The notes beneath the pieces are model-generated. The model had not been told where the DNA came from and ran no database searches. It saw nothing but the letters and a program-made list of their open reading frames with translations. 53,444 nt of DNA from Candidatus Micrarchaeota archaeon CG10_big_fil_rev_8_21_14_0_10_45_29 (GTDB lineage Archaea; Micrarchaeota; Micrarchaeia; Anstonellales; Anstonellaceae). The stretch covers positions 1-53,444 of the forward strand of contig PFCD01000001.1 of the NCBI GenBank assembly GCA_002778455.1, read 5' to 3'. The position numbers and the translations under genes were made by a program. Below are positions 1 through 53,444 of the stretch, one piece after another (position 1 is the stretch's first letter; each line of letters begins with the position of its first letter).

Positions 1-4
1 CTCA

Positions 5-751
5 ATGGATATCTTTTCGGCAACTATCGCTCTTGTTGTTGCGTTTTTCGCCGGTTTTATAGGCTCCACCGCGGGGGGCGCAGGGCTTATTTCTGTGCCG
101 ATATTAATATTTCTCGGATTGCCTGCGCATATCGCGGTGGCAACCTCCCGTTTCGGCTCGCTTGGCGTCACCTCAACAGGCATCTACAGTTTTCATCAGG
201 GCAAAAAGGTGGATTTTCGCCTCGGTACCCGTGCTGCGGTTTTGGGGATAATAGGCTCGTTTTTCGGAGCCGGCTTTTTGCTTGCAATCCCTTCAGGCAT
301 TTTGGAAAAAATAATAGCCTTCTTTCTTTTTATCTCGCTTTTTTTTATGTACAAAAACCGCGGCTTTGGCATAAAAAAGGAAAAGAAAAAAGGCAAAACA
401 GCTAAAGCTCTTGGCTATGCCTCATTTCTTTTCATAGGGTTTTTGGGCGGCTTTGTGGGCGGGGTGGTGGGAATACTCTCCTCATACGTGCTAATACTTG
501 TGTTTGGGCAAACCTTTTTGGAAAGCTCAGGCACCCGTAAAATATACGGGCTTGCCATCGGGCTGACATCAACCTCAGTATTCGCGCTTGCCGGAGTGAT
601 TGACTGGGGATTCGGGCTTTTGATGCTTCCGGCATTTGTGGCTGGCACGCATTTCGGGGTAAAGTATGCTCTCTCAAGAGGGGAGGGGTGGGTGAAGGCG
701 CTGTTCGCTGTCGTGGTGGCTGTGTCTGCAATAGCGCTTCTGGTTTCCTAA
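5..751 (+). CDS. TSUP (TauE/SafE-like) family membrane permease
   Basis: 248-aa polytopic protein with glycine-rich repeated TM motif (GFIGSTAGGAGLISVPIL... GFLGGFVGGVVGILSSYVL) typical of the TSUP family. Confidence 0.85.
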   Translation: MDIFSATIALVVAFFAGFIGSTAGGAGLISVPILIFLGLPAHIAVATSRFGSLGVTSTGIYSFHQGKKVDFRLGTRAAVLGIIGSFFGAGFLLAIPSGILEKIIAFFLFISLFFMYKNRGFGIKKEKKKGKTAKALGYASFLFIGFLGGFVGGVVGILSSYVLILVFGQTFLESSGTRKIYGLAIGLTSTSVFALAGVIDWGFGLLMLPAFVAGTHFGVKYALSRGEGWVKALFAVVVAVSAIALLVS

Positions 752-833
752 AAAATTTATTCGGGCTTGGCAGGTGCAGCCAGCCCAACTGGTCTGTCGC
801 ACCCCCAAGCCCTCTGCCCACTTAGTTCGCTAC

Positions 834-907
834 GGGCTTGGCAGGATTTGAACCCACAACCTGCTGGTCCGAAGCCAGCCGCTCTATCCAAGTTGAGCTA
901 CAAGCCC
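834..907 (-). tRNA. tRNA-Arg (anticodon TCG)
   Basis: Reverse complement GGGCTTGTAGCTCAACTTGGATAGAGCGGCTGGCTTCGGACCAGCAGGTTGTGGGTTCAAATCCTGCCAAGCCC folds as a full cloverleaf: acceptor GGGCTTG/CAAGCCC, anticodon loop CTTCGGA, T-arm GGGTTCAAATCC. Confidence 0.95.
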
Positions 908-942
908 ATAATTCTACTTTGCTATTGTTTGCTTTTATTCAT

Positions 943-1084
943 AAGCCAGCCGCTCTATCGCCAAGCCACAAGGATTGGCGAGACTTGCCCCGCAAGCCAG
1001 CCGCTCTATCGCCAGCCCGAAGGGTTGGCGAATTGCCGACCAAAAAGGGCGGCATCTTCCAAGTTGAGCTACAAGCCCATAATT
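943..1084 (-). repeat. Partial duplications of the tRNA-Arg 5' half
   Basis: 27-bp exact copy of tccaagttgagctacaagcccataatt (1058-1084) and two copies of aagccagccgctctatc (943-959, 994-1010), all identical to parts of the tRNA at 834-907. Confidence 0.85.
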
Positions 1085-1161
1085 TGCAGATTAAACTTAT
1101 CTCCTATTGCTTATTATTTATATGCAAAGCTTTAAATACACAAATATATCATATTTAACAC

Positions 1162-1725
1162 ATGGTATACATGCTAAGAAACGTAATAACAAAAGATTTA
1201 AAGCCCGCAAAAATGGCAAAGATTGGCGCGATGTTTGCGCAAAGCATCACAACAAAAGAAAAGGATTCCCACTCAATCAAAGCTCTGGCATTATATGTTG
1301 AGGGAAACCTTGCAGCCGCAAAGCCGGAGCTTGAAACAATAAAGCGCGGGCACGAGGTAACTCTTGTGGGGTGGGCAAGATTCGGCGCAGACAACATGAA
1401 TATGGAGCAAAAAGCAAATATTCTTGAGTGGAGCGCTAATCTCTCTTTCACAGAGTCAATGCTTCTTGACATTGCAGAGGCGCCAAACTTGCTGCAAATT
1501 TATGACAATCTCAAATTCTCATTAAACTGCTATGATGCCTTAAGCCACCTGAAAGGGATAGGGGTGGAGTGGAAAGAGACGGCAGTAAAAAAGGCAAAAA
1601 CAATCTATTCGATAACAAAGGATTTTGCGCTTGCGGCAAACTTTGATGAAAACCATCTGCTTTTGGGAAAAAGCGTTAATTACCCCGCTTTCATAAATAA
1701 CCTGCTCTCCCCGCCCGAAAACTAA
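1162..1725 (+). CDS. Hypothetical protein
   Basis: 187-aa ORF with host-like codon usage between a tRNA and the AAA gene; no family recognised. Confidence 0.7.
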   Translation: MVYMLRNVITKDLKPAKMAKIGAMFAQSITTKEKDSHSIKALALYVEGNLAAAKPELETIKRGHEVTLVGWARFGADNMNMEQKANILEWSANLSFTESMLLDIAEAPNLLQIYDNLKFSLNCYDALSHLKGIGVEWKETAVKKAKTIYSITKDFALAANFDENHLLLGKSVNYPAFINNLLSPPEN

Positions 1726-1774
1726 ATTTTTCCCTCATTGCTACATTTATATATTCTAAGCAAGTGTTTTTTGC

Positions 1775-4483
1775 ATGCAAAGAGGGCATAATATCTCGCG
1801 CTCAATGAATATGCAAAGGGCAATGGCAACCATGCAATCGGTAAAAGAGGATGAGGCGCTCTGGCCCTCATTGCTGGTTTTTCTGGGAACATTTATGATG
1901 CTCTCAACCTTTGTTTTCTACCCTGTTGAGGCAATAGCAATTATTTCATTAATATGCGCCGCAATTGCATACAAGCGCCCCAATTATGCCATAATTCTCT
2001 CACTTTTTCTAGCAATGCCTGCAATTGCATACCAATCAGCCGCCCTTACATGGATTTACTGCTTAGTATTCTTGCTAATAATCATTTTAATGGAAAAATT
2101 CTCAGAATTTTTCTCATATTATAATACGGCAATACCTATTTTGCAAATAGCAATATTTGCCCCCTTCACCCAAATTCCATTTGCAGGAGTGCTCACAGTA
2201 ATATCTCTCACATTAGGCGCATTATATTTGGGCTCAAAGCGCTCGCTAGCAATTTCCATCCCTTCAGTATTTTTCATCCTGCTTCTCTCCACATTATGGA
2301 TGTCTCAAAATTCGGCATACCTCTCACTTCCGGCATTAAAGCAATTTGCCCCCCAATCTGCAGAGCTTCTCATGAAAAGCCCGCAGCTAATGCTTGGAAA
2401 AATAATTCCCACAGGCATTTTCTCAATAATTTCCATGTTTACATTAGAGGCTGCAACAGGCGCGATAGCAATAATTGGAAAAATATTTTCAAACACCGCT
2501 CTATTGCTTCTAAACGGCGCGCTTATAGTGCAGGCAGCCGGATGGGCTGCAGCGCTATTTCTGGCAGGAATGCTGCCCTCAAAGCTAAAGGGAAAAAAAT
2601 ATGTTCAAGGAATCTCCTCATGCGCCATGCTAATAGCGCCTGCATCCTCATTTGCATATTCGATAATGTTCTCCCTTCCCCTGCAGCCAATGCTTTTGGC
2701 ATATGCAGCAATCGCAATAGGCATCTCCTTTGCCCTTGATACGGCAAAAATAAACCTCTCAAGAGAGGCAGATATCTCACGCGGGGAGAGGCAAAAGCGA
2801 TTTGGAAAATTCGGGCTTGAGGACATCTCAGGCTCCGGGCTGTCGCTAAAAGATGTCGGCGGATACCAGGATGTAAAAGACGAGCTAATAGACGCAATAG
2901 CCACCCCGTTAGAGCAAAAGGCTTTGGCAGGTGCATATAACTTAAAGCCAACTTCAGGAATCCTTCTTTTCGGGCCGCCCGGAACCGGAAAAACAATGAT
3001 AATAAAAGCGCTTGCAGGCGAGCTTAATATGGGTTTTTATTATGTAAAATGCTCAGACATACTCTCCTCATGGGTGGGCGAGAGCGAGAGAAATGTTGCA
3101 GAGCTTTTTCAGAACGCAAGAAAAAATTCCCCATGCATACTTTTCTTTGATGAAATGGATGCGCTTGCAAGAAAGAGAGACAGGCACACATCTGATGATG
3201 TAGGCCCCCGCGTGCTCAGCGTGCTTCTCTCTGAAATGGACGGCTTCAAAAAAAGCCTCAAGCACCCGGTAATTGTAATAGGGGCAACCAACGCGCCGGA
3301 TAATTTAGACCCTGCAATAATGCGCCCAGGGCGCCTTGACAAAATAATATATATGCATTTGCCTGATGCAAAAGCAAGAGTTGCCATTTTAAAGGCAAAA
3401 TCAAAAGGGCTTCCTCTCTCAGATGATGTGGACTTTGCACAGCTTGCAAAGGCAAGCGAGCGCTTCTCGGGCGCGGATTTGGCAAATGTATTAAATGAGG
3501 CAGTGCGCTTGGCAGCAAGGGAGGCAAGGGCAAAAAATAAGGTAATAGATATTTCTCAGCGCCACCTTCTTCTGGTAATGAGAAGGATAAAGCCATCCTC
3601 CCGCCTCTCCGACCTGGCAAAATACGAGCAATTCAAGCTTGACTTTGAGAGGCGGGTAGTTGATGAGGAAGAGCCGCAAGAGAAAAAAAGCATTCGCCTA
3701 AAGGATGTTATAGGCTTGCCTGATGCAAAACGGGCAATAAAAGAGGCAATAGAAATACCTTTATTGCACGAGGAGCTTATGGCAGAATATTCCCTTGCCC
3801 CGATAAAAGGAATTCTTTTATTCGGGCCCCCCGGCTGCGGAAAAACAATGCTTGTAAGAGCCGCCTCAAATGACATAAAGGCAACATTTCTCACCCTTTC
3901 CGGCTCTGACATATTTGCAAGAGGGTATACAGAGGCGCAAAATATAATCCATGAAACCTTTATGCGCGCTCGCGAGCAGGCGCCGGCAGTCATTTTTATT
4001 GATGAAATAGAAGCTCTTGCACCATCGCGCGAGCGCCTCTCCTCTCCTGTGCTAACACAGCTTTTGCAGGAAATAGACGGAGTATCTGAGCTAAAGGGGG
4101 TTGTGTTGGTGGGCGCCACAAACAAGCCCTCATATATAGATGCCGCCCTGCTGCGCCCGGGGCGCTTTGACAAGGCTATATATATAGCATCGCCTTCCCA
4201 GCCTGCGCGCGAGCATATCTTTAAGCAGCAGCTCGGCTCCCTCTCCCCAACCCTTGCATTCTCAAAATTCGCGCAATTGAGCGAGGGCTTCTCTGGCGCA
4301 GACATCGTATCTGTTTGCGCTGAGGCAAAGATGGGGGCGGTGAGGGAGAGAATAGCCGGAAAGAGGGCAAAAGTAACAAGCGAGGATGTGTTAAGGGTTA
4401 TAAAAGGGCGCAAGCCATCGATTACTGATGAGGATTTATTCGAATATGTGGCATTTTTGGAAAAATATGGGGAAAGAAAGTAA
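1775..4483 (+). CDS. Membrane-embedded CDC48/VCP-like tandem AAA ATPase
   Basis: 902 aa: ~330-aa hydrophobic multi-TM N-terminus, then two AAA modules with Walker A GPPGTGKT and GPPGCGKT, and Walker B FFDEMDA and FIDEIEA. Confidence 0.9.
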   Translation: MQRGHNISRSMNMQRAMATMQSVKEDEALWPSLLVFLGTFMMLSTFVFYPVEAIAIISLICAAIAYKRPNYAIILSLFLAMPAIAYQSAALTWIYCLVFLLIIILMEKFSEFFSYYNTAIPILQIAIFAPFTQIPFAGVLTVISLTLGALYLGSKRSLAISIPSVFFILLLSTLWMSQNSAYLSLPALKQFAPQSAELLMKSPQLMLGKIIPTGIFSIISMFTLEAATGAIAIIGKIFSNTALLLLNGALIVQAAGWAAALFLAGMLPSKLKGKKYVQGISSCAMLIAPASSFAYSIMFSLPLQPMLLAYAAIAIGISFALDTAKINLSREADISRGERQKRFGKFGLEDISGSGLSLKDVGGYQDVKDELIDAIATPLEQKALAGAYNLKPTSGILLFGPPGTGKTMIIKALAGELNMGFYYVKCSDILSSWVGESERNVAELFQNARKNSPCILFFDEMDALARKRDRHTSDDVGPRVLSVLLSEMDGFKKSLKHPVIVIGATNAPDNLDPAIMRPGRLDKIIYMHLPDAKARVAILKAKSKGLPLSDDVDFAQLAKASERFSGADLANVLNEAVRLAAREARAKNKVIDISQRHLLLVMRRIKPSSRLSDLAKYEQFKLDFERRVVDEEEPQEKKSIRLKDVIGLPDAKRAIKEAIEIPLLHEELMAEYSLAPIKGILLFGPPGCGKTMLVRAASNDIKATFLTLSGSDIFARGYTEAQNIIHETFMRAREQAPAVIFIDEIEALAPSRERLSSPVLTQLLQEIDGVSELKGVVLVGATNKPSYIDAALLRPGRFDKAIYIASPSQPAREHIFKQQLGSLSPTLAFSKFAQLSEGFSGADIVSVCAEAKMGAVRERIAGKRAKVTSEDVLRVIKGRKPSITDEDLFEYVAFLEKYGERK

Positions 4484-4722
4484 AAAAAGGCGGTTGTGTA
4501 TATAAGTATGGGGAAGTGTTTTTACGCTCTTTTTTCCCTTGATTTTATGACGTAAAAGCATTTGAAATATTATAGTTTTTCGAATATACTGACGTGAAAA
4601 TATGGTGAAATCTCATATATTGCATTTTCTAATAACCGAAATTCGTCTAGTGCCCCTATACTTTTCAGTCAATCAACGCAATTTAAACTTTTATTTATAA
4701 ATTAAAGTTTAAACAAGCTCTA

Positions 4723-4920
4723 AAGATTTATATATGTTGCACATTTCAAACTTCTTATTCCTATGAATAGGTCCCATGCCAGGGGCCTCGAGGATGGGGT
4801 ATAGGAAAGTATGGGGTTTGCAAAATGTTTGTCGCCGATAATATTTATGCAAATAATACCCCTAGAAACTCAGGCGGCAAACGAGAAAAAAACAATACGA
4901 AAGTATTGAGGTGAAATACA
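4723..4920 (+). promoter_or_regulatory. S-layer gene promoter and long structured 5' leader
   Basis: TATA-like agatttatatatgt near 4725-4735; ~160-nt leader; perfect CAATAC-GAAA-GTATTG hairpin at 4893-4908 abutting the gaggtga ribosome-binding site. Confidence 0.55.
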
Positions 4921-7770
4921 ATGAAAGGTGTGAACGCATCAAGAATCGCAGCGTTGGCAGCTGGTGCTATACTGCTTGGTTCTTCGGCAATCGCAGCAGG
5001 CGTAATGTACGAAAACGTCGAGCTTGTGAATCCGAACGGGCAGCCAACAGCTAAAATCGTTGTCGGTTCAAACGCAGCAGTATCAGACGGTATTGCTGCA
5101 GCGAACATTGCATCCGTCTTGGCAAACTATGCTTACAAGAGTTCAACTCTGTCAGCAGAGCTTAGCGGAGATGCAACATGTTCTACAACTGGAGAGGTAA
5201 GCGGAGCAGGAACCTGCGCGGTATCTGATAAGAAAGCAACTATTGAGATAACGCTGCCAGGAGTGCTTGCAAACGCGTACCAATTCAAGACCCTAATACA
5301 TGACGCAATTGACAAAACATTGGGCAACAGGATTACATCCCTATCTGAGGACAAGTATGACAACACAATAACGCTGTCAGACACCTCACAGATTCTCTCG
5401 CCACTAAGAGGAAGCACTGCTTCAAACACGCAGTACCTTTACAGAATCGGAGAGACTCAATATCAGGGATTTGCCCTAAAGTCTATCTCAGACCCACAGG
5501 CAAGCTCTGAGTTTGCATACACAGAAGAGCAGGGATTCTGGGTTGGCTCATCGTCTGACCCGGGAAGCGCAGTTTACTACGACTCCGGAACCTCATACAG
5601 GAACATTGTCGCAAAGCCAAACATCATTGCCTACAACGTAAGGTTTATCGGCAACGACTATGGTGTCCCGGTTTGCACTGGAAACATTGCAACATCTGGA
5701 AACTGGACTTCCTGCACAGCGACTTCTGACAGGACAGACAACCACAGGATGCACATTTGGTTCCTTGGCGAGGAGTGGGTTATTTCATCAATGACCGAGC
5801 CCTCAACAGAGGACCTGAACAACACCGTGGGCGCCAAGGCGGGCGGAAAGATTAAGCTTGCCAAGGAAGCCAAGTACGACATTATCAATGTCGGAGGCGT
5901 AATTGACGGAGGAGACTTCAAGATTCGCCTTGCGGACATTTCAGTCGCAACCGGTGCCTCAAACGAGCACCCTGCGATTATTGACGTGCTTGACGCCAAC
6001 GACGCGGTTATCGGCCAGATTCAGGTAAGCCCTGCGACCACATACACCTTTACCCAGTCCTCGACTGGCAAATCAATAAAGGTGCACGTGTACAGGACAG
6101 CGCCTGGTTTCACTTTGAGCGCAAAGTGGGCAGAGATTGCGGTATACACAGATGAGATTACCCTTGAGGACGGCAAGAGATACAACAACGCCGCCTCGGA
6201 TGACACAAACTGGAAGTATATCAAAACATCTTTGCTTTGGAAGAACCGAGACGGCTCCTCAACAGACGGCCGCGCAGACTCATTGCGTGAAATCGTCCTA
6301 TATGTGGATGATATGTCATCCTACATGTCAGGCAGCGACAACCGCATGGTCTCTGGGGACTCGATTCCGTTCCCGAAGGCAAACACAATCTACACATTGA
6401 CATACAATGGGCTTGACCTTGAATCAGCAGATTATGCAACTACTTCATTATCTGTGGACTCAAGAAGCCTAAATATTGGAAATGTGTTAAACTGCAACAC
6501 AAAGAATGCGTCTTACGAAACAAACTTCATCAAGGTGAGGTCTGATACGTCAAACGCATTTGGAGGCACCACAGATGTTCTTGGAAACGACCGAGTTGAA
6601 GAATTCTTTATTGACCCGGCCGGCAACTTTACCATGAACGGCACAGATCAGTCGCCATCAGTTGCAACAATCAATGCTGCGAACTGGTCGTCACAGGTCT
6701 TCTGGATGCCCTCTGGTTGTGACTACTACAAGATGAACAAGGTCTTTGGGCCTGCTGAAGCGGAGTTGGGAAACCTCTCCAACATCAACACAACCATCTT
6801 GACAACCTTTGCAAACACAACTGCCGCTGTGAAGTTTGACTCTGCTGGTGCAGACTCTGGTGCCTACGGAGCAATCCGCTGGTACTTTGTCAGCAACAAC
6901 GTATCAAACACCACAATGACAACAACTCCGACCTATGGCTCAACCCAGTTGTCTGGAAGCGTAGTTGGAGAGATTGTATTGCAGGAGGATGCAGGCAAGA
7001 GGAACGCAACTTCGCACTACCCAGTGCTGACAAGGTTCCCTGTATACAAGGATGCCTCTTCAACCTCTTTCTGGAGGTTTAAGACACAGGATTCCACAAC
7101 TGCTGTTGCATACTACAGCGGAATCAACGATTCTGACATAGTAACGCCAACAGCTGTGAAGTTCGCATCCTCGTATGAGCTGCCCCTATACACTGACCGC
7201 GGCACGAAAGTGACCGGAGTCAGCCTGTCGGGCGTAGACCTGCAGGTAGCAAAGAAGGTGGGCCAGCCAACCTTTACTTTCACCTTTGCTGATGAGGAAC
7301 TAGCTTCCTCAGGGCAGATTTGGGAAGCAGAGGAAGGTGATGAGAAGACCATCTCCGGCGGAATTAAGCTCAAGCTTAAATCCATAACCGAGACAGTCGG
7401 CTCATGTGTTGCCAGCACCGCATCAGGCGCAATGCCTGCGTGCACAGTGAACCTTGACGGCGTATCCGCGCGCGTAATGCCCAACAATGTTGCATCTGTT
7501 GAGGTCGTAGAGCCATACGACATCAGGCAGGCAAGCAGCATGGTCATAACAGACTCTGAGGCAGGAAGCGCAGGAGGCGTTGTGATTACAGTAGGAGGCC
7601 CGGTGGTCAACTCTGTAACCGCAAGCGTTCTTCAGGATGCAGCTGTTGACTTTGACACAAACTCAGTTTATGTCAAGGCGTTCGGCTCCAAGATTGTTGT
7701 TGCAGGCAGAGATGCAAGCGACACAATGGTGGCAGCCCAGCAGTTCATCGACGCACTGCAGAAGAACTAA
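4921..7770 (+). CDS. S-layer protein
   Basis: 949 aa with signal-like N-terminus and ENVELVNPNGQPTAKIVVGSNAAVSDGIAAANIASVLA, matching the archaeal (Methanococcus-type) S-layer N-terminal domain; many NxS/T sites; distinct high-expression codon usage. Confidence 0.9.
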   Translation: MKGVNASRIAALAAGAILLGSSAIAAGVMYENVELVNPNGQPTAKIVVGSNAAVSDGIAAANIASVLANYAYKSSTLSAELSGDATCSTTGEVSGAGTCAVSDKKATIEITLPGVLANAYQFKTLIHDAIDKTLGNRITSLSEDKYDNTITLSDTSQILSPLRGSTASNTQYLYRIGETQYQGFALKSISDPQASSEFAYTEEQGFWVGSSSDPGSAVYYDSGTSYRNIVAKPNIIAYNVRFIGNDYGVPVCTGNIATSGNWTSCTATSDRTDNHRMHIWFLGEEWVISSMTEPSTEDLNNTVGAKAGGKIKLAKEAKYDIINVGGVIDGGDFKIRLADISVATGASNEHPAIIDVLDANDAVIGQIQVSPATTYTFTQSSTGKSIKVHVYRTAPGFTLSAKWAEIAVYTDEITLEDGKRYNNAASDDTNWKYIKTSLLWKNRDGSSTDGRADSLREIVLYVDDMSSYMSGSDNRMVSGDSIPFPKANTIYTLTYNGLDLESADYATTSLSVDSRSLNIGNVLNCNTKNASYETNFIKVRSDTSNAFGGTTDVLGNDRVEEFFIDPAGNFTMNGTDQSPSVATINAANWSSQVFWMPSGCDYYKMNKVFGPAEAELGNLSNINTTILTTFANTTAAVKFDSAGADSGAYGAIRWYFVSNNVSNTTMTTTPTYGSTQLSGSVVGEIVLQEDAGKRNATSHYPVLTRFPVYKDASSTSFWRFKTQDSTTAVAYYSGINDSDIVTPTAVKFASSYELPLYTDRGTKVTGVSLSGVDLQVAKKVGQPTFTFTFADEELASSGQIWEAEEGDEKTISGGIKLKLKSITETVGSCVASTASGAMPACTVNLDGVSARVMPNNVASVEVVEPYDIRQASSMVITDSEAGSAGGVVITVGGPVVNSVTASVLQDAAVDFDTNSVYVKAFGSKIVVAGRDASDTMVAAQQFIDALQKN

Positions 7771-7782
7771 GTTGTTTCCAAT

Positions 7783-7820
7783 TTTCAGGGGGAAACCCCT
7801 GAAACCCTATTTTTTTATTT
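7783..7820 (+). terminator. GNRA-capped hairpin followed by T-rich tract, S-layer gene terminator
   Basis: TTTCAGGGG-GAAA-CCCCTGAAA perfect 9-bp stem (7783-7804) then CCCTATTTTTTTATTTTTC. Confidence 0.6.
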
Positions 7821-7922
7821 TTCTTTTACCCTTAATTTTATCTTTAATTAGTTTATCTCTCTTTTTGCGTTTTGCAATTTAAAATCAAAAGCTATTTAAA
7901 TTCACGTTGCACAATTTTTTAC

Positions 7923-9977
7923 ATGCGACCGGTATATTATCTTATCCTTGGCTTGTTTTTCCTCTGCACAATGCAGGGTGTATTTGCTCTAAACGAATAT
8001 TTGTATGAAAATGAGGATGCCTCCAGCGTGAGCCAGCAAGCTCTCTCAACAGGCGGGGGCGCGGAGCATATCCTCTATTCCCTTGACGGCGTGCCTACAA
8101 TGATAACGGCGGACGGCGTGCCTGTGCAGGACGAGGGGGAAATAAAGGCATTATTGCAAAAGCATTACTCAAACGCGCTGATGCCCTCTGAGGCAGAATG
8201 GGCGGAAGTAAAGGCATTGGCGCTGAAATTCAATGATTCACGAAACACCTTTATGTCCCGTTACGGCAGAGGGGCGGAGGAGCTGTGCCTGCAATACACC
8301 GGGCTTGCACTGCGCCCATGCGATAATTTGCAATCATGCACAGAAACCGCAAGCATGGTATGCGCCCTTGGCGCACCGGGCTGTTATTCTGAGGTGCTGG
8401 CTCCCCTCTATGTCGAATATATGGAGCAGGTAAGGGCTTTAAACGAGAATTCAGGCACCCTTTTCTCTGCAATAAGCGGTTTTTCATCAGGCAATTTGGC
8501 CTCCTCTATAGAGAATATGAAAGCAAGCGCTGAGAAGATGCGCTCCGCGCAAAAAATAATAGATAAAAGCACACTGCGCTTCCCTGAAGGCGAATACTGC
8601 GCGGACTGCATTGGCGTCTGCCCATCATCACACTTTGATTATAATGCAATGGATGAGTTTGAGGCAAAGCTTGATGCCATAAAGGCGCGCACAGCCCCGA
8701 TAGCAGAGCTTGGGGCAACCGCCCGCTCAATACATGACAACACTTACTTGCGTGTAAATTACAAAACAGGCACCGCGCTCCTAAAGGTATGGGGCCCGAA
8801 ATGGGGAGAATTTTCAGCCAAAAATGCCGAGCTGAAAAAGAGCGCGGACGAGGCGGCCGTATATTCCTCTGATTCTGCCTTTAAGGCAAGCTATTTGCAA
8901 TTTGACAAGCTATGGACAGGGATGCAAAACCGCATGGCAACACGAAATTTCACGGGTGTGGAAACAGACATGGGCTCTTTGGAATCCCTTGCCAATAAAA
9001 TGGATGCGCTTGCAAAGGAGGCATCTGCCCCCTACACTGCGGCGCTTGATGCAAAAAACGACGCAACAGATGCGATAATATATGCCAGATGGTCTGTAAG
9101 GGAAAACGATGCCGCCTCGGTGGAGGCATACAATGCGTTTGCAAAGCAAAAAAACGGCCTTGATTCAAGCTTCTTGCCCCCTACAAGCAACGCAAAATAC
9201 GCCGAATTTGCAACAGAATACGCCTCTCTTGCAACTGATGTGCGCGCGTTTGCGCACTCGCAAAAGCAAATTAGCGAGGCAATAGGCAACACAGGGGAGG
9301 CATTCGGGCAGACATCAATAAATGCGGTATTTAGCCTAACTGACGCGCTTGCAATTATGCCTGCCTCGCAAAAGGCGCAGGTTGCCCCAATAATTCCGCC
9401 GGCGGCTTTGCTTGCAGTGGATTTGGCAGCCATCTCCCTGGCGCTTGTGGTGTTTGTGCTTGCAATAATAAAATTCAAGCCACTCTTCAAGAAGCGCTCT
9501 GTTTTGGGTGCATGGGTGGCGCTTTTGTTTGTGTTTATCTTTTTGCTTGGCATCGGCTCTGTCGGAATGTTTATAGTAATAGACAATTCCGCGCAATCCG
9601 GCACTTTGGATGATTTTGTTTATATTCTTGAGCACTCGCCCTCCGTGTATACTGCAATAGATGAGGCAGGCGCAAACTCCGCCTCCCTTGAGGCAATGCT
9701 CGCATGCTCTGGCACAATAAAAAGCCAGGCAAAAGCAGAGTGGGAAGGGATTGAGGTTTACACAATGCGCTACTCGGGCAACTCATGCACCCTCTCCGGC
9801 GAGAGAATGAGCTATGACGAGTGCCTTTCGCAAGCAGGCGCCTCCCCGATGTTCCAGCTTCACTATAGTGCAGAGAGCCACAACCCCAAATTCTATACCA
9901 TCTACCAAAAGGTTGCAGACCTTTACGGGGACGCGGCATATTACAACCGCTGTGAAATAGGGGAAGTGCTTCACTAA
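7923..9977 (+). CDS. Secreted or membrane-anchored coiled-coil protein with conserved Cys motif
   Basis: Signal peptide MRPVYYLILGLFFLCTMQGVFA; helical ectodomain; two TM helices near the C-terminus; CLQYTGLALRPCDNLQSC motif shared with the product at 31596-33014. Start moved to ATG 7923 from ORF-track start 7872. Confidence 0.75.
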   Translation: MRPVYYLILGLFFLCTMQGVFALNEYLYENEDASSVSQQALSTGGGAEHILYSLDGVPTMITADGVPVQDEGEIKALLQKHYSNALMPSEAEWAEVKALALKFNDSRNTFMSRYGRGAEELCLQYTGLALRPCDNLQSCTETASMVCALGAPGCYSEVLAPLYVEYMEQVRALNENSGTLFSAISGFSSGNLASSIENMKASAEKMRSAQKIIDKSTLRFPEGEYCADCIGVCPSSHFDYNAMDEFEAKLDAIKARTAPIAELGATARSIHDNTYLRVNYKTGTALLKVWGPKWGEFSAKNAELKKSADEAAVYSSDSAFKASYLQFDKLWTGMQNRMATRNFTGVETDMGSLESLANKMDALAKEASAPYTAALDAKNDATDAIIYARWSVRENDAASVEAYNAFAKQKNGLDSSFLPPTSNAKYAEFATEYASLATDVRAFAHSQKQISEAIGNTGEAFGQTSINAVFSLTDALAIMPASQKAQVAPIIPPAALLAVDLAAISLALVVFVLAIIKFKPLFKKRSVLGAWVALLFVFIFLLGIGSVGMFIVIDNSAQSGTLDDFVYILEHSPSVYTAIDEAGANSASLEAMLACSGTIKSQAKAEWEGIEVYTMRYSGNSCTLSGERMSYDECLSQAGASPMFQLHYSAESHNPKFYTIYQKVADLYGDAAYYNRCEIGEVLH

Positions 9978-10094
9978 TTTTTTTATCTTTTTTTATCTTT
10001 ATCTTCTTATTTTATTTTCTTAAGCCCTATTTTTTTACAGCTGATGATTTTTTCAAGTCAATTCTTTTATAAACTTTAAATCCCTTTTTCTTTT

Positions 10095-10694
10095 ATGGAA
10101 AAACATTCAAAAGAGGCATTGCCAAAAAAAAGCGGACTCTCAAAAAACATGAAAATAGGGCTTACTTTGGGCGCATTTGCAGCCGTATTAATTATCGCAT
10201 TCTTTATGCTTTCAGGCGGAGAGGACAATGTGGGGGCATTCACGGATTATCTTTACAACTCCCCTAAAAGCGCAATAATAATGGATTTAAGGGGCTCTCC
10301 CGGCGGGCAGGCAAATTCTAACATTTTGCAATGCGGGGTAAATTTAATTTCAGGCGGATTTTTCGCATCCGAGAATAAGGATTTGCTTGTTTATGCGTGT
10401 GACGAGAAAGGATGCATGGCTGCAAACACCAGCATATCAGATGATGAAACTTCTTCTCTTTCCGGCGAAGCAGCAACTGAAAACAAAACAATTGATGCAT
10501 CAGGCAACAGCACCATGGAAGAAAAAGCAGAGCCGCAATATATCTCATTTGACCAGGCGCTCTATAACATGCGCTCACGCGCCTACTTTCACATATTATA
10601 CGGAGAGGGAAAAAAGGAGTTTTTCCCGAATCATGTGGAAGTTTTTATGAATGAAACAACAGACCCCGCAAACTGCGATTTGAAAATAAGGTAA
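10095..10694 (+). CDS. Single-pass membrane protein resembling the C-terminal domain of the 7923-9977 product
   Basis: TM near residues 20-40; FTDYLYNSPKSAIIMD... CDEKGC...YFHILYGEGKKEFFPNHVEVF...CDLKI aligns by eye with FVYILEHSPSVYTAID... MFQLHYSAESHNPKFYTIYQKVADL...CEI. Confidence 0.6.
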   Translation: MEKHSKEALPKKSGLSKNMKIGLTLGAFAAVLIIAFFMLSGGEDNVGAFTDYLYNSPKSAIIMDLRGSPGGQANSNILQCGVNLISGGFFASENKDLLVYACDEKGCMAANTSISDDETSSLSGEAATENKTIDASGNSTMEEKAEPQYISFDQALYNMRSRAYFHILYGEGKKEFFPNHVEVFMNETTDPANCDLKIR

Positions 10695-10737
10695 TCTTCT
10701 TTTTAAAAAAATATTTTGCGCCCAAAAAAGGGCGCTT

Positions 10738-11082
10738 TTATTGATTTTTCGCCAGTTCCACCGACTTTTCTTCCACTGCCTTTTCTATTTCGCCCATTCT
10801 TTTCTCTGTGAGGGGCAGATTCTTCATAATCTCAAGCTGGGGGGTATCTGAGCATTTGTTGATAAATTCTTTTGCAACCTTGGACAGCTTCTTTTCCCTG
10901 ACTTTCTCATTTTCAAAACACCTGTAAAGTTTTGGATTTAAATCTGTGCCATATACAAATTCCATCAAGGTTCCAACCGCGTTTTTTTGCGCGTCTGGCA
11001 ATTTTAATATGTTCGCCCTTGCAGCATCCTGCATCTTCCCTAATTTCCTTATGCTTTTTACCGCCATACCAGTGCACCTCAT
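10738..11082 (-). CDS. Hypothetical protein
   Basis: 114-aa Lys/Glu-rich ORF in an otherwise unoccupied interval. Confidence 0.5.
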   Translation of the reverse strand: MRCTGMAVKSIRKLGKMQDAARANILKLPDAQKNAVGTLMEFVYGTDLNPKLYRCFENEKVREKKLSKVAKEFINKCSDTPQLEIMKNLPLTEKRMGEIEKAVEEKSVELAKNQ

Positions 11083-11164
11083 ACTCTTATTGCCTCAAAA
11101 AAGATAAAAAGCAGAGCAACCCCGCAAATTTAAAAATCTCTCACCCAAGAAAATATGCCTTTCC

Positions 11165-12382
11165 CTATTTATACCTCAAAAACGCGCCTATGCCGTAAAA
11201 GCTTTGAAAAAATTGCGCGCCCTCGCTGGTTTCTGTAGATACCATCTCAATTTTTGTGCCGGATGCATCAGCCAATTCTATTAAATTATCCTGCAAATCA
11301 TGCTCGCTTAGCACAATTATCTTCCTTCCATGCGCATCAACTTTTGGCAATTGCTCTCCCGCGCGCAAATTCATATATTTCTCCTCATCATCAATTTTTA
11401 CATGATATCTTTTCCACGCAAGCCCCTCTGATATGAGAAGGGTTGATGCCTGTTTGCTCTCAAGCGCTTTTCTCACATTTGCCTCACCGTAAGTTGCAAG
11501 CCCGCCGGAAACAACTTCCTTGATAAATTTGTCAATTATCTCTTTCTCAACAATTGCCTGCTGATTCTCTATGATTTTGCTTGATTGCGCCATCACTTCC
11601 CTAAGCCCGTGCTCGTCAGTATAGCCCGTATCAAGCACTCCGAGCACCTTTATCTGGTAATTGTATGGCTTCATTTTTGCAAAATCATGCTTTGCAGGGC
11701 CCGGCCCCCCGATTATTACCCCTTTTACAGTATTTACAAAATACCTGTCCATGGCTTCCCCTATTCTTTTGTAATAATATTCTATGCTCTCCTCTATGAG
11801 CCTGGCATATCGCGCCGCAGACTGCCCTCCTTTGCGAATTTTCGCGTGCGCCGTGGAATTGAGCCTTTGCAAAATTTTGATATTAGTGCCCCGCAAAAGC
11901 GCAATAGTGCACTCGCGCCCGTCAAGCACTACAAGCCCGTAAGAATCCTTTATGTCAAGCATCTGCTCAAGCGGCTCCAAAAAAAACTTAGAGTCGCACC
12001 TGTAAGTCTGAATTTTTAGAGGCTCCGGGGGGAAAATAGTAAATAGCTGTATATCTGTTTTTGAGGGGTTGTCCGAGACATTGCCGCAAAATATGGCAAT
12101 TCCGGATTCGGGCGCATTATGCCCGTAAGTTTTGAGATGGTGTATTATTCTCTCAAGCGCATCCATTACGCTCTTTCTTGTGCCCTTTGATTTTATGTTT
12201 GATGCCTGCCCTGCCTCCTCTTTTAATTTGTTTGAGGTTGCATGCACCTGCGCGCCGGATGGCATATACACTGAGATAAGCTCTGTGCCGCTTCCTCTCA
12301 TCTCTTTTAGGTGGTGAAGCTGCTTTTTTAGAAGATACATATTTCTTTTTCGCTCAGCCTCATCCTCTTTTTTTTGCTGCAT
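11165..12382 (-). CDS. prf1: Archaeal peptide chain release factor aRF1
   Basis: 405 aa with NIKS (SNIKSKGTRKSV) and GGQ (KIRKGGQSAARYARLIEE) motifs. Confidence 0.97.
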   Translation of the reverse strand: MQQKKEDEAERKRNMYLLKKQLHHLKEMRGSGTELISVYMPSGAQVHATSNKLKEEAGQASNIKSKGTRKSVMDALERIIHHLKTYGHNAPESGIAIFCGNVSDNPSKTDIQLFTIFPPEPLKIQTYRCDSKFFLEPLEQMLDIKDSYGLVVLDGRECTIALLRGTNIKILQRLNSTAHAKIRKGGQSAARYARLIEESIEYYYKRIGEAMDRYFVNTVKGVIIGGPGPAKHDFAKMKPYNYQIKVLGVLDTGYTDEHGLREVMAQSSKIIENQQAIVEKEIIDKFIKEVVSGGLATYGEANVRKALESKQASTLLISEGLAWKRYHVKIDDEEKYMNLRAGEQLPKVDAHGRKIIVLSEHDLQDNLIELADASGTKIEMVSTETSEGAQFFQSFYGIGAFLRYK

Positions 12383-12437
12383 TAAAATTTCACCTTATAT
12401 ACACTACTTATGAAAATGGCATTTTTTATAATGGTAG

Positions 12438-13016
12438 CTACAGGAAGAATTCGACTTTGCCGGTGCTCATGGAATAATATGCTCCCACTATTTTGAGCTT
12501 TTTCTCATCCATAATTCGCTTTATTATCCTGCTTTTTTTAGGTATTGCTTTTACTGTCTCTTTTACATTATCCACTATGCACTTTGTAACATCATAGCTG
12601 TCTTTCTCTGCCGTCGGAGCAATAGCTTTTACGATGCTGCTTATATGCCCCTCATCGCTCTTTCCTTTGCACCCGCATGTGGCGCCAACCGCGCCGCATC
12701 CCTCATGCCCCATCACAACAAGCAGAGGGGTATGCAAATGCGCCGCACCATACTCAAGCGAGCCTAAGGTAATATCATCATCTGCAAGGTTTCCTGCATT
12801 TTTTACGGTAAATATCTCCCCCAAATTTGCGTCAAATATATAATTTGCAATTATCCTTGAGTCCGCGCACGCAAGCACCGTAACAAAAGGGTGCTGCCCG
12901 GAAATAAGCTCCATCCTTCTTGCGGTGTAATCCTTTTTTGAGGGGGAATTTTTCACAAACCTCCCGTTCCCCTCCTTTAGTTTTTTCAAAGATTCATCAG
13001 AATTCATAAATGCCAC
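12438..13016 (-). CDS. Beta-class carbonic anhydrase
   Basis: CADSR, HEGCGA and GSLEYGAAHL zinc-site motifs. Confidence 0.93.
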   Translation of the reverse strand: MAFMNSDESLKKLKEGNGRFVKNSPSKKDYTARRMELISGQHPFVTVLACADSRIIANYIFDANLGEIFTVKNAGNLADDDITLGSLEYGAAHLHTPLLVVMGHEGCGAVGATCGCKGKSDEGHISSIVKAIAPTAEKDSYDVTKCIVDNVKETVKAIPKKSRIIKRIMDEKKLKIVGAYYSMSTGKVEFFL

Positions 13017-13073
13017 CTCTTTTATGTTTCGGCTTCGAATATATTAACCTTTTTGGGCCGCGGCTGTTTTTTC

Positions 13074-15179
13074 CTATGGTGCCATTTTCCACTCAAGGCA
13101 ACTATTAAGCCCAAGGTCCTGCACCTCTTGCCTTGTGAAAAGATTCTCGTCTGTGAGGTAATAATCTTTTCGTGAATCATTTTTGAGTTTTTGCGGGGAT
13201 TTTGGAGACTTTTTCGGCAATTTGGTATATTGCCCGGTGTAAAAGTTTTCCATTCTTACTATTATCTCTATCTGCCCCTCAAGCCCCATCTTTTCAATCC
13301 ATTCCTTATACTGCGCAAGCTTTCTTCTCGCAGCCTCCTCAATTATAAGATTATTTATTTTCTCAGAGGAAAACTCTTCCCGGTATCCGTCTCCGAAATA
13401 TGTGTAAAGCCTCCCATAAATGTCTTTGGCCGCAGGCATGAGAATAAACTGCGAATCTGATGCCTGTTCAAGCACCCCTGAGTCAATTCCCCTTCTTATC
13501 ACCGCCCGCATCTTCTCCCGGTTGTCAATAAAAGTTTCAAATAAAAATTGCACAAGCGCCCTGTTTCCGCCTGTGCCGTGTTTGGTGGCGCCATTTGCCC
13601 GGTCTTGCAGGAATTCATCAAGCTCATCCACAAGAAACTGAGGCAAATACTCCTTTAGCACATTCACAGTCGTCACCGGCCCGCTTCCCCTGCGTATTTC
13701 TTGCATAAGGTTGCAGAAAAACTTGATGCTTCTTGTGTATTCTGAAAATCCCCCCTTATCATGCTCCAAATCATTTTGCAATATCTGCCAAAACCTCTCA
13801 AAACTTCTGTGTATTTGGTGCGCCGCACTCAAAAATCCGCATTGGTAATGGGGGGAAAATACAATCTGCTTCAAGCCCTCCTCTCCAACAAGATGGGCAA
13901 ATTCAAACTCTGTTAAAAATGCCGCCAAAACTTTCACGTCTCCCTCTTGCCGCGAATCATCGCATACGCATGTCTGGAATGACTTTTTAACTTCATTCAC
14001 TAGCTTTATGTCCTTCCAATTTTGCTCATACCAGAGGCTGTTTTGTGCACTGTCGATAAGCAGGGCGTATTTCCAAACCTTGCACGCCTTTTTATACCAT
14101 CCATTTTCGTTCCCATCCTGATTTTTCTCCCTCATCTGCGCCTTTATTTCTTCCCTTAGCTCGTTCCATGGGGCATATCCCTCGCAGTTTGCGGGGGTTT
14201 GAAGTTTTTCAATAAGCCCCCCTTCCCTATGCGCGATACTCATTATCTCCTCAAGTTCGGCATCACTTGCAGAAAGAAGGTTTCTAAGCTTTACAAACCT
14301 CCCTTTTTCATCAGTTGTTTTTATCCAGTCGGAAAACTTTATGGGCATTTTTTTGCTTCCATCTAGATTATCCTTCTCGCTGACTACCATCAGCCCGCCG
14401 GTAGCCTCATCAAACACGGTGCAAAGCATCCTGTATTTTGTGGTGCCTCCGTGGGCAGTATCGCTAATCTTAAGATGATCTGCATAATCTATATTCCCGA
14501 CAATCCCTGCCAAATGCCTTTTGAAGCTTAAGCGATGCCCTGTTGCCCTCCTCTTTGCCCTGTCAAAATCCCCTTCTCCCCCTTTTGAGCATTCTGCAAA
14601 AATTATGTATGGCGCCTGTGGCAAATTCGCGTGCTGGGCATGCTCAAGAAGGTAAAGTGCGTCTGCAATCTCATTTGCAACCTCAATCCCGGAACTCTCA
14701 TTGCAAAGAACTGATGAGTTGTGTGTGCACTGTATATCCTCATAATCTTTTGGGGTGGTAAGTTTTGCAAAAGTGCCGCCAAGGCTAATTCCATTTTCAA
14801 CAATCCGTTTTCCCCCTCCAAGAAGGTCTGCCCAATTAATATCATCTGAGCCAAGTATTTCCTGCGCGCAAGCCTGGTCCACACTCATGCTTTTGTAATT
14901 TTTTATTCTTGCAGGGTATTGCGCCCTCTCAATTTCCTGCCCTATCTTCTCGTCGCTGCATCCTGATTTTCTTGCCTCTCTCACAAATTCGGCCTGCATT
15001 TTTATGTTTTTTGTCCTATCCTGCTCAAAAATTTCATAAGAAGAATTTAATCCGTTTTTTTGGGCAATCCTCTCAAGAATAGCCGCAACATTGGCGCTGC
15101 GCGCCTCAGGATGCAAAATATCCCTCGCATTAAAAGCATTGCCTGTTTTTCCAATTTTGCGGTTAAATATTTTCCACAT
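13074..15179 (-). CDS. Large protein of unknown function
   Basis: ~700-aa ORF; start MWKIFNRKIGK at 15179 preferred over 15278 because of TATA-like sequence near 15220-15235; no family recognised. Confidence 0.75.
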   Translation of the reverse strand: MWKIFNRKIGKTGNAFNARDILHPEARSANVAAILERIAQKNGLNSSYEIFEQDRTKNIKMQAEFVREARKSGCSDEKIGQEIERAQYPARIKNYKSMSVDQACAQEILGSDDINWADLLGGGKRIVENGISLGGTFAKLTTPKDYEDIQCTHNSSVLCNESSGIEVANEIADALYLLEHAQHANLPQAPYIIFAECSKGGEGDFDRAKRRATGHRLSFKRHLAGIVGNIDYADHLKISDTAHGGTTKYRMLCTVFDEATGGLMVVSEKDNLDGSKKMPIKFSDWIKTTDEKGRFVKLRNLLSASDAELEEIMSIAHREGGLIEKLQTPANCEGYAPWNELREEIKAQMREKNQDGNENGWYKKACKVWKYALLIDSAQNSLWYEQNWKDIKLVNEVKKSFQTCVCDDSRQEGDVKVLAAFLTEFEFAHLVGEEGLKQIVFSPHYQCGFLSAAHQIHRSFERFWQILQNDLEHDKGGFSEYTRSIKFFCNLMQEIRRGSGPVTTVNVLKEYLPQFLVDELDEFLQDRANGATKHGTGGNRALVQFLFETFIDNREKMRAVIRRGIDSGVLEQASDSQFILMPAAKDIYGRLYTYFGDGYREEFSSEKINNLIIEEAARRKLAQYKEWIEKMGLEGQIEIIVRMENFYTGQYTKLPKKSPKSPQKLKNDSRKDYYLTDENLFTRQEVQDLGLNSCLEWKMAP

Positions 15180-15399
15180 AAATTTGCCCCTTTCATCTCC
15201 TCGTATGTTATAATATATGGATAAACATATATTTAAACCCATCTCTTTTAAACCCCTGCCCCTCCCTGTGCCTGCCATTAACCTTTATTGGGCATGGGAA
15301 CTCTTCAGGCAAAATTTTTGCCTCAAAGCAAAAACCGCCCTTTCACAATTTTCTTCTGGCGGCTAAAGCAATGTAAAATTATTTATGCCTGCCAAACCC

Positions 15400-17157
15400 T
15401 TAAATTCCTTTCCTGCCACCCAATTCTGAAATTTTCACGCCTAAAAATATTATGCACACAAAAAATATCCCGCCAACAAAAATATTTGCAAGCTTATTTT
15501 CCATAATCCCCCTCTCCTCCACCTGCACGCTTATAGGGCTGCTTGAAATCCTTTGCGCAACACGCAGCATCCCCTCCTCCATCGACGCCCCAAGCGAGAG
15601 AACCCCGTATCCTTCGCTTATTGAGCGGTTTTCTCCGGAGGCAGAATATGCTCCATATATTCCCTGCGACTGGTAGGTGCGCCCCCATAAAGTGGAAAAT
15701 TCCTCTTTCATAAGTGCTTTAGTGTAATTTTCAATATCAGGCAAATCCTTTGCACTCTCGGATTCCTGCGTCCCTCTTGCATATGAAATATCATAAATTG
15801 CAGCCAGATATTTCCCTTTTTGCATAGAGGAATTTGCAAGAGAGAGGTGGTGCATGGCATCCGCATCAGGCAAAAAAGAGTTGCCAATTTCTTTTTGCGC
15901 CTGTTCAAGCATATCCTGCGCAAGGGGCGCCAAAGCACTTTGGTTTATTCTCTCCCCCCTCTCCTCTTTTGCCTGCCTTTTTATATAATACGCAGCTTCG
16001 CACCAACCTTTTGCATAATACACCTCGCGCAAAGCCAAATATTTCCCTTCCTGTGAATCCAGCCCATTCTCTATTTTTTTTATTTCATCAAGCTTTTCTT
16101 CTGCCCACGCAACCCTTGCATCCGCACCAGCAACCCACTCAAAATTCTTCTCTGTTGGCTCAACTTCGGGCTGGGAGGCAAGGCACCCTTCCACATCCAA
16201 AATCTCTTTTTGCAAATCCAGCTTTTGCGGCGGAATTGAGAGAAACGCCGCATCAATTTGTGATAAAAATGCGTTGTTGGCAGCAGTATAAGCATAGCCC
16301 ATATCTATTATTTTCCCATTTTTCTCAAATTCCTGCTCAAAATATGATGCATACTCTGCCAAAGCCCCTTCTCTCTGCATTATTATTTTTGCATATAATT
16401 GGGAGTTTATTCCTTTTGCAACTTCGGCAAATTTTGTATCCAGCAAATTCATTTCCCTTCGCGGCAAGTTTGGCGCAATTTCTTTTGCTTCAAGCTCAAA
16501 TTTTTGTGAAAATTTTTCCCCTTCTTTAGAGGTTGCAACATCATATGCCTCTTTTAGCGTCTTTGCCTCAAAAGGCGCAATATCATACTTTTCCCCAAGC
16601 TTTGAGAGCAAAATATTATCATATATTTGCTGTTTTGGAGTAATTATTATGTGCATTCCGCTTCTTGCGCTTGCCTGCGCCTTGTCAATTATTCCTCCCA
16701 CTGCTCCCGCCATTCCCCCAGGCAAAATTTCCCCTGTAATGGCAACATCATGGCGCAATTCTTTTGCCTCAAGCGCGGCAGTTAATGCAACAGCCATGGC
16801 AACCCCCGCAGAAGGGCCGTCCACCGCAGGAGTATTCCCGTCATCAAAGAACGAGAAATACACATCGCATTTTTCCCTCTCCCCCCCTGAAAGCAAAAAC
16901 GCCTGCCTCACAGCCTCCTCTTGCGAGAGCTGAGTGGATATTCCCACAGCAGGGCTTATTTGCGTAAAAACCTTGCCGCTTCCAGGGAGGGTGTGCACAC
17001 TAACATTAAGAAGCCCTCCCTCCTGCCCGCTAACAACCGCAGGCACAGGCACTGTGGCAAATGCCTCCTGGCACGCAAAAGAGAAAGACGCCAAAATAGA
17101 GAGCATAATTGCCGCAAGCATTATTTTTTGCATATTTGTAAAATAGGGGTTGTGCAT
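15400..17157 (-). CDS. Secreted Lon-like (S16) protease domain protein lacking AAA module
   Basis: Signal peptide MLAAIMLSILASFSFA; catalytic Ser in DGPSAGVAMAVAL and Lys in GAVGGIIDKAQAS; long helical C-terminus and terminal TM. Confidence 0.85.
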   Translation of the reverse strand: MHNPYFTNMQKIMLAAIMLSILASFSFACQEAFATVPVPAVVSGQEGGLLNVSVHTLPGSGKVFTQISPAVGISTQLSQEEAVRQAFLLSGGEREKCDVYFSFFDDGNTPAVDGPSAGVAMAVALTAALEAKELRHDVAITGEILPGGMAGAVGGIIDKAQASARSGMHIIITPKQQIYDNILLSKLGEKYDIAPFEAKTLKEAYDVATSKEGEKFSQKFELEAKEIAPNLPRREMNLLDTKFAEVAKGINSQLYAKIIMQREGALAEYASYFEQEFEKNGKIIDMGYAYTAANNAFLSQIDAAFLSIPPQKLDLQKEILDVEGCLASQPEVEPTEKNFEWVAGADARVAWAEEKLDEIKKIENGLDSQEGKYLALREVYYAKGWCEAAYYIKRQAKEERGERINQSALAPLAQDMLEQAQKEIGNSFLPDADAMHHLSLANSSMQKGKYLAAIYDISYARGTQESESAKDLPDIENYTKALMKEEFSTLWGRTYQSQGIYGAYSASGENRSISEGYGVLSLGASMEEGMLRVAQRISSSPISVQVEERGIMENKLANIFVGGIFFVCIIFLGVKISELGGRKGI

Positions 17158-17190
17158 TTAATAATAATCCCCCAAATCCCTCCCTAAACC

Positions 17191-17302
17191 GCAGGGGGGA
17201 CTTGCCGTCCCCCCTTCAGTTTTAGGTTCTCTGAAGTGCTCCGCACTTCTGAACCCCAAGACGCTTCGCGTCTTGTAGGGTTTAATCCTGATTCCCCCCT
17301 GC
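17191..17302. repeat. Intergenic nested hairpin array
   Basis: GGGGGGAC-TTGCC-GTCCCCCC (17194-17214), GAAGTGC-TCC-GCACTTC (17233-17249), CAAGACGC-TTC-GCGTCTTG (17257-17275), enclosed by GCAGGGGGG/CCCCCCTGC (17191-17199/17294-17302). Confidence 0.8.
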
Positions 17303-17446
17303 CGCAAGGCAAAATTCCTTCAGGCATTTTTTGCAGAGGTTTTTTTAGGCAAAATGCAGTTTTTTGATTAAAATAAGCTCTTTTTGGCGCAAACTCTCCC
17401 TGCATAGCATTTAAAAATTTCCATCAACAATGTATTTTCGAGTTAT

Positions 17447-18070
17447 ATGGTGTGGAAAAGCATAATCAGCTTTCTAAAGAAGCTTCTTTTCAGAAAGAAA
17501 AACGTCAAGCTCGGCTTTTATGGCAGTACCAATGTCGGCAAAACCACGCTTGCAAACCGCATGGCGGTTGATTTGGTGGGGGATGCAGTCGGCTCAGTTT
17601 CCCCTGTGCCTCATGAAACCCGCGCAGTTATCAGCAAAGAGCAGGTAGAGCTTCGCACAGGCGGCTACTCTCTTGTAATGAATATTTTGGATATGCCCGG
17701 AATTGCAGTAAAAGTGGATTACCGGGACTTTATGGAATACGGGCTTGGCAAAAAAGAGGCGCAAACGCGCGCAAAAGAGGCAACACGCGGCATAGTGGAG
17801 GCAATAAAATACCTCGAGGACGTGGATGCGGCGCTAGTAGTGGTGGATTCCACCGAAGACCCGTATAACCAGATTAACATTACTTTGCTTGGCAATTTGG
17901 AGGCAAAGAATATTCCTTTTGTAATAGTTGCAAACAAGATAGATTTGCCGGGCGCAAACACAAAAAGAGTGCGCGAGGTTTTCCCGCATTACCCTGTAGT
18001 TGAGGTATCTGCAGCTACGGGGGAGAATATGGAAAATTTGTATGACGAGCTTGCAATACATCTACTTTAG
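17447..18070 (+). CDS. Small Era/Der-like GTP-binding protein
   Basis: G1 GSTNVGKTT, G3 DMPG, G4 NKID, G5 SAATGE. Confidence 0.92.
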   Translation: MVWKSIISFLKKLLFRKKNVKLGFYGSTNVGKTTLANRMAVDLVGDAVGSVSPVPHETRAVISKEQVELRTGGYSLVMNILDMPGIAVKVDYRDFMEYGLGKKEAQTRAKEATRGIVEAIKYLEDVDAALVVVDSTEDPYNQINITLLGNLEAKNIPFVIVANKIDLPGANTKRVREVFPHYPVVEVSAATGENMENLYDELAIHLL

Positions 18071-18214
18071 AAGGAGCCACCAGCATATCACAAGCTTGCC
18101 CCTTTCTAAACCTCCCGCATGTCACAAGCTTTCGCACACATAGTTCGCGATTACTCGCTCGCTATATGTGCTCACTCCCTTCTGCTTATATACTTTTATT
18201 TGCAACATATTTGC

Positions 18215-18844
18215 ATGCACATCTGCTTAAAATGCGGAAGAGCCGCCCAATCCGTCGATGAAATAACCGAAGGCTGCACCTGCGGCTCAAAGGTGTTTGT
18301 ATTCAAAAGGGAGGCAAAGCCCATAAAGGCAAACCCGCCGGCAACTCCCCCTGCAAAAGAGAATCATCCTGCAGAAGATAAAATTCAAATAGCAGAAAAT
18401 GCAAAAAAACCCGCAGAAGGCATGCAAAAATCCCCTGAAGAAGCCCCTTCTGAAGACAAGCCTGCCTCTCCCCTTAAACACCCTGAAAACCCTGTTTCAA
18501 AAGATTCTTTATCTCCGGCAAGCAACATTTATCCTCCTCTCGCGGCAAAGGATGAGCCAAAAAAAGCCCCTTCTTCTGTCGCATCCGCAATTTTGAGCGA
18601 GGAGCCAATTGATGACGAGCCGGGATATGATTATTCTGAAGTTTGGCTTTCCAAAGGCGCGAAAATATCTGCAGCCGAGCCCGGTTCCCAGGTGGAAAAC
18701 ATAAAGCAGGTAAGAAGCGGCGTATTTGAGGTTGATTTGCTGGGAGTAAAGTCAGGCCCCTTGGTAGTAAAGGATGAGGACGGGGTATATTATGTGCGCC
18801 TTCCCTTCTCCCAGCCCCAGCTCTCGGATGATGGAAAACTTTAG
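18215..18844 (+). CDS. Zn-ribbon domain protein with low-complexity linker
   Basis: MHICLKCGRAAQSVDEITEGCTCGSKVFVF zinc ribbon, Pro/Lys/Glu-rich linker, conserved C-terminal region; start moved to ATG 18215. Confidence 0.8.
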   Translation: MHICLKCGRAAQSVDEITEGCTCGSKVFVFKREAKPIKANPPATPPAKENHPAEDKIQIAENAKKPAEGMQKSPEEAPSEDKPASPLKHPENPVSKDSLSPASNIYPPLAAKDEPKKAPSSVASAILSEEPIDDEPGYDYSEVWLSKGAKISAAEPGSQVENIKQVRSGVFEVDLLGVKSGPLVVKDEDGVYYVRLPFSQPQLSDDGKL

Positions 18845-18908
18845 AAAAAATAATAAATAAACTTCTTTCACGCCCAATTTTTGTTATGCGCCAAAAAATT
18901 TCTTTCCA

Positions 18909-19319
18909 CTACACATCAAAAAGAATTTCAATTATGCATTCTCCTTCTCTTTCCTCAACTTTTGCGCCATGATGCGTAACTGCCTTTATGTCGTCCTCTC
19001 TTTGCGCCCTCTCACCCATAACAACCGCCTTTATTTTAAGGGGCTTTTGGGAAAATTCAATTATTTTTATTTTTGAAGGCAATATCCCCCTAATCTCGCT
19101 CTCTGACAAAACGGATGAGAGAAAATAAACCGCCAATTCCTTCTTATTTGAGGCGCTCTCCTCTATTTCAAACTCCTTATCTGTTTTTGCGCCTTTTCCC
19201 CCAAGCACCTCAAACATTGCCAATGCCGCCTGCTCCAGCGCCTGTGGGAATTCCTCGCCCCATGCGCGCACCGCTATGTCTGCGGTGTGGTTAACAAATT
19301 CATATCCTGCCTTTTTCAT
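18909..19319 (-). CDS. Archease
   Basis: YEFVNHTADIAVRAWG... typical archease N-terminus, 136 aa. Confidence 0.95.
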   Translation of the reverse strand: MKKAGYEFVNHTADIAVRAWGEEFPQALEQAALAMFEVLGGKGAKTDKEFEIEESASNKKELAVYFLSSVLSESEIRGILPSKIKIIEFSQKPLKIKAVVMGERAQREDDIKAVTHHGAKVEEREGECIIEILFDV

Positions 19320-19391
19320 AAGATAACTATCCTTTTCAAATTTAAAAAACAGCCTGCATAAAAAATTTCTTAAAATAAAATAATAAGGGGT

Positions 19392-19889
19392 TTAATCCCC
19401 CTTTCTCTCGCCCAGCATTTTATCAAGCATAAGAAGGGCAGAAATATTTCCTTTCGCCATCTCAAGCTTTTTTACAATATCCCGGGTGCTTTTTTCCTCC
19501 TCTATCTGCTCATTCACAAACCAGTCCAAAAATGACAATGCTTCCGGGTCATTGTGCTTGTTTGCCAAATCCACCAATTCATGTATGCATTTTGTAATAT
19601 ATTTCTCATGCTCATACGCCGCTTCAAATACTCCCAGCGGAGTATTGGGCGCCGCCTTTGGCTTATCTATTTTCTCAAACGCAATTTTTGCATTCCTGTC
19701 CGCCAAGTGAGTATAAAATTTCATGGCATGCTCAAGCTCCTCATCCCCCTGCACGCGAAGCCATTTTGCCATTCCCTTCAAATCCATCGCCTCGCACTGC
19801 GCCGAGAGAGCCAAATAAATATATGCCGATTCGTTTTCTTTTCCCATTTGCTCGTTGAACGCCTTTTGCATTATTGTTTTCATTTCCAT
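19392..19889 (-). CDS. Ferritin-like iron storage protein
   Basis: 165-aa four-helix protein with ENESAYIYLALSAQCE and DEELEHAMKF ferroxidase ligands. Confidence 0.95.
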   Translation of the reverse strand: MEMKTIMQKAFNEQMGKENESAYIYLALSAQCEAMDLKGMAKWLRVQGDEELEHAMKFYTHLADRNAKIAFEKIDKPKAAPNTPLGVFEAAYEHEKYITKCIHELVDLANKHNDPEALSFLDWFVNEQIEEEKSTRDIVKKLEMAKGNISALLMLDKMLGERKGD

Positions 19890-20011
19890 ATTAACACCTT
19901 TTAGTTTAGATAAACACCGCTTTTGTGCTTATAAAATTAACCCAAGCCCTTAATGAGAATGAAATATGCCCAACAGGACAATTTTTAACCTGCATCTGCC
20001 CTGTTTTGCAT

Positions 20012-20650
20012 ATGCTTGAATTGCTTGCAAAAATATTTCCCCTCGCTCTCGCATCCGCCGCATCCCCCATAATACTTGCGCTCTGCATAACTTTGCTCTC
20101 AAAAAAGAATTTTTCCGCCCTTGGCGCATTTTTTGCAGGAAGCTTAATATCTGCCGCAATTTTGGCAGTTTTAGGGATATTTTTTGCCGCAGGAGACGGG
20201 CAAATCGCAATAGCGCTTGGCTTCTCTCCCTACTCAATCGACTTGGCTTTGGGAATAATATTTTTTGCATTCGGCGCAAAAACATTTTTCACAAAGCCCT
20301 CAGAAGAAAAATCTCCTGCCCGCAAAAAAAGCTTCGGATTTGTAAAATGGATAGCAATAGGATTTTTTGCAAACATCACAAATTTTGACGCGGCTCTTCT
20401 AAATATAACCGCAATAAGGGAAATATTCAATTCCGCGGTTTCCTCTGCCTCAAAAATAGGGCTTTTAGCATTTTGCGACATTTTCCTTCTCTCACCCATT
20501 TTGCTTCCCGCAATAATTTACGCGGTTGCCCCCTCAAAAGCGCAAAAAATTCTCTCTCCATTAGGCAAATTCATGGAAAAATATGCAAATTATATTGTAG
20601 GGGTAATTTTCCTTGCGTTCGGCGTGTATTTGGCACTAAAAGGAATCTGA
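20012..20650 (+). CDS. GAP/LysE-like membrane transporter
   Basis: MLELLAKIFPLALASAASPIILALCITLLS, six-TM pattern; start ATG 20012 preferred. Confidence 0.65.
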   Translation: MLELLAKIFPLALASAASPIILALCITLLSKKNFSALGAFFAGSLISAAILAVLGIFFAAGDGQIAIALGFSPYSIDLALGIIFFAFGAKTFFTKPSEEKSPARKKSFGFVKWIAIGFFANITNFDAALLNITAIREIFNSAVSSASKIGLLAFCDIFLLSPILLPAIIYAVAPSKAQKILSPLGKFMEKYANYIVGVIFLAFGVYLALKGI

Positions 20651-21829
20651 AGCCTCAAGCAGCCCCGCAGCCATATCTTTTCTCTCTTTTTTTGAAAATT
20701 TTTGCAAATAAGGCACCAAATTTTGCATCTCCTCATCATCCATGTACCCTCTCTCATAATAGCCCTCCAATATCATCCTTGAGAGGGCCGGCGCCTCCAC
20801 ATCTGCAAAAAGCTCTTTGTTAATTATAAAATCAAGCAAAATATTCCCTCTCTCATCAACCGGGCGTATCACCACTGCAATTTCCCCTGCATAAATGTGC
20901 AGCAGCCCGTCTTCCTGCTCAACAAGGTAAGGGACGTTGCCAAGCCGAATTACCATAAGCTCCCTGTTTTTTAGCCGCATCAATTTTTTTATGCAATAAT
21001 CTGAAACTGCCGGGAGGTTTGCCTGCTGCAGCCGTTTTAGAAATTCCTCTTTAGTTTGCGCAGAGCCGAACAAATATTCCGGCTCGCCCTCAATACTCAC
21101 CTTCCCCTCGCTTAAAATATCCAGCCACACAATAACCTTCTTTGCCGCCTCCAAAAGCTCTTTTTCCTTATGCAAATAACTGCTATTGCAAAATTTGTTA
21201 AAGCCAAGCGCCTTCAAAGAAGGCATTTTTGCCTCAAGAAATGAGAGAACTATTAAAGAGTGGAATTTTTCAGGAAGCTTTTCCAAAATTGAGTTTAATC
21301 CGGCTATCTTGCGGTAATTGGGGGTTTCCTCCCTTATCCCTTTTGCAATTCTTTTCGCAATCTTTGAATATATCTCATCTGTTTTAAGGCACTCGTTTTT
21401 GGACACTATGTTATAAAGAAATTTCAGAGCCATAGGGAGGGATTCTATTTCAAGCGCTTCCATCACAAGCTTTGGCTTCTGCCTATCCGGAAATGCCTGC
21501 ATCATTTTGAATAATTTATCCACAAACTCATTTATTTTCAAGAGCCCCTCCTCATTTCTGGGGCGAACTACCCTCTCTTTTAGAACAATTTTTCCATCTA
21601 CGTTTTCAAGAATCATTTGCTCGCACTCAATGATGCTTTTTGCCATTGTGTGGCTTTCTTTGAGAAGATAAACTATTTTTTCTCTCGCATCCCTTAGCAT
21701 TTGGGGGGTTTTGAGGCAATTCTTGTCGCAAATATATTCAATAAGCCCCAAATTGGAATTTTTTTTGAAAAAGTCGGCAACCGTGCCGGGCTTTCCTTTC
21801 AATTCTGCAAGAGTTTTTGGTTCAGCCAT
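20636..21829 (-). CDS. Hypothetical protein
   Basis: 397-aa helical protein with host-like codon usage; no family recognised. Confidence 0.7.
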   Translation of the reverse strand: MAEPKTLAELKGKPGTVADFFKKNSNLGLIEYICDKNCLKTPQMLRDAREKIVYLLKESHTMAKSIIECEQMILENVDGKIVLKERVVRPRNEEGLLKINEFVDKLFKMMQAFPDRQKPKLVMEALEIESLPMALKFLYNIVSKNECLKTDEIYSKIAKRIAKGIREETPNYRKIAGLNSILEKLPEKFHSLIVLSFLEAKMPSLKALGFNKFCNSSYLHKEKELLEAAKKVIVWLDILSEGKVSIEGEPEYLFGSAQTKEEFLKRLQQANLPAVSDYCIKKLMRLKNRELMVIRLGNVPYLVEQEDGLLHIYAGEIAVVIRPVDERGNILLDFIINKELFADVEAPALSRMILEGYYERGYMDDEEMQNLVPYLQKFSKKERKDMAAGLLEASDSF

Positions 21830-21885
21830 TGTTAATTAATGGCTCTAAAATGTAATAAATGGATATGCCTTTGGCATTTTGCATG

Positions 21886-22078
21886 TTTTATATATTCTTG
21901 CACTCAAAATAGTTTAACCTTGATACACGGGGTCCGCTTGCCCTTTGGGCAAGGTCCCCACAAAATACTTGCGCATTTTGGGGCCAGCTTGACTTGCGGG
22001 TCAAGTCCCCCAAATCGCTTGTGCGTTTTGGGGTCGTGGCGTGAGCATCGTCGGCAATGCCCGCTTAACTTGTTTTTT
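21886..22078 (+). ncRNA. Candidate structured RNA made of tandem alternately pairing hairpins
   Basis: TATA-like ttttatata (~21888), two ~50-nt units ggggYc...CTTG...CAAG...CCCC + CTTGnGCnTTTT, then a third partial unit and a T6 run (ttgttttttgg). Confidence 0.4.
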
Positions 22079-22140
22079 GGCGCAAAAATGCAGAATTTGG
22101 CATTTGATATCCATTACACACTATTGTAATAATTATAATT

Positions 22141-23133
22141 ATGCGTTTCCATATTATTACGATGGTAACCTCTATTGGCATGGGTTTGACTAATGACTGC
22201 AACCTAAACTGTCCACATTGTTATTCCCGCCCGTTGAAAAAAAGCAGCATCACTCTGCCCCAAATAGAAAACATAATCAAGAAATATCCGGGGGTAAGGG
22301 ATATAAATCTGGGCACCGGGGAAAGCATCCTGAACCCATCCTTTAGAAAAATAACCGGTTATATTCTTTCAAAGGGCATACATCTAGGGCTGACCTCAAA
22401 TGGAAAAACAGTAAACGATATGGATATGGAACTCTTGATGAGCTTACACGATGTAGACATATCACTTGATTATACAACTGAAAAAAAGCACGATGCATGG
22501 AGGGGTTTGAGCGGCACATTCAAAGGGGCGTTGAAAGCAATAGAGCGGTGCAAAGAGGCCGGGATAACTACTTCGATAGCGATGGCTTTGATGAATATAA
22601 ACTACAAGGAGCTGCCAAAATTCAAAAAACTTCTTGATAAGTTTGACTGTTGTTTGCGAATAAACATATACAAACCAGTCGGGAAAAACAACTTTTCATT
22701 ATCATACTCTCAATTCTGGGATTCAATAAAGCAGATGGCCGACCATTTTTTTCTAAAGAGCTGTTCCGAGCCCGTATTGGCGCTGATTGTCCCGGATATG
22801 GTGATACGAAGATCTCCTTGTGGGGCTTCAATTCGGATTCATCCGGATCTGACAGAAACATCCTGTGTATATGTAAATGGTGAAAAAGTAAGCAGGAATG
22901 AGTTCAACAGCTTAAAAATGAAGCTTCCGATTGCATGCAAAAGTTGCAGAGTCATGCTGCAGTGCGGGGGAGGATGCCTCGGAAGAAGGATACTTGAAAA
23001 TCGAGTGAATAAACCCGACAAGTACTGCCCGATTCCGCTTAAACTTGAAGTACCAACCATAACATTCACATATCATCCGGAAAGAGGGGACTTTATCCAC
23101 GCAGGTTATCTCTGCACTATTATTCTAAGGTAG
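22141..23133 (+). CDS. Radical SAM/SPASM domain protein, peptide-maturase type
   Basis: CNLNCPHCYS (CxxxCxxC) and SPASM cysteines C-x14-C ... CKSCRVMLQCGGGC (Cx2Cx5Cx3C) ... C. Confidence 0.92.
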   Translation: MRFHIITMVTSIGMGLTNDCNLNCPHCYSRPLKKSSITLPQIENIIKKYPGVRDINLGTGESILNPSFRKITGYILSKGIHLGLTSNGKTVNDMDMELLMSLHDVDISLDYTTEKKHDAWRGLSGTFKGALKAIERCKEAGITTSIAMALMNINYKELPKFKKLLDKFDCCLRINIYKPVGKNNFSLSYSQFWDSIKQMADHFFLKSCSEPVLALIVPDMVIRRSPCGASIRIHPDLTETSCVYVNGEKVSRNEFNSLKMKLPIACKSCRVMLQCGGGCLGRRILENRVNKPDKYCPIPLKLEVPTITFTYHPERGDFIHAGYLCTIILR

Positions 23134-23137
23134 TTTT

Positions 23138-24064
23138 ATGTTATATAAAGGCAGCACGGTTTCAACAAATAACACTATCAACATATTTAGCAACGACAGA
23201 AAGGTCATCAATTTTTTGAAGTCCAGCCAGTTTAACCAAGAGTTCATCCCATCCTATTCTTTCAGTGAGAAAACAGTGAAAATGCCAGCACATTCCTTGT
23301 TTGTGGAAACCATATCCGAAGGGAAAGAGATGTTTAAAACAAGGAAGGGCGAATCACGTATACAGGCATCGGAAAAAAATCTCTATCTCCCAGACATCAC
23401 ATTTTTTCTCCTTTCCCTCTTCTCCAGAATACAATTGGAAAATAATAGCCTGGTAATGCATTCATGCGCCCTTGATTACAAATCCAAGGGTTTTTTAATT
23501 ATTGGCGGGCGCGGCGATGGAAAAAAAGAACTGGCACTCGTGGCTGCGATAAACGGGGCGAAGGTAGCTTCTTGTGAGAATAGCGTGCTGTGCATGGCAA
23601 AAGACGGGCATCCCTATGTTATTGACGGGACCAACCTGATGCATGTCGACTCTTCCCAGGTTCTTGATAAAGAGGCAGCAGAAAAACTGCGCACCCAAGA
23701 CGAAAAACAGGTTATATCTGCGGAAGACTTCAAGAAACTGGGCATAAAACAGATAAAAACCACAAAAATTGACTATGTGTTTTATGCGAAAATCCTGCCT
23801 AGAAGCGATATATCGGTCATAAAACCTCTTTCATGGCCAGACAACTTACTGAGACTTTATGGGAACACAGCTACATATCTATCGGGTGCAAACAATATAT
23901 TCATATCAAACTCCAGGCCATTTCCAAATCTAGATAACAAAAGACTCAGGCAATCGAGGCTGGCTGTCGCGAAGAATATTTGTAATCATACTCTCCATTT
24001 TGAGATTTGTGGAGAACCGCAAAAAGCAATAGAGTTCATGGATTCGCTCTCCGGGAGTTGTTGA
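23138..24064 (+). CDS. HprK-like P-loop protein with degenerate Walker A
   Basis: MHSCALDYKSKGFLIIGGRGDGKKELALVAA resembles HprK C-domain layout; paralogous to the 26125-27066 product, both with YLxGAxxxxxxxxRxFPxxDN. Confidence 0.7.
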   Translation: MLYKGSTVSTNNTINIFSNDRKVINFLKSSQFNQEFIPSYSFSEKTVKMPAHSLFVETISEGKEMFKTRKGESRIQASEKNLYLPDITFFLLSLFSRIQLENNSLVMHSCALDYKSKGFLIIGGRGDGKKELALVAAINGAKVASCENSVLCMAKDGHPYVIDGTNLMHVDSSQVLDKEAAEKLRTQDEKQVISAEDFKKLGIKQIKTTKIDYVFYAKILPRSDISVIKPLSWPDNLLRLYGNTATYLSGANNIFISNSRPFPNLDNKRLRQSRLAVAKNICNHTLHFEICGEPQKAIEFMDSLSGSC

Positions 24065-24081
24065 ATTTGGGATCAGGACAT

Positions 24082-25338
24082 ATGCAGCAGAAACAAAGTT
24101 TTGCAATAGTCGGCGGGCAAGTCTTGAGAGGAAATGGCTTCAACCGTGCAGATGTGCTCGTGGAGAATGGTCTCATAAAAGGAATAGGCAATTACAGGAG
24201 TACACAGAACAAAATTGACGCTGCTTCGTGTTTCGTACTTCCGGGGTTCATAAACACGCATGCCCACCTTGGAGAAACAATATTCAGGGATGCTGTTAAA
24301 TTCTCGAACTTAAACGATTATATCGAAAAAACCGAGAAAATAAATGCGCTGCTAAGCGGCAAAAGCAAGCTTCTGCGTGAAATTTCTGGCTCCAACACAA
24401 TGCTTGAATTCATTCATTCAGGAATCACAACTATCTGCGCGGGAAGATGCGCCCAAGAGTGCGAATCGGCAGGTCTTAGGTCGTTTTCCGGATACATGCT
24501 CATGCAAAGCAAAAAGTTGCAGAAATATTTCACAAATTTTGAGTCGGAATTCAAGAATTTCATCACCGAAATCAACAATACCTTGCTCTCAAAGCCATTT
24601 CTTTTTCTTCACTCTCTGACATATTCAACTAGTGGAATGATAAATTTGGCAAGGAGATTAATCCAAGAGAGAGGCATTCCGCTGATGGTGCATGTGGCTG
24701 AAACCCTTGAAGAAGAAACGCGTGTAAAAGAGGAAACTGGGGTGAGTTCGGTAAAGTTTCTTGAGAATAATGGCCTCATTACGAACTCTACGCTGTTAGT
24801 GCATTGCTGCAATATTTCAGATAAAGACATGGGAATAATAAAGCGGAGAGGAGCCACAATCGTTTTGTGCCCCACGTCTAATGTGAGGTTGAATAACCAA
24901 ATCCCGCCATTTGATAAGATGCTGAAGCAGGGAATCAATCTCTGCATTGCCACTGATGGTCTTGCTACTGCTCTTTCAAAAAATATCCTCTGCGAGTGCT
25001 TATTTCTGAAAAAGGAATTTAAAAGAGTAGAATCTTTCAACTGGATGAATCTGATTACTACCAATCCAGCCAGAAGCTTGGGAATCCGCAGCGGAAGCAT
25101 GTATGAGGGGAGCAGTGCGGATATTGTCATTTTTGGGCCGGATAAGGCAGCAAATGCCAAGAAAATAAAGAGAGATGATATAATAGATTTCGTTTCGATG
25201 CTGGAAGTCAGAGATGTCATCTGTGCCGGAAAGGAGGTTATGCGAAACGGGGAGGTAACCACTATTGACGAAAAAAAGATACATGCTTCATTTAATGCTC
25301 TCAACCGCTCCATAAAAGATTTGGAAACCCAAGCTTAA
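24082..25338 (+). CDS. Amidohydrolase-superfamily deaminase/hydrolase (TrzA/ATZ/MtaD-like)
   Basis: NTHAHLGE (HxH), MVHVAETLEEETRV, HCCNISD, CPTSNVRLN, ATDGLAT metal-site motifs. Confidence 0.88.
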   Translation: MQQKQSFAIVGGQVLRGNGFNRADVLVENGLIKGIGNYRSTQNKIDAASCFVLPGFINTHAHLGETIFRDAVKFSNLNDYIEKTEKINALLSGKSKLLREISGSNTMLEFIHSGITTICAGRCAQECESAGLRSFSGYMLMQSKKLQKYFTNFESEFKNFITEINNTLLSKPFLFLHSLTYSTSGMINLARRLIQERGIPLMVHVAETLEEETRVKEETGVSSVKFLENNGLITNSTLLVHCCNISDKDMGIIKRRGATIVLCPTSNVRLNNQIPPFDKMLKQGINLCIATDGLATALSKNILCECLFLKKEFKRVESFNWMNLITTNPARSLGIRSGSMYEGSSADIVIFGPDKAANAKKIKRDDIIDFVSMLEVRDVICAGKEVMRNGEVTTIDEKKIHASFNALNRSIKDLETQA

Positions 25339-26147
25339 GGTTTTTTCGCCACAATCAGCACATATACCGGTATATTGGAAATATCCTCCTCAAGCCTCAG
25401 ATTTCTGTGTATCCACTCCAACTCATTTTGATGCAAGGGCTTTTTGTTGAAGACAGATATCTCAAATCCCGTTGATTTCAGCAGATCTTCATATTCGGCA
25501 TGGTTGAGTGGGAAATGCGTCTCCTTGTATTCCATCTGAATATCCAACCTGTCTTTTTTAGTTACATACTCTGCTAAGAGATCAAAAGAAACAGAATATT
25601 TTGTTTTGCCTGTCTTCTCAAAAAAATATTTCTTGTACTCAAACTGCCTGGCAAATTTCACCAATCCCCCAAGTGCCGGAGAATCAGAAATTGTTATGTT
25701 TCCATAGTCCGAGCGCATCCCTTCCCAGATGATGGCAACTCCTCCTTTGGTCAGGTACGAATGCACATTCCTAAAGGTCTGATACACATCTGCATTGTTG
25801 GAGAACGAGACGATTTCATGCAGTGATGCGGGGAAGATTACATTGTTCACTTTAGACGCCAATTCTACCGGGCTCTGGGCGAGCGAGTTGTAGAATACGC
25901 AATTTGGAATATTCTTCCGTTTGGCAGCCGCTATCATCCTAGAATCTGCATCAATGCCGTATAGGGCGGCGTCCGGAAATGCATGTGACATTCGTTTCAG
26001 GACTTGGCCTGAGCCGCAACCAATCTCGAGTATAGGACCGTCGCCAATGTATCGAAAAAACTCCTCTTTTTTCCTAGCGTCTTTCCGAAGGGTCTGCATC
26101 AATTTTGAAAGGTCTATGTCGCTCCTATTTAGCTTCAAAGACTTCAC
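25335..26147 (-). CDS. Class I SAM-dependent methyltransferase
   Basis: Motif I GPILEIGCGSGQVLKRM and downstream YGIDADSRMI. Confidence 0.9.
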   Translation of the reverse strand: MKSLKLNRSDIDLSKLMQTLRKDARKKEEFFRYIGDGPILEIGCGSGQVLKRMSHAFPDAALYGIDADSRMIAAAKRKNIPNCVFYNSLAQSPVELASKVNNVIFPASLHEIVSFSNNADVYQTFRNVHSYLTKGGVAIIWEGMRSDYGNITISDSPALGGLVKFARQFEYKKYFFEKTGKTKYSVSFDLLAEYVTKKDRLDIQMEYKETHFPLNHAEYEDLLKSTGFEISVFNKKPLHQNELEWIHRNLRLEEDISNIPVYVLIVAKKP

Positions 26148-27066
26148 CTATTGTTCTAACAATATTCTGAAGATTTGCCCTCAGAACAAAAATATCTGCC
26201 TTGGACACAATAGACTCTATTAAATTCATTCTATTGGCGGAAATTTCCATATTGTCAAAGGAAGGAAACTGGCGATTGAGTGTGATAACGACACCGGATG
26301 CCCCTCTGAGGTACGTTGATGTTTCTCTGGCTAGTAAGAGAGATGCCATGTCTTTGGATAGTTTGTTGAAAATGAGCGTCTTTGAATCATCCAGCAGAGA
26401 GATGAAGAATATGCTTGATATTTTCGGGGGGTTGGTTTGGTCCGGAGTCCATTTAAGGTCCAAGATTATCTTCCCTTTTTCAGTTTTTCCAATAATCAAC
26501 GGCTCGATTATATCAAGAGTTTCCTTGTTCAGGCCGCTGTATATAGAAGGGCGAATTGACAGGTAATTTGTTCCAGCGAAAATGGCAGGGCCAGATTCCG
26601 CCGAACCAATTACGGTTTTGTCATTTGACAGAAAAGTATAGTTTCGAAGATATAAGTTCAAAAGGACCGTTGTCTTCCCGTTACCAGAGTCACCCAATAG
26701 GAGACCTGCATTCTCGTTCTTACCAAAAGCAGCTCCATGAGTTGTAAACTTCCGGTCTAAGCCATGCTGTTTTTCCAACAAAAACAATGCAAGATATACC
26801 AAATCAGGAAAATGGAGATTGTTGATCGGCGCCGAAAGGCGTATGGCTTTCTTTTGAAAGGAGAGTTTTTCCTTGCCGTCAAAATAACTCAGCGAATATT
26901 CCGCATTCGGCATCGGTTTTTTATTGAATCGGTATCCTGCAATAGATTCTTCTACAAACGGGTCTTTTTGAAAATAATTCTTGATGCGCGCGGAGTTTGT
27001 GTGTATGTTAATTTTTGAGTTCAAGGATGAAACGCTGAATGCAGCATGCAATCTAGGTTTGCGCAT
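26125..27066 (-). CDS. HprK-like P-loop ATPase/kinase
   Basis: Intact Walker A GLLLGDSGNGKTTVLLNL after THGAAF; same length and layout as the 23138 product. Confidence 0.75.
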   Translation of the reverse strand: MRKPRLHAAFSVSSLNSKINIHTNSARIKNYFQKDPFVEESIAGYRFNKKPMPNAEYSLSYFDGKEKLSFQKKAIRLSAPINNLHFPDLVYLALFLLEKQHGLDRKFTTHGAAFGKNENAGLLLGDSGNGKTTVLLNLYLRNYTFLSNDKTVIGSAESGPAIFAGTNYLSIRPSIYSGLNKETLDIIEPLIIGKTEKGKIILDLKWTPDQTNPPKISSIFFISLLDDSKTLIFNKLSKDMASLLLARETSTYLRGASGVVITLNRQFPSFDNMEISANRMNLIESIVSKADIFVLRANLQNIVRTIGEVFEAK

Positions 27067-27112
27067 TATACTACCCTACACATATATTAACCGAGTATCT
27101 TAATAAAATAGT

Positions 27113-27802
27113 ATGGGAAATTTCAAGGTTTTGATCACTGATTGGGGGAACACGTTGTGCAGCACCAGTGTGAATTATGAAAACATAGCCGAATCGGCAG
27201 CCGGAATATTTACCAAGAACGGCGTTCCAATGAGTGCCACGGACTATGCCAGGATTTCAAACGAGGTTAGACTTGAACTTCGAAAGGAACTGGCTGGGGA
27301 CATCAAGCGCCACTCGCTTGGCATCCACGAGAAAAGAATCGCCACAAAACTCGGCAAGGAATTAACCGCAGAAGCGGCGGCAGCGATAGACCGGCAGATA
27401 TTTGACGCCTACCTGCAGTACTGCCACCCAAGGGGCGGAGCCAAGCATTTCCTCGAGGAAATCCGGAAGGGAGGGTTAAAGGTCATCTTGGTATCAAATT
27501 CCAATTTATTCAAGTTAAGCAATGAAATCAGGAAAATCGGATTTGACAAGTATCTTGATGATGTCATATGCTCCGAGGCATGCGGTCACGAGAAATCGGA
27601 GGGAACCCCGTATCGCCTTGCCATGGAAAAAGCTTTTAAGAAAAAATGGGCTTCAAAGGCATCCGAATTTTTGGTCATCGGAGACCGTGAAGAAGAAGAC
27701 GGTGCTGCCAGAAAATTAGGCATCAAAGTTGTTATCCTAAATAGCGCGTTGCCAAGTGAAGCAGAATTTGATAAAATACTGGGGGAGTTGTTGAGCGTAT
27801 AA
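27113..27802 (+). CDS. HAD-superfamily hydrolase
   Basis: ITDWGNTL motif I, VSNSN motif II, FLVIGDREEEDGAARKLG motif IV. Confidence 0.85.
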   Translation: MGNFKVLITDWGNTLCSTSVNYENIAESAAGIFTKNGVPMSATDYARISNEVRLELRKELAGDIKRHSLGIHEKRIATKLGKELTAEAAAAIDRQIFDAYLQYCHPRGGAKHFLEEIRKGGLKVILVSNSNLFKLSNEIRKIGFDKYLDDVICSEACGHEKSEGTPYRLAMEKAFKKKWASKASEFLVIGDREEEDGAARKLGIKVVILNSALPSEAEFDKILGELLSV

Positions 27803-27883
27803 TGTGTCTAAGCTATCTGAACCATAAATTTATACTGCATTTAACTCTATAGTTTATATATCTCATAGATAAATTAGTAATAC

Positions 27884-29365
27884 GTGTCAAAGAGTGGTTG
27901 CTTAGTTCACTTAGTAAGGGCAAAGAGTGCCAAACCAACAAACAGGTTCTATCCTAATTTGGCTCTTCCTACACTTGCCTCAGTACTTAGGGATAAGTGC
28001 AAGGTAGAGATTCATGACCTTGGGCAGTCCGAAAGAGCTAAATATATTGAGCATGTGCAGAATACAAAACCGAAAGCAATAGGTTTCACTTCATTCATTG
28101 ACGATTTTGGAGATGTTCTATCACTTGCTTCTGAATGCAAAAATGTTTCTGAAAATTCGTTTATCATTGTTGGGGGTCCCCACGTTTCGGTATTGGGGGG
28201 TTCGAATGCCACAATTTCAAAATTCATAGATTTTGCCGTAATTGGCGAGGGGGAAAACACCATATGCAAGTTAATTCAGATGCTTTCGGATTATGGAAAC
28301 CCCCAAAAGACAGGCCAGACACATGTCGTGTGGTCCGAGAGTTTCTATAACCTCGAGTCTGCGCTTCCGCCAGCATGGGATTTGTATGACCGGACACCGT
28401 TTTTCCCGGTATTGCCGGTTGAAACTGCTAGGGGGTGCCCATATCTATGCAAATATTGCGGTGAAGGATGGATGTACGGGAAAAAAGTAAGAGCAAAGAA
28501 TATTGAACAGGTCGTCAGAGAATTGAAAATCAATGTTGAGGAAATGGATGTAAGATTTTTCCGTTTCACAGATTCGGTGCTTAATTTTTCAAAAAAACGT
28601 TTTCTTGAGTTATGCAGGGCTTTTATCGACAGCAAACTGGAGATTCGTTGGAGTGCCTACGCCCGTTTCGAGACTATCGAGCCAAGTTTCCTAGCCATTG
28701 CAAAAGAATCTGGATGTGCATCCCTATTCTTCGGTATCGAAAGCGGCAGTGAAAACATCCTGAAAAATGTCAGGAAAAAACTAACAAGCACTGACCATAT
28801 GCGCAAGGTGATCTCAACTGCCAAAGATATTGGTTTGCACACACATTGTAACTTCATAGTCGGTTTCCCCGATGAGAGCATCCACTCTGTCGGCGAATCC
28901 ATGCGGCTAATCCGGGATATTAGCCCTGATTCAGTGCACATCAGCACCTTTTTTGTCGTTCCACAAACAGACATGCACATTAACTCTGAGAAATACGGCA
29001 TACAATTCCTTGATCCGAATTGGATAAAAAACCAGCATCTATTTTTTGGCGATTCAACATATTCCTATTTCAGGCACCGTACTATGACACAAGATGATAT
29101 CCGCATGTATTATTCCATCATGAGAAACGAGATAGAACAGATAGAATCGATATATTGGAACATGAAGGACCATGTGCTTCTGACTTGGCTATCTGCAGGT
29201 GGCAGTGAAACCGGATTGAAAAGGATATGGCGCAAACCTGAGCAGTATCTGAATGCATATGAATTAAAACATTTTGAAGCATTTAAAGAAAAAGATATTC
29301 GGAGAGTGGATGATGAGCAGAATAGCAAAAAAGTCATAACAGAATTAGCCCTGAGGTTCAGGTAA
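27884..29365 (+). CDS. Cobalamin-binding-type radical SAM protein
   Basis: N-terminal B12-binding-like Rossmann fold (FIIVGGPHVSV...GEGENTICKL) and ETARGCPYLCKYCGEGW (CxxxCxxC); GTG start. Confidence 0.9.
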   Translation: MSKSGCLVHLVRAKSAKPTNRFYPNLALPTLASVLRDKCKVEIHDLGQSERAKYIEHVQNTKPKAIGFTSFIDDFGDVLSLASECKNVSENSFIIVGGPHVSVLGGSNATISKFIDFAVIGEGENTICKLIQMLSDYGNPQKTGQTHVVWSESFYNLESALPPAWDLYDRTPFFPVLPVETARGCPYLCKYCGEGWMYGKKVRAKNIEQVVRELKINVEEMDVRFFRFTDSVLNFSKKRFLELCRAFIDSKLEIRWSAYARFETIEPSFLAIAKESGCASLFFGIESGSENILKNVRKKLTSTDHMRKVISTAKDIGLHTHCNFIVGFPDESIHSVGESMRLIRDISPDSVHISTFFVVPQTDMHINSEKYGIQFLDPNWIKNQHLFFGDSTYSYFRHRTMTQDDIRMYYSIMRNEIEQIESIYWNMKDHVLLTWLSAGGSETGLKRIWRKPEQYLNAYELKHFEAFKEKDIRRVDDEQNSKKVITELALRFR

Positions 29366-29477
29366 TTTACAGCAGAACAGTATCACACCAATACCAATTG
29401 ATGGCTTCCCTTGTTTTTGGCAAGAAAATGCATTAATTTGCATAAAGAATTATATTTCCCCAAGCAGCAATACTTGC

Positions 29478-30239
29478 ATGGAAAAAGGGAGAAAAGCATT
29501 TGGAAAAGACAAGCTTGAGGAAACATTCAAGCATTTAGGGAAATCTCTCAAGCACCCTGTAAAGGCTTACCTGCTTGGCGGAGGGGCAATGTGCTTTCGC
29601 GACCAGAAGATTGCGACAAAAGACCTGGACCTTGTTTTCAACTCACAAAATGATTTCAATGAATTCGAGCTTGCCCTGAAAACCTGCGGCTATGCAGAGT
29701 CTGCTTTACTGGAGAAAGCCTATGAAGACATGAAGGCATCCGGCATATGGCAAAACAAGGAGGGCTTTCGCTTTGACCTTTTTGTGAAAATAGTGTGCAA
29801 CGCCATTAGCCTCTCGCAAGGGATGCTCAAGCGCTCGGCGCCTCTCGCCAAATACGGCAAGCTTGACATTTGGATGGTTTCAAACGAAGATATTATACTC
29901 TTCAAGGGAATTACGGAAAGGCTGGATGACGCCAACGATATCGAAGCGATTATCCAAAGAGCCAACATTGACTGGAATATCATATTTCAGGAATGCACGA
30001 ATCAAAGCAAGGCTCGTGCATGGTATGGTCCGCTCTATGACAAGCTCGCCGAAATGGAAAAGCGCAATATCCGCATCCCTATTCTCGGGCAATTGCTAAA
30101 GCTTGACAATATGGCAATAGTAAGGGAAGCTTTTGAGGAACAGATTCGCAAAGGGATGAGCCGCAAACAGGCAAGAGCCGCCTTAATAGGGAAAGACTTT
30201 ACAAAAGAAGAGATTGATGAGGCTACCGGCTCGGATTAA
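29478..30239 (+). CDS. Nucleotidyltransferase-like protein (AbiEii/MNT-type)
   Basis: AYLLGGGAMCFRDQKIATKDLDLVF (GG...DxD) nucleotidyltransferase motif; FRFDLFV third acidic candidate. Confidence 0.65.
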   Translation: MEKGRKAFGKDKLEETFKHLGKSLKHPVKAYLLGGGAMCFRDQKIATKDLDLVFNSQNDFNEFELALKTCGYAESALLEKAYEDMKASGIWQNKEGFRFDLFVKIVCNAISLSQGMLKRSAPLAKYGKLDIWMVSNEDIILFKGITERLDDANDIEAIIQRANIDWNIIFQECTNQSKARAWYGPLYDKLAEMEKRNIRIPILGQLLKLDNMAIVREAFEEQIRKGMSRKQARAALIGKDFTKEEIDEATGSD

Positions 30240-31129
30240 GCGGTTCCTGCATCATCCCTCATCCTCTCATAAAATTCAGTTTTCTGCCTCACTTCATCAA
30301 GCGCCCCCTCAACCATATATTCTTTGGCAAAGTTTTTGAGCGCCCTTAAATTCAGCCCGTGTTTGTTTCTGGCAAAAAATATGGTTAGTACCGGCATGTC
30401 TGAATGCGATTTTAGCGTGGCTAAGAGCAGGGCATGAATAAAGCATTCCTCCAAGCTTAATCCCTTCTTCTCTTGATTAAGGTTGAAATAATAGTCATCA
30501 TAAGTTGTCATGAGCGCCTCCAATCCTTTCTCGGCAAGCGCGCTTACTCCTGTTTTTGTGAAATATACGGGAACCTCTTTGGCATCTGTGCGCAAGACAA
30601 CATTCTTTCGGACTCGGACGGATACATTGTGCCCTTTGGCTTTTTGCTGAATCAGCAATTGAAGATTGTCTGCATAAGCAGATGCAAATTCCTTAAGCAG
30701 GGGGTCGGATATTTTTACCTGCCCGCCTTTCCAAAAGAGAACTCCCGCGCCACACATTGCCTTGAGCGCTTTGTAAAGGGTGTTTCTTGAGCATCCTGCA
30801 TCTTTGAGGATTTTCTCTGTCTGGGCGCCATCCGGGCATGAGATGAGAATATCCATCGCATATCCGCAAAGCCATTTCTCAATCCTGGCATTCGGGCGGG
30901 AGTCATAAAGAAGTTTGAAGCGCTGTGCATGGGATGCCATGGAAAGTTTGAGGATTTTTGCAGTGCCTGCCTTTTCGATGTCTATGATGCCTTTCTCTCT
31001 CAGGGTTGAGATGGTGCGGGAAACTGCGCTTGCCGCGCCCAGTTTTTTGGAAAGCTGGCTGGCGCTGGCGGGCTGGGCGCAGAGCTGGCAAAGAGCCAAT
31101 ATTTCTGTTTTTGATAATTTGATACTCAT
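30236..31129 (-). CDS. Winged-helix transcriptional regulator
   Basis: MarR/ArsR-like N-terminal wHTH (ILALCQLCAQPASASQLSKKLG...ISTLREKGIIDIEKAG) and a second wHTH-like stretch. Confidence 0.7.
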   Translation of the reverse strand: MSIKLSKTEILALCQLCAQPASASQLSKKLGAASAVSRTISTLREKGIIDIEKAGTAKILKLSMASHAQRFKLLYDSRPNARIEKWLCGYAMDILISCPDGAQTEKILKDAGCSRNTLYKALKAMCGAGVLFWKGGQVKISDPLLKEFASAYADNLQLLIQQKAKGHNVSVRVRKNVVLRTDAKEVPVYFTKTGVSALAEKGLEALMTTYDDYYFNLNQEKKGLSLEECFIHALLLATLKSHSDMPVLTIFFARNKHGLNLRALKNFAKEYMVEGALDEVRQKTEFYERMRDDAGTA

Positions 31130-31430
31130 AGTAATATTATGTTAAGTAATAGAATATAAACTTAACTATTTTTGGTTATCTATACTAAACATAAGTTAAA
31201 TATTGGTATTGGCATTACTTAAACATCAAATAACCGATATCTTCCGCAGGGGAACGACCTATGAATGTAGTCATGTTGCGCGCCTCGTAAGATTCAGCCA
31301 ACTGCAGCGAGATGGCATAACCTTCTTTAACTTCATCCCCACAAATATTTTCTGCATGGGGTCGTTCCACGCCCCCGCGCAGGTGCGCACATATTTTAAC
31401 ACCTGCACTGAATAACAAAGCGTGGAGCGC

Positions 31431-31524
31431 GGGGTCGTGGCGTAACCTGGTAGCGCGGCAGGCTCCAGATTCCCTTCCGGGAAAAAGATACCTGCATGTG
31501 GGGGTCCAAATCCCTCCGATCCCA
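31431..31524 (+). tRNA. tRNA-Trp (anticodon CCA) with ~21-nt intron (about 31469-31489)
   Basis: Acceptor GGGGTCG/CGATCCC, D-arm GCGT..GCGC, anticodon stem GCAGG/CCTGC with CTCCAG before the intron, T-arm GGGGG-TCCAAAT-CCCTC, discriminator A. Confidence 0.92.
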
Positions 31525-31527
31525 TAT

Positions 31528-31572
31528 GGGGAACCTCAGGGAAAACATTGTCCCCCTGAGGGTTTCACCCCC
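31528..31572. terminator. Bidirectional hairpin between tRNA-Trp and the 31596 gene
   Basis: CCTCAGGG (31534-31541) / CCCTGAGG (31554-31561), extended by flanking AACC/GGTT and GGGG/CCCC, then tattttct. Confidence 0.5.
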
Positions 31573-31595
31573 TATTTTCTAGCACTCATTGTTCT

Positions 31596-33014
31596 CTATT
31601 TTTTGCGCCTTGCAAATGCTGCAATGCCTGCCAATATGCCAAATGCCATAGTCGGCAAGGGGCACACGGCTGCAGCTGTAATATCGCTGCCCTCTGCCGC
31701 CTGCGCAAGCTTGCCCTTGGCAACATCTGCGGCAAGCTCATCCGCGCTCAGCTCGCCTGACATTGTTTTTTTTGCCACCATCGCCAAAACTTCCTGCTCA
31801 AGCGCTTTTGCATCTGTGAGAAGCCCCTCTATTTTGGATGCCTCAACAGGCTCTTTTGCCCTCAGCTTTATCGCATCATATTTTGCGCTAATCTCGCTGT
31901 CCGCAACCTTCTCTACAGGCAACTGCATCTCCTCCAGCATTTTCTCAATAGATGCAATGTTTTCCTCATGCTTTTTTGCCGCGGCAATTATTTCATCTCC
32001 TTGCGCAGAAATTTCATCATTTATCTGCAAAGCGGCATAAAATTTCCCTTCATTTGCTAATGCTATCGCCTCGTCTTTTTTCTGCCCAAACTCCCCATAC
32101 TTTGCATTCAGGGAAGAATCAGAGAATTTTCCTGAAAGAGCAGAGGAAATTTTCCCATCCAAAGAATTCAGGTTATTTTTTGCATCAGTCCACATCTTTG
32201 CCTTGTTTTTTGTAAACTCAACCCATTCTTTTGTGTTGGCGGCTATTTGCGCGCTTCTCTCTTTTGCCCCTCCAATTTCAGATAGTGTGTTTTGCACGTC
32301 ATTCCATTTTTGCGCCTGCGCCTCCCATGCGCCAAACTCATAATTTATTTTCGGGCAATACTCATAGCACACCGCGCCGGGCACAAGGCACTGCTCATCA
32401 GTCCTGTTAAGGGCAATTCGGTGGGTATTGTGCTCAACCGCCAATTTTTGCAATTTTTTCATCTCTTCCCCAATTTTAGCGGCAGTTGAAGTTTCTTTTT
32501 CGGTTGCAGAAAACGCATCAGAAGTTGCAGTTATTTGCGCGCTCGTGTCCTGCCAAAGCCCTTTCCACTCTTTCATTGTTTCCCAAAAGCCGTCCGCATT
32601 TACCATAGACGCGGCTTGGGGCACGGAAAACGCCGCAACAATGCACGACTCCCTGTCATTGCACTCATGGTTGTCCAGTCCCGTGTATTGGGCGCATTTT
32701 GAATGCGCTTTTGAAATTTCCTCTTTCAGCTTTTCATATTCTGCATTGCTTGAGGCAAGGTTCTCATCAAAGCCAGAAGATGCAACTATGTGCTCTTCAA
32801 GCAATTTTTGAATTTGCGCCTCATCTTCCACAACTTTTCCATCAACAAGCATTATCCTCTCTTTTCCCTCAATTGTTGCCAAATATGCATCCTGCGCCGT
32901 CTTTAGCTGCATGGCATCCGCCTGCATTCCCGCCTCAGTAAATTTGGCAAGCTCTGCAGGATATGCAAAAAGCATCCCTGCCAAAATAAATATCGCAAAA
33001 ATCGTTACTTTCAT
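31596..33014 (-). CDS. Secreted coiled-coil protein with Cys motif and C-terminal sorting-like tail
   Basis: Signal peptide MKVTIFAIFILAGMLFA; CAQYTGLDNHECNDRESC motif; C-terminus CPLPTMAFGILAGIAAFARRKK; start ATG 33014 preferred. Confidence 0.75.
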   Translation of the reverse strand: MKVTIFAIFILAGMLFAYPAELAKFTEAGMQADAMQLKTAQDAYLATIEGKERIMLVDGKVVEDEAQIQKLLEEHIVASSGFDENLASSNAEYEKLKEEISKAHSKCAQYTGLDNHECNDRESCIVAAFSVPQAASMVNADGFWETMKEWKGLWQDTSAQITATSDAFSATEKETSTAAKIGEEMKKLQKLAVEHNTHRIALNRTDEQCLVPGAVCYEYCPKINYEFGAWEAQAQKWNDVQNTLSEIGGAKERSAQIAANTKEWVEFTKNKAKMWTDAKNNLNSLDGKISSALSGKFSDSSLNAKYGEFGQKKDEAIALANEGKFYAALQINDEISAQGDEIIAAAKKHEENIASIEKMLEEMQLPVEKVADSEISAKYDAIKLRAKEPVEASKIEGLLTDAKALEQEVLAMVAKKTMSGELSADELAADVAKGKLAQAAEGSDITAAAVCPLPTMAFGILAGIAAFARRKK

Positions 33015-33135
33015 CAACACCACCGTTTGAATTTATTTAGGGTTTTAGAGGTTTTAAACGTTTCCCAAATCTCTCATGCCGCTTATCCTGAAAGCCGGGC
33101 GCAAAATTCTTTAAGCTTGCCTCCCCTCCCTCAAT

Positions 33136-34557
33136 ATGGCTAAAGCAAAAAAGCTCGGCGCAGCGGGGAAAAACGCGCGCATTATAAGCATGTTCGCGCT
33201 CGCCCTCATAAACGTGGCGGCGATTGCTTCTTTGAGGGGGCTTCCCTCAATGGCCGAATACGGGCTCTCATCCGTCTTTTTCTATTGCCTGGCGGCATTA
33301 ACCTTTTTCATTCCCGCAGCCCTTGTATCCGCAGAGCTTGCAACCGGCTGGCCAAAAGAGGGCGGCGTATATGCATGGGTAAAGGAGGCATTTGGCGAGA
33401 ATTTCGGGTTTCTTGCAATATGGATACAATGGATACAAAACGTTATCTGGTACCCTACAGCCCTCTCTTTCACTGCCGCAACTTTAGCATTTGCATTCAA
33501 CCCCGCGCTTGCCTCAAACAGCATTTTCATGTTCGCAATAATTCTCATAGTTTATTGGGGCGCAACCTTGCTTAATTTGAGGGGAATGGCCCTCTCCTCA
33601 AAAATAACTTCGCTTGGCGCCATGGGGGGCACGATAATTCCGGGCACCCTCATAATAATTCTTGCAATAGCATGGCTTTTGGGCCCAAACCCTGTGCAAA
33701 CAGAAATATCATTCGGCGCACTATTTCCCGACATGGAAAGCATCTCAAGCATAGTATTGGCTGTAAGCGTGCTTCTCTCATTTGCGGGAATTGAAATGTC
33801 TGCGGTGCATGCAAGGGAAGTAAAAAATCCCAAAAAGGACTTTCCGCGCGCAATATTTCTCTCTGTTGCAATAATACTTGTGGTATTTATTTTGGGCACT
33901 CTGGCAATTTCAATAGTGGTGCCTGCAAAAAGCATAAGCTTGGTTGCGGGGGTAATGCAGTCCTTTAGCATATTTTTAAAAGCATATAATCTGGCATGGC
34001 TTATTCCCATAATATCCCTTATGATAGCGGGCGGCGCAATAGGGCAGGTATCCACATGGATTGCAGGGCCCAGCAGGGGAATGCTAACAACCGCAAAAGG
34101 CGGGTGCCTCCCAAAATTCCTCTCAAAAACAAATTCTGCCGGCATGCCGATAAACATGCTTATTATTCAGGGGGCAATTGTAACAATCCTTGCAACCGTA
34201 TTTCTTTTCATGCCCGACGTGAGCTCATCCTACTGGATTCTCACAGCGCTTACCGCAATAGTTTACCTTGTGATGTATGTGATAATGTTTTCAGCCGCAA
34301 TAAAGCTTCGCTACAGCTCGCCAAAAGTAAAGCGCGCATACTGCGTGCCCGGAGGCAAATTGGGGATGTGGGCAGTCGCCGGGCTTGGAATCGCCTCATC
34401 TCTTATCGGAATAGCAGTGGGCTTTTTCCCCCCAGCGCAGGAGAAAATCGGCAACTTTCTCTTTTATGAGGGCTTTCTTATCTGTGGGGCAATATTGCTT
34501 GTGGGCGCGCCCCTTCTCATACATTATGCAATGAAGGGAAAAAATAGGGGGAGATGA
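33136..34557 (+). CDS. gadC: APC-superfamily amino acid transporter, GadC-like glutamate:GABA antiporter
   Basis: 473-aa 12-TM protein with [36 protein letters not shown]; directly coupled to a glutamate decarboxylase gene. Confidence 0.8.
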
Positions 34558-35927
34558 AAATGAAAAAGAAAATCGACTCAATCGCAAGCACCTATTCTAC
34601 AAGGTATTTCTCAAGCCCGATACCAAAATACAAAATGCCTGAAGGGGAAATGCCGCCCGATGCGGCATACCAGCTTATACACGATGAGCTGAACCTTGAC
34701 GGGCGCGTGCCGCTGAACCTTGCAAGCTTTGTCACCACCTGGATGGAGCCGCAGGCAAACAAATTAATCGCGGAAAACATAAACAAAAATTTCATAGACC
34801 ATGACGAATACCTGCAGTCGGCGGAAATTGAGAGGCGCTGCATAAGCATGCTTGCAGGGCTCTACAATTCTCCCAACGCAAAAGCATCTCCCGGTGCAAG
34901 CACCCTCGGCTCCTCCGAGGCGATAATGCTTGCTTTGCTTGCCCACAAATTTCGCTGGAAAGAGAGGATGAAAAAAAAGGGAAAAAGCGCCTCAAAGCCC
35001 AACATAGTGATGGGCGCGGACGTGCACACTGTATGGGATAAATTCGCGCGCTATTTTGACGTGGAGCCGCGCATAATCCCAATGAAAAAGGGGAAATACA
35101 CAATAAACGCAGCAGACGTTGCAAAGCTTGTTGATGAGAACACAATTTGCGTGGGCGCAATACTTTGCACAACTTTTAGCGGGCAAATGGATGAAATAGA
35201 AAAAATCAACGGCTTTTTAATAAAATTAAAAAAGAAAAAGGGCTGGGACATACCCATGCACGTGGACGCGGCATCCGGCGGCTTTATTGCGCCCTTTTTG
35301 CATCCAAGCATGAAATGGGATTTTCGGCTTGAGAGGGTAAAATCCATAAACGTCTCAGGGCACAAATTCGGGCTTGTTTACCCCGGGCTCGGGTGGGTTA
35401 TTTTCAGGGAAAAAGCCGATTTGCCAGATGAGCTTGTGTTTTATGTGAATTATTTGGGCGGGGAGATGCCCACATTCACGCTCAACTTCTCAAAGGGAAG
35501 CTCAACGGTAATAGCACAGTATTACAACCTCATACGCTTAGGGAAAAGCGGATACAAAAAAATAATGCAAAGCATCATGCAAAACACGCATTATCTGGCA
35601 AAAAAGCTGCATGCAAGCGGGCGTTTTTCCCTTTTGTGCACCCCGATTTTCCCGGTAGTGGCGCTAAAGCTTGCGGCAGGGAGAAAATACAGCGTCTTTG
35701 ACGTCTCGCAGAAGCTGCGCGAGCGCGGCTGGATTGTGCCCGCATATTCTCTTCCGGCAGGCGCGCAGGAAGAGAAAATTTTGCGCATAGTAATAAAAGA
35801 GAATTTCGGGCGCGACATGGCGGACTTGCTTTGCGCGGACGTTGAGGCGGCATGCGATCTGCTTGAAGGGAAAGCTTCCAAAGAGAAGCCCGTGCACAAG
35901 AGGAAAGGCAAGCACCACATATGCTAG
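34554..35927 (+). CDS. gadB: PLP-dependent glutamate decarboxylase
   Basis: [13 protein letters not shown] and [22 protein letters not shown] (PLP lysine) of the GadB family; ATGA overlap with upstream transporter. Confidence 0.92.
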
Positions 35928-35972
35928 CGCGCAGGCGATAACCTATATTAATGCTACTTTCCTTCTTTTTTA

Positions 35973-36815
35973 GTGGCTAGGCGAAAGATAGGCAAAAAAA
36001 GAGGCGCAAAAAAGAAAATAACAGCAAAAGAGGCAGCTTTGCCAAGGCAGAAAAAAAGGGCAGAAAGCGCGCGAAAAAAAAGCGCAAAAGCCCGCCCGGC
36101 AGAAAAAAGAAAAATTTTCTTTAGCAAGGGCGCAAAATCAAATTCAAGGAAAAAAACAAACGCAAAAGAGGAAAGCCACTCTCACTTTGCAAACCCTATG
36201 GGCGTTGAGCTGCCCAAAATGCCAAAGTCGTATCTCTCGTTCGAGAGCACAAAAAAAATATTAAAATACAAGCGCCTTCAATATTCGCTCTGGGGGGTGG
36301 CAGTGGCGCTCTCAATTTTCCTTCTTCTCTCTGTGGCAACAACTGAAATACTCTCAGAATTTCAGATATTTCCCCACCCTTCCCCCGAGCATTTGAAAGT
36401 TTTGGAATATGCGGACATGCTTGCAATAGGCATTATTCTCATAGAGCTTGGCACCGGATTCAGGCAGGCAAAAAACAAGATTCTTTTCCTAAAACACAAC
36501 TGGCTTGCAATAATTGCCATATTTCCTTTCGGCGCATTTGTGCGCACGGGAAGAATTTTTGAAGGGCTTTATATTCTGGAGGAGCTCTCGCTTTTGCGCC
36601 CGTTGCAGGCGGCAACAAAATTTCGCGAATTGCAGCTTCTTATTCCTGCAATAGAATTTCCTGCAGAATTTACTCTTCTTGATGACGCAATTCCTTTCCT
36701 CTCACGCACTCTTTCCCGCACTTTTGCAGCCTTCTCCCCAATTTTGAGGGCACTATCTTCTGCGATTCGCGCCGCCTCCTCGTCGGCAGCCCTTTTTTTC
36801 TCATTTTTAAAATAG
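35973..36815 (+). CDS. Membrane protein with Lys/Arg-rich N-terminal tail
   Basis: ~70-aa highly basic N-terminus followed by several TM helices; GTG start. Confidence 0.65.
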   Translation: MARRKIGKKRGAKKKITAKEAALPRQKKRAESARKKSAKARPAEKRKIFFSKGAKSNSRKKTNAKEESHSHFANPMGVELPKMPKSYLSFESTKKILKYKRLQYSLWGVAVALSIFLLLSVATTEILSEFQIFPHPSPEHLKVLEYADMLAIGIILIELGTGFRQAKNKILFLKHNWLAIIAIFPFGAFVRTGRIFEGLYILEELSLLRPLQAATKFRELQLLIPAIEFPAEFTLLDDAIPFLSRTLSRTFAAFSPILRALSSAIRAASSSAALFFSFLK

Positions 36816-36903
36816 AATTTAAGCCATGCCGCCAATACGCCGCATGCCAAACCTCCCTTGCAAAATAAATTAAGCTTATAAGCATCCTTTGAGCGAGAAT
36901 TTT

Positions 36904-37947
36904 ATGAAAATAGCAACTTTCACTCTGGCTTTTGCATCAGTTTTCTCACTTTTATTAATTGCAGGGTGCGTAGGGGGGGAGGAATCTCCAGCCGCCCCGG
37001 CATACAATCCCAATCCCGCTCTGGATGCGCCTCTCTTTGATACAAATACCAGCGCCCCTTCATACCAATACGCGCCCACAAGCCAGCTGGAAATAGCATT
37101 TATAGATGTGGGGTACGGGGATGCGACATTAATTCGCTCGCAAGGCAAATCCATCCTTTTTGACGCGGGGCCGGATGCAAATGCTGATGCTCTTGGCAAT
37201 TATTTGAGAAAAGCGGGAGTGCAAAAAATAGATATTTTAATTCTTTCATCAGATGACCCCCTCTTTATCAACGGGGCGCCGGAAATCTTGCGCACCTTTG
37301 AAGTGGGTGAAATATGGTCAAACGGGCATATATACAGCGGCGCAAACTGGGAAAAAATATCCGGCCTGGCGGAGGATATTCCGATAAGCGACGTGGAATA
37401 TGCAAATTCATTTGAGGATGGAAATTTCACCCTTACCGTGCTAAACCCTTTCCCCGGGCTTAAAAATACGGATTACTCTGACATGGATTCAATAGTGCTA
37501 AAGGCGCAATATGAAAACTTTTGCGCGGTTCTTTTTAGCAACTCCGAAGCATCCGGCGCAGTCGGCAGCGACGGAGGCACGGTATTTGGCGGAGTTGACA
37601 ACAGAATTTTAAACGGCCCCATTTCTATAGAGGGGTGCAAAGTGCTAAAAGTATCCCACCACGGCTCAGGCAATTCCGCATCTTTTCAGCTTCTTGAGAG
37701 AATGAAGCCCGAAGTTGCAATAATAAGCGTTGGAAAAAGCCCAGCCAACACAAAATACCCTGACACAACCCTTTTGCGCCGCCTTCTTCTAAAAAATATG
37801 AATATATATACAACAGACAAGCTTGGCACCATAACTATAAAATCCGACGGACAGGGTTATGAGGCGCAAACCGAGCTTGCACGCGACACTTCCTACATTG
37901 CATTCATAAACAACATCGCGTATGGCAAGCAAAGCTATTTCAACTAA
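36904..37947 (+). CDS. Lipoprotein-like ComEC/Rec2-type metallo-beta-lactamase-fold protein, degenerate active site
   Basis: Lipobox-like LLLIAGCVGG; IAFIDVGYGDATLI and LKVSHHGSGNS motifs; HxHxDH replaced by LSSDDPLFINGAPE; start ATG 36904. Confidence 0.8.
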   Translation: MKIATFTLAFASVFSLLLIAGCVGGEESPAAPAYNPNPALDAPLFDTNTSAPSYQYAPTSQLEIAFIDVGYGDATLIRSQGKSILFDAGPDANADALGNYLRKAGVQKIDILILSSDDPLFINGAPEILRTFEVGEIWSNGHIYSGANWEKISGLAEDIPISDVEYANSFEDGNFTLTVLNPFPGLKNTDYSDMDSIVLKAQYENFCAVLFSNSEASGAVGSDGGTVFGGVDNRILNGPISIEGCKVLKVSHHGSGNSASFQLLERMKPEVAIISVGKSPANTKYPDTTLLRRLLLKNMNIYTTDKLGTITIKSDGQGYEAQTELARDTSYIAFINNIAYGKQSYFN

Positions 37948-37969
37948 AAAATATTTTTTGCAAGCCCTT

Positions 37970-38362
37970 TCACTTCCCAAGTATTTGCTCAAAAGGCAAA
38001 GAGAATTTTCTTGCATCTTTTAATGAGATTGAAAAAGATTTGGGATTCTCCTTCAAATGCTCAAGGCGCACAAAAAGCCATTCTCCCCCTCTTATCCTCC
38101 AGGAAACATAAGTAGTAATATTTGTGTTTTCCTGCCATTTTTTCAGGTATATCACCTGCTCGCGCCTTAATTGCAAATTCTCTGCGCTAACATGCTTGCA
38201 CTCAAACCCATATTGCTCTATTCCCTTAAATGCAAGCACATCCGGGCATGGGGTGCCGCCTCCGGAGCCGGCGGCGCGTATAACAGAGAAGCCCTGCGCC
38301 AGCATTTTTCCTGCCAATTCATTCTCAGCCCTGCTTCCTTTCTTATAAGTGCCAAATGCCAT
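37970..38362 (-). CDS. hjc: Archaeal Holliday junction resolvase Hjc
   Basis: 130 aa, KGSRAENELAGKMLAQGFSVIRAAGSGGGTPCPDVLAFK...FECKH nuclease motif. Confidence 0.93.
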   Translation of the reverse strand: MAFGTYKKGSRAENELAGKMLAQGFSVIRAAGSGGGTPCPDVLAFKGIEQYGFECKHVSAENLQLRREQVIYLKKWQENTNITTYVSWRIRGGEWLFVRLEHLKENPKSFSISLKDARKFSLPFEQILGK

Positions 38363-38426
38363 AAATTAGCTTTGCACCAATAGGTTAAAAGCTTTGATTT
38401 GCTTATATCTGCGGGAGGGGTTGTAT

Positions 38427-38867
38427 ATGCGATTTAAGGTAAATATATCCGAATGCATGACTGAGGGAGTGCACACGCTTGATGTGGGTGACTCGGCTCT
38501 TGCCGCAGCAAAACTGCTAAAAGAGAAGGAAGTCGGCTCCATAATAATAACCGACGGGGGGGATGCCGTCGGAATTTTGACCGAGCGCGACATCATTTAC
38601 AAGATAGTCGCCGCAGGGCAGGATGCAAAAAAAGTAAAGCTAAAAGACGTAATGTCCTCGCCGCTCAAAGCCATAAGCACCTCAAACACTGTGCAGGATG
38701 CGGCGCTTGCAATGAAAGAAAACAAGATAAAGCGCCTGCCTGTCCTTGACAAATCCGGAAAGCTTGTCGGCATAGTAAGCGAGGGGGATTTGCTTCGCGT
38801 ATACCCGGGAATAGTTGACATAATGGCGGAAAGCCCGCACATGCGCGGCATGGGCGAAACTGATTAA
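38427..38867 (+). CDS. Tandem CBS domain protein
   Basis: VGILTERDII and VGIVSEGDLL paired CBS motifs; start ATG 38427. Confidence 0.93.
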   Translation: MRFKVNISECMTEGVHTLDVGDSALAAAKLLKEKEVGSIIITDGGDAVGILTERDIIYKIVAAGQDAKKVKLKDVMSSPLKAISTSNTVQDAALAMKENKIKRLPVLDKSGKLVGIVSEGDLLRVYPGIVDIMAESPHMRGMGETD

Positions 38868-38896
38868 TTTTTCTTTTTTATTATTTTTCCTTTTCC

Positions 38897-39964
38897 TTAA
38901 GCAGAAATTTTATTTACTGCCAAAAGCATCTTTGCCTGCTCATTTTTGGCAAGGGAGGGGTTTGCCTTTGAAATTGTTTCCAAAAACCAGCTTACCAGCC
39001 TCTCATTTGAGGTGCCCCACAGCGCGCATTTTGCCACAATTTCGTGCACCTGCACGCGCGAGATTTTCACCTTTGAGCCCACATCAAACACGTCCGAATT
39101 ATTGATGCATTTTACATAGCTCTCAATTGCCATAAAAAGAGGTATAAGGCAAAACATTCTCACTTTTAGCGCATTTTGGGGCAAAGAAATAATATAGCGC
39201 ATGCCCGAATACAAATATTCAAGCGCATTCTCTATCTCCTCATTTAGCACCTTCATAGCCATCTGCCGATTCTCTTTTTTCAAAAGCGCCTCATAATCAA
39301 GGGAATGCTTCTCAAGCACTTTTTTGGGCCAATAATAGCGGCGCGAGGGGATGTCGGATGCCACATCGCGCAAAATATTTACTTTCTGCAGCGCAAGCCC
39401 GAATTTTTTTGCATACACCTGCAATTCCTTCCTTGTTTTCTGCGTGATTATCCTGTTATGGTATAGCAAATCATTGAATAAATATCCCACAACCCCTGCA
39501 ACATAATAGCTGTATCTGTCCTGGTCCGCAAATGTGCGAATAGGGCGGTTTTGGAATTCATACATCCCTTCCGCCATCACCTTGCCCCATTTTATTATGC
39601 TTGCGCGCGCGCCCTTTGGCAGCGAATAGTAAGCCCTTGTTATGGCAGGCAAATTCTGCAAAAGCTCTTTTTCATAGGTGCATTCAATTTCTGCCAGCAT
39701 TCTTGCGCGCATCTTTCCCACCTGCGCCATATCAACACTTTTTTGCGAAAGAAGGGAGACAAACCCCCCAAAAAGTTCTTTTTTTTGCGGAGAAGGGCAA
39801 TCCTCTATGGTGTCGATTACCCTGTAAATTATGTATGAGAGCATCATCTGGTCTGCCATCGGCTGGGGCAGAACTTTTATCGCCAAGGAAAAGCTTCGCG
39901 AGACGCGGGGGAGCATATCCCAGCAATTAGCCATGTCATTGCTTATTTTAGAAGCGCCTATCAT
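38897..39964 (-). CDS. Squalene/phytoene synthase family protein
   Basis: SRSFSLAIKVLP, YRVIDTIED and QKVNILRDVASDIPSRRYYWP. Confidence 0.92.
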   Translation of the reverse strand: MIGASKISNDMANCWDMLPRVSRSFSLAIKVLPQPMADQMMLSYIIYRVIDTIEDCPSPQKKELFGGFVSLLSQKSVDMAQVGKMRARMLAEIECTYEKELLQNLPAITRAYYSLPKGARASIIKWGKVMAEGMYEFQNRPIRTFADQDRYSYYVAGVVGYLFNDLLYHNRIITQKTRKELQVYAKKFGLALQKVNILRDVASDIPSRRYYWPKKVLEKHSLDYEALLKKENRQMAMKVLNEEIENALEYLYSGMRYIISLPQNALKVRMFCLIPLFMAIESYVKCINNSDVFDVGSKVKISRVQVHEIVAKCALWGTSNERLVSWFLETISKANPSLAKNEQAKMLLAVNKISA

Positions 39965-40017
39965 CAGTTTCTAAACCACAGCCATAGTATTTAAATCTTC
40001 TATGCATTCTCACTTCG

Positions 40018-41319
40018 GTGCATAAATTGAAAAATTGCGTAAAATTTGATTTTTCCGGGTGCGGCATCGGCTCAAAGGCTCTTTTGGCTCAGGCGAAAAA
40101 AAGCTCAAAATATGTGCAAGAGCTCGCAAGTGTTGCAAAGGCGTGCGACTGGTCGAATCCAGCATGCTCGATTATTCTTCCAAACGAGAGAAAATTTTTC
40201 AAGCAATCAGTTTCTCTTGCCCAAAAATTTTCCCACTGCTCGCTTCTAATAGTTGTGGGCATAGGCGGCTCGAATCTGGGCGCAATGGCGGTGTTGCAGG
40301 CAATAGGGGGGCCATACAGCCGCCTTCTCTCAACGCCCCAAGTGCTTTTTGCAGACACCTGCGACCCGCGAAGCATATCGCAAATAATTGCCATAGGGAA
40401 AAAGCACGCGAGGGAGGGAAATGAAATTTTAATAAACATAATAACAAAAAGCGGGCGCACAATAGAGACAATCTCAAATTTCGGGGCAATTTACTCGGAG
40501 CTAAAAAAAGAGGGCGGCAAAATAAGCGTTGTCGCCACAAGTGATGAGGGCAGCGAATTTTTGCGCGCATGCGTGGAGGAGGGGCACGAAACCCTTTCCA
40601 TCCCAAAAAAAGTGGGCGGAAGGTTTTCTGTATTTTCAAACGCGGGGCTTTTTCCACTTACTTTGGCGGGAGTTGACACAAGCTCGCTTCTTGCCGGCGC
40701 AAAGGAGGGGCTGTCCCAATCCCTCTCAAAAAACATGAAAAAAAACCCCGCGGCGCAAATGGCTTCATTTTTGCATTTGCAAAGCATGAAGGGAAAAAAC
40801 ATCCATGCATTCTTTTTCTTCTCAAACAGCATGCGAGCCCTGGGGCTTTGGAGCCGCCAGCTTTTGGCTGAAAGCGTGGGGAAAGAGCGAACCCTCTCGG
40901 GAAAAAAAATAAATTTTGGAATAACTCCCATGCTCTCAACAGGCACAACCGATTTGCACTCAATGGCGCAATTGTATTTGGCAGGGCCTGCTGACAAGGC
41001 GTTTTTGCTTGCCAATGTAAAAAATTTCGGGGCGCACTTTGAGGGCGCAAGCCCTCTCTCGCATTTTGCGCCCAAAAAAGCAAATTCCCCCGCCCGCGCG
41101 ATGGAGGCAATTTACGCGGGCGTGCGCTCCGCGTTCAAAAAGGAAAAATTGCCTTTTGCGCAGGCGCAATTTTCGGGGCTAAATGAATTTTGCGTGGGGC
41201 AGTATATGCAGGTGCAAATGTGCTCCACCATGCTTCTTGCAAACATGCTAAATTTAAACGCCTTTGACCAGCCGGCTGTGGAAAAATACAAAACAGAGGC
41301 AATGCGGCTTTTGAAATAA
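40018..41319 (+). CDS. pgi: Glucose-6-phosphate isomerase
   Basis: VGIGGSNLGAMAVLQA and ITKSGRTIET; 433 aa; GTG start. Confidence 0.9.
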   Translation: MHKLKNCVKFDFSGCGIGSKALLAQAKKSSKYVQELASVAKACDWSNPACSIILPNERKFFKQSVSLAQKFSHCSLLIVVGIGGSNLGAMAVLQAIGGPYSRLLSTPQVLFADTCDPRSISQIIAIGKKHAREGNEILINIITKSGRTIETISNFGAIYSELKKEGGKISVVATSDEGSEFLRACVEEGHETLSIPKKVGGRFSVFSNAGLFPLTLAGVDTSSLLAGAKEGLSQSLSKNMKKNPAAQMASFLHLQSMKGKNIHAFFFFSNSMRALGLWSRQLLAESVGKERTLSGKKINFGITPMLSTGTTDLHSMAQLYLAGPADKAFLLANVKNFGAHFEGASPLSHFAPKKANSPARAMEAIYAGVRSAFKKEKLPFAQAQFSGLNEFCVGQYMQVQMCSTMLLANMLNLNAFDQPAVEKYKTEAMRLLK

Positions 41320-41395
41320 TATTTATTCAATAAAAGCCTTCCAAGCAAGCCAACCTCAAATTTCCCGCAGGGATAAAAATTTTTCTTTAGCCTTT

Positions 41396-42331
41396 TTACA
41401 AGCCCAAGAAGCTATTTATTTTCCTCTCTTTTTTGCATAAAAGAAGCGCCCCTGCAAGTGAAGGGTTTTTGAGGGAACATTTTGTTATTCTCACTTTTTT
41501 TGCAGGCTCTATTGCATTTTGGGAAAAAGTGCGCATCACCTGCTTTTTGTGCTTTCCCATATAAGCATTTGAAAGAGAGCCTGCCACAATTATTTCTTTT
41601 GGGTTTAGCGCGTTTGCAATATTTGCCATCCCAACCCCGAAAAATTCTGCCGCCTCTCCCGCCACTTTTTTTTCCAAAGCGCTTTTCGACTCAAAAATTT
41701 CTTTCGCGCTTTTCTTGCGGAGGATTTTACTTTTGTTCGCGCCATTTCTCCTTACCACGGAATCAAATTTCTTTTCAATTCCTTTTCCGCCGCAAATTTG
41801 CTCCCACTCAAAAAAATTCTTGCTTCCCGCCACGCCGGCAGAAATCTTATTTGCGCCCCCGCCAAAATAAAGAAATTTCATATGTCCGAATTCCCCTGCA
41901 CAATTTCCGCTTCCTCTCACAAGCCTCCCTCCCCTCACAATGGCGCCGCCTATGCCGCTTCCGGGCATTACAAGCGCAAAATCATCATCTTTTTTCATGC
42001 CCCTTTTGCGCCAAAGCGCAAGGGCGGCGCATTTGGCATCATTCTCAACAAATATTTTTGCGCCTCCCGCCTTGCCAAGTTCTGCCTTAACATCGATATT
42101 TTTTACTCCGCAAATGTTTGGCAAAAGAGAAGCCTTTTCTTTTTGCACAAACCCGGGAAGGCAAACGCCAACTTCCCGTGCCCCGGAAACTTTTATTATT
42201 TTTTTTAAAATAAGAAGAAGCTTTTTTGAATGCGGAGTATTTATTTTCGCGCCTTTTTCTATTTTGCCTCCCCTTGAGAGCGCCCATTCTATTTTTGTGG
42301 CGCCCACGTCTATTCCAAGGGTTTTTTCCAT
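41396..42331 (-). CDS. ROK-family sugar kinase
   Basis: LGIDVGATKIEWAL, VENDAKCAALA, PGSGIGGAIVRGGRLVRGSGNCAGEFGHMKF; start 42331 preferred. Confidence 0.88.
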   Translation of the reverse strand: MEKTLGIDVGATKIEWALSRGGKIEKGAKINTPHSKKLLLILKKIIKVSGAREVGVCLPGFVQKEKASLLPNICGVKNIDVKAELGKAGGAKIFVENDAKCAALALWRKRGMKKDDDFALVMPGSGIGGAIVRGGRLVRGSGNCAGEFGHMKFLYFGGGANKISAGVAGSKNFFEWEQICGGKGIEKKFDSVVRRNGANKSKILRKKSAKEIFESKSALEKKVAGEAAEFFGVGMANIANALNPKEIIVAGSLSNAYMGKHKKQVMRTFSQNAIEPAKKVRITKCSLKNPSLAGALLLCKKERKINSFLGL

Positions 42332-42410
42332 ATCTTTCGCCTTCACACACAACTTAATTAAAGCAATGCCGGCGGTCCCGCGCCCTATCCCACAAAGGGG
42401 CTCTCCAGGC

Positions 42411-42929
42411 TTATTTTTTCCCGGGCATTTTCTTTTTCATAACCATTTTCAGGCTGCATGCGCAGTTTCCCCTCTCCTGCGGCACCCCTCCTTCGCAATA
42501 TTTTTTAAAATGCTCAAAAAAACAGGGATGCTCCCCAAACAAATCCACAAAACGCACGAATTTTTCCATTTTTCTCATGCTTTGCGCCGAGAGCCCGCTC
42601 TCAAGCACATGGGAATCCTTTTCCACTAGATGCGCGGGAACCCCTATGCGGGAGAGAAACCTTTTGAAAACATTTGCCCTTGCGGTAAGGGATTTTACAA
42701 CTCCCGCGCCTTCGGGCGCAAGCATCGCACCCTGGTACTTCCTGTATGTAATAAGGCTCTTTTTCTCCAAGTTGTCCAGCATGTTTGTTACCGAAGGCGA
42801 GCGCACCTTTAGCACCTTTGCGATGTCTCCGGTGCTCGCAACTCCCTTGTTTTTTGAAATCTGGTATATTGCAAGCAGGTAATTTTGCTCGGCGCGGCTT
42901 CCAGCAGCCGTTTCAATTAGTTTTGACAT
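42411..42929 (-). CDS. DtxR/MntR-family metal-dependent regulator, two-domain
   Basis: wHTH SKNKGVASTGDIAKVLKVRSPSVTNMLDNLEKKSLI and dimerisation region with metal-ligand pattern (EKDSHVLESGLS). Confidence 0.9.
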   Translation of the reverse strand: MSKLIETAAGSRAEQNYLLAIYQISKNKGVASTGDIAKVLKVRSPSVTNMLDNLEKKSLITYRKYQGAMLAPEGAGVVKSLTARANVFKRFLSRIGVPAHLVEKDSHVLESGLSAQSMRKMEKFVRFVDLFGEHPCFFEHFKKYCEGGVPQERGNCACSLKMVMKKKMPGKK

Positions 42930-42962
42930 GCCTTTATTTGCTCCCCAGCGCTTATAAAAGTT

Positions 42963-42991
42963 AGTTTTGCCTAAAAATTTTAGGTTTAACT
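42963..42991. promoter_or_regulatory. Putative DtxR-family operator between divergent promoters
   Basis: agttttgCCTAAAAATTTTAGGtttaact: perfect CCTAAAA-A-TTTTAGG core (42970-42984) with AGTT/AACT outer arms. Confidence 0.65.
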
Positions 42992-43022
42992 ATAAATATG
43001 GCTAAAAGCTACCTGTATTAAT

Positions 43023-43108
43023 GCAGGAAGCCGGGCACCCGCCTCTTGCGGCTGCAAAGCCATCAGCCCCATGAAAGGTGCCCGGATTCCCCTGCCAAAG
43101 GTTTTTTT
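43023..43108 (+). promoter_or_regulatory. Structured 5' leader, attenuator- or riboswitch-like
   Basis: Nested stems GCAGG/CCTGC (43023-43027/43091-43095) and CCGGGCACC/GGTGCCCGG (43031-43039/43077-43085), then T7 (43102-43108) abutting ATG 43109. Confidence 0.5.
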
Positions 43109-43576
43109 ATGGGATTATTTTCAAATGGAGGAAGCAACTCAAAAGTTAACGGCAACGGAATAGCCGGCCCGCCCGCATGCAAGACATGCGCCACCTCCTG
43201 CTTTGGCTCCAAAATGCCCCTTGGCAAAAGCTTTGATGATTTCTCTCCTCCCGCACAGCAAAAGCTTGAGCGCCTGCGCGCCCTTTTCTCTGAAGCCGGG
43301 GCAGCATTTCGAAGCGCCCAAATTCTTGAGGGCGAGCAAAAGGAAAATGAGGGGATGGGGCGCATGGCGCTTGCTGTGGAAAAAAGGCATGATTCCTCGC
43401 AAAAAATGGGTGAGGCAGAGGCAAAAAAGCAAGAGGCGCAAAACACTGTGATAGGGATTATCAGCCAAAAGCTTGTTTCAGAGGATGATTTCCCCCTCTT
43501 TTCTCAAACCGTATTGCGGATGATAAGCATGCATGCGGGCAGCGCCGAGGCGGAAAGATTTTTGAACAGCGGTTGA
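43109..43576 (+). CDS. Small protein with CxxCxxxC motif near the N-terminus
   Basis: MGLFSNGGSNSKVNGNGIAGPPACKTCATSCFGSKMPLG then Glu/Lys-rich helix; start ATG 43109 rather than TTG 43046. Confidence 0.6.
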   Translation: MGLFSNGGSNSKVNGNGIAGPPACKTCATSCFGSKMPLGKSFDDFSPPAQQKLERLRALFSEAGAAFRSAQILEGEQKENEGMGRMALAVEKRHDSSQKMGEAEAKKQEAQNTVIGIISQKLVSEDDFPLFSQTVLRMISMHAGSAEAERFLNSG

Positions 43577-43582
43577 TATCTG

Positions 43583-45241
43583 ATGTTTTTTATATTTCAA
43601 ATAGCAGCCAGCCCGCCGCCAAAGCGGCAGCCTCCAAAAAGCAACTTTCTCTCAATCGCAATGGAGAAGGGGAAAAAAGAGGGAAAAATAGATTCCGGCA
43701 CCGCGGAGAAAATAACAAGCCATGCAAAAATAGCCGCAACAACAATTTCAAAGGAAAAAGAAAATCCAATTCAAAACAGGAATTTTTCCCAAAATTTGCA
43801 GATGCGCGACTCTTTCACCGTAAATTCAAGGCAGGGTTCTTTTGGCATGATGGAACCTGCCCTGGAGGGTGGATGCAACGGCTGCTCAGGAAACCGCGGC
43901 TGCTGCGGAGGCGGCTCAATTTCCATGGAAGAGCTTGTAAAATTCATAGAATATGAGAGCGAACACCCGGATGAATTCGGAGGCGCCGGCTCGGAAGCGC
44001 TTCCGGCAGAATTCAGGAGCATCATGGCGGATTTGTATTCTCTCAAAAAAAGCAAGGAAGAGATGGAAAAGCAGGAGGCAAAGGCAAAGACAAGCAAAGA
44101 GCCCCCAAAGCCGCTGAAAAATTCTGTTGAGGCGGCAAAAAAAGGCACATCCGCATCAAAAAACCCGTTCCAACCAGAAAAAACTTCCCCAGAAACCAAA
44201 ACTGCAAACAACATTTCCCCCAAATTAAGCCTTTTTGAAAAAGGGAAAAACAATGTTTTATCGGCAAAAGAAAATATTTCACAAAAAGGGGCGCAAATAA
44301 AAATAAATCCCATTTACAAAAGAAAAATGGTGAAAATGCAGCCGCCGAAGGAAACAACCGCCGCGGAGAAGGCGGGAATTCTCTCGCTTTTCGGCACACC
44401 GGGAACAAAAAAGGGGAATTCAGGCAAGCCAAAAATATTTCCGATTTCCCCAAAGCCCCCCGCAGGGGCGCAAAAGGCGATTAATTCCACGAAAATGAAT
44501 TCAAAAAAATCGCAGAAGAGAATTTCCACTTACAGGAAAAATCCGGAGAAAAGCGCAAAGCAGCTTCTTGAGGAAAAAAAGGCGCGCAAACCCAAAAGGG
44601 CAGAACTTCTAAAAGAGGAGAAGAAAAAGCTTCTCAAAAATTTAAAAGAGGAGAAAAAGCGCCTTCTGGAAAAAAGGGACGAACTTGAAAAAATGAAAAA
44701 AGACGCTGAAAATGCGCAAAAGGCAAAACAAGAAAAGCCATCAAAGCTTGCTGAAGAAAAACAAAAAAAGAAAGAAACGGAAGAAAAAAAGAATGCCGAA
44801 AAGGCAGAAAAAAATTCCGAAAAATCCCAAAAACAGGAAAAAGAAATTCCAAAAGAAAAAGAGAAAGGCGCAAAGCAAGGCGAGGAAAAAGAAAAAAGAG
44901 GGGAAAAAGCGCAAGAGAAGAAAAAAGAAAACAGCGCCCAAAAGAAAGTCGGGGAAGAAGCCAAAGAAAAGCAATCCCCAAAAGAGGAAAAGAAAAAAGA
45001 AAGCGAATCCAAAAAAGAAAATCAATATTCCCGGGAAAAAGAAAGCGCCCTGCCCAAAGAGGAAAATAAAAAGCCGCGTGGGGAAAGAAAAGCCGCTTCC
45101 GCAAAACACTCCAAAAATTATATCGCATCCAAAAGCAAAAACTACCCTGCTTATCCATCCCATCAAAATTCACAAAGGGATAAGGGCGCAAAATCCGCAG
45201 CAAAGGCCCGAAAAAGAGAAAGCCGCAAAGAGGCGGCATAA
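43583..45241 (+). CDS. Cys-cluster protein with long Lys/Glu low-complexity tail
   Basis: GGCNGCSGNRGCCGGG cluster followed by SISMEELVKFIEYES and ~200 aa of K/E-rich sequence; the alternative ATG at ~43661 is also plausible. Confidence 0.65.
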   Translation: MFFIFQIAASPPPKRQPPKSNFLSIAMEKGKKEGKIDSGTAEKITSHAKIAATTISKEKENPIQNRNFSQNLQMRDSFTVNSRQGSFGMMEPALEGGCNGCSGNRGCCGGGSISMEELVKFIEYESEHPDEFGGAGSEALPAEFRSIMADLYSLKKSKEEMEKQEAKAKTSKEPPKPLKNSVEAAKKGTSASKNPFQPEKTSPETKTANNISPKLSLFEKGKNNVLSAKENISQKGAQIKINPIYKRKMVKMQPPKETTAAEKAGILSLFGTPGTKKGNSGKPKIFPISPKPPAGAQKAINSTKMNSKKSQKRISTYRKNPEKSAKQLLEEKKARKPKRAELLKEEKKKLLKNLKEEKKRLLEKRDELEKMKKDAENAQKAKQEKPSKLAEEKQKKKETEEKKNAEKAEKNSEKSQKQEKEIPKEKEKGAKQGEEKEKRGEKAQEKKKENSAQKKVGEEAKEKQSPKEEKKKESESKKENQYSREKESALPKEENKKPRGERKAASAKHSKNYIASKSKNYPAYPSHQNSQRDKGAKSAAKARKRESRKEAA

Positions 45242-45288
45242 TTAACTGCTTTTAAAATATTTTCCAAAAGTTTTCCAATCGATTTAAA

Positions 45289-45308
45289 AAGTTAAGCCAG
45301 CTTAACTT
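45289..45308. promoter_or_regulatory. Putative DtxR-family operator overlapping a leaderless start
   Basis: AAGTTAAGC-CA-GCTTAACTT perfect 9+9 palindrome, between TATA-like gatttaaaaa and ATG 45312. Confidence 0.65.
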
Positions 45309-45311
45309 ATT

Positions 45312-45710
45312 ATGCAGGAAAAAGCGCACGAGGATTATATGCGCGCATTTTTATACCTCCAGAAAAAGCGCGGCATGCTCTCACAGTCAGAGCTTGCCTC
45401 CTACTTAGGGATATCAAAGGCGGGCGTCTCGGAAATGATGCATATCCTCTCAAAAAAAGGGCTTGTGAAAAAGGCTGCTTACAAGCCGCCCGCGCTCACA
45501 AAAAAGGGGGAGGCATTGGCAAAAAAGATGACGTTCAAGCACCGGCTAATAGAGCATTTTCTCGCGTCAAAGCTGAAAATGCCCGCAAAAAAAGTGCACA
45601 AAGAGGCGGAAATGCTTGAGCACGCACTCTCGGACGATGCCGCCGGGCGGCTTTACAAATTTTTGGGAAAGCCGAAAAAAGACCCGCACGGCAGCCCGAT
45701 ATGCCCCTAA
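45312..45710 (+). CDS. Short DtxR-family metal-dependent regulator
   Basis: 132 aa, wHTH KRGMLSQSELASYLGISKAGVSEMMHILSKKGLV and metal/dimer region HKEAEMLEHALSDDA. Confidence 0.88.
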   Translation: MQEKAHEDYMRAFLYLQKKRGMLSQSELASYLGISKAGVSEMMHILSKKGLVKKAAYKPPALTKKGEALAKKMTFKHRLIEHFLASKLKMPAKKVHKEAEMLEHALSDDAAGRLYKFLGKPKKDPHGSPICP

Positions 45711-45759
45711 AAAATCTTTTAAAAAACGCGCCAATGAAAAATTCGCATGCAAATAAAAA

Positions 45760-47046
45760 GTGATAGCCATGAAATTTATTGACAAAATTCCAATCCCCTC
45801 TTTCCTGAAAGTTTTGGGAAAAAAAGAGTTCTGGGCTTTTTTCGGCACGGGGCTAATAGTTAGCGTCGCCTACATGGACCCGGGCAACTGGGGAACCTCC
45901 ATCAGCGGAGGCGCCGAATTCAACTACGACTTGCTCTGGATTGTCTGGCTCTCAAGCATAATGGCAATGCTTTTCCAGTATATTTCCGGCAAAATAGGCA
46001 TTGCCGGGCATTCTGTTGCCGGGCTTGTGCATGGCAGGTGGAAAAGCAAAACAATGGTTTTTCTTTACTGGCTTTTGGCGGAAATCTCAATTCTCGCAAC
46101 TGATCTGGCAGAATTTTTGGGAATAGTTGTGGCATTAAACCTTCTCTTCGGCATCCCGATGCTTGAGGGCACCTTTCTTGCGATAGCGGACGTGCTTTTG
46201 CTTTTATTGCTTACAAGAAAGAATTTCCGCGCCCTTGAATACGCGTTCATACTCTTCGTCTCTGTAATAGGCATCGGATATTTATACGAGCTTTTCATAA
46301 CTTCCCCTGACCTGGGGCTTATAGCAACCCACTCAATAACACCAATCTTAAACTCGCAGACAATTCTCATAGCCGTGGGAATAATAGGCGCAACCGTAAT
46401 GCCGCACGCGCTTTTTGTGCACTCATGGCTTCTCAAAAACAAAATGAAGGAGAATGAGAAGAGCATATCCAAAAAGGAGGCGCTAACATTTCACACCGTG
46501 GACAACGTGCTCTCGCTTTTTGTGGCAGGGCTGATAAACGCCTCAATTCTTATAATGGCCGCGGCCGCCTTTTACAATTCCGGCTTTGTTGTAGCGAGCA
46601 TAGACGAGGCATACCGCACCCTCACTCCTCTATTCGGCTCCCTTGCATCAACCGTATTTGCCCTTGCGCTCCTTTCTGCAGGAATTTCCTCCTCAATCAC
46701 AGGCACGCTGGCTGGGCAGAGCATAATGGAGAGCTTGACCGACTTTAAATTAAGCCCCACCGCAAGGCGGCTTATTACAAGGGGAATAAACGTTATTCCC
46801 CTTCTCATAGCGATTCTTCTTGGAATAGAGCCGCTTGCCATTTTGGTATACAGCCAGGTGGCGCTTAGCATGCTAATTCCCCTTCCCCTAATACCGCTTA
46901 TCTACTACTCTTCCAAAAAAGAGATAATGGGCGAATTAACAAACAAAAAAATAACCACCGCCGTTTCCTCAATATTCGCGATAGTGATACTTGCCTTTAA
47001 TGCATATCTTCTTTATTCGGTGTTTGTGCTTGGGCAGGCGATATAA
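45760..47046 (+). CDS. mntH: NRAMP-family divalent metal (Mn/Fe) transporter
   Basis: YMDPGNWGTSISGGAEF (DPGN) and GATVMPHALFVHSWLL (MPH) motifs. Confidence 0.93.
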   Translation: MIAMKFIDKIPIPSFLKVLGKKEFWAFFGTGLIVSVAYMDPGNWGTSISGGAEFNYDLLWIVWLSSIMAMLFQYISGKIGIAGHSVAGLVHGRWKSKTMVFLYWLLAEISILATDLAEFLGIVVALNLLFGIPMLEGTFLAIADVLLLLLLTRKNFRALEYAFILFVSVIGIGYLYELFITSPDLGLIATHSITPILNSQTILIAVGIIGATVMPHALFVHSWLLKNKMKENEKSISKKEALTFHTVDNVLSLFVAGLINASILIMAAAAFYNSGFVVASIDEAYRTLTPLFGSLASTVFALALLSAGISSSITGTLAGQSIMESLTDFKLSPTARRLITRGINVIPLLIAILLGIEPLAILVYSQVALSMLIPLPLIPLIYYSSKKEIMGELTNKKITTAVSSIFAIVILAFNAYLLYSVFVLGQAI

Positions 47047-47053
47047 GTGCGCT

Positions 47054-47548
47054 TCACATCTGCTTCTTAATGTCTAAAATAAGCTTTCTCCAGCCCGTTT
47101 CTCCCATCAAAAATGTTTTCTCATCACTAAAATCATGCTTCACATACCCGTCATCGCTTACTTTTTGAAAATCAACATGGATTGCTTTTCCCTTATACAT
47201 TATCCACATTGCAGGCAATCCCATCCCCTTATTCTTTAGTTTTGAGTTTTTCCTAAACTCTTTCAAATAAATTTTATTGTATTTTTCATAAAGCGCGCCA
47301 TCAGCATCCTTATCTACAACCCCCAAATCAATCCCGCTTTTATTTATTTTCGAGAGCTCTTTTTTTAGCTTTTGGCAGGGCCCGCACCATGTGGCTGAAA
47401 ATACCACCACCCAAAGCTCATCCTTTTTTACAACAGAGCTAAAATTCTTTTGGGTAAGCACCACAAACCCGTGTGTGTCAAGCTTTTGAATAGGCTTATC
47501 CATGTCTATATTTGCTTTTTGCTTCTGCTTTATTTGCATAATAAGCAT
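47054..47548 (-). CDS. Thioredoxin-like protein
   Basis: WVVVFSATWCGPCQKLKKEL active site. Confidence 0.9.
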   Translation of the reverse strand: MLIMQIKQKQKANIDMDKPIQKLDTHGFVVLTQKNFSSVVKKDELWVVVFSATWCGPCQKLKKELSKINKSGIDLGVVDKDADGALYEKYNKIYLKEFRKNSKLKNKGMGLPAMWIMYKGKAIHVDFQKVSDDGYVKHDFSDEKTFLMGETGWRKLILDIKKQM

Positions 47549-47914
47549 AACACACCTATTTTTCCAATATTTTTAAGCATTTAGTGCATCAGACCGTCCG
47601 TCTCTCGTCATAACCCCATCCTTCATTCAGCAAAAGTGTTTCTTTTGGGAATGAAAGCACTTTTTTTTCTGAAAGAAAAGGGCTTCGAGATCACACTCTT
47701 ATCATCATTTGCGTTTATTATGTCTCACTTTAGCTTAATATTCATATCATTCGCTCAGACGAGCCGCTAATAGGTTTTTTTGGGGCAAGCCCCGGCATTC
47801 TGCAGCAGCCTTTTTCTATTAAGAAAAAGTGCATATGCCTTTTTTTTGGAAAGAAAAATGGCTGGGGAGACAAATGGTTTTTAAATGCCCCCTTAGTTGT
47901 TTATTGGGGTAATA

Positions 47915-50900
47915 ATGAGGGAAAGCGATCCAGATGATTCCAGCCAGGATGCCCTCCACAAAAGGAAAAAGGGCCTGTATTCACAATCTCCAATGGACAT
48001 TTTATCAGAATTAAGGAAAAAACACGGCAGGCATAGGGGAATAGGCGCGCAAGAAAAACATGCCCCGCCTTTGGATAAAGACGGGAAAACCGGGCTTGAG
48101 GAGAAATCTTTGCAAGACTATTTTCCCCCCGGCGCTGAAGATAGCGGCGAGGGCGGGTTTGAGCCGGTAGAGGTGGGTGAAATCATCCCACGGGAGAAGG
48201 AGGGGGAGCAAGAGCCCAAAGAGCATCTTTCAATAAGGCAAAAGGTTGAGGGCATACTAAAATCCCCGAAAAGGGCGGCAATTGAGAAAACTCCGAGCAA
48301 AATAACCGAATTTGATACAAATTCCCTTGAAAGCTATGATTTGTCTGCAAAAGATTTCGGAGGGGAAGAGGCGCAAGAGGGGAGGCGCAGGGATTATGAT
48401 TATGCAAAGCCCGAAAAGCGAGGCGGGAGTCAAGAGGAAGATTTTGGGCAGGAAGGCGAATTTGAAGGGCTTTCTGGCACTGGCTCTTACGGCAACCCGG
48501 CTGATGATGGAGATGAATCTGAGAAAGAAGAAAAGGGAGAAAAAACGATACATGACTATGATTTGGATGAGGATGATTTTGCGCCCCGCACAAGGGACGC
48601 ATTAAGCGAATTTGAAGAAAGAACGCTTGAGCATTTTGAAACAGGGCAAAAAATTGAAAATTTGCCCCGCCCGCCAATTCTTCCAAAAGCAAGGGGGGGA
48701 AGGCGGGTGCGCGTTGCGCCTGAAGCGAAATATTTTGAGGGGAGCGGGGAGAGCGGCAAATCCCCCAAAGATTATGATTTAAGAAAAGAGGATTTTGAGG
48801 GAGGCGGAGAGGAGGAAAAATCAATTGAAGATTATGGCCTGAGCAAAGAAGATTTTGATGAAGGCGGCAAATCCCTCGAGGATTATGATTTAAGAAAAGG
48901 GGATTTTGAGGGCGAGGAAGAATTTGGCAAAGCCGGATTTTTGCAGGAAAGCGATGCAGAATATTCAGCGCAAAGCGAGGATGAATCCGGCGCAGATGAA
49001 TTTGCAGAAGATGAAAAAACCTTGCATGATTATGATTTGGACGAGAAAGACTTTGAAAAAAATGATTCTGCGCACCTTTTCGCGTCCCTCTCAAAAGGGA
49101 AAAAAGAAGCTCCCCCCGCAAAACTTCAGGTATCAGAAATAGGCGCCCCGATAATTGAGGCAGAGCAGATACCAAAGGAATTGCAGGATGAGATACGCCT
49201 CCCTTTTGCAGGCGGAAGCTCGAACCTAACGGCAGAAGAGGAAGAGCAGCCGGAGAATGACTCTGACTGGGAAGTTATGCATGCGCCGCAAAGCGCTCAG
49301 GCGCAGAGTGCTCCGCAGGAAGCAGAATTTGAGGGAGAGGAACAATTTACATTGAGCGAACCCATACAACCCCCCTCCATTATGCAGATGCATCTTGTGA
49401 AAAAAGGGGGGGGCGGGCTGTTTGCAAGCCGCCCGAAAATGCTAAACATGAATACCGCCCTCTACCGCGAGGGTGGGGAGGAGCCGATTCCGCCCCTGCA
49501 TTCTGCAGGCGCAATGGCGCACATAAAAAAATCAGGCGGGGTGCTGTCCATATTTTCAAAAAAGCCGTCCGAGGCAGGGCAGCTGCATTTCATATCCGCT
49601 GCGCGCGAACCGCCAAAACAGCCGCAAAAAATTTATCAGGAAGCATATTCCCAAAATGAAAAAATCATGCACGAACCTGCGCATGAAAAAAATGAGCTTC
49701 CCCAAATATTCCAGCCGCTGCATCTTCATATGCCAAAAGTGAGAAAATCCGGGGCATTCGGAATTTTTGCAGCAAAGCCAAAGCAGGCTGGCGCGCTTGA
49801 GGCGCATGCGGGAATAAGAAAACAAAAGAAAAAAGAAAAAAAACCCTCCCTATATTGCCCGAGCATGCACGAGGTGAAAAAATCACAGGCGCTTCCGTTT
49901 TTCTCCCCTTCACCCAAAAAGGCAAATTCGCGCCTTCTCTTTTACCAGCCAAAAAAGCGCAAAAAAGCAGAAAAGCGCAAGCTATCCCTTCCCCGAGGCA
50001 GCATGCATCTTGTGAGAAAAAGCGCAAAGCTTCCAATATTTTCCCCTTCCCCCAAAACGCAAAACACTCATCTTGGCACAATAATAAAAAAAGAAAAAAA
50101 GAAAATTCCCCTGCCAGAGCCGCAGGCGCTCAAAATGCACCCGGTGCACCAGCACCTTTCGGGGCAAATTCCTTTCTTTGCAAAAGAGCCAAAGCAGGCA
50201 AAGCAATTGCATGAAATAAAATTAGAGCAAAAGAGGGGGGAGCCCATTGCAGCCCCGCGGGGGGTTGAAATGCACCATCCCGCGCATTCTGCGCCCATTT
50301 TGCATATTTTTGAGAAAAAGCCCGCGCACGCCCCCTCAAGCCTGAGGCAAATGCCCCTCAAAAAGCCGATTCCCCCCGAAGTTATCATGGAGAAGCAGGA
50401 TACTAAACAGAAGGAAAAATTAATAGAGGAATTTTTCACAAATTCCCCGCAGCCGCAGGGGAAAGCCGGGCTGGTGCAAAAAAAGCTGCGCACCCCTCTT
50501 CACCCTGTGCATGTGAAAATGCAAAAGCACCCCTCGCAGGGGTGGGGGCTGTTCCGCCATTCCCAAAAGCCGGATGCGCACCGGGGCAAATTTAATCCAT
50601 TGCATGAAGAGCAAAAGCAAAATGAAATAAGTGAAGAGAAAAAACAGCGTGAAATTTTGCAGGCGCAAAAAGAGGCGCAAGAGAAAAAACAGAGTGAAAT
50701 TTTGCAAGAGAGGATGCGTGAGCAGGAGAAAATAAAGAGTGAGAGAACGCATGCCCGCAAAGAGAGCCGGCACAAAATGTTTGCAGGCTTATTCTCCCCG
50801 TCCAGAAAGCATGCTAAAGTGGAGGATTTCAGCCATGTTGCAGGGCCAGTAAAAAAAGCGCCTGCCGGCCCGCCATCGCGCCTGGGCATGAGAAGGGTGC

Positions 50901-52321
50901 CGCAATATTCGCCGGGTTTCTCTATTTTCAAAAGCGGGCCGCATCCCCTGTCTCACAGGGAAAAGTTTTCTAAAATAAAAATAGAGCAGCCGCCAAAGAG
51001 GCAGCCGCACCCTTTTTACAGGCCGCAGGCAACCGGTATGCAAAAAATAAGCGCATACCGCGAGGGCTTCTCTTTGTTTGGAAAGGCAGAGAAGCCGGCT
51101 GCACGCCACATTCCTCTTGAGGCAGAAATTGAGGAACAAGGGCAAACTTTGGCAGAGGAAATTAAGGAGAATAAAATTTCACAAATTCATGAAACCTCTC
51201 CGGAGAGGGAAAAGCCGGGAGGAATGAAAACGCGCGCAAAGGCGCATGAATCAGAAGGCGAGATATTGCAGTTGCAGCCGCCCGCCCCCCAAGAGAAGGA
51301 GGGCTCCCCCGGTTTTGGGGATTTTCTAAAAGGGACGGAAATCGGCAAGCCGGCTGCAGCAGCATCGCAAACTTCGCCATCAATCATGCCCAAAAAGGGC
51401 GCAAAAATATCCCAGCCCGGCATAATGGACGGGCAGAGGGCAATCCTTCCAAGCGAAGTTTCAATGCCTTCCACAAAAGGAATCAGCAAAAGCGAGTGGA
51501 ACTCGCAATATAGGCGCGAGCTCTCAAGGCCGGTGCCAACGCGCGCGCAGGTGGATTCATATTATGAGTCCTCTCCCATAGAACAAAAAAAATATTTGCA
51601 CGCACTCTCCGTGGAAGAGGCATACTGGAAATACGCAAACAGCCCCAAATCCTCAAAAAAGCATCTGGAGAGCCAGCAAAAATTCATGGCAATGCTTGAG
51701 AACAGCAGCCCGGAGCAGAGGGTTGCGATAGAGCAGTGCATTAACCTTACAAAGGCGGTAAGCGCAGTGAGTGTTTTTACAAACCCAAGCGTGCTTGCCG
51801 CCCAAAGGGAGGAGGCGCACGCAATATATATAAGTGTGGTTGGACAGCATCCGGATTTGCATCCGCTTGTGCAATACCAGGTGGCGCGCCTTGCGCTAAT
51901 GAAGGCGCACAACCCAGATTCATTCTCCCCCCCTGCCGATTATCTGCAGTTTATGCGGCTGCTTGATGATGATTTGCGCTGCTGCGCACATGCAATGCGC
52001 GCCGCATTTCTTGACAGGATAATGAACAATAAGGGAGCAAGCCAGCCTTTGCGCGAATGGGCCGCAAAATATTATTCCCAGATTTTGCTTGCAATGCCCC
52101 ATCTCTCAGCAAAGCTGGGGATATGCCTGAAGGTGCACCGGGGCTTTGAGCTTTTCTTTGCAAGCCAGGCGGCAAGCACGCTTGAGGAGGAGAGGGTGCT
52201 GCGCGAGAAATGGCAAAGGCTTGCAAATGAGGATGGGGACGTGAGGCTAATAATATTTTACGAGCTTGCCACCATATTTTACGGCAAGGCAAGGGGCAAC
52301 AGGGAGGAAGAAGAGGAATAA
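47915..52321 (+). CDS. Very large repeat-rich putative scaffold protein
   Basis: ~1,468 aa, no signal peptide; acidic DYDLxxxDF motif repeats then ~11 basic MHxVKKSxxxxIFSxxPK repeats and an ordered helical C-terminal domain; start ATG 47915 with TATA-like tttttaaatg ~30 nt upstream. Confidence 0.85.
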   Translation: MRESDPDDSSQDALHKRKKGLYSQSPMDILSELRKKHGRHRGIGAQEKHAPPLDKDGKTGLEEKSLQDYFPPGAEDSGEGGFEPVEVGEIIPREKEGEQEPKEHLSIRQKVEGILKSPKRAAIEKTPSKITEFDTNSLESYDLSAKDFGGEEAQEGRRRDYDYAKPEKRGGSQEEDFGQEGEFEGLSGTGSYGNPADDGDESEKEEKGEKTIHDYDLDEDDFAPRTRDALSEFEERTLEHFETGQKIENLPRPPILPKARGGRRVRVAPEAKYFEGSGESGKSPKDYDLRKEDFEGGGEEEKSIEDYGLSKEDFDEGGKSLEDYDLRKGDFEGEEEFGKAGFLQESDAEYSAQSEDESGADEFAEDEKTLHDYDLDEKDFEKNDSAHLFASLSKGKKEAPPAKLQVSEIGAPIIEAEQIPKELQDEIRLPFAGGSSNLTAEEEEQPENDSDWEVMHAPQSAQAQSAPQEAEFEGEEQFTLSEPIQPPSIMQMHLVKKGGGGLFASRPKMLNMNTALYREGGEEPIPPLHSAGAMAHIKKSGGVLSIFSKKPSEAGQLHFISAAREPPKQPQKIYQEAYSQNEKIMHEPAHEKNELPQIFQPLHLHMPKVRKSGAFGIFAAKPKQAGALEAHAGIRKQKKKEKKPSLYCPSMHEVKKSQALPFFSPSPKKANSRLLFYQPKKRKKAEKRKLSLPRGSMHLVRKSAKLPIFSPSPKTQNTHLGTIIKKEKKKIPLPEPQALKMHPVHQHLSGQIPFFAKEPKQAKQLHEIKLEQKRGEPIAAPRGVEMHHPAHSAPILHIFEKKPAHAPSSLRQMPLKKPIPPEVIMEKQDTKQKEKLIEEFFTNSPQPQGKAGLVQKKLRTPLHPVHVKMQKHPSQGWGLFRHSQKPDAHRGKFNPLHEEQKQNEISEEKKQREILQAQKEAQEKKQSEILQERMREQEKIKSERTHARKESRHKMFAGLFSPSRKHAKVEDFSHVAGPVKKAPAGPPSRLGMRRVPQYSPGFSIFKSGPHPLSHREKFSKIKIEQPPKRQPHPFYRPQATGMQKISAYREGFSLFGKAEKPAARHIPLEAEIEEQGQTLAEEIKENKISQIHETSPEREKPGGMKTRAKAHESEGEILQLQPPAPQEKEGSPGFGDFLKGTEIGKPAAAASQTSPSIMPKKGAKISQPGIMDGQRAILPSEVSMPSTKGISKSEWNSQYRRELSRPVPTRAQVDSYYESSPIEQKKYLHALSVEEAYWKYANSPKSSKKHLESQQKFMAMLENSSPEQRVAIEQCINLTKAVSAVSVFTNPSVLAAQREEAHAIYISVVGQHPDLHPLVQYQVARLALMKAHNPDSFSPPADYLQFMRLLDDDLRCCAHAMRAAFLDRIMNNKGASQPLREWAAKYYSQILLAMPHLSAKLGICLKVHRGFELFFASQAASTLEEERVLREKWQRLANEDGDVRLIIFYELATIFYGKARGNREEEEE

Positions 52322-52335
52322 AATTCAGGGAGGGC

Positions 52336-53444
52336 ATGAAAATGGCAAATTCAGATTATGAAGCACCGGATGAAACAACCGGAATTTTGAACAGCGGAAA
52401 AATCCGCGAAGGGGAAAAGGAAATAGAATCCTACATATTTGAAAACGAAGGCATACAGGTAATGGCGCGCATAGTATACCATCCGGACGACTTTGTGCTG
52501 CATTATGACCTCTCGGTGCGCGGGCTCTCAGAGGGCACCCGCCTTGTGCTAAACACTTTGCGCGGCGAGCTTATCACAACCGTGAAGCTTGATGTCACAG
52601 ACATCATGGACCCGAGAAAGCGCGACGAGGTAAAAAGAAAATTCGAACTGCGCGCCAACATGCTTCTTGCAAAGCATTTTCCCTCTTTGGCAGAATCCGA
52701 TAAAAAAATACTTATCTCCTATCTTATTCAAAACTCCCTCGGGCTCGGGGATTTGGAGGCGCCGCTTCATGACGGCAAGCTGGAGGAAATAGTAATAAAT
52801 TCCAGCAAGGACCCCGTATGGGTGTATCACAAAAAATACGGCTGGTGCAAAACAAACATAGTGATAAAGAGCGAGGAGGCGGTGTATGATTATGCCGCCA
52901 TGATAGGAAGGCGAATAGGGAAGCAAATAAACATACTCTCGCCCCTGATGGACGCGCACCTCTCAACAGGGGAGCGTGTGAATGCCACTCTCTACCCTGT
53001 CTCATCTTTTGGCAATACGCTTACAATAAGAAAATTTGCAAAAAACCCATGGACTCTTCCCTATTTAATAGAATTAAACTGCATTTCTCCCAAAGTGTCC
53101 TCACTCATATGGCTTTGCATACAAAACGAGCTTTCCCTGCTTGTCTCGGGAGGCACAGGCTCCGGAAAAACCTCTTTTCTTAACGCAATTGCCTGCCTGA
53201 TACCCGCAAATCAGCGCGTCATCTCAATTGAGGATACTCGCGAGCTTACGCTGCCCGAATTTTTGCAATGGGTTCCCATGACAACAAGGGACGCAAACGC
53301 GGAAGGCAAAGGCGAGGTAAACATGCTTGATTTGCTTGTAAATTCGCTTCGTATGCGCCCTGACAGGATAATTGTGGGGGAAATAAGAAAGCAAAGGGAA
53401 GCCGAAATTCTTTTTGAGGCAATGCACACAGGCCACTCTGTGTA
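52336..53444 (+). CDS. Type II/IV secretion or archaeal pilus (GspE/FlaI/TadA-like) ATPase, truncated by window end
   Basis: Not in ORF track because it runs off the window. MKMANSDYEAPDETTGIL... with Walker A LLVSGGTGSGKTSFLNAIA, Asp-box ISIEDTRELTLP, RMRPDRIIVGEIR and EAMHTGHSV motifs. Confidence 0.93.
   Translation, partial: MKMANSDYEAPDETTGILNSGKIREGEKEIESYIFENEGIQVMARIVYHPDDFVLHYDLSVRGLSEGTRLVLNTLRGELITTVKLDVTDIMDPRKRDEVKRKFELRANMLLAKHFPSLAESDKKILISYLIQNSLGLGDLEAPLHDGKLEEIVINSSKDPVWVYHKKYGWCKTNIVIKSEEAVYDYAAMIGRRIGKQINILSPLMDAHLSTGERVNATLYPVSSFGNTLTIRKFAKNPWTLPYLIELNCISPKVSSLIWLCIQNELSLLVSGGTGSGKTSFLNAIACLIPANQRVISIEDTRELTLPEFLQWVPMTTRDANAEGKGEVNMLDLLVNSLRMRPDRIIVGEIRKQREAEILFEAMHTGHSV

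Follow-up and report, generated by a model that had tools for sequence, protein, structure and literature searches.

A block of seven enzyme genes in a Candidatus Micrarchaeota genome is a genuine co-inherited unit and is horizontally mobile. It occupies positions 22162-29365 of the window, by which we mean the whole stretch of 53,444 nucleotides that was analysed, and which corresponds to contig C6 in a genome of 1.15 Mb (84.65% complete, so that the absence of any gene from it is uncertain). We propose, with chances that we judge about even, that these genes form a pathway making or tailoring a small non-ribosomal, probably phosphorylated (possibly nucleotide-derived) metabolite.

A co-inherited and mobile cassette

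The preliminary description of this DNA had reported seven genes for enzymes, packed into three blocks (+++, --, ++), and all seven open reading frames are indeed present on those strands (Table 1). The interlocked stops which it reported at 25335-25338, where the amidohydrolase and methyltransferase genes meet, were recovered in the sequence; in the sister cassette described below (L005) these two genes converge too, overlapping by 23 nt. The radical SAM gene rSAM1 is also where it had been placed, except that its start had to be moved from 22141 to 22162, the start conserved in the L005 relative. For the amidohydrolase the first ATG is at 24082, while alternative upstream TTG starts are possible at 24061 and 24007. 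L005 has an AT-rich element similar to the one listed in Table 1 for the region between HprK2 and HAD.

Table 1. Features of the cassette, with positions in the window (id, amino acid identity; E-values of Pfam matches in brackets)
Feature	Position	Strand	Evidence
rSAM1, radical SAM/SPASM enzyme	22162..23133	+	PF04055 (5e-19); 74% id to L005; YLCT clade 99/98
HprK1, HprK-like, altered P-loop	23138..24064	+	53% id to L005; 28% to HprK2
Amidohydrolase, deaminase-type, COG0402-like	24082..25338	+	PF01979 (8e-35); 58% id to L005
Class I SAM-dependent methyltransferase	25335..26147	-	PF13649 (8e-11); 70% id to L005
HprK2, HprK-like kinase, intact P-loop	26125..27066	-	74% id to L005; AlphaFold2 model and Foldseek
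Putative 46-nt divergent promoter region, HprK2/HAD	27067..27112	.	TATA-like ATATATTAA read in sequence
HAD-family hydrolase	27113..27802	+	PF00702 (3e-15); 64% id to L005
B12-binding radical SAM enzyme	27884..29365	+	PF02310 and PF04055; TIGR04479; 69% id to L005

The proteins rSAM1 and HprK2, together with the B12 radical SAM enzyme, served as queries in a search of 301 Micrarchaeota genomes. The full cassette was found in only two of them: the genome of the window (G000) and G018, which belongs to another genus and whose contig 115 carries all seven genes in identical order and orientation (this locus is L005, also numbered L015). Between the two cassettes dN ranges from 0.17 to 0.34 across the seven genes, synonymous sites being saturated, and HprK1 is the least conserved member. 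No similarity extends past the cassette border on the side where this can be tested, the flanks being unrelated; the L005 contig stops 790 nt past the B12 radical SAM gene, and that stretch shows no similarity either. The gene on the left flank is missing from 19 other members of the family. On the right flank, a pair of NTase and HTH genes was considered for membership of the cassette and rejected, as it is found without the cassette in four related genomes and is thus an independent module. The shared order and orientation in L005, the unrelated flanks and the independence of the NTase and HTH module show that the cassette is a mobile unit and not a chance run of genes. Homologues scattered among relatives had been named as the outcome that would speak against a cassette; the opposite was found, as the seven genes stay together in G018. 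Chance clustering of unrelated genes, in favour of which we can cite the mixed strands and nothing else, is refuted by the identical arrangement in another genus amid unrelated flanks and by purifying selection on all seven genes. Scans of contigs with HprK1 and HprK2 returned the sister cassette and nothing further, scans of viral contigs gave no meaningful relatives, and tblastn against phages gave generic radical SAM matches only.

Predicted enzymes and their nearest known families

The radical SAM core motif CxxxCxxC is present in rSAM1 as CNLNCPHC, and seven further cysteines (C220, C235, C259, C262, C268, C272 and C289), invariant between the window and L005, follow the auxiliary-cluster pattern Cx9-15Gx4C-Cx2Cx5Cx3C-C. 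It is this cysteine pattern, together with the PF13186 matches of homologues, that bears out the earlier assignment to the SPASM enzymes, rSAM1 itself having no PF13186 match. Its C-terminal tail, FIHAGYLCTIILR, follows a subfamily pattern HxxYLCTxI with an extra tail cysteine. Against curated SPASM equivalogs (MftC, GeoRSP, NirJ, Ahb and others) rSAM1 scored above no cut-off, the best result being 81.8 bits for a cut-off of 265. The protein rSAM1 shares the radical SAM core and SPASM cysteines of the mycofactocin enzyme MftC, of GeoRSP and of the heme enzymes NirJ and Ahb, but belongs to a YLCT-tail clade of its own and is accompanied by no cognate peptide or heme genes. A defence-system reading was rejected, as the matches to viperin are at superfamily level only. 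The AlphaFold2 model of rSAM1 was too poor for use (pLDDT 44).

The two HprK-like proteins score weakly by sequence (TIGR04355, 5e-3 and 6e-5), and the HPr kinase/phosphorylase model TIGR00679 gives 12 bits, below its cut-off of 240. A search of PDB sequences with HprK2 returned chance Rab matches only; relatives surfaced by fold search. In the AlphaFold2 model of HprK2, residues 105-313 are confident and the N-terminal third is of low confidence, and the best Foldseek matches of this model are PEPCK and HPr kinase (probability 1.00). HprK2 is thus, by its predicted structure, a kinase of the HprK/PEPCK fold; it has an SNDK motif and the P-loop GDSGNGKTT, whose lysine and threonine are kept, and an acidic ligand for the metal follows them at a distance of 18 residues. 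HprK1 is counted as an HprK because it is 27-28% identical to HprK2, and the pair described earlier can therefore be retained. Its P-loop is GGRGDGKK (GxxGxGKK), followed by SCEN, unlike the GxxGxGK[ST] and acidic metal ligand of active HprK-type kinases. Since a lysine stands for the P-loop threonine and a glutamate for the metal-binding aspartate in both cassettes, HprK1 may be a pseudokinase or a regulatory or otherwise non-catalytic partner. The fold and P-loop of HprK2 are those of HPr kinase/phosphorylase and of the HprK-related kinases A and B, lasso-peptide kinases included. The cassette proteins differ from all of these in falling below the curated cut-offs, in being paired with one member degenerate, in having no lasso cyclase genes alongside, and in belonging to a genome (84.65% complete) where HPr (PF00381) was not found.

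The metal ligands HxH/H/H/D of the amidohydrolase are conserved. Its closest curated models are those of the archaeal deoxyadenosine/SAH deaminase group, at 166 bits for a cut-off of 609. One could suppose that it merely recycles by-products (5'-deoxyadenosine, S-adenosylhomocysteine), which would be compatible with any reading of the other genes and would agree with these closest models and with the fact that three cassette enzymes consume SAM. We consider this unlikely. The same genome already has, on contig C9, a separate DadD-like deaminase much closer to that group (420 against 166 bits), and when the two are aligned the cassette enzyme is seen to have lost part of the substrate-side sequence. 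Moreover, its subfamily occurs in exactly three of the 301 genomes (G000, G018 and G260; 727-795 bits, the next best scoring 176), always beside a YLCT radical SAM gene. The chance that these three would all fall within the four genomes having such a gene is about 9e-7 if they are independent, a figure which makes the case look stronger than it is, since two of them are related. The cassette enzyme shares the COG0402 fold and metal ligands of the 5'-deoxyadenosine and MTA/SAH deaminases but forms a separate subfamily restricted to genomes with the YLCT radical SAM. Because it keeps the metal ligands and yet differs from the C9 deaminase, we take it to be probably an enzyme of the pathway.

Motif I of the HAD protein is DWGNT, without the canonical second aspartate (D+2); active HADs with DxG exist (YihX). 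The best NCBIfam model for the B12 radical SAM enzyme is the P-methyltransferase PhpK, whose domain architecture it shares, but at 170 bits it misses the cut-off of 600. A phosphonate pathway, which this match could evoke, was set aside because of the low score and because no phosphonate genes were seen among those of the cassette.

Related loci in archaea and bacteria

Bacterial homologues of rSAM1 were sought by tblastn against plasmids, which constitute our survey of bacteria; they are full-length, C-terminus included. A profile made from five sequences then recovered two further Micrarchaeota members, in G162 and G260 (E about 1e-180). The tail HxxYLCTxI is common to seven proteins, those of the window, G018, G162, G260, Streptomyces clavuligerus, Phaeobacter and Enterococcus, which are monophyletic (support 99/98). 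In the tree of this clade Phaeobacter is joined by the bacterial-type members of G162 and G260, a placement that suggests a transfer between archaea and bacteria.

Five loci of this clade surround the YLCT radical SAM gene with other genes, always including one for a pyrophosphatase-like protein. In G260 (L054) one finds the amidohydrolase, the YLCT and a B12 radical SAM gene, then small pyrophosphatase-like and HprK-like genes; in G162 (L053) the YLCT radical SAM, HprK-like and pyrophosphatase-like genes form a single operon. Plasmid pF1D35B of S. clavuligerus (L031) has a B12 radical SAM, the YLCT radical SAM, an APH-type phosphotransferase, an HprK-like and a pyrophosphatase-like gene. Phaeobacter (L032) has the YLCT radical SAM, an HD-like gene (read by eye), a PhnM-like, a pyrophosphatase-like and a MATE exporter gene, and an Enterococcus plasmid (L033) a B12 radical SAM, the YLCT radical SAM, a pyrophosphatase-like, an AMP-binding NRPS-like and an MFS exporter gene. 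The YLCT gene is thus accompanied by an HprK-like gene at L053, L054 and L031, and by a B12 radical SAM gene at L054, L031 and L033.

Both archaeal loci share with the cassette the YLCT clade and an HprK-like gene, and L054 in addition the same amidohydrolase (41% identity) and a B12 radical SAM gene, but they add the pyrophosphatase-like protein and have no HAD, methyltransferase or second HprK. L031 resembles the cassette further in having HAD and methyltransferase genes nearby; it differs from it by an aminotransferase, the APH-type phosphotransferase and an ABC transporter (exporter), and by having no amidohydrolase within 20 kb. The pyrophosphatase-like protein was not found in either of the two genomes with the full cassette, and the B12 radical SAM enzyme of the cassette is of a different subfamily from those of the relatives (23% identity). 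This means that the product of the cassette may differ from theirs. Lone HprK relatives in Micrarchaeota, one of which is of the same clade as the HprKs of L053 and L054, adjoin Ham1, NUDIX, thymidylate-kinase-like and HAD genes.

Nature of the substrate and significance

A small, phosphorylated and possibly nucleotide-derived substrate is favoured by the NRPS-like, PhnM-like, pyrophosphatase-like and exporter neighbours of the relatives, by the absence of a shared small open reading frame (see below) and by the neighbours of the lone HprKs. That neither HPr nor a PqqD domain was found in the genome (84.65% complete) speaks for the same reading. In the pathway that we propose, rSAM1 would rearrange or cross-link the substrate after abstracting a hydrogen atom from it; the amidohydrolase would cut it hydrolytically or deaminate it; methyl groups would be added at carbon and heteroatom positions by the B12 radical SAM enzyme and by the methyltransferase; HprK2, of which HprK1 would be a degenerate partner, would phosphorylate a hydroxyl of an intermediate, and the HAD protein would remove this phosphate. 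On the opposite side of the balance, the cassette has no exporter, its HAD lacks the second aspartate of motif I, the connection with nucleotides is an indirect one, and SPASM and HprK-like enzymes are both known from RiPP clusters.

The preliminary description had leaned towards the modification of a ribosomal peptide. In such a pathway, rSAM1 would cross-link a peptide encoded elsewhere, which HprK2 would phosphorylate and which would also be methylated. Peptides are frequent substrates of SPASM enzymes, lasso-peptide clusters are known to include HprK-like kinases, and peptide maturases are among the closest curated models of rSAM1. We nevertheless regard a RiPP pathway as unlikely. No precursor peptide was found near the cassette enzymes, as had been noted earlier, and the genome (84.65% complete) gave no match to the PqqD/RRE domain (PF05402); in addition, the seven related loci share no small open reading frame beyond chance (best E 0.005 for about 280 queries). 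The cassette has no peptidase, cyclase or exporter, and its relatives adjoin NRPS-like, PhnM-like and pyrophosphatase-like genes rather than a precursor. The gene context thus argues better for a small metabolite than for a RiPP with a remote precursor.

That the cassette tailors a macromolecule or a component of the cell surface (lipid, S-layer glycan, tRNA or protein) is in our opinion rather improbable. Its B12 radical SAM enzyme scores well against lipid models (TIGR04072, 138 bits; HpnJ, 112 bits) and the archaeal cassette has no exporter; but none of its genes encodes a glycosyltransferase, a lipid enzyme or a domain that binds RNA, its distribution is patchy (2/301 genomes), and the bacterial relatives resemble exported secondary metabolism.

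Assignment to a known pathway had also been envisaged, and no match to any was found. The radical SAM subfamily, that of the amidohydrolase and the HprK pair all fall outside the curated families, and the literature searched on HprK with radical SAM, on Micrarchaeota and on DPANN yielded nothing relevant and no description of this gene combination. The parts come from known superfamilies, and their combination appears to be new. Tentatively, and with more doubt than confidence, we suggest that archaea and bacteria share a class of pathway not described before, leading to a natural product or a cofactor, in which a SPASM radical SAM enzyme with the YLCT tail acts together with HprK-fold small-molecule kinases. 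In Micrarchaeota this pathway would take the form of a cassette dedicated to radical-SAM secondary metabolism, and so be found in a DPANN archaeon. The genomes of DPANN archaea are small, and the persistence across genera of an intact cassette of seven enzymes, two of them radical SAM enzymes, therefore calls for an explanation. In both domains the YLCT radical SAM subfamily is linked to HprK-fold kinases, and this link offers a tangible way into the pathway, which would add a new class to the substrates of HprK-type kinases.

Other genes of the window

Beside the cassette, the nucleotidyltransferase and winged-helix genes are joined by interlocked stops. Four related genomes have this pair but not the cassette, and the pair resembles a mobile toxin-antitoxin or defence module. 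Two ORFs, of 1474 and 552 aa, lie in DNA with a strong purine skew, and neither had a Pfam match.

Coordinates of the features discussed
Feature	Locus	Positions
DUF6036-type nucleotidyltransferase and winged-helix genes, tail to tail	window	29478-31129
1474-aa ORF	window	47897-52321
552-aa ORF	window	43583-45241
Surroundings of lone HprK-like genes, other Micrarchaeota	L016	8455-11005
	L020	6950-11330
	L019	325-1812
YLCT radical SAM, short PhnM-like protein, HD-like protein	L032, Phaeobacter inhibens plasmid	13119-15721

Lone HprK-like genes

Near these genes we found HAD, Ham1/ITPase, NUDIX and thymidylate-kinase-like genes, neighbours which hint at a nucleotide-related role for this HprK-like kinase family.

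YLCT radical SAM genes in two domains

The PhnM-like protein of L032 (158 bits) stands in an unusual setting for PhnM, coupled with a radical SAM of the YLCT clade (C-terminal HxxYLCTxI tail) and an HD-like protein. The YLCT genes of two Micrarchaeota loci (L053, L054) are close kin of bacterial plasmid-borne ones (L031-L033), which suggests that these genes moved between domains.
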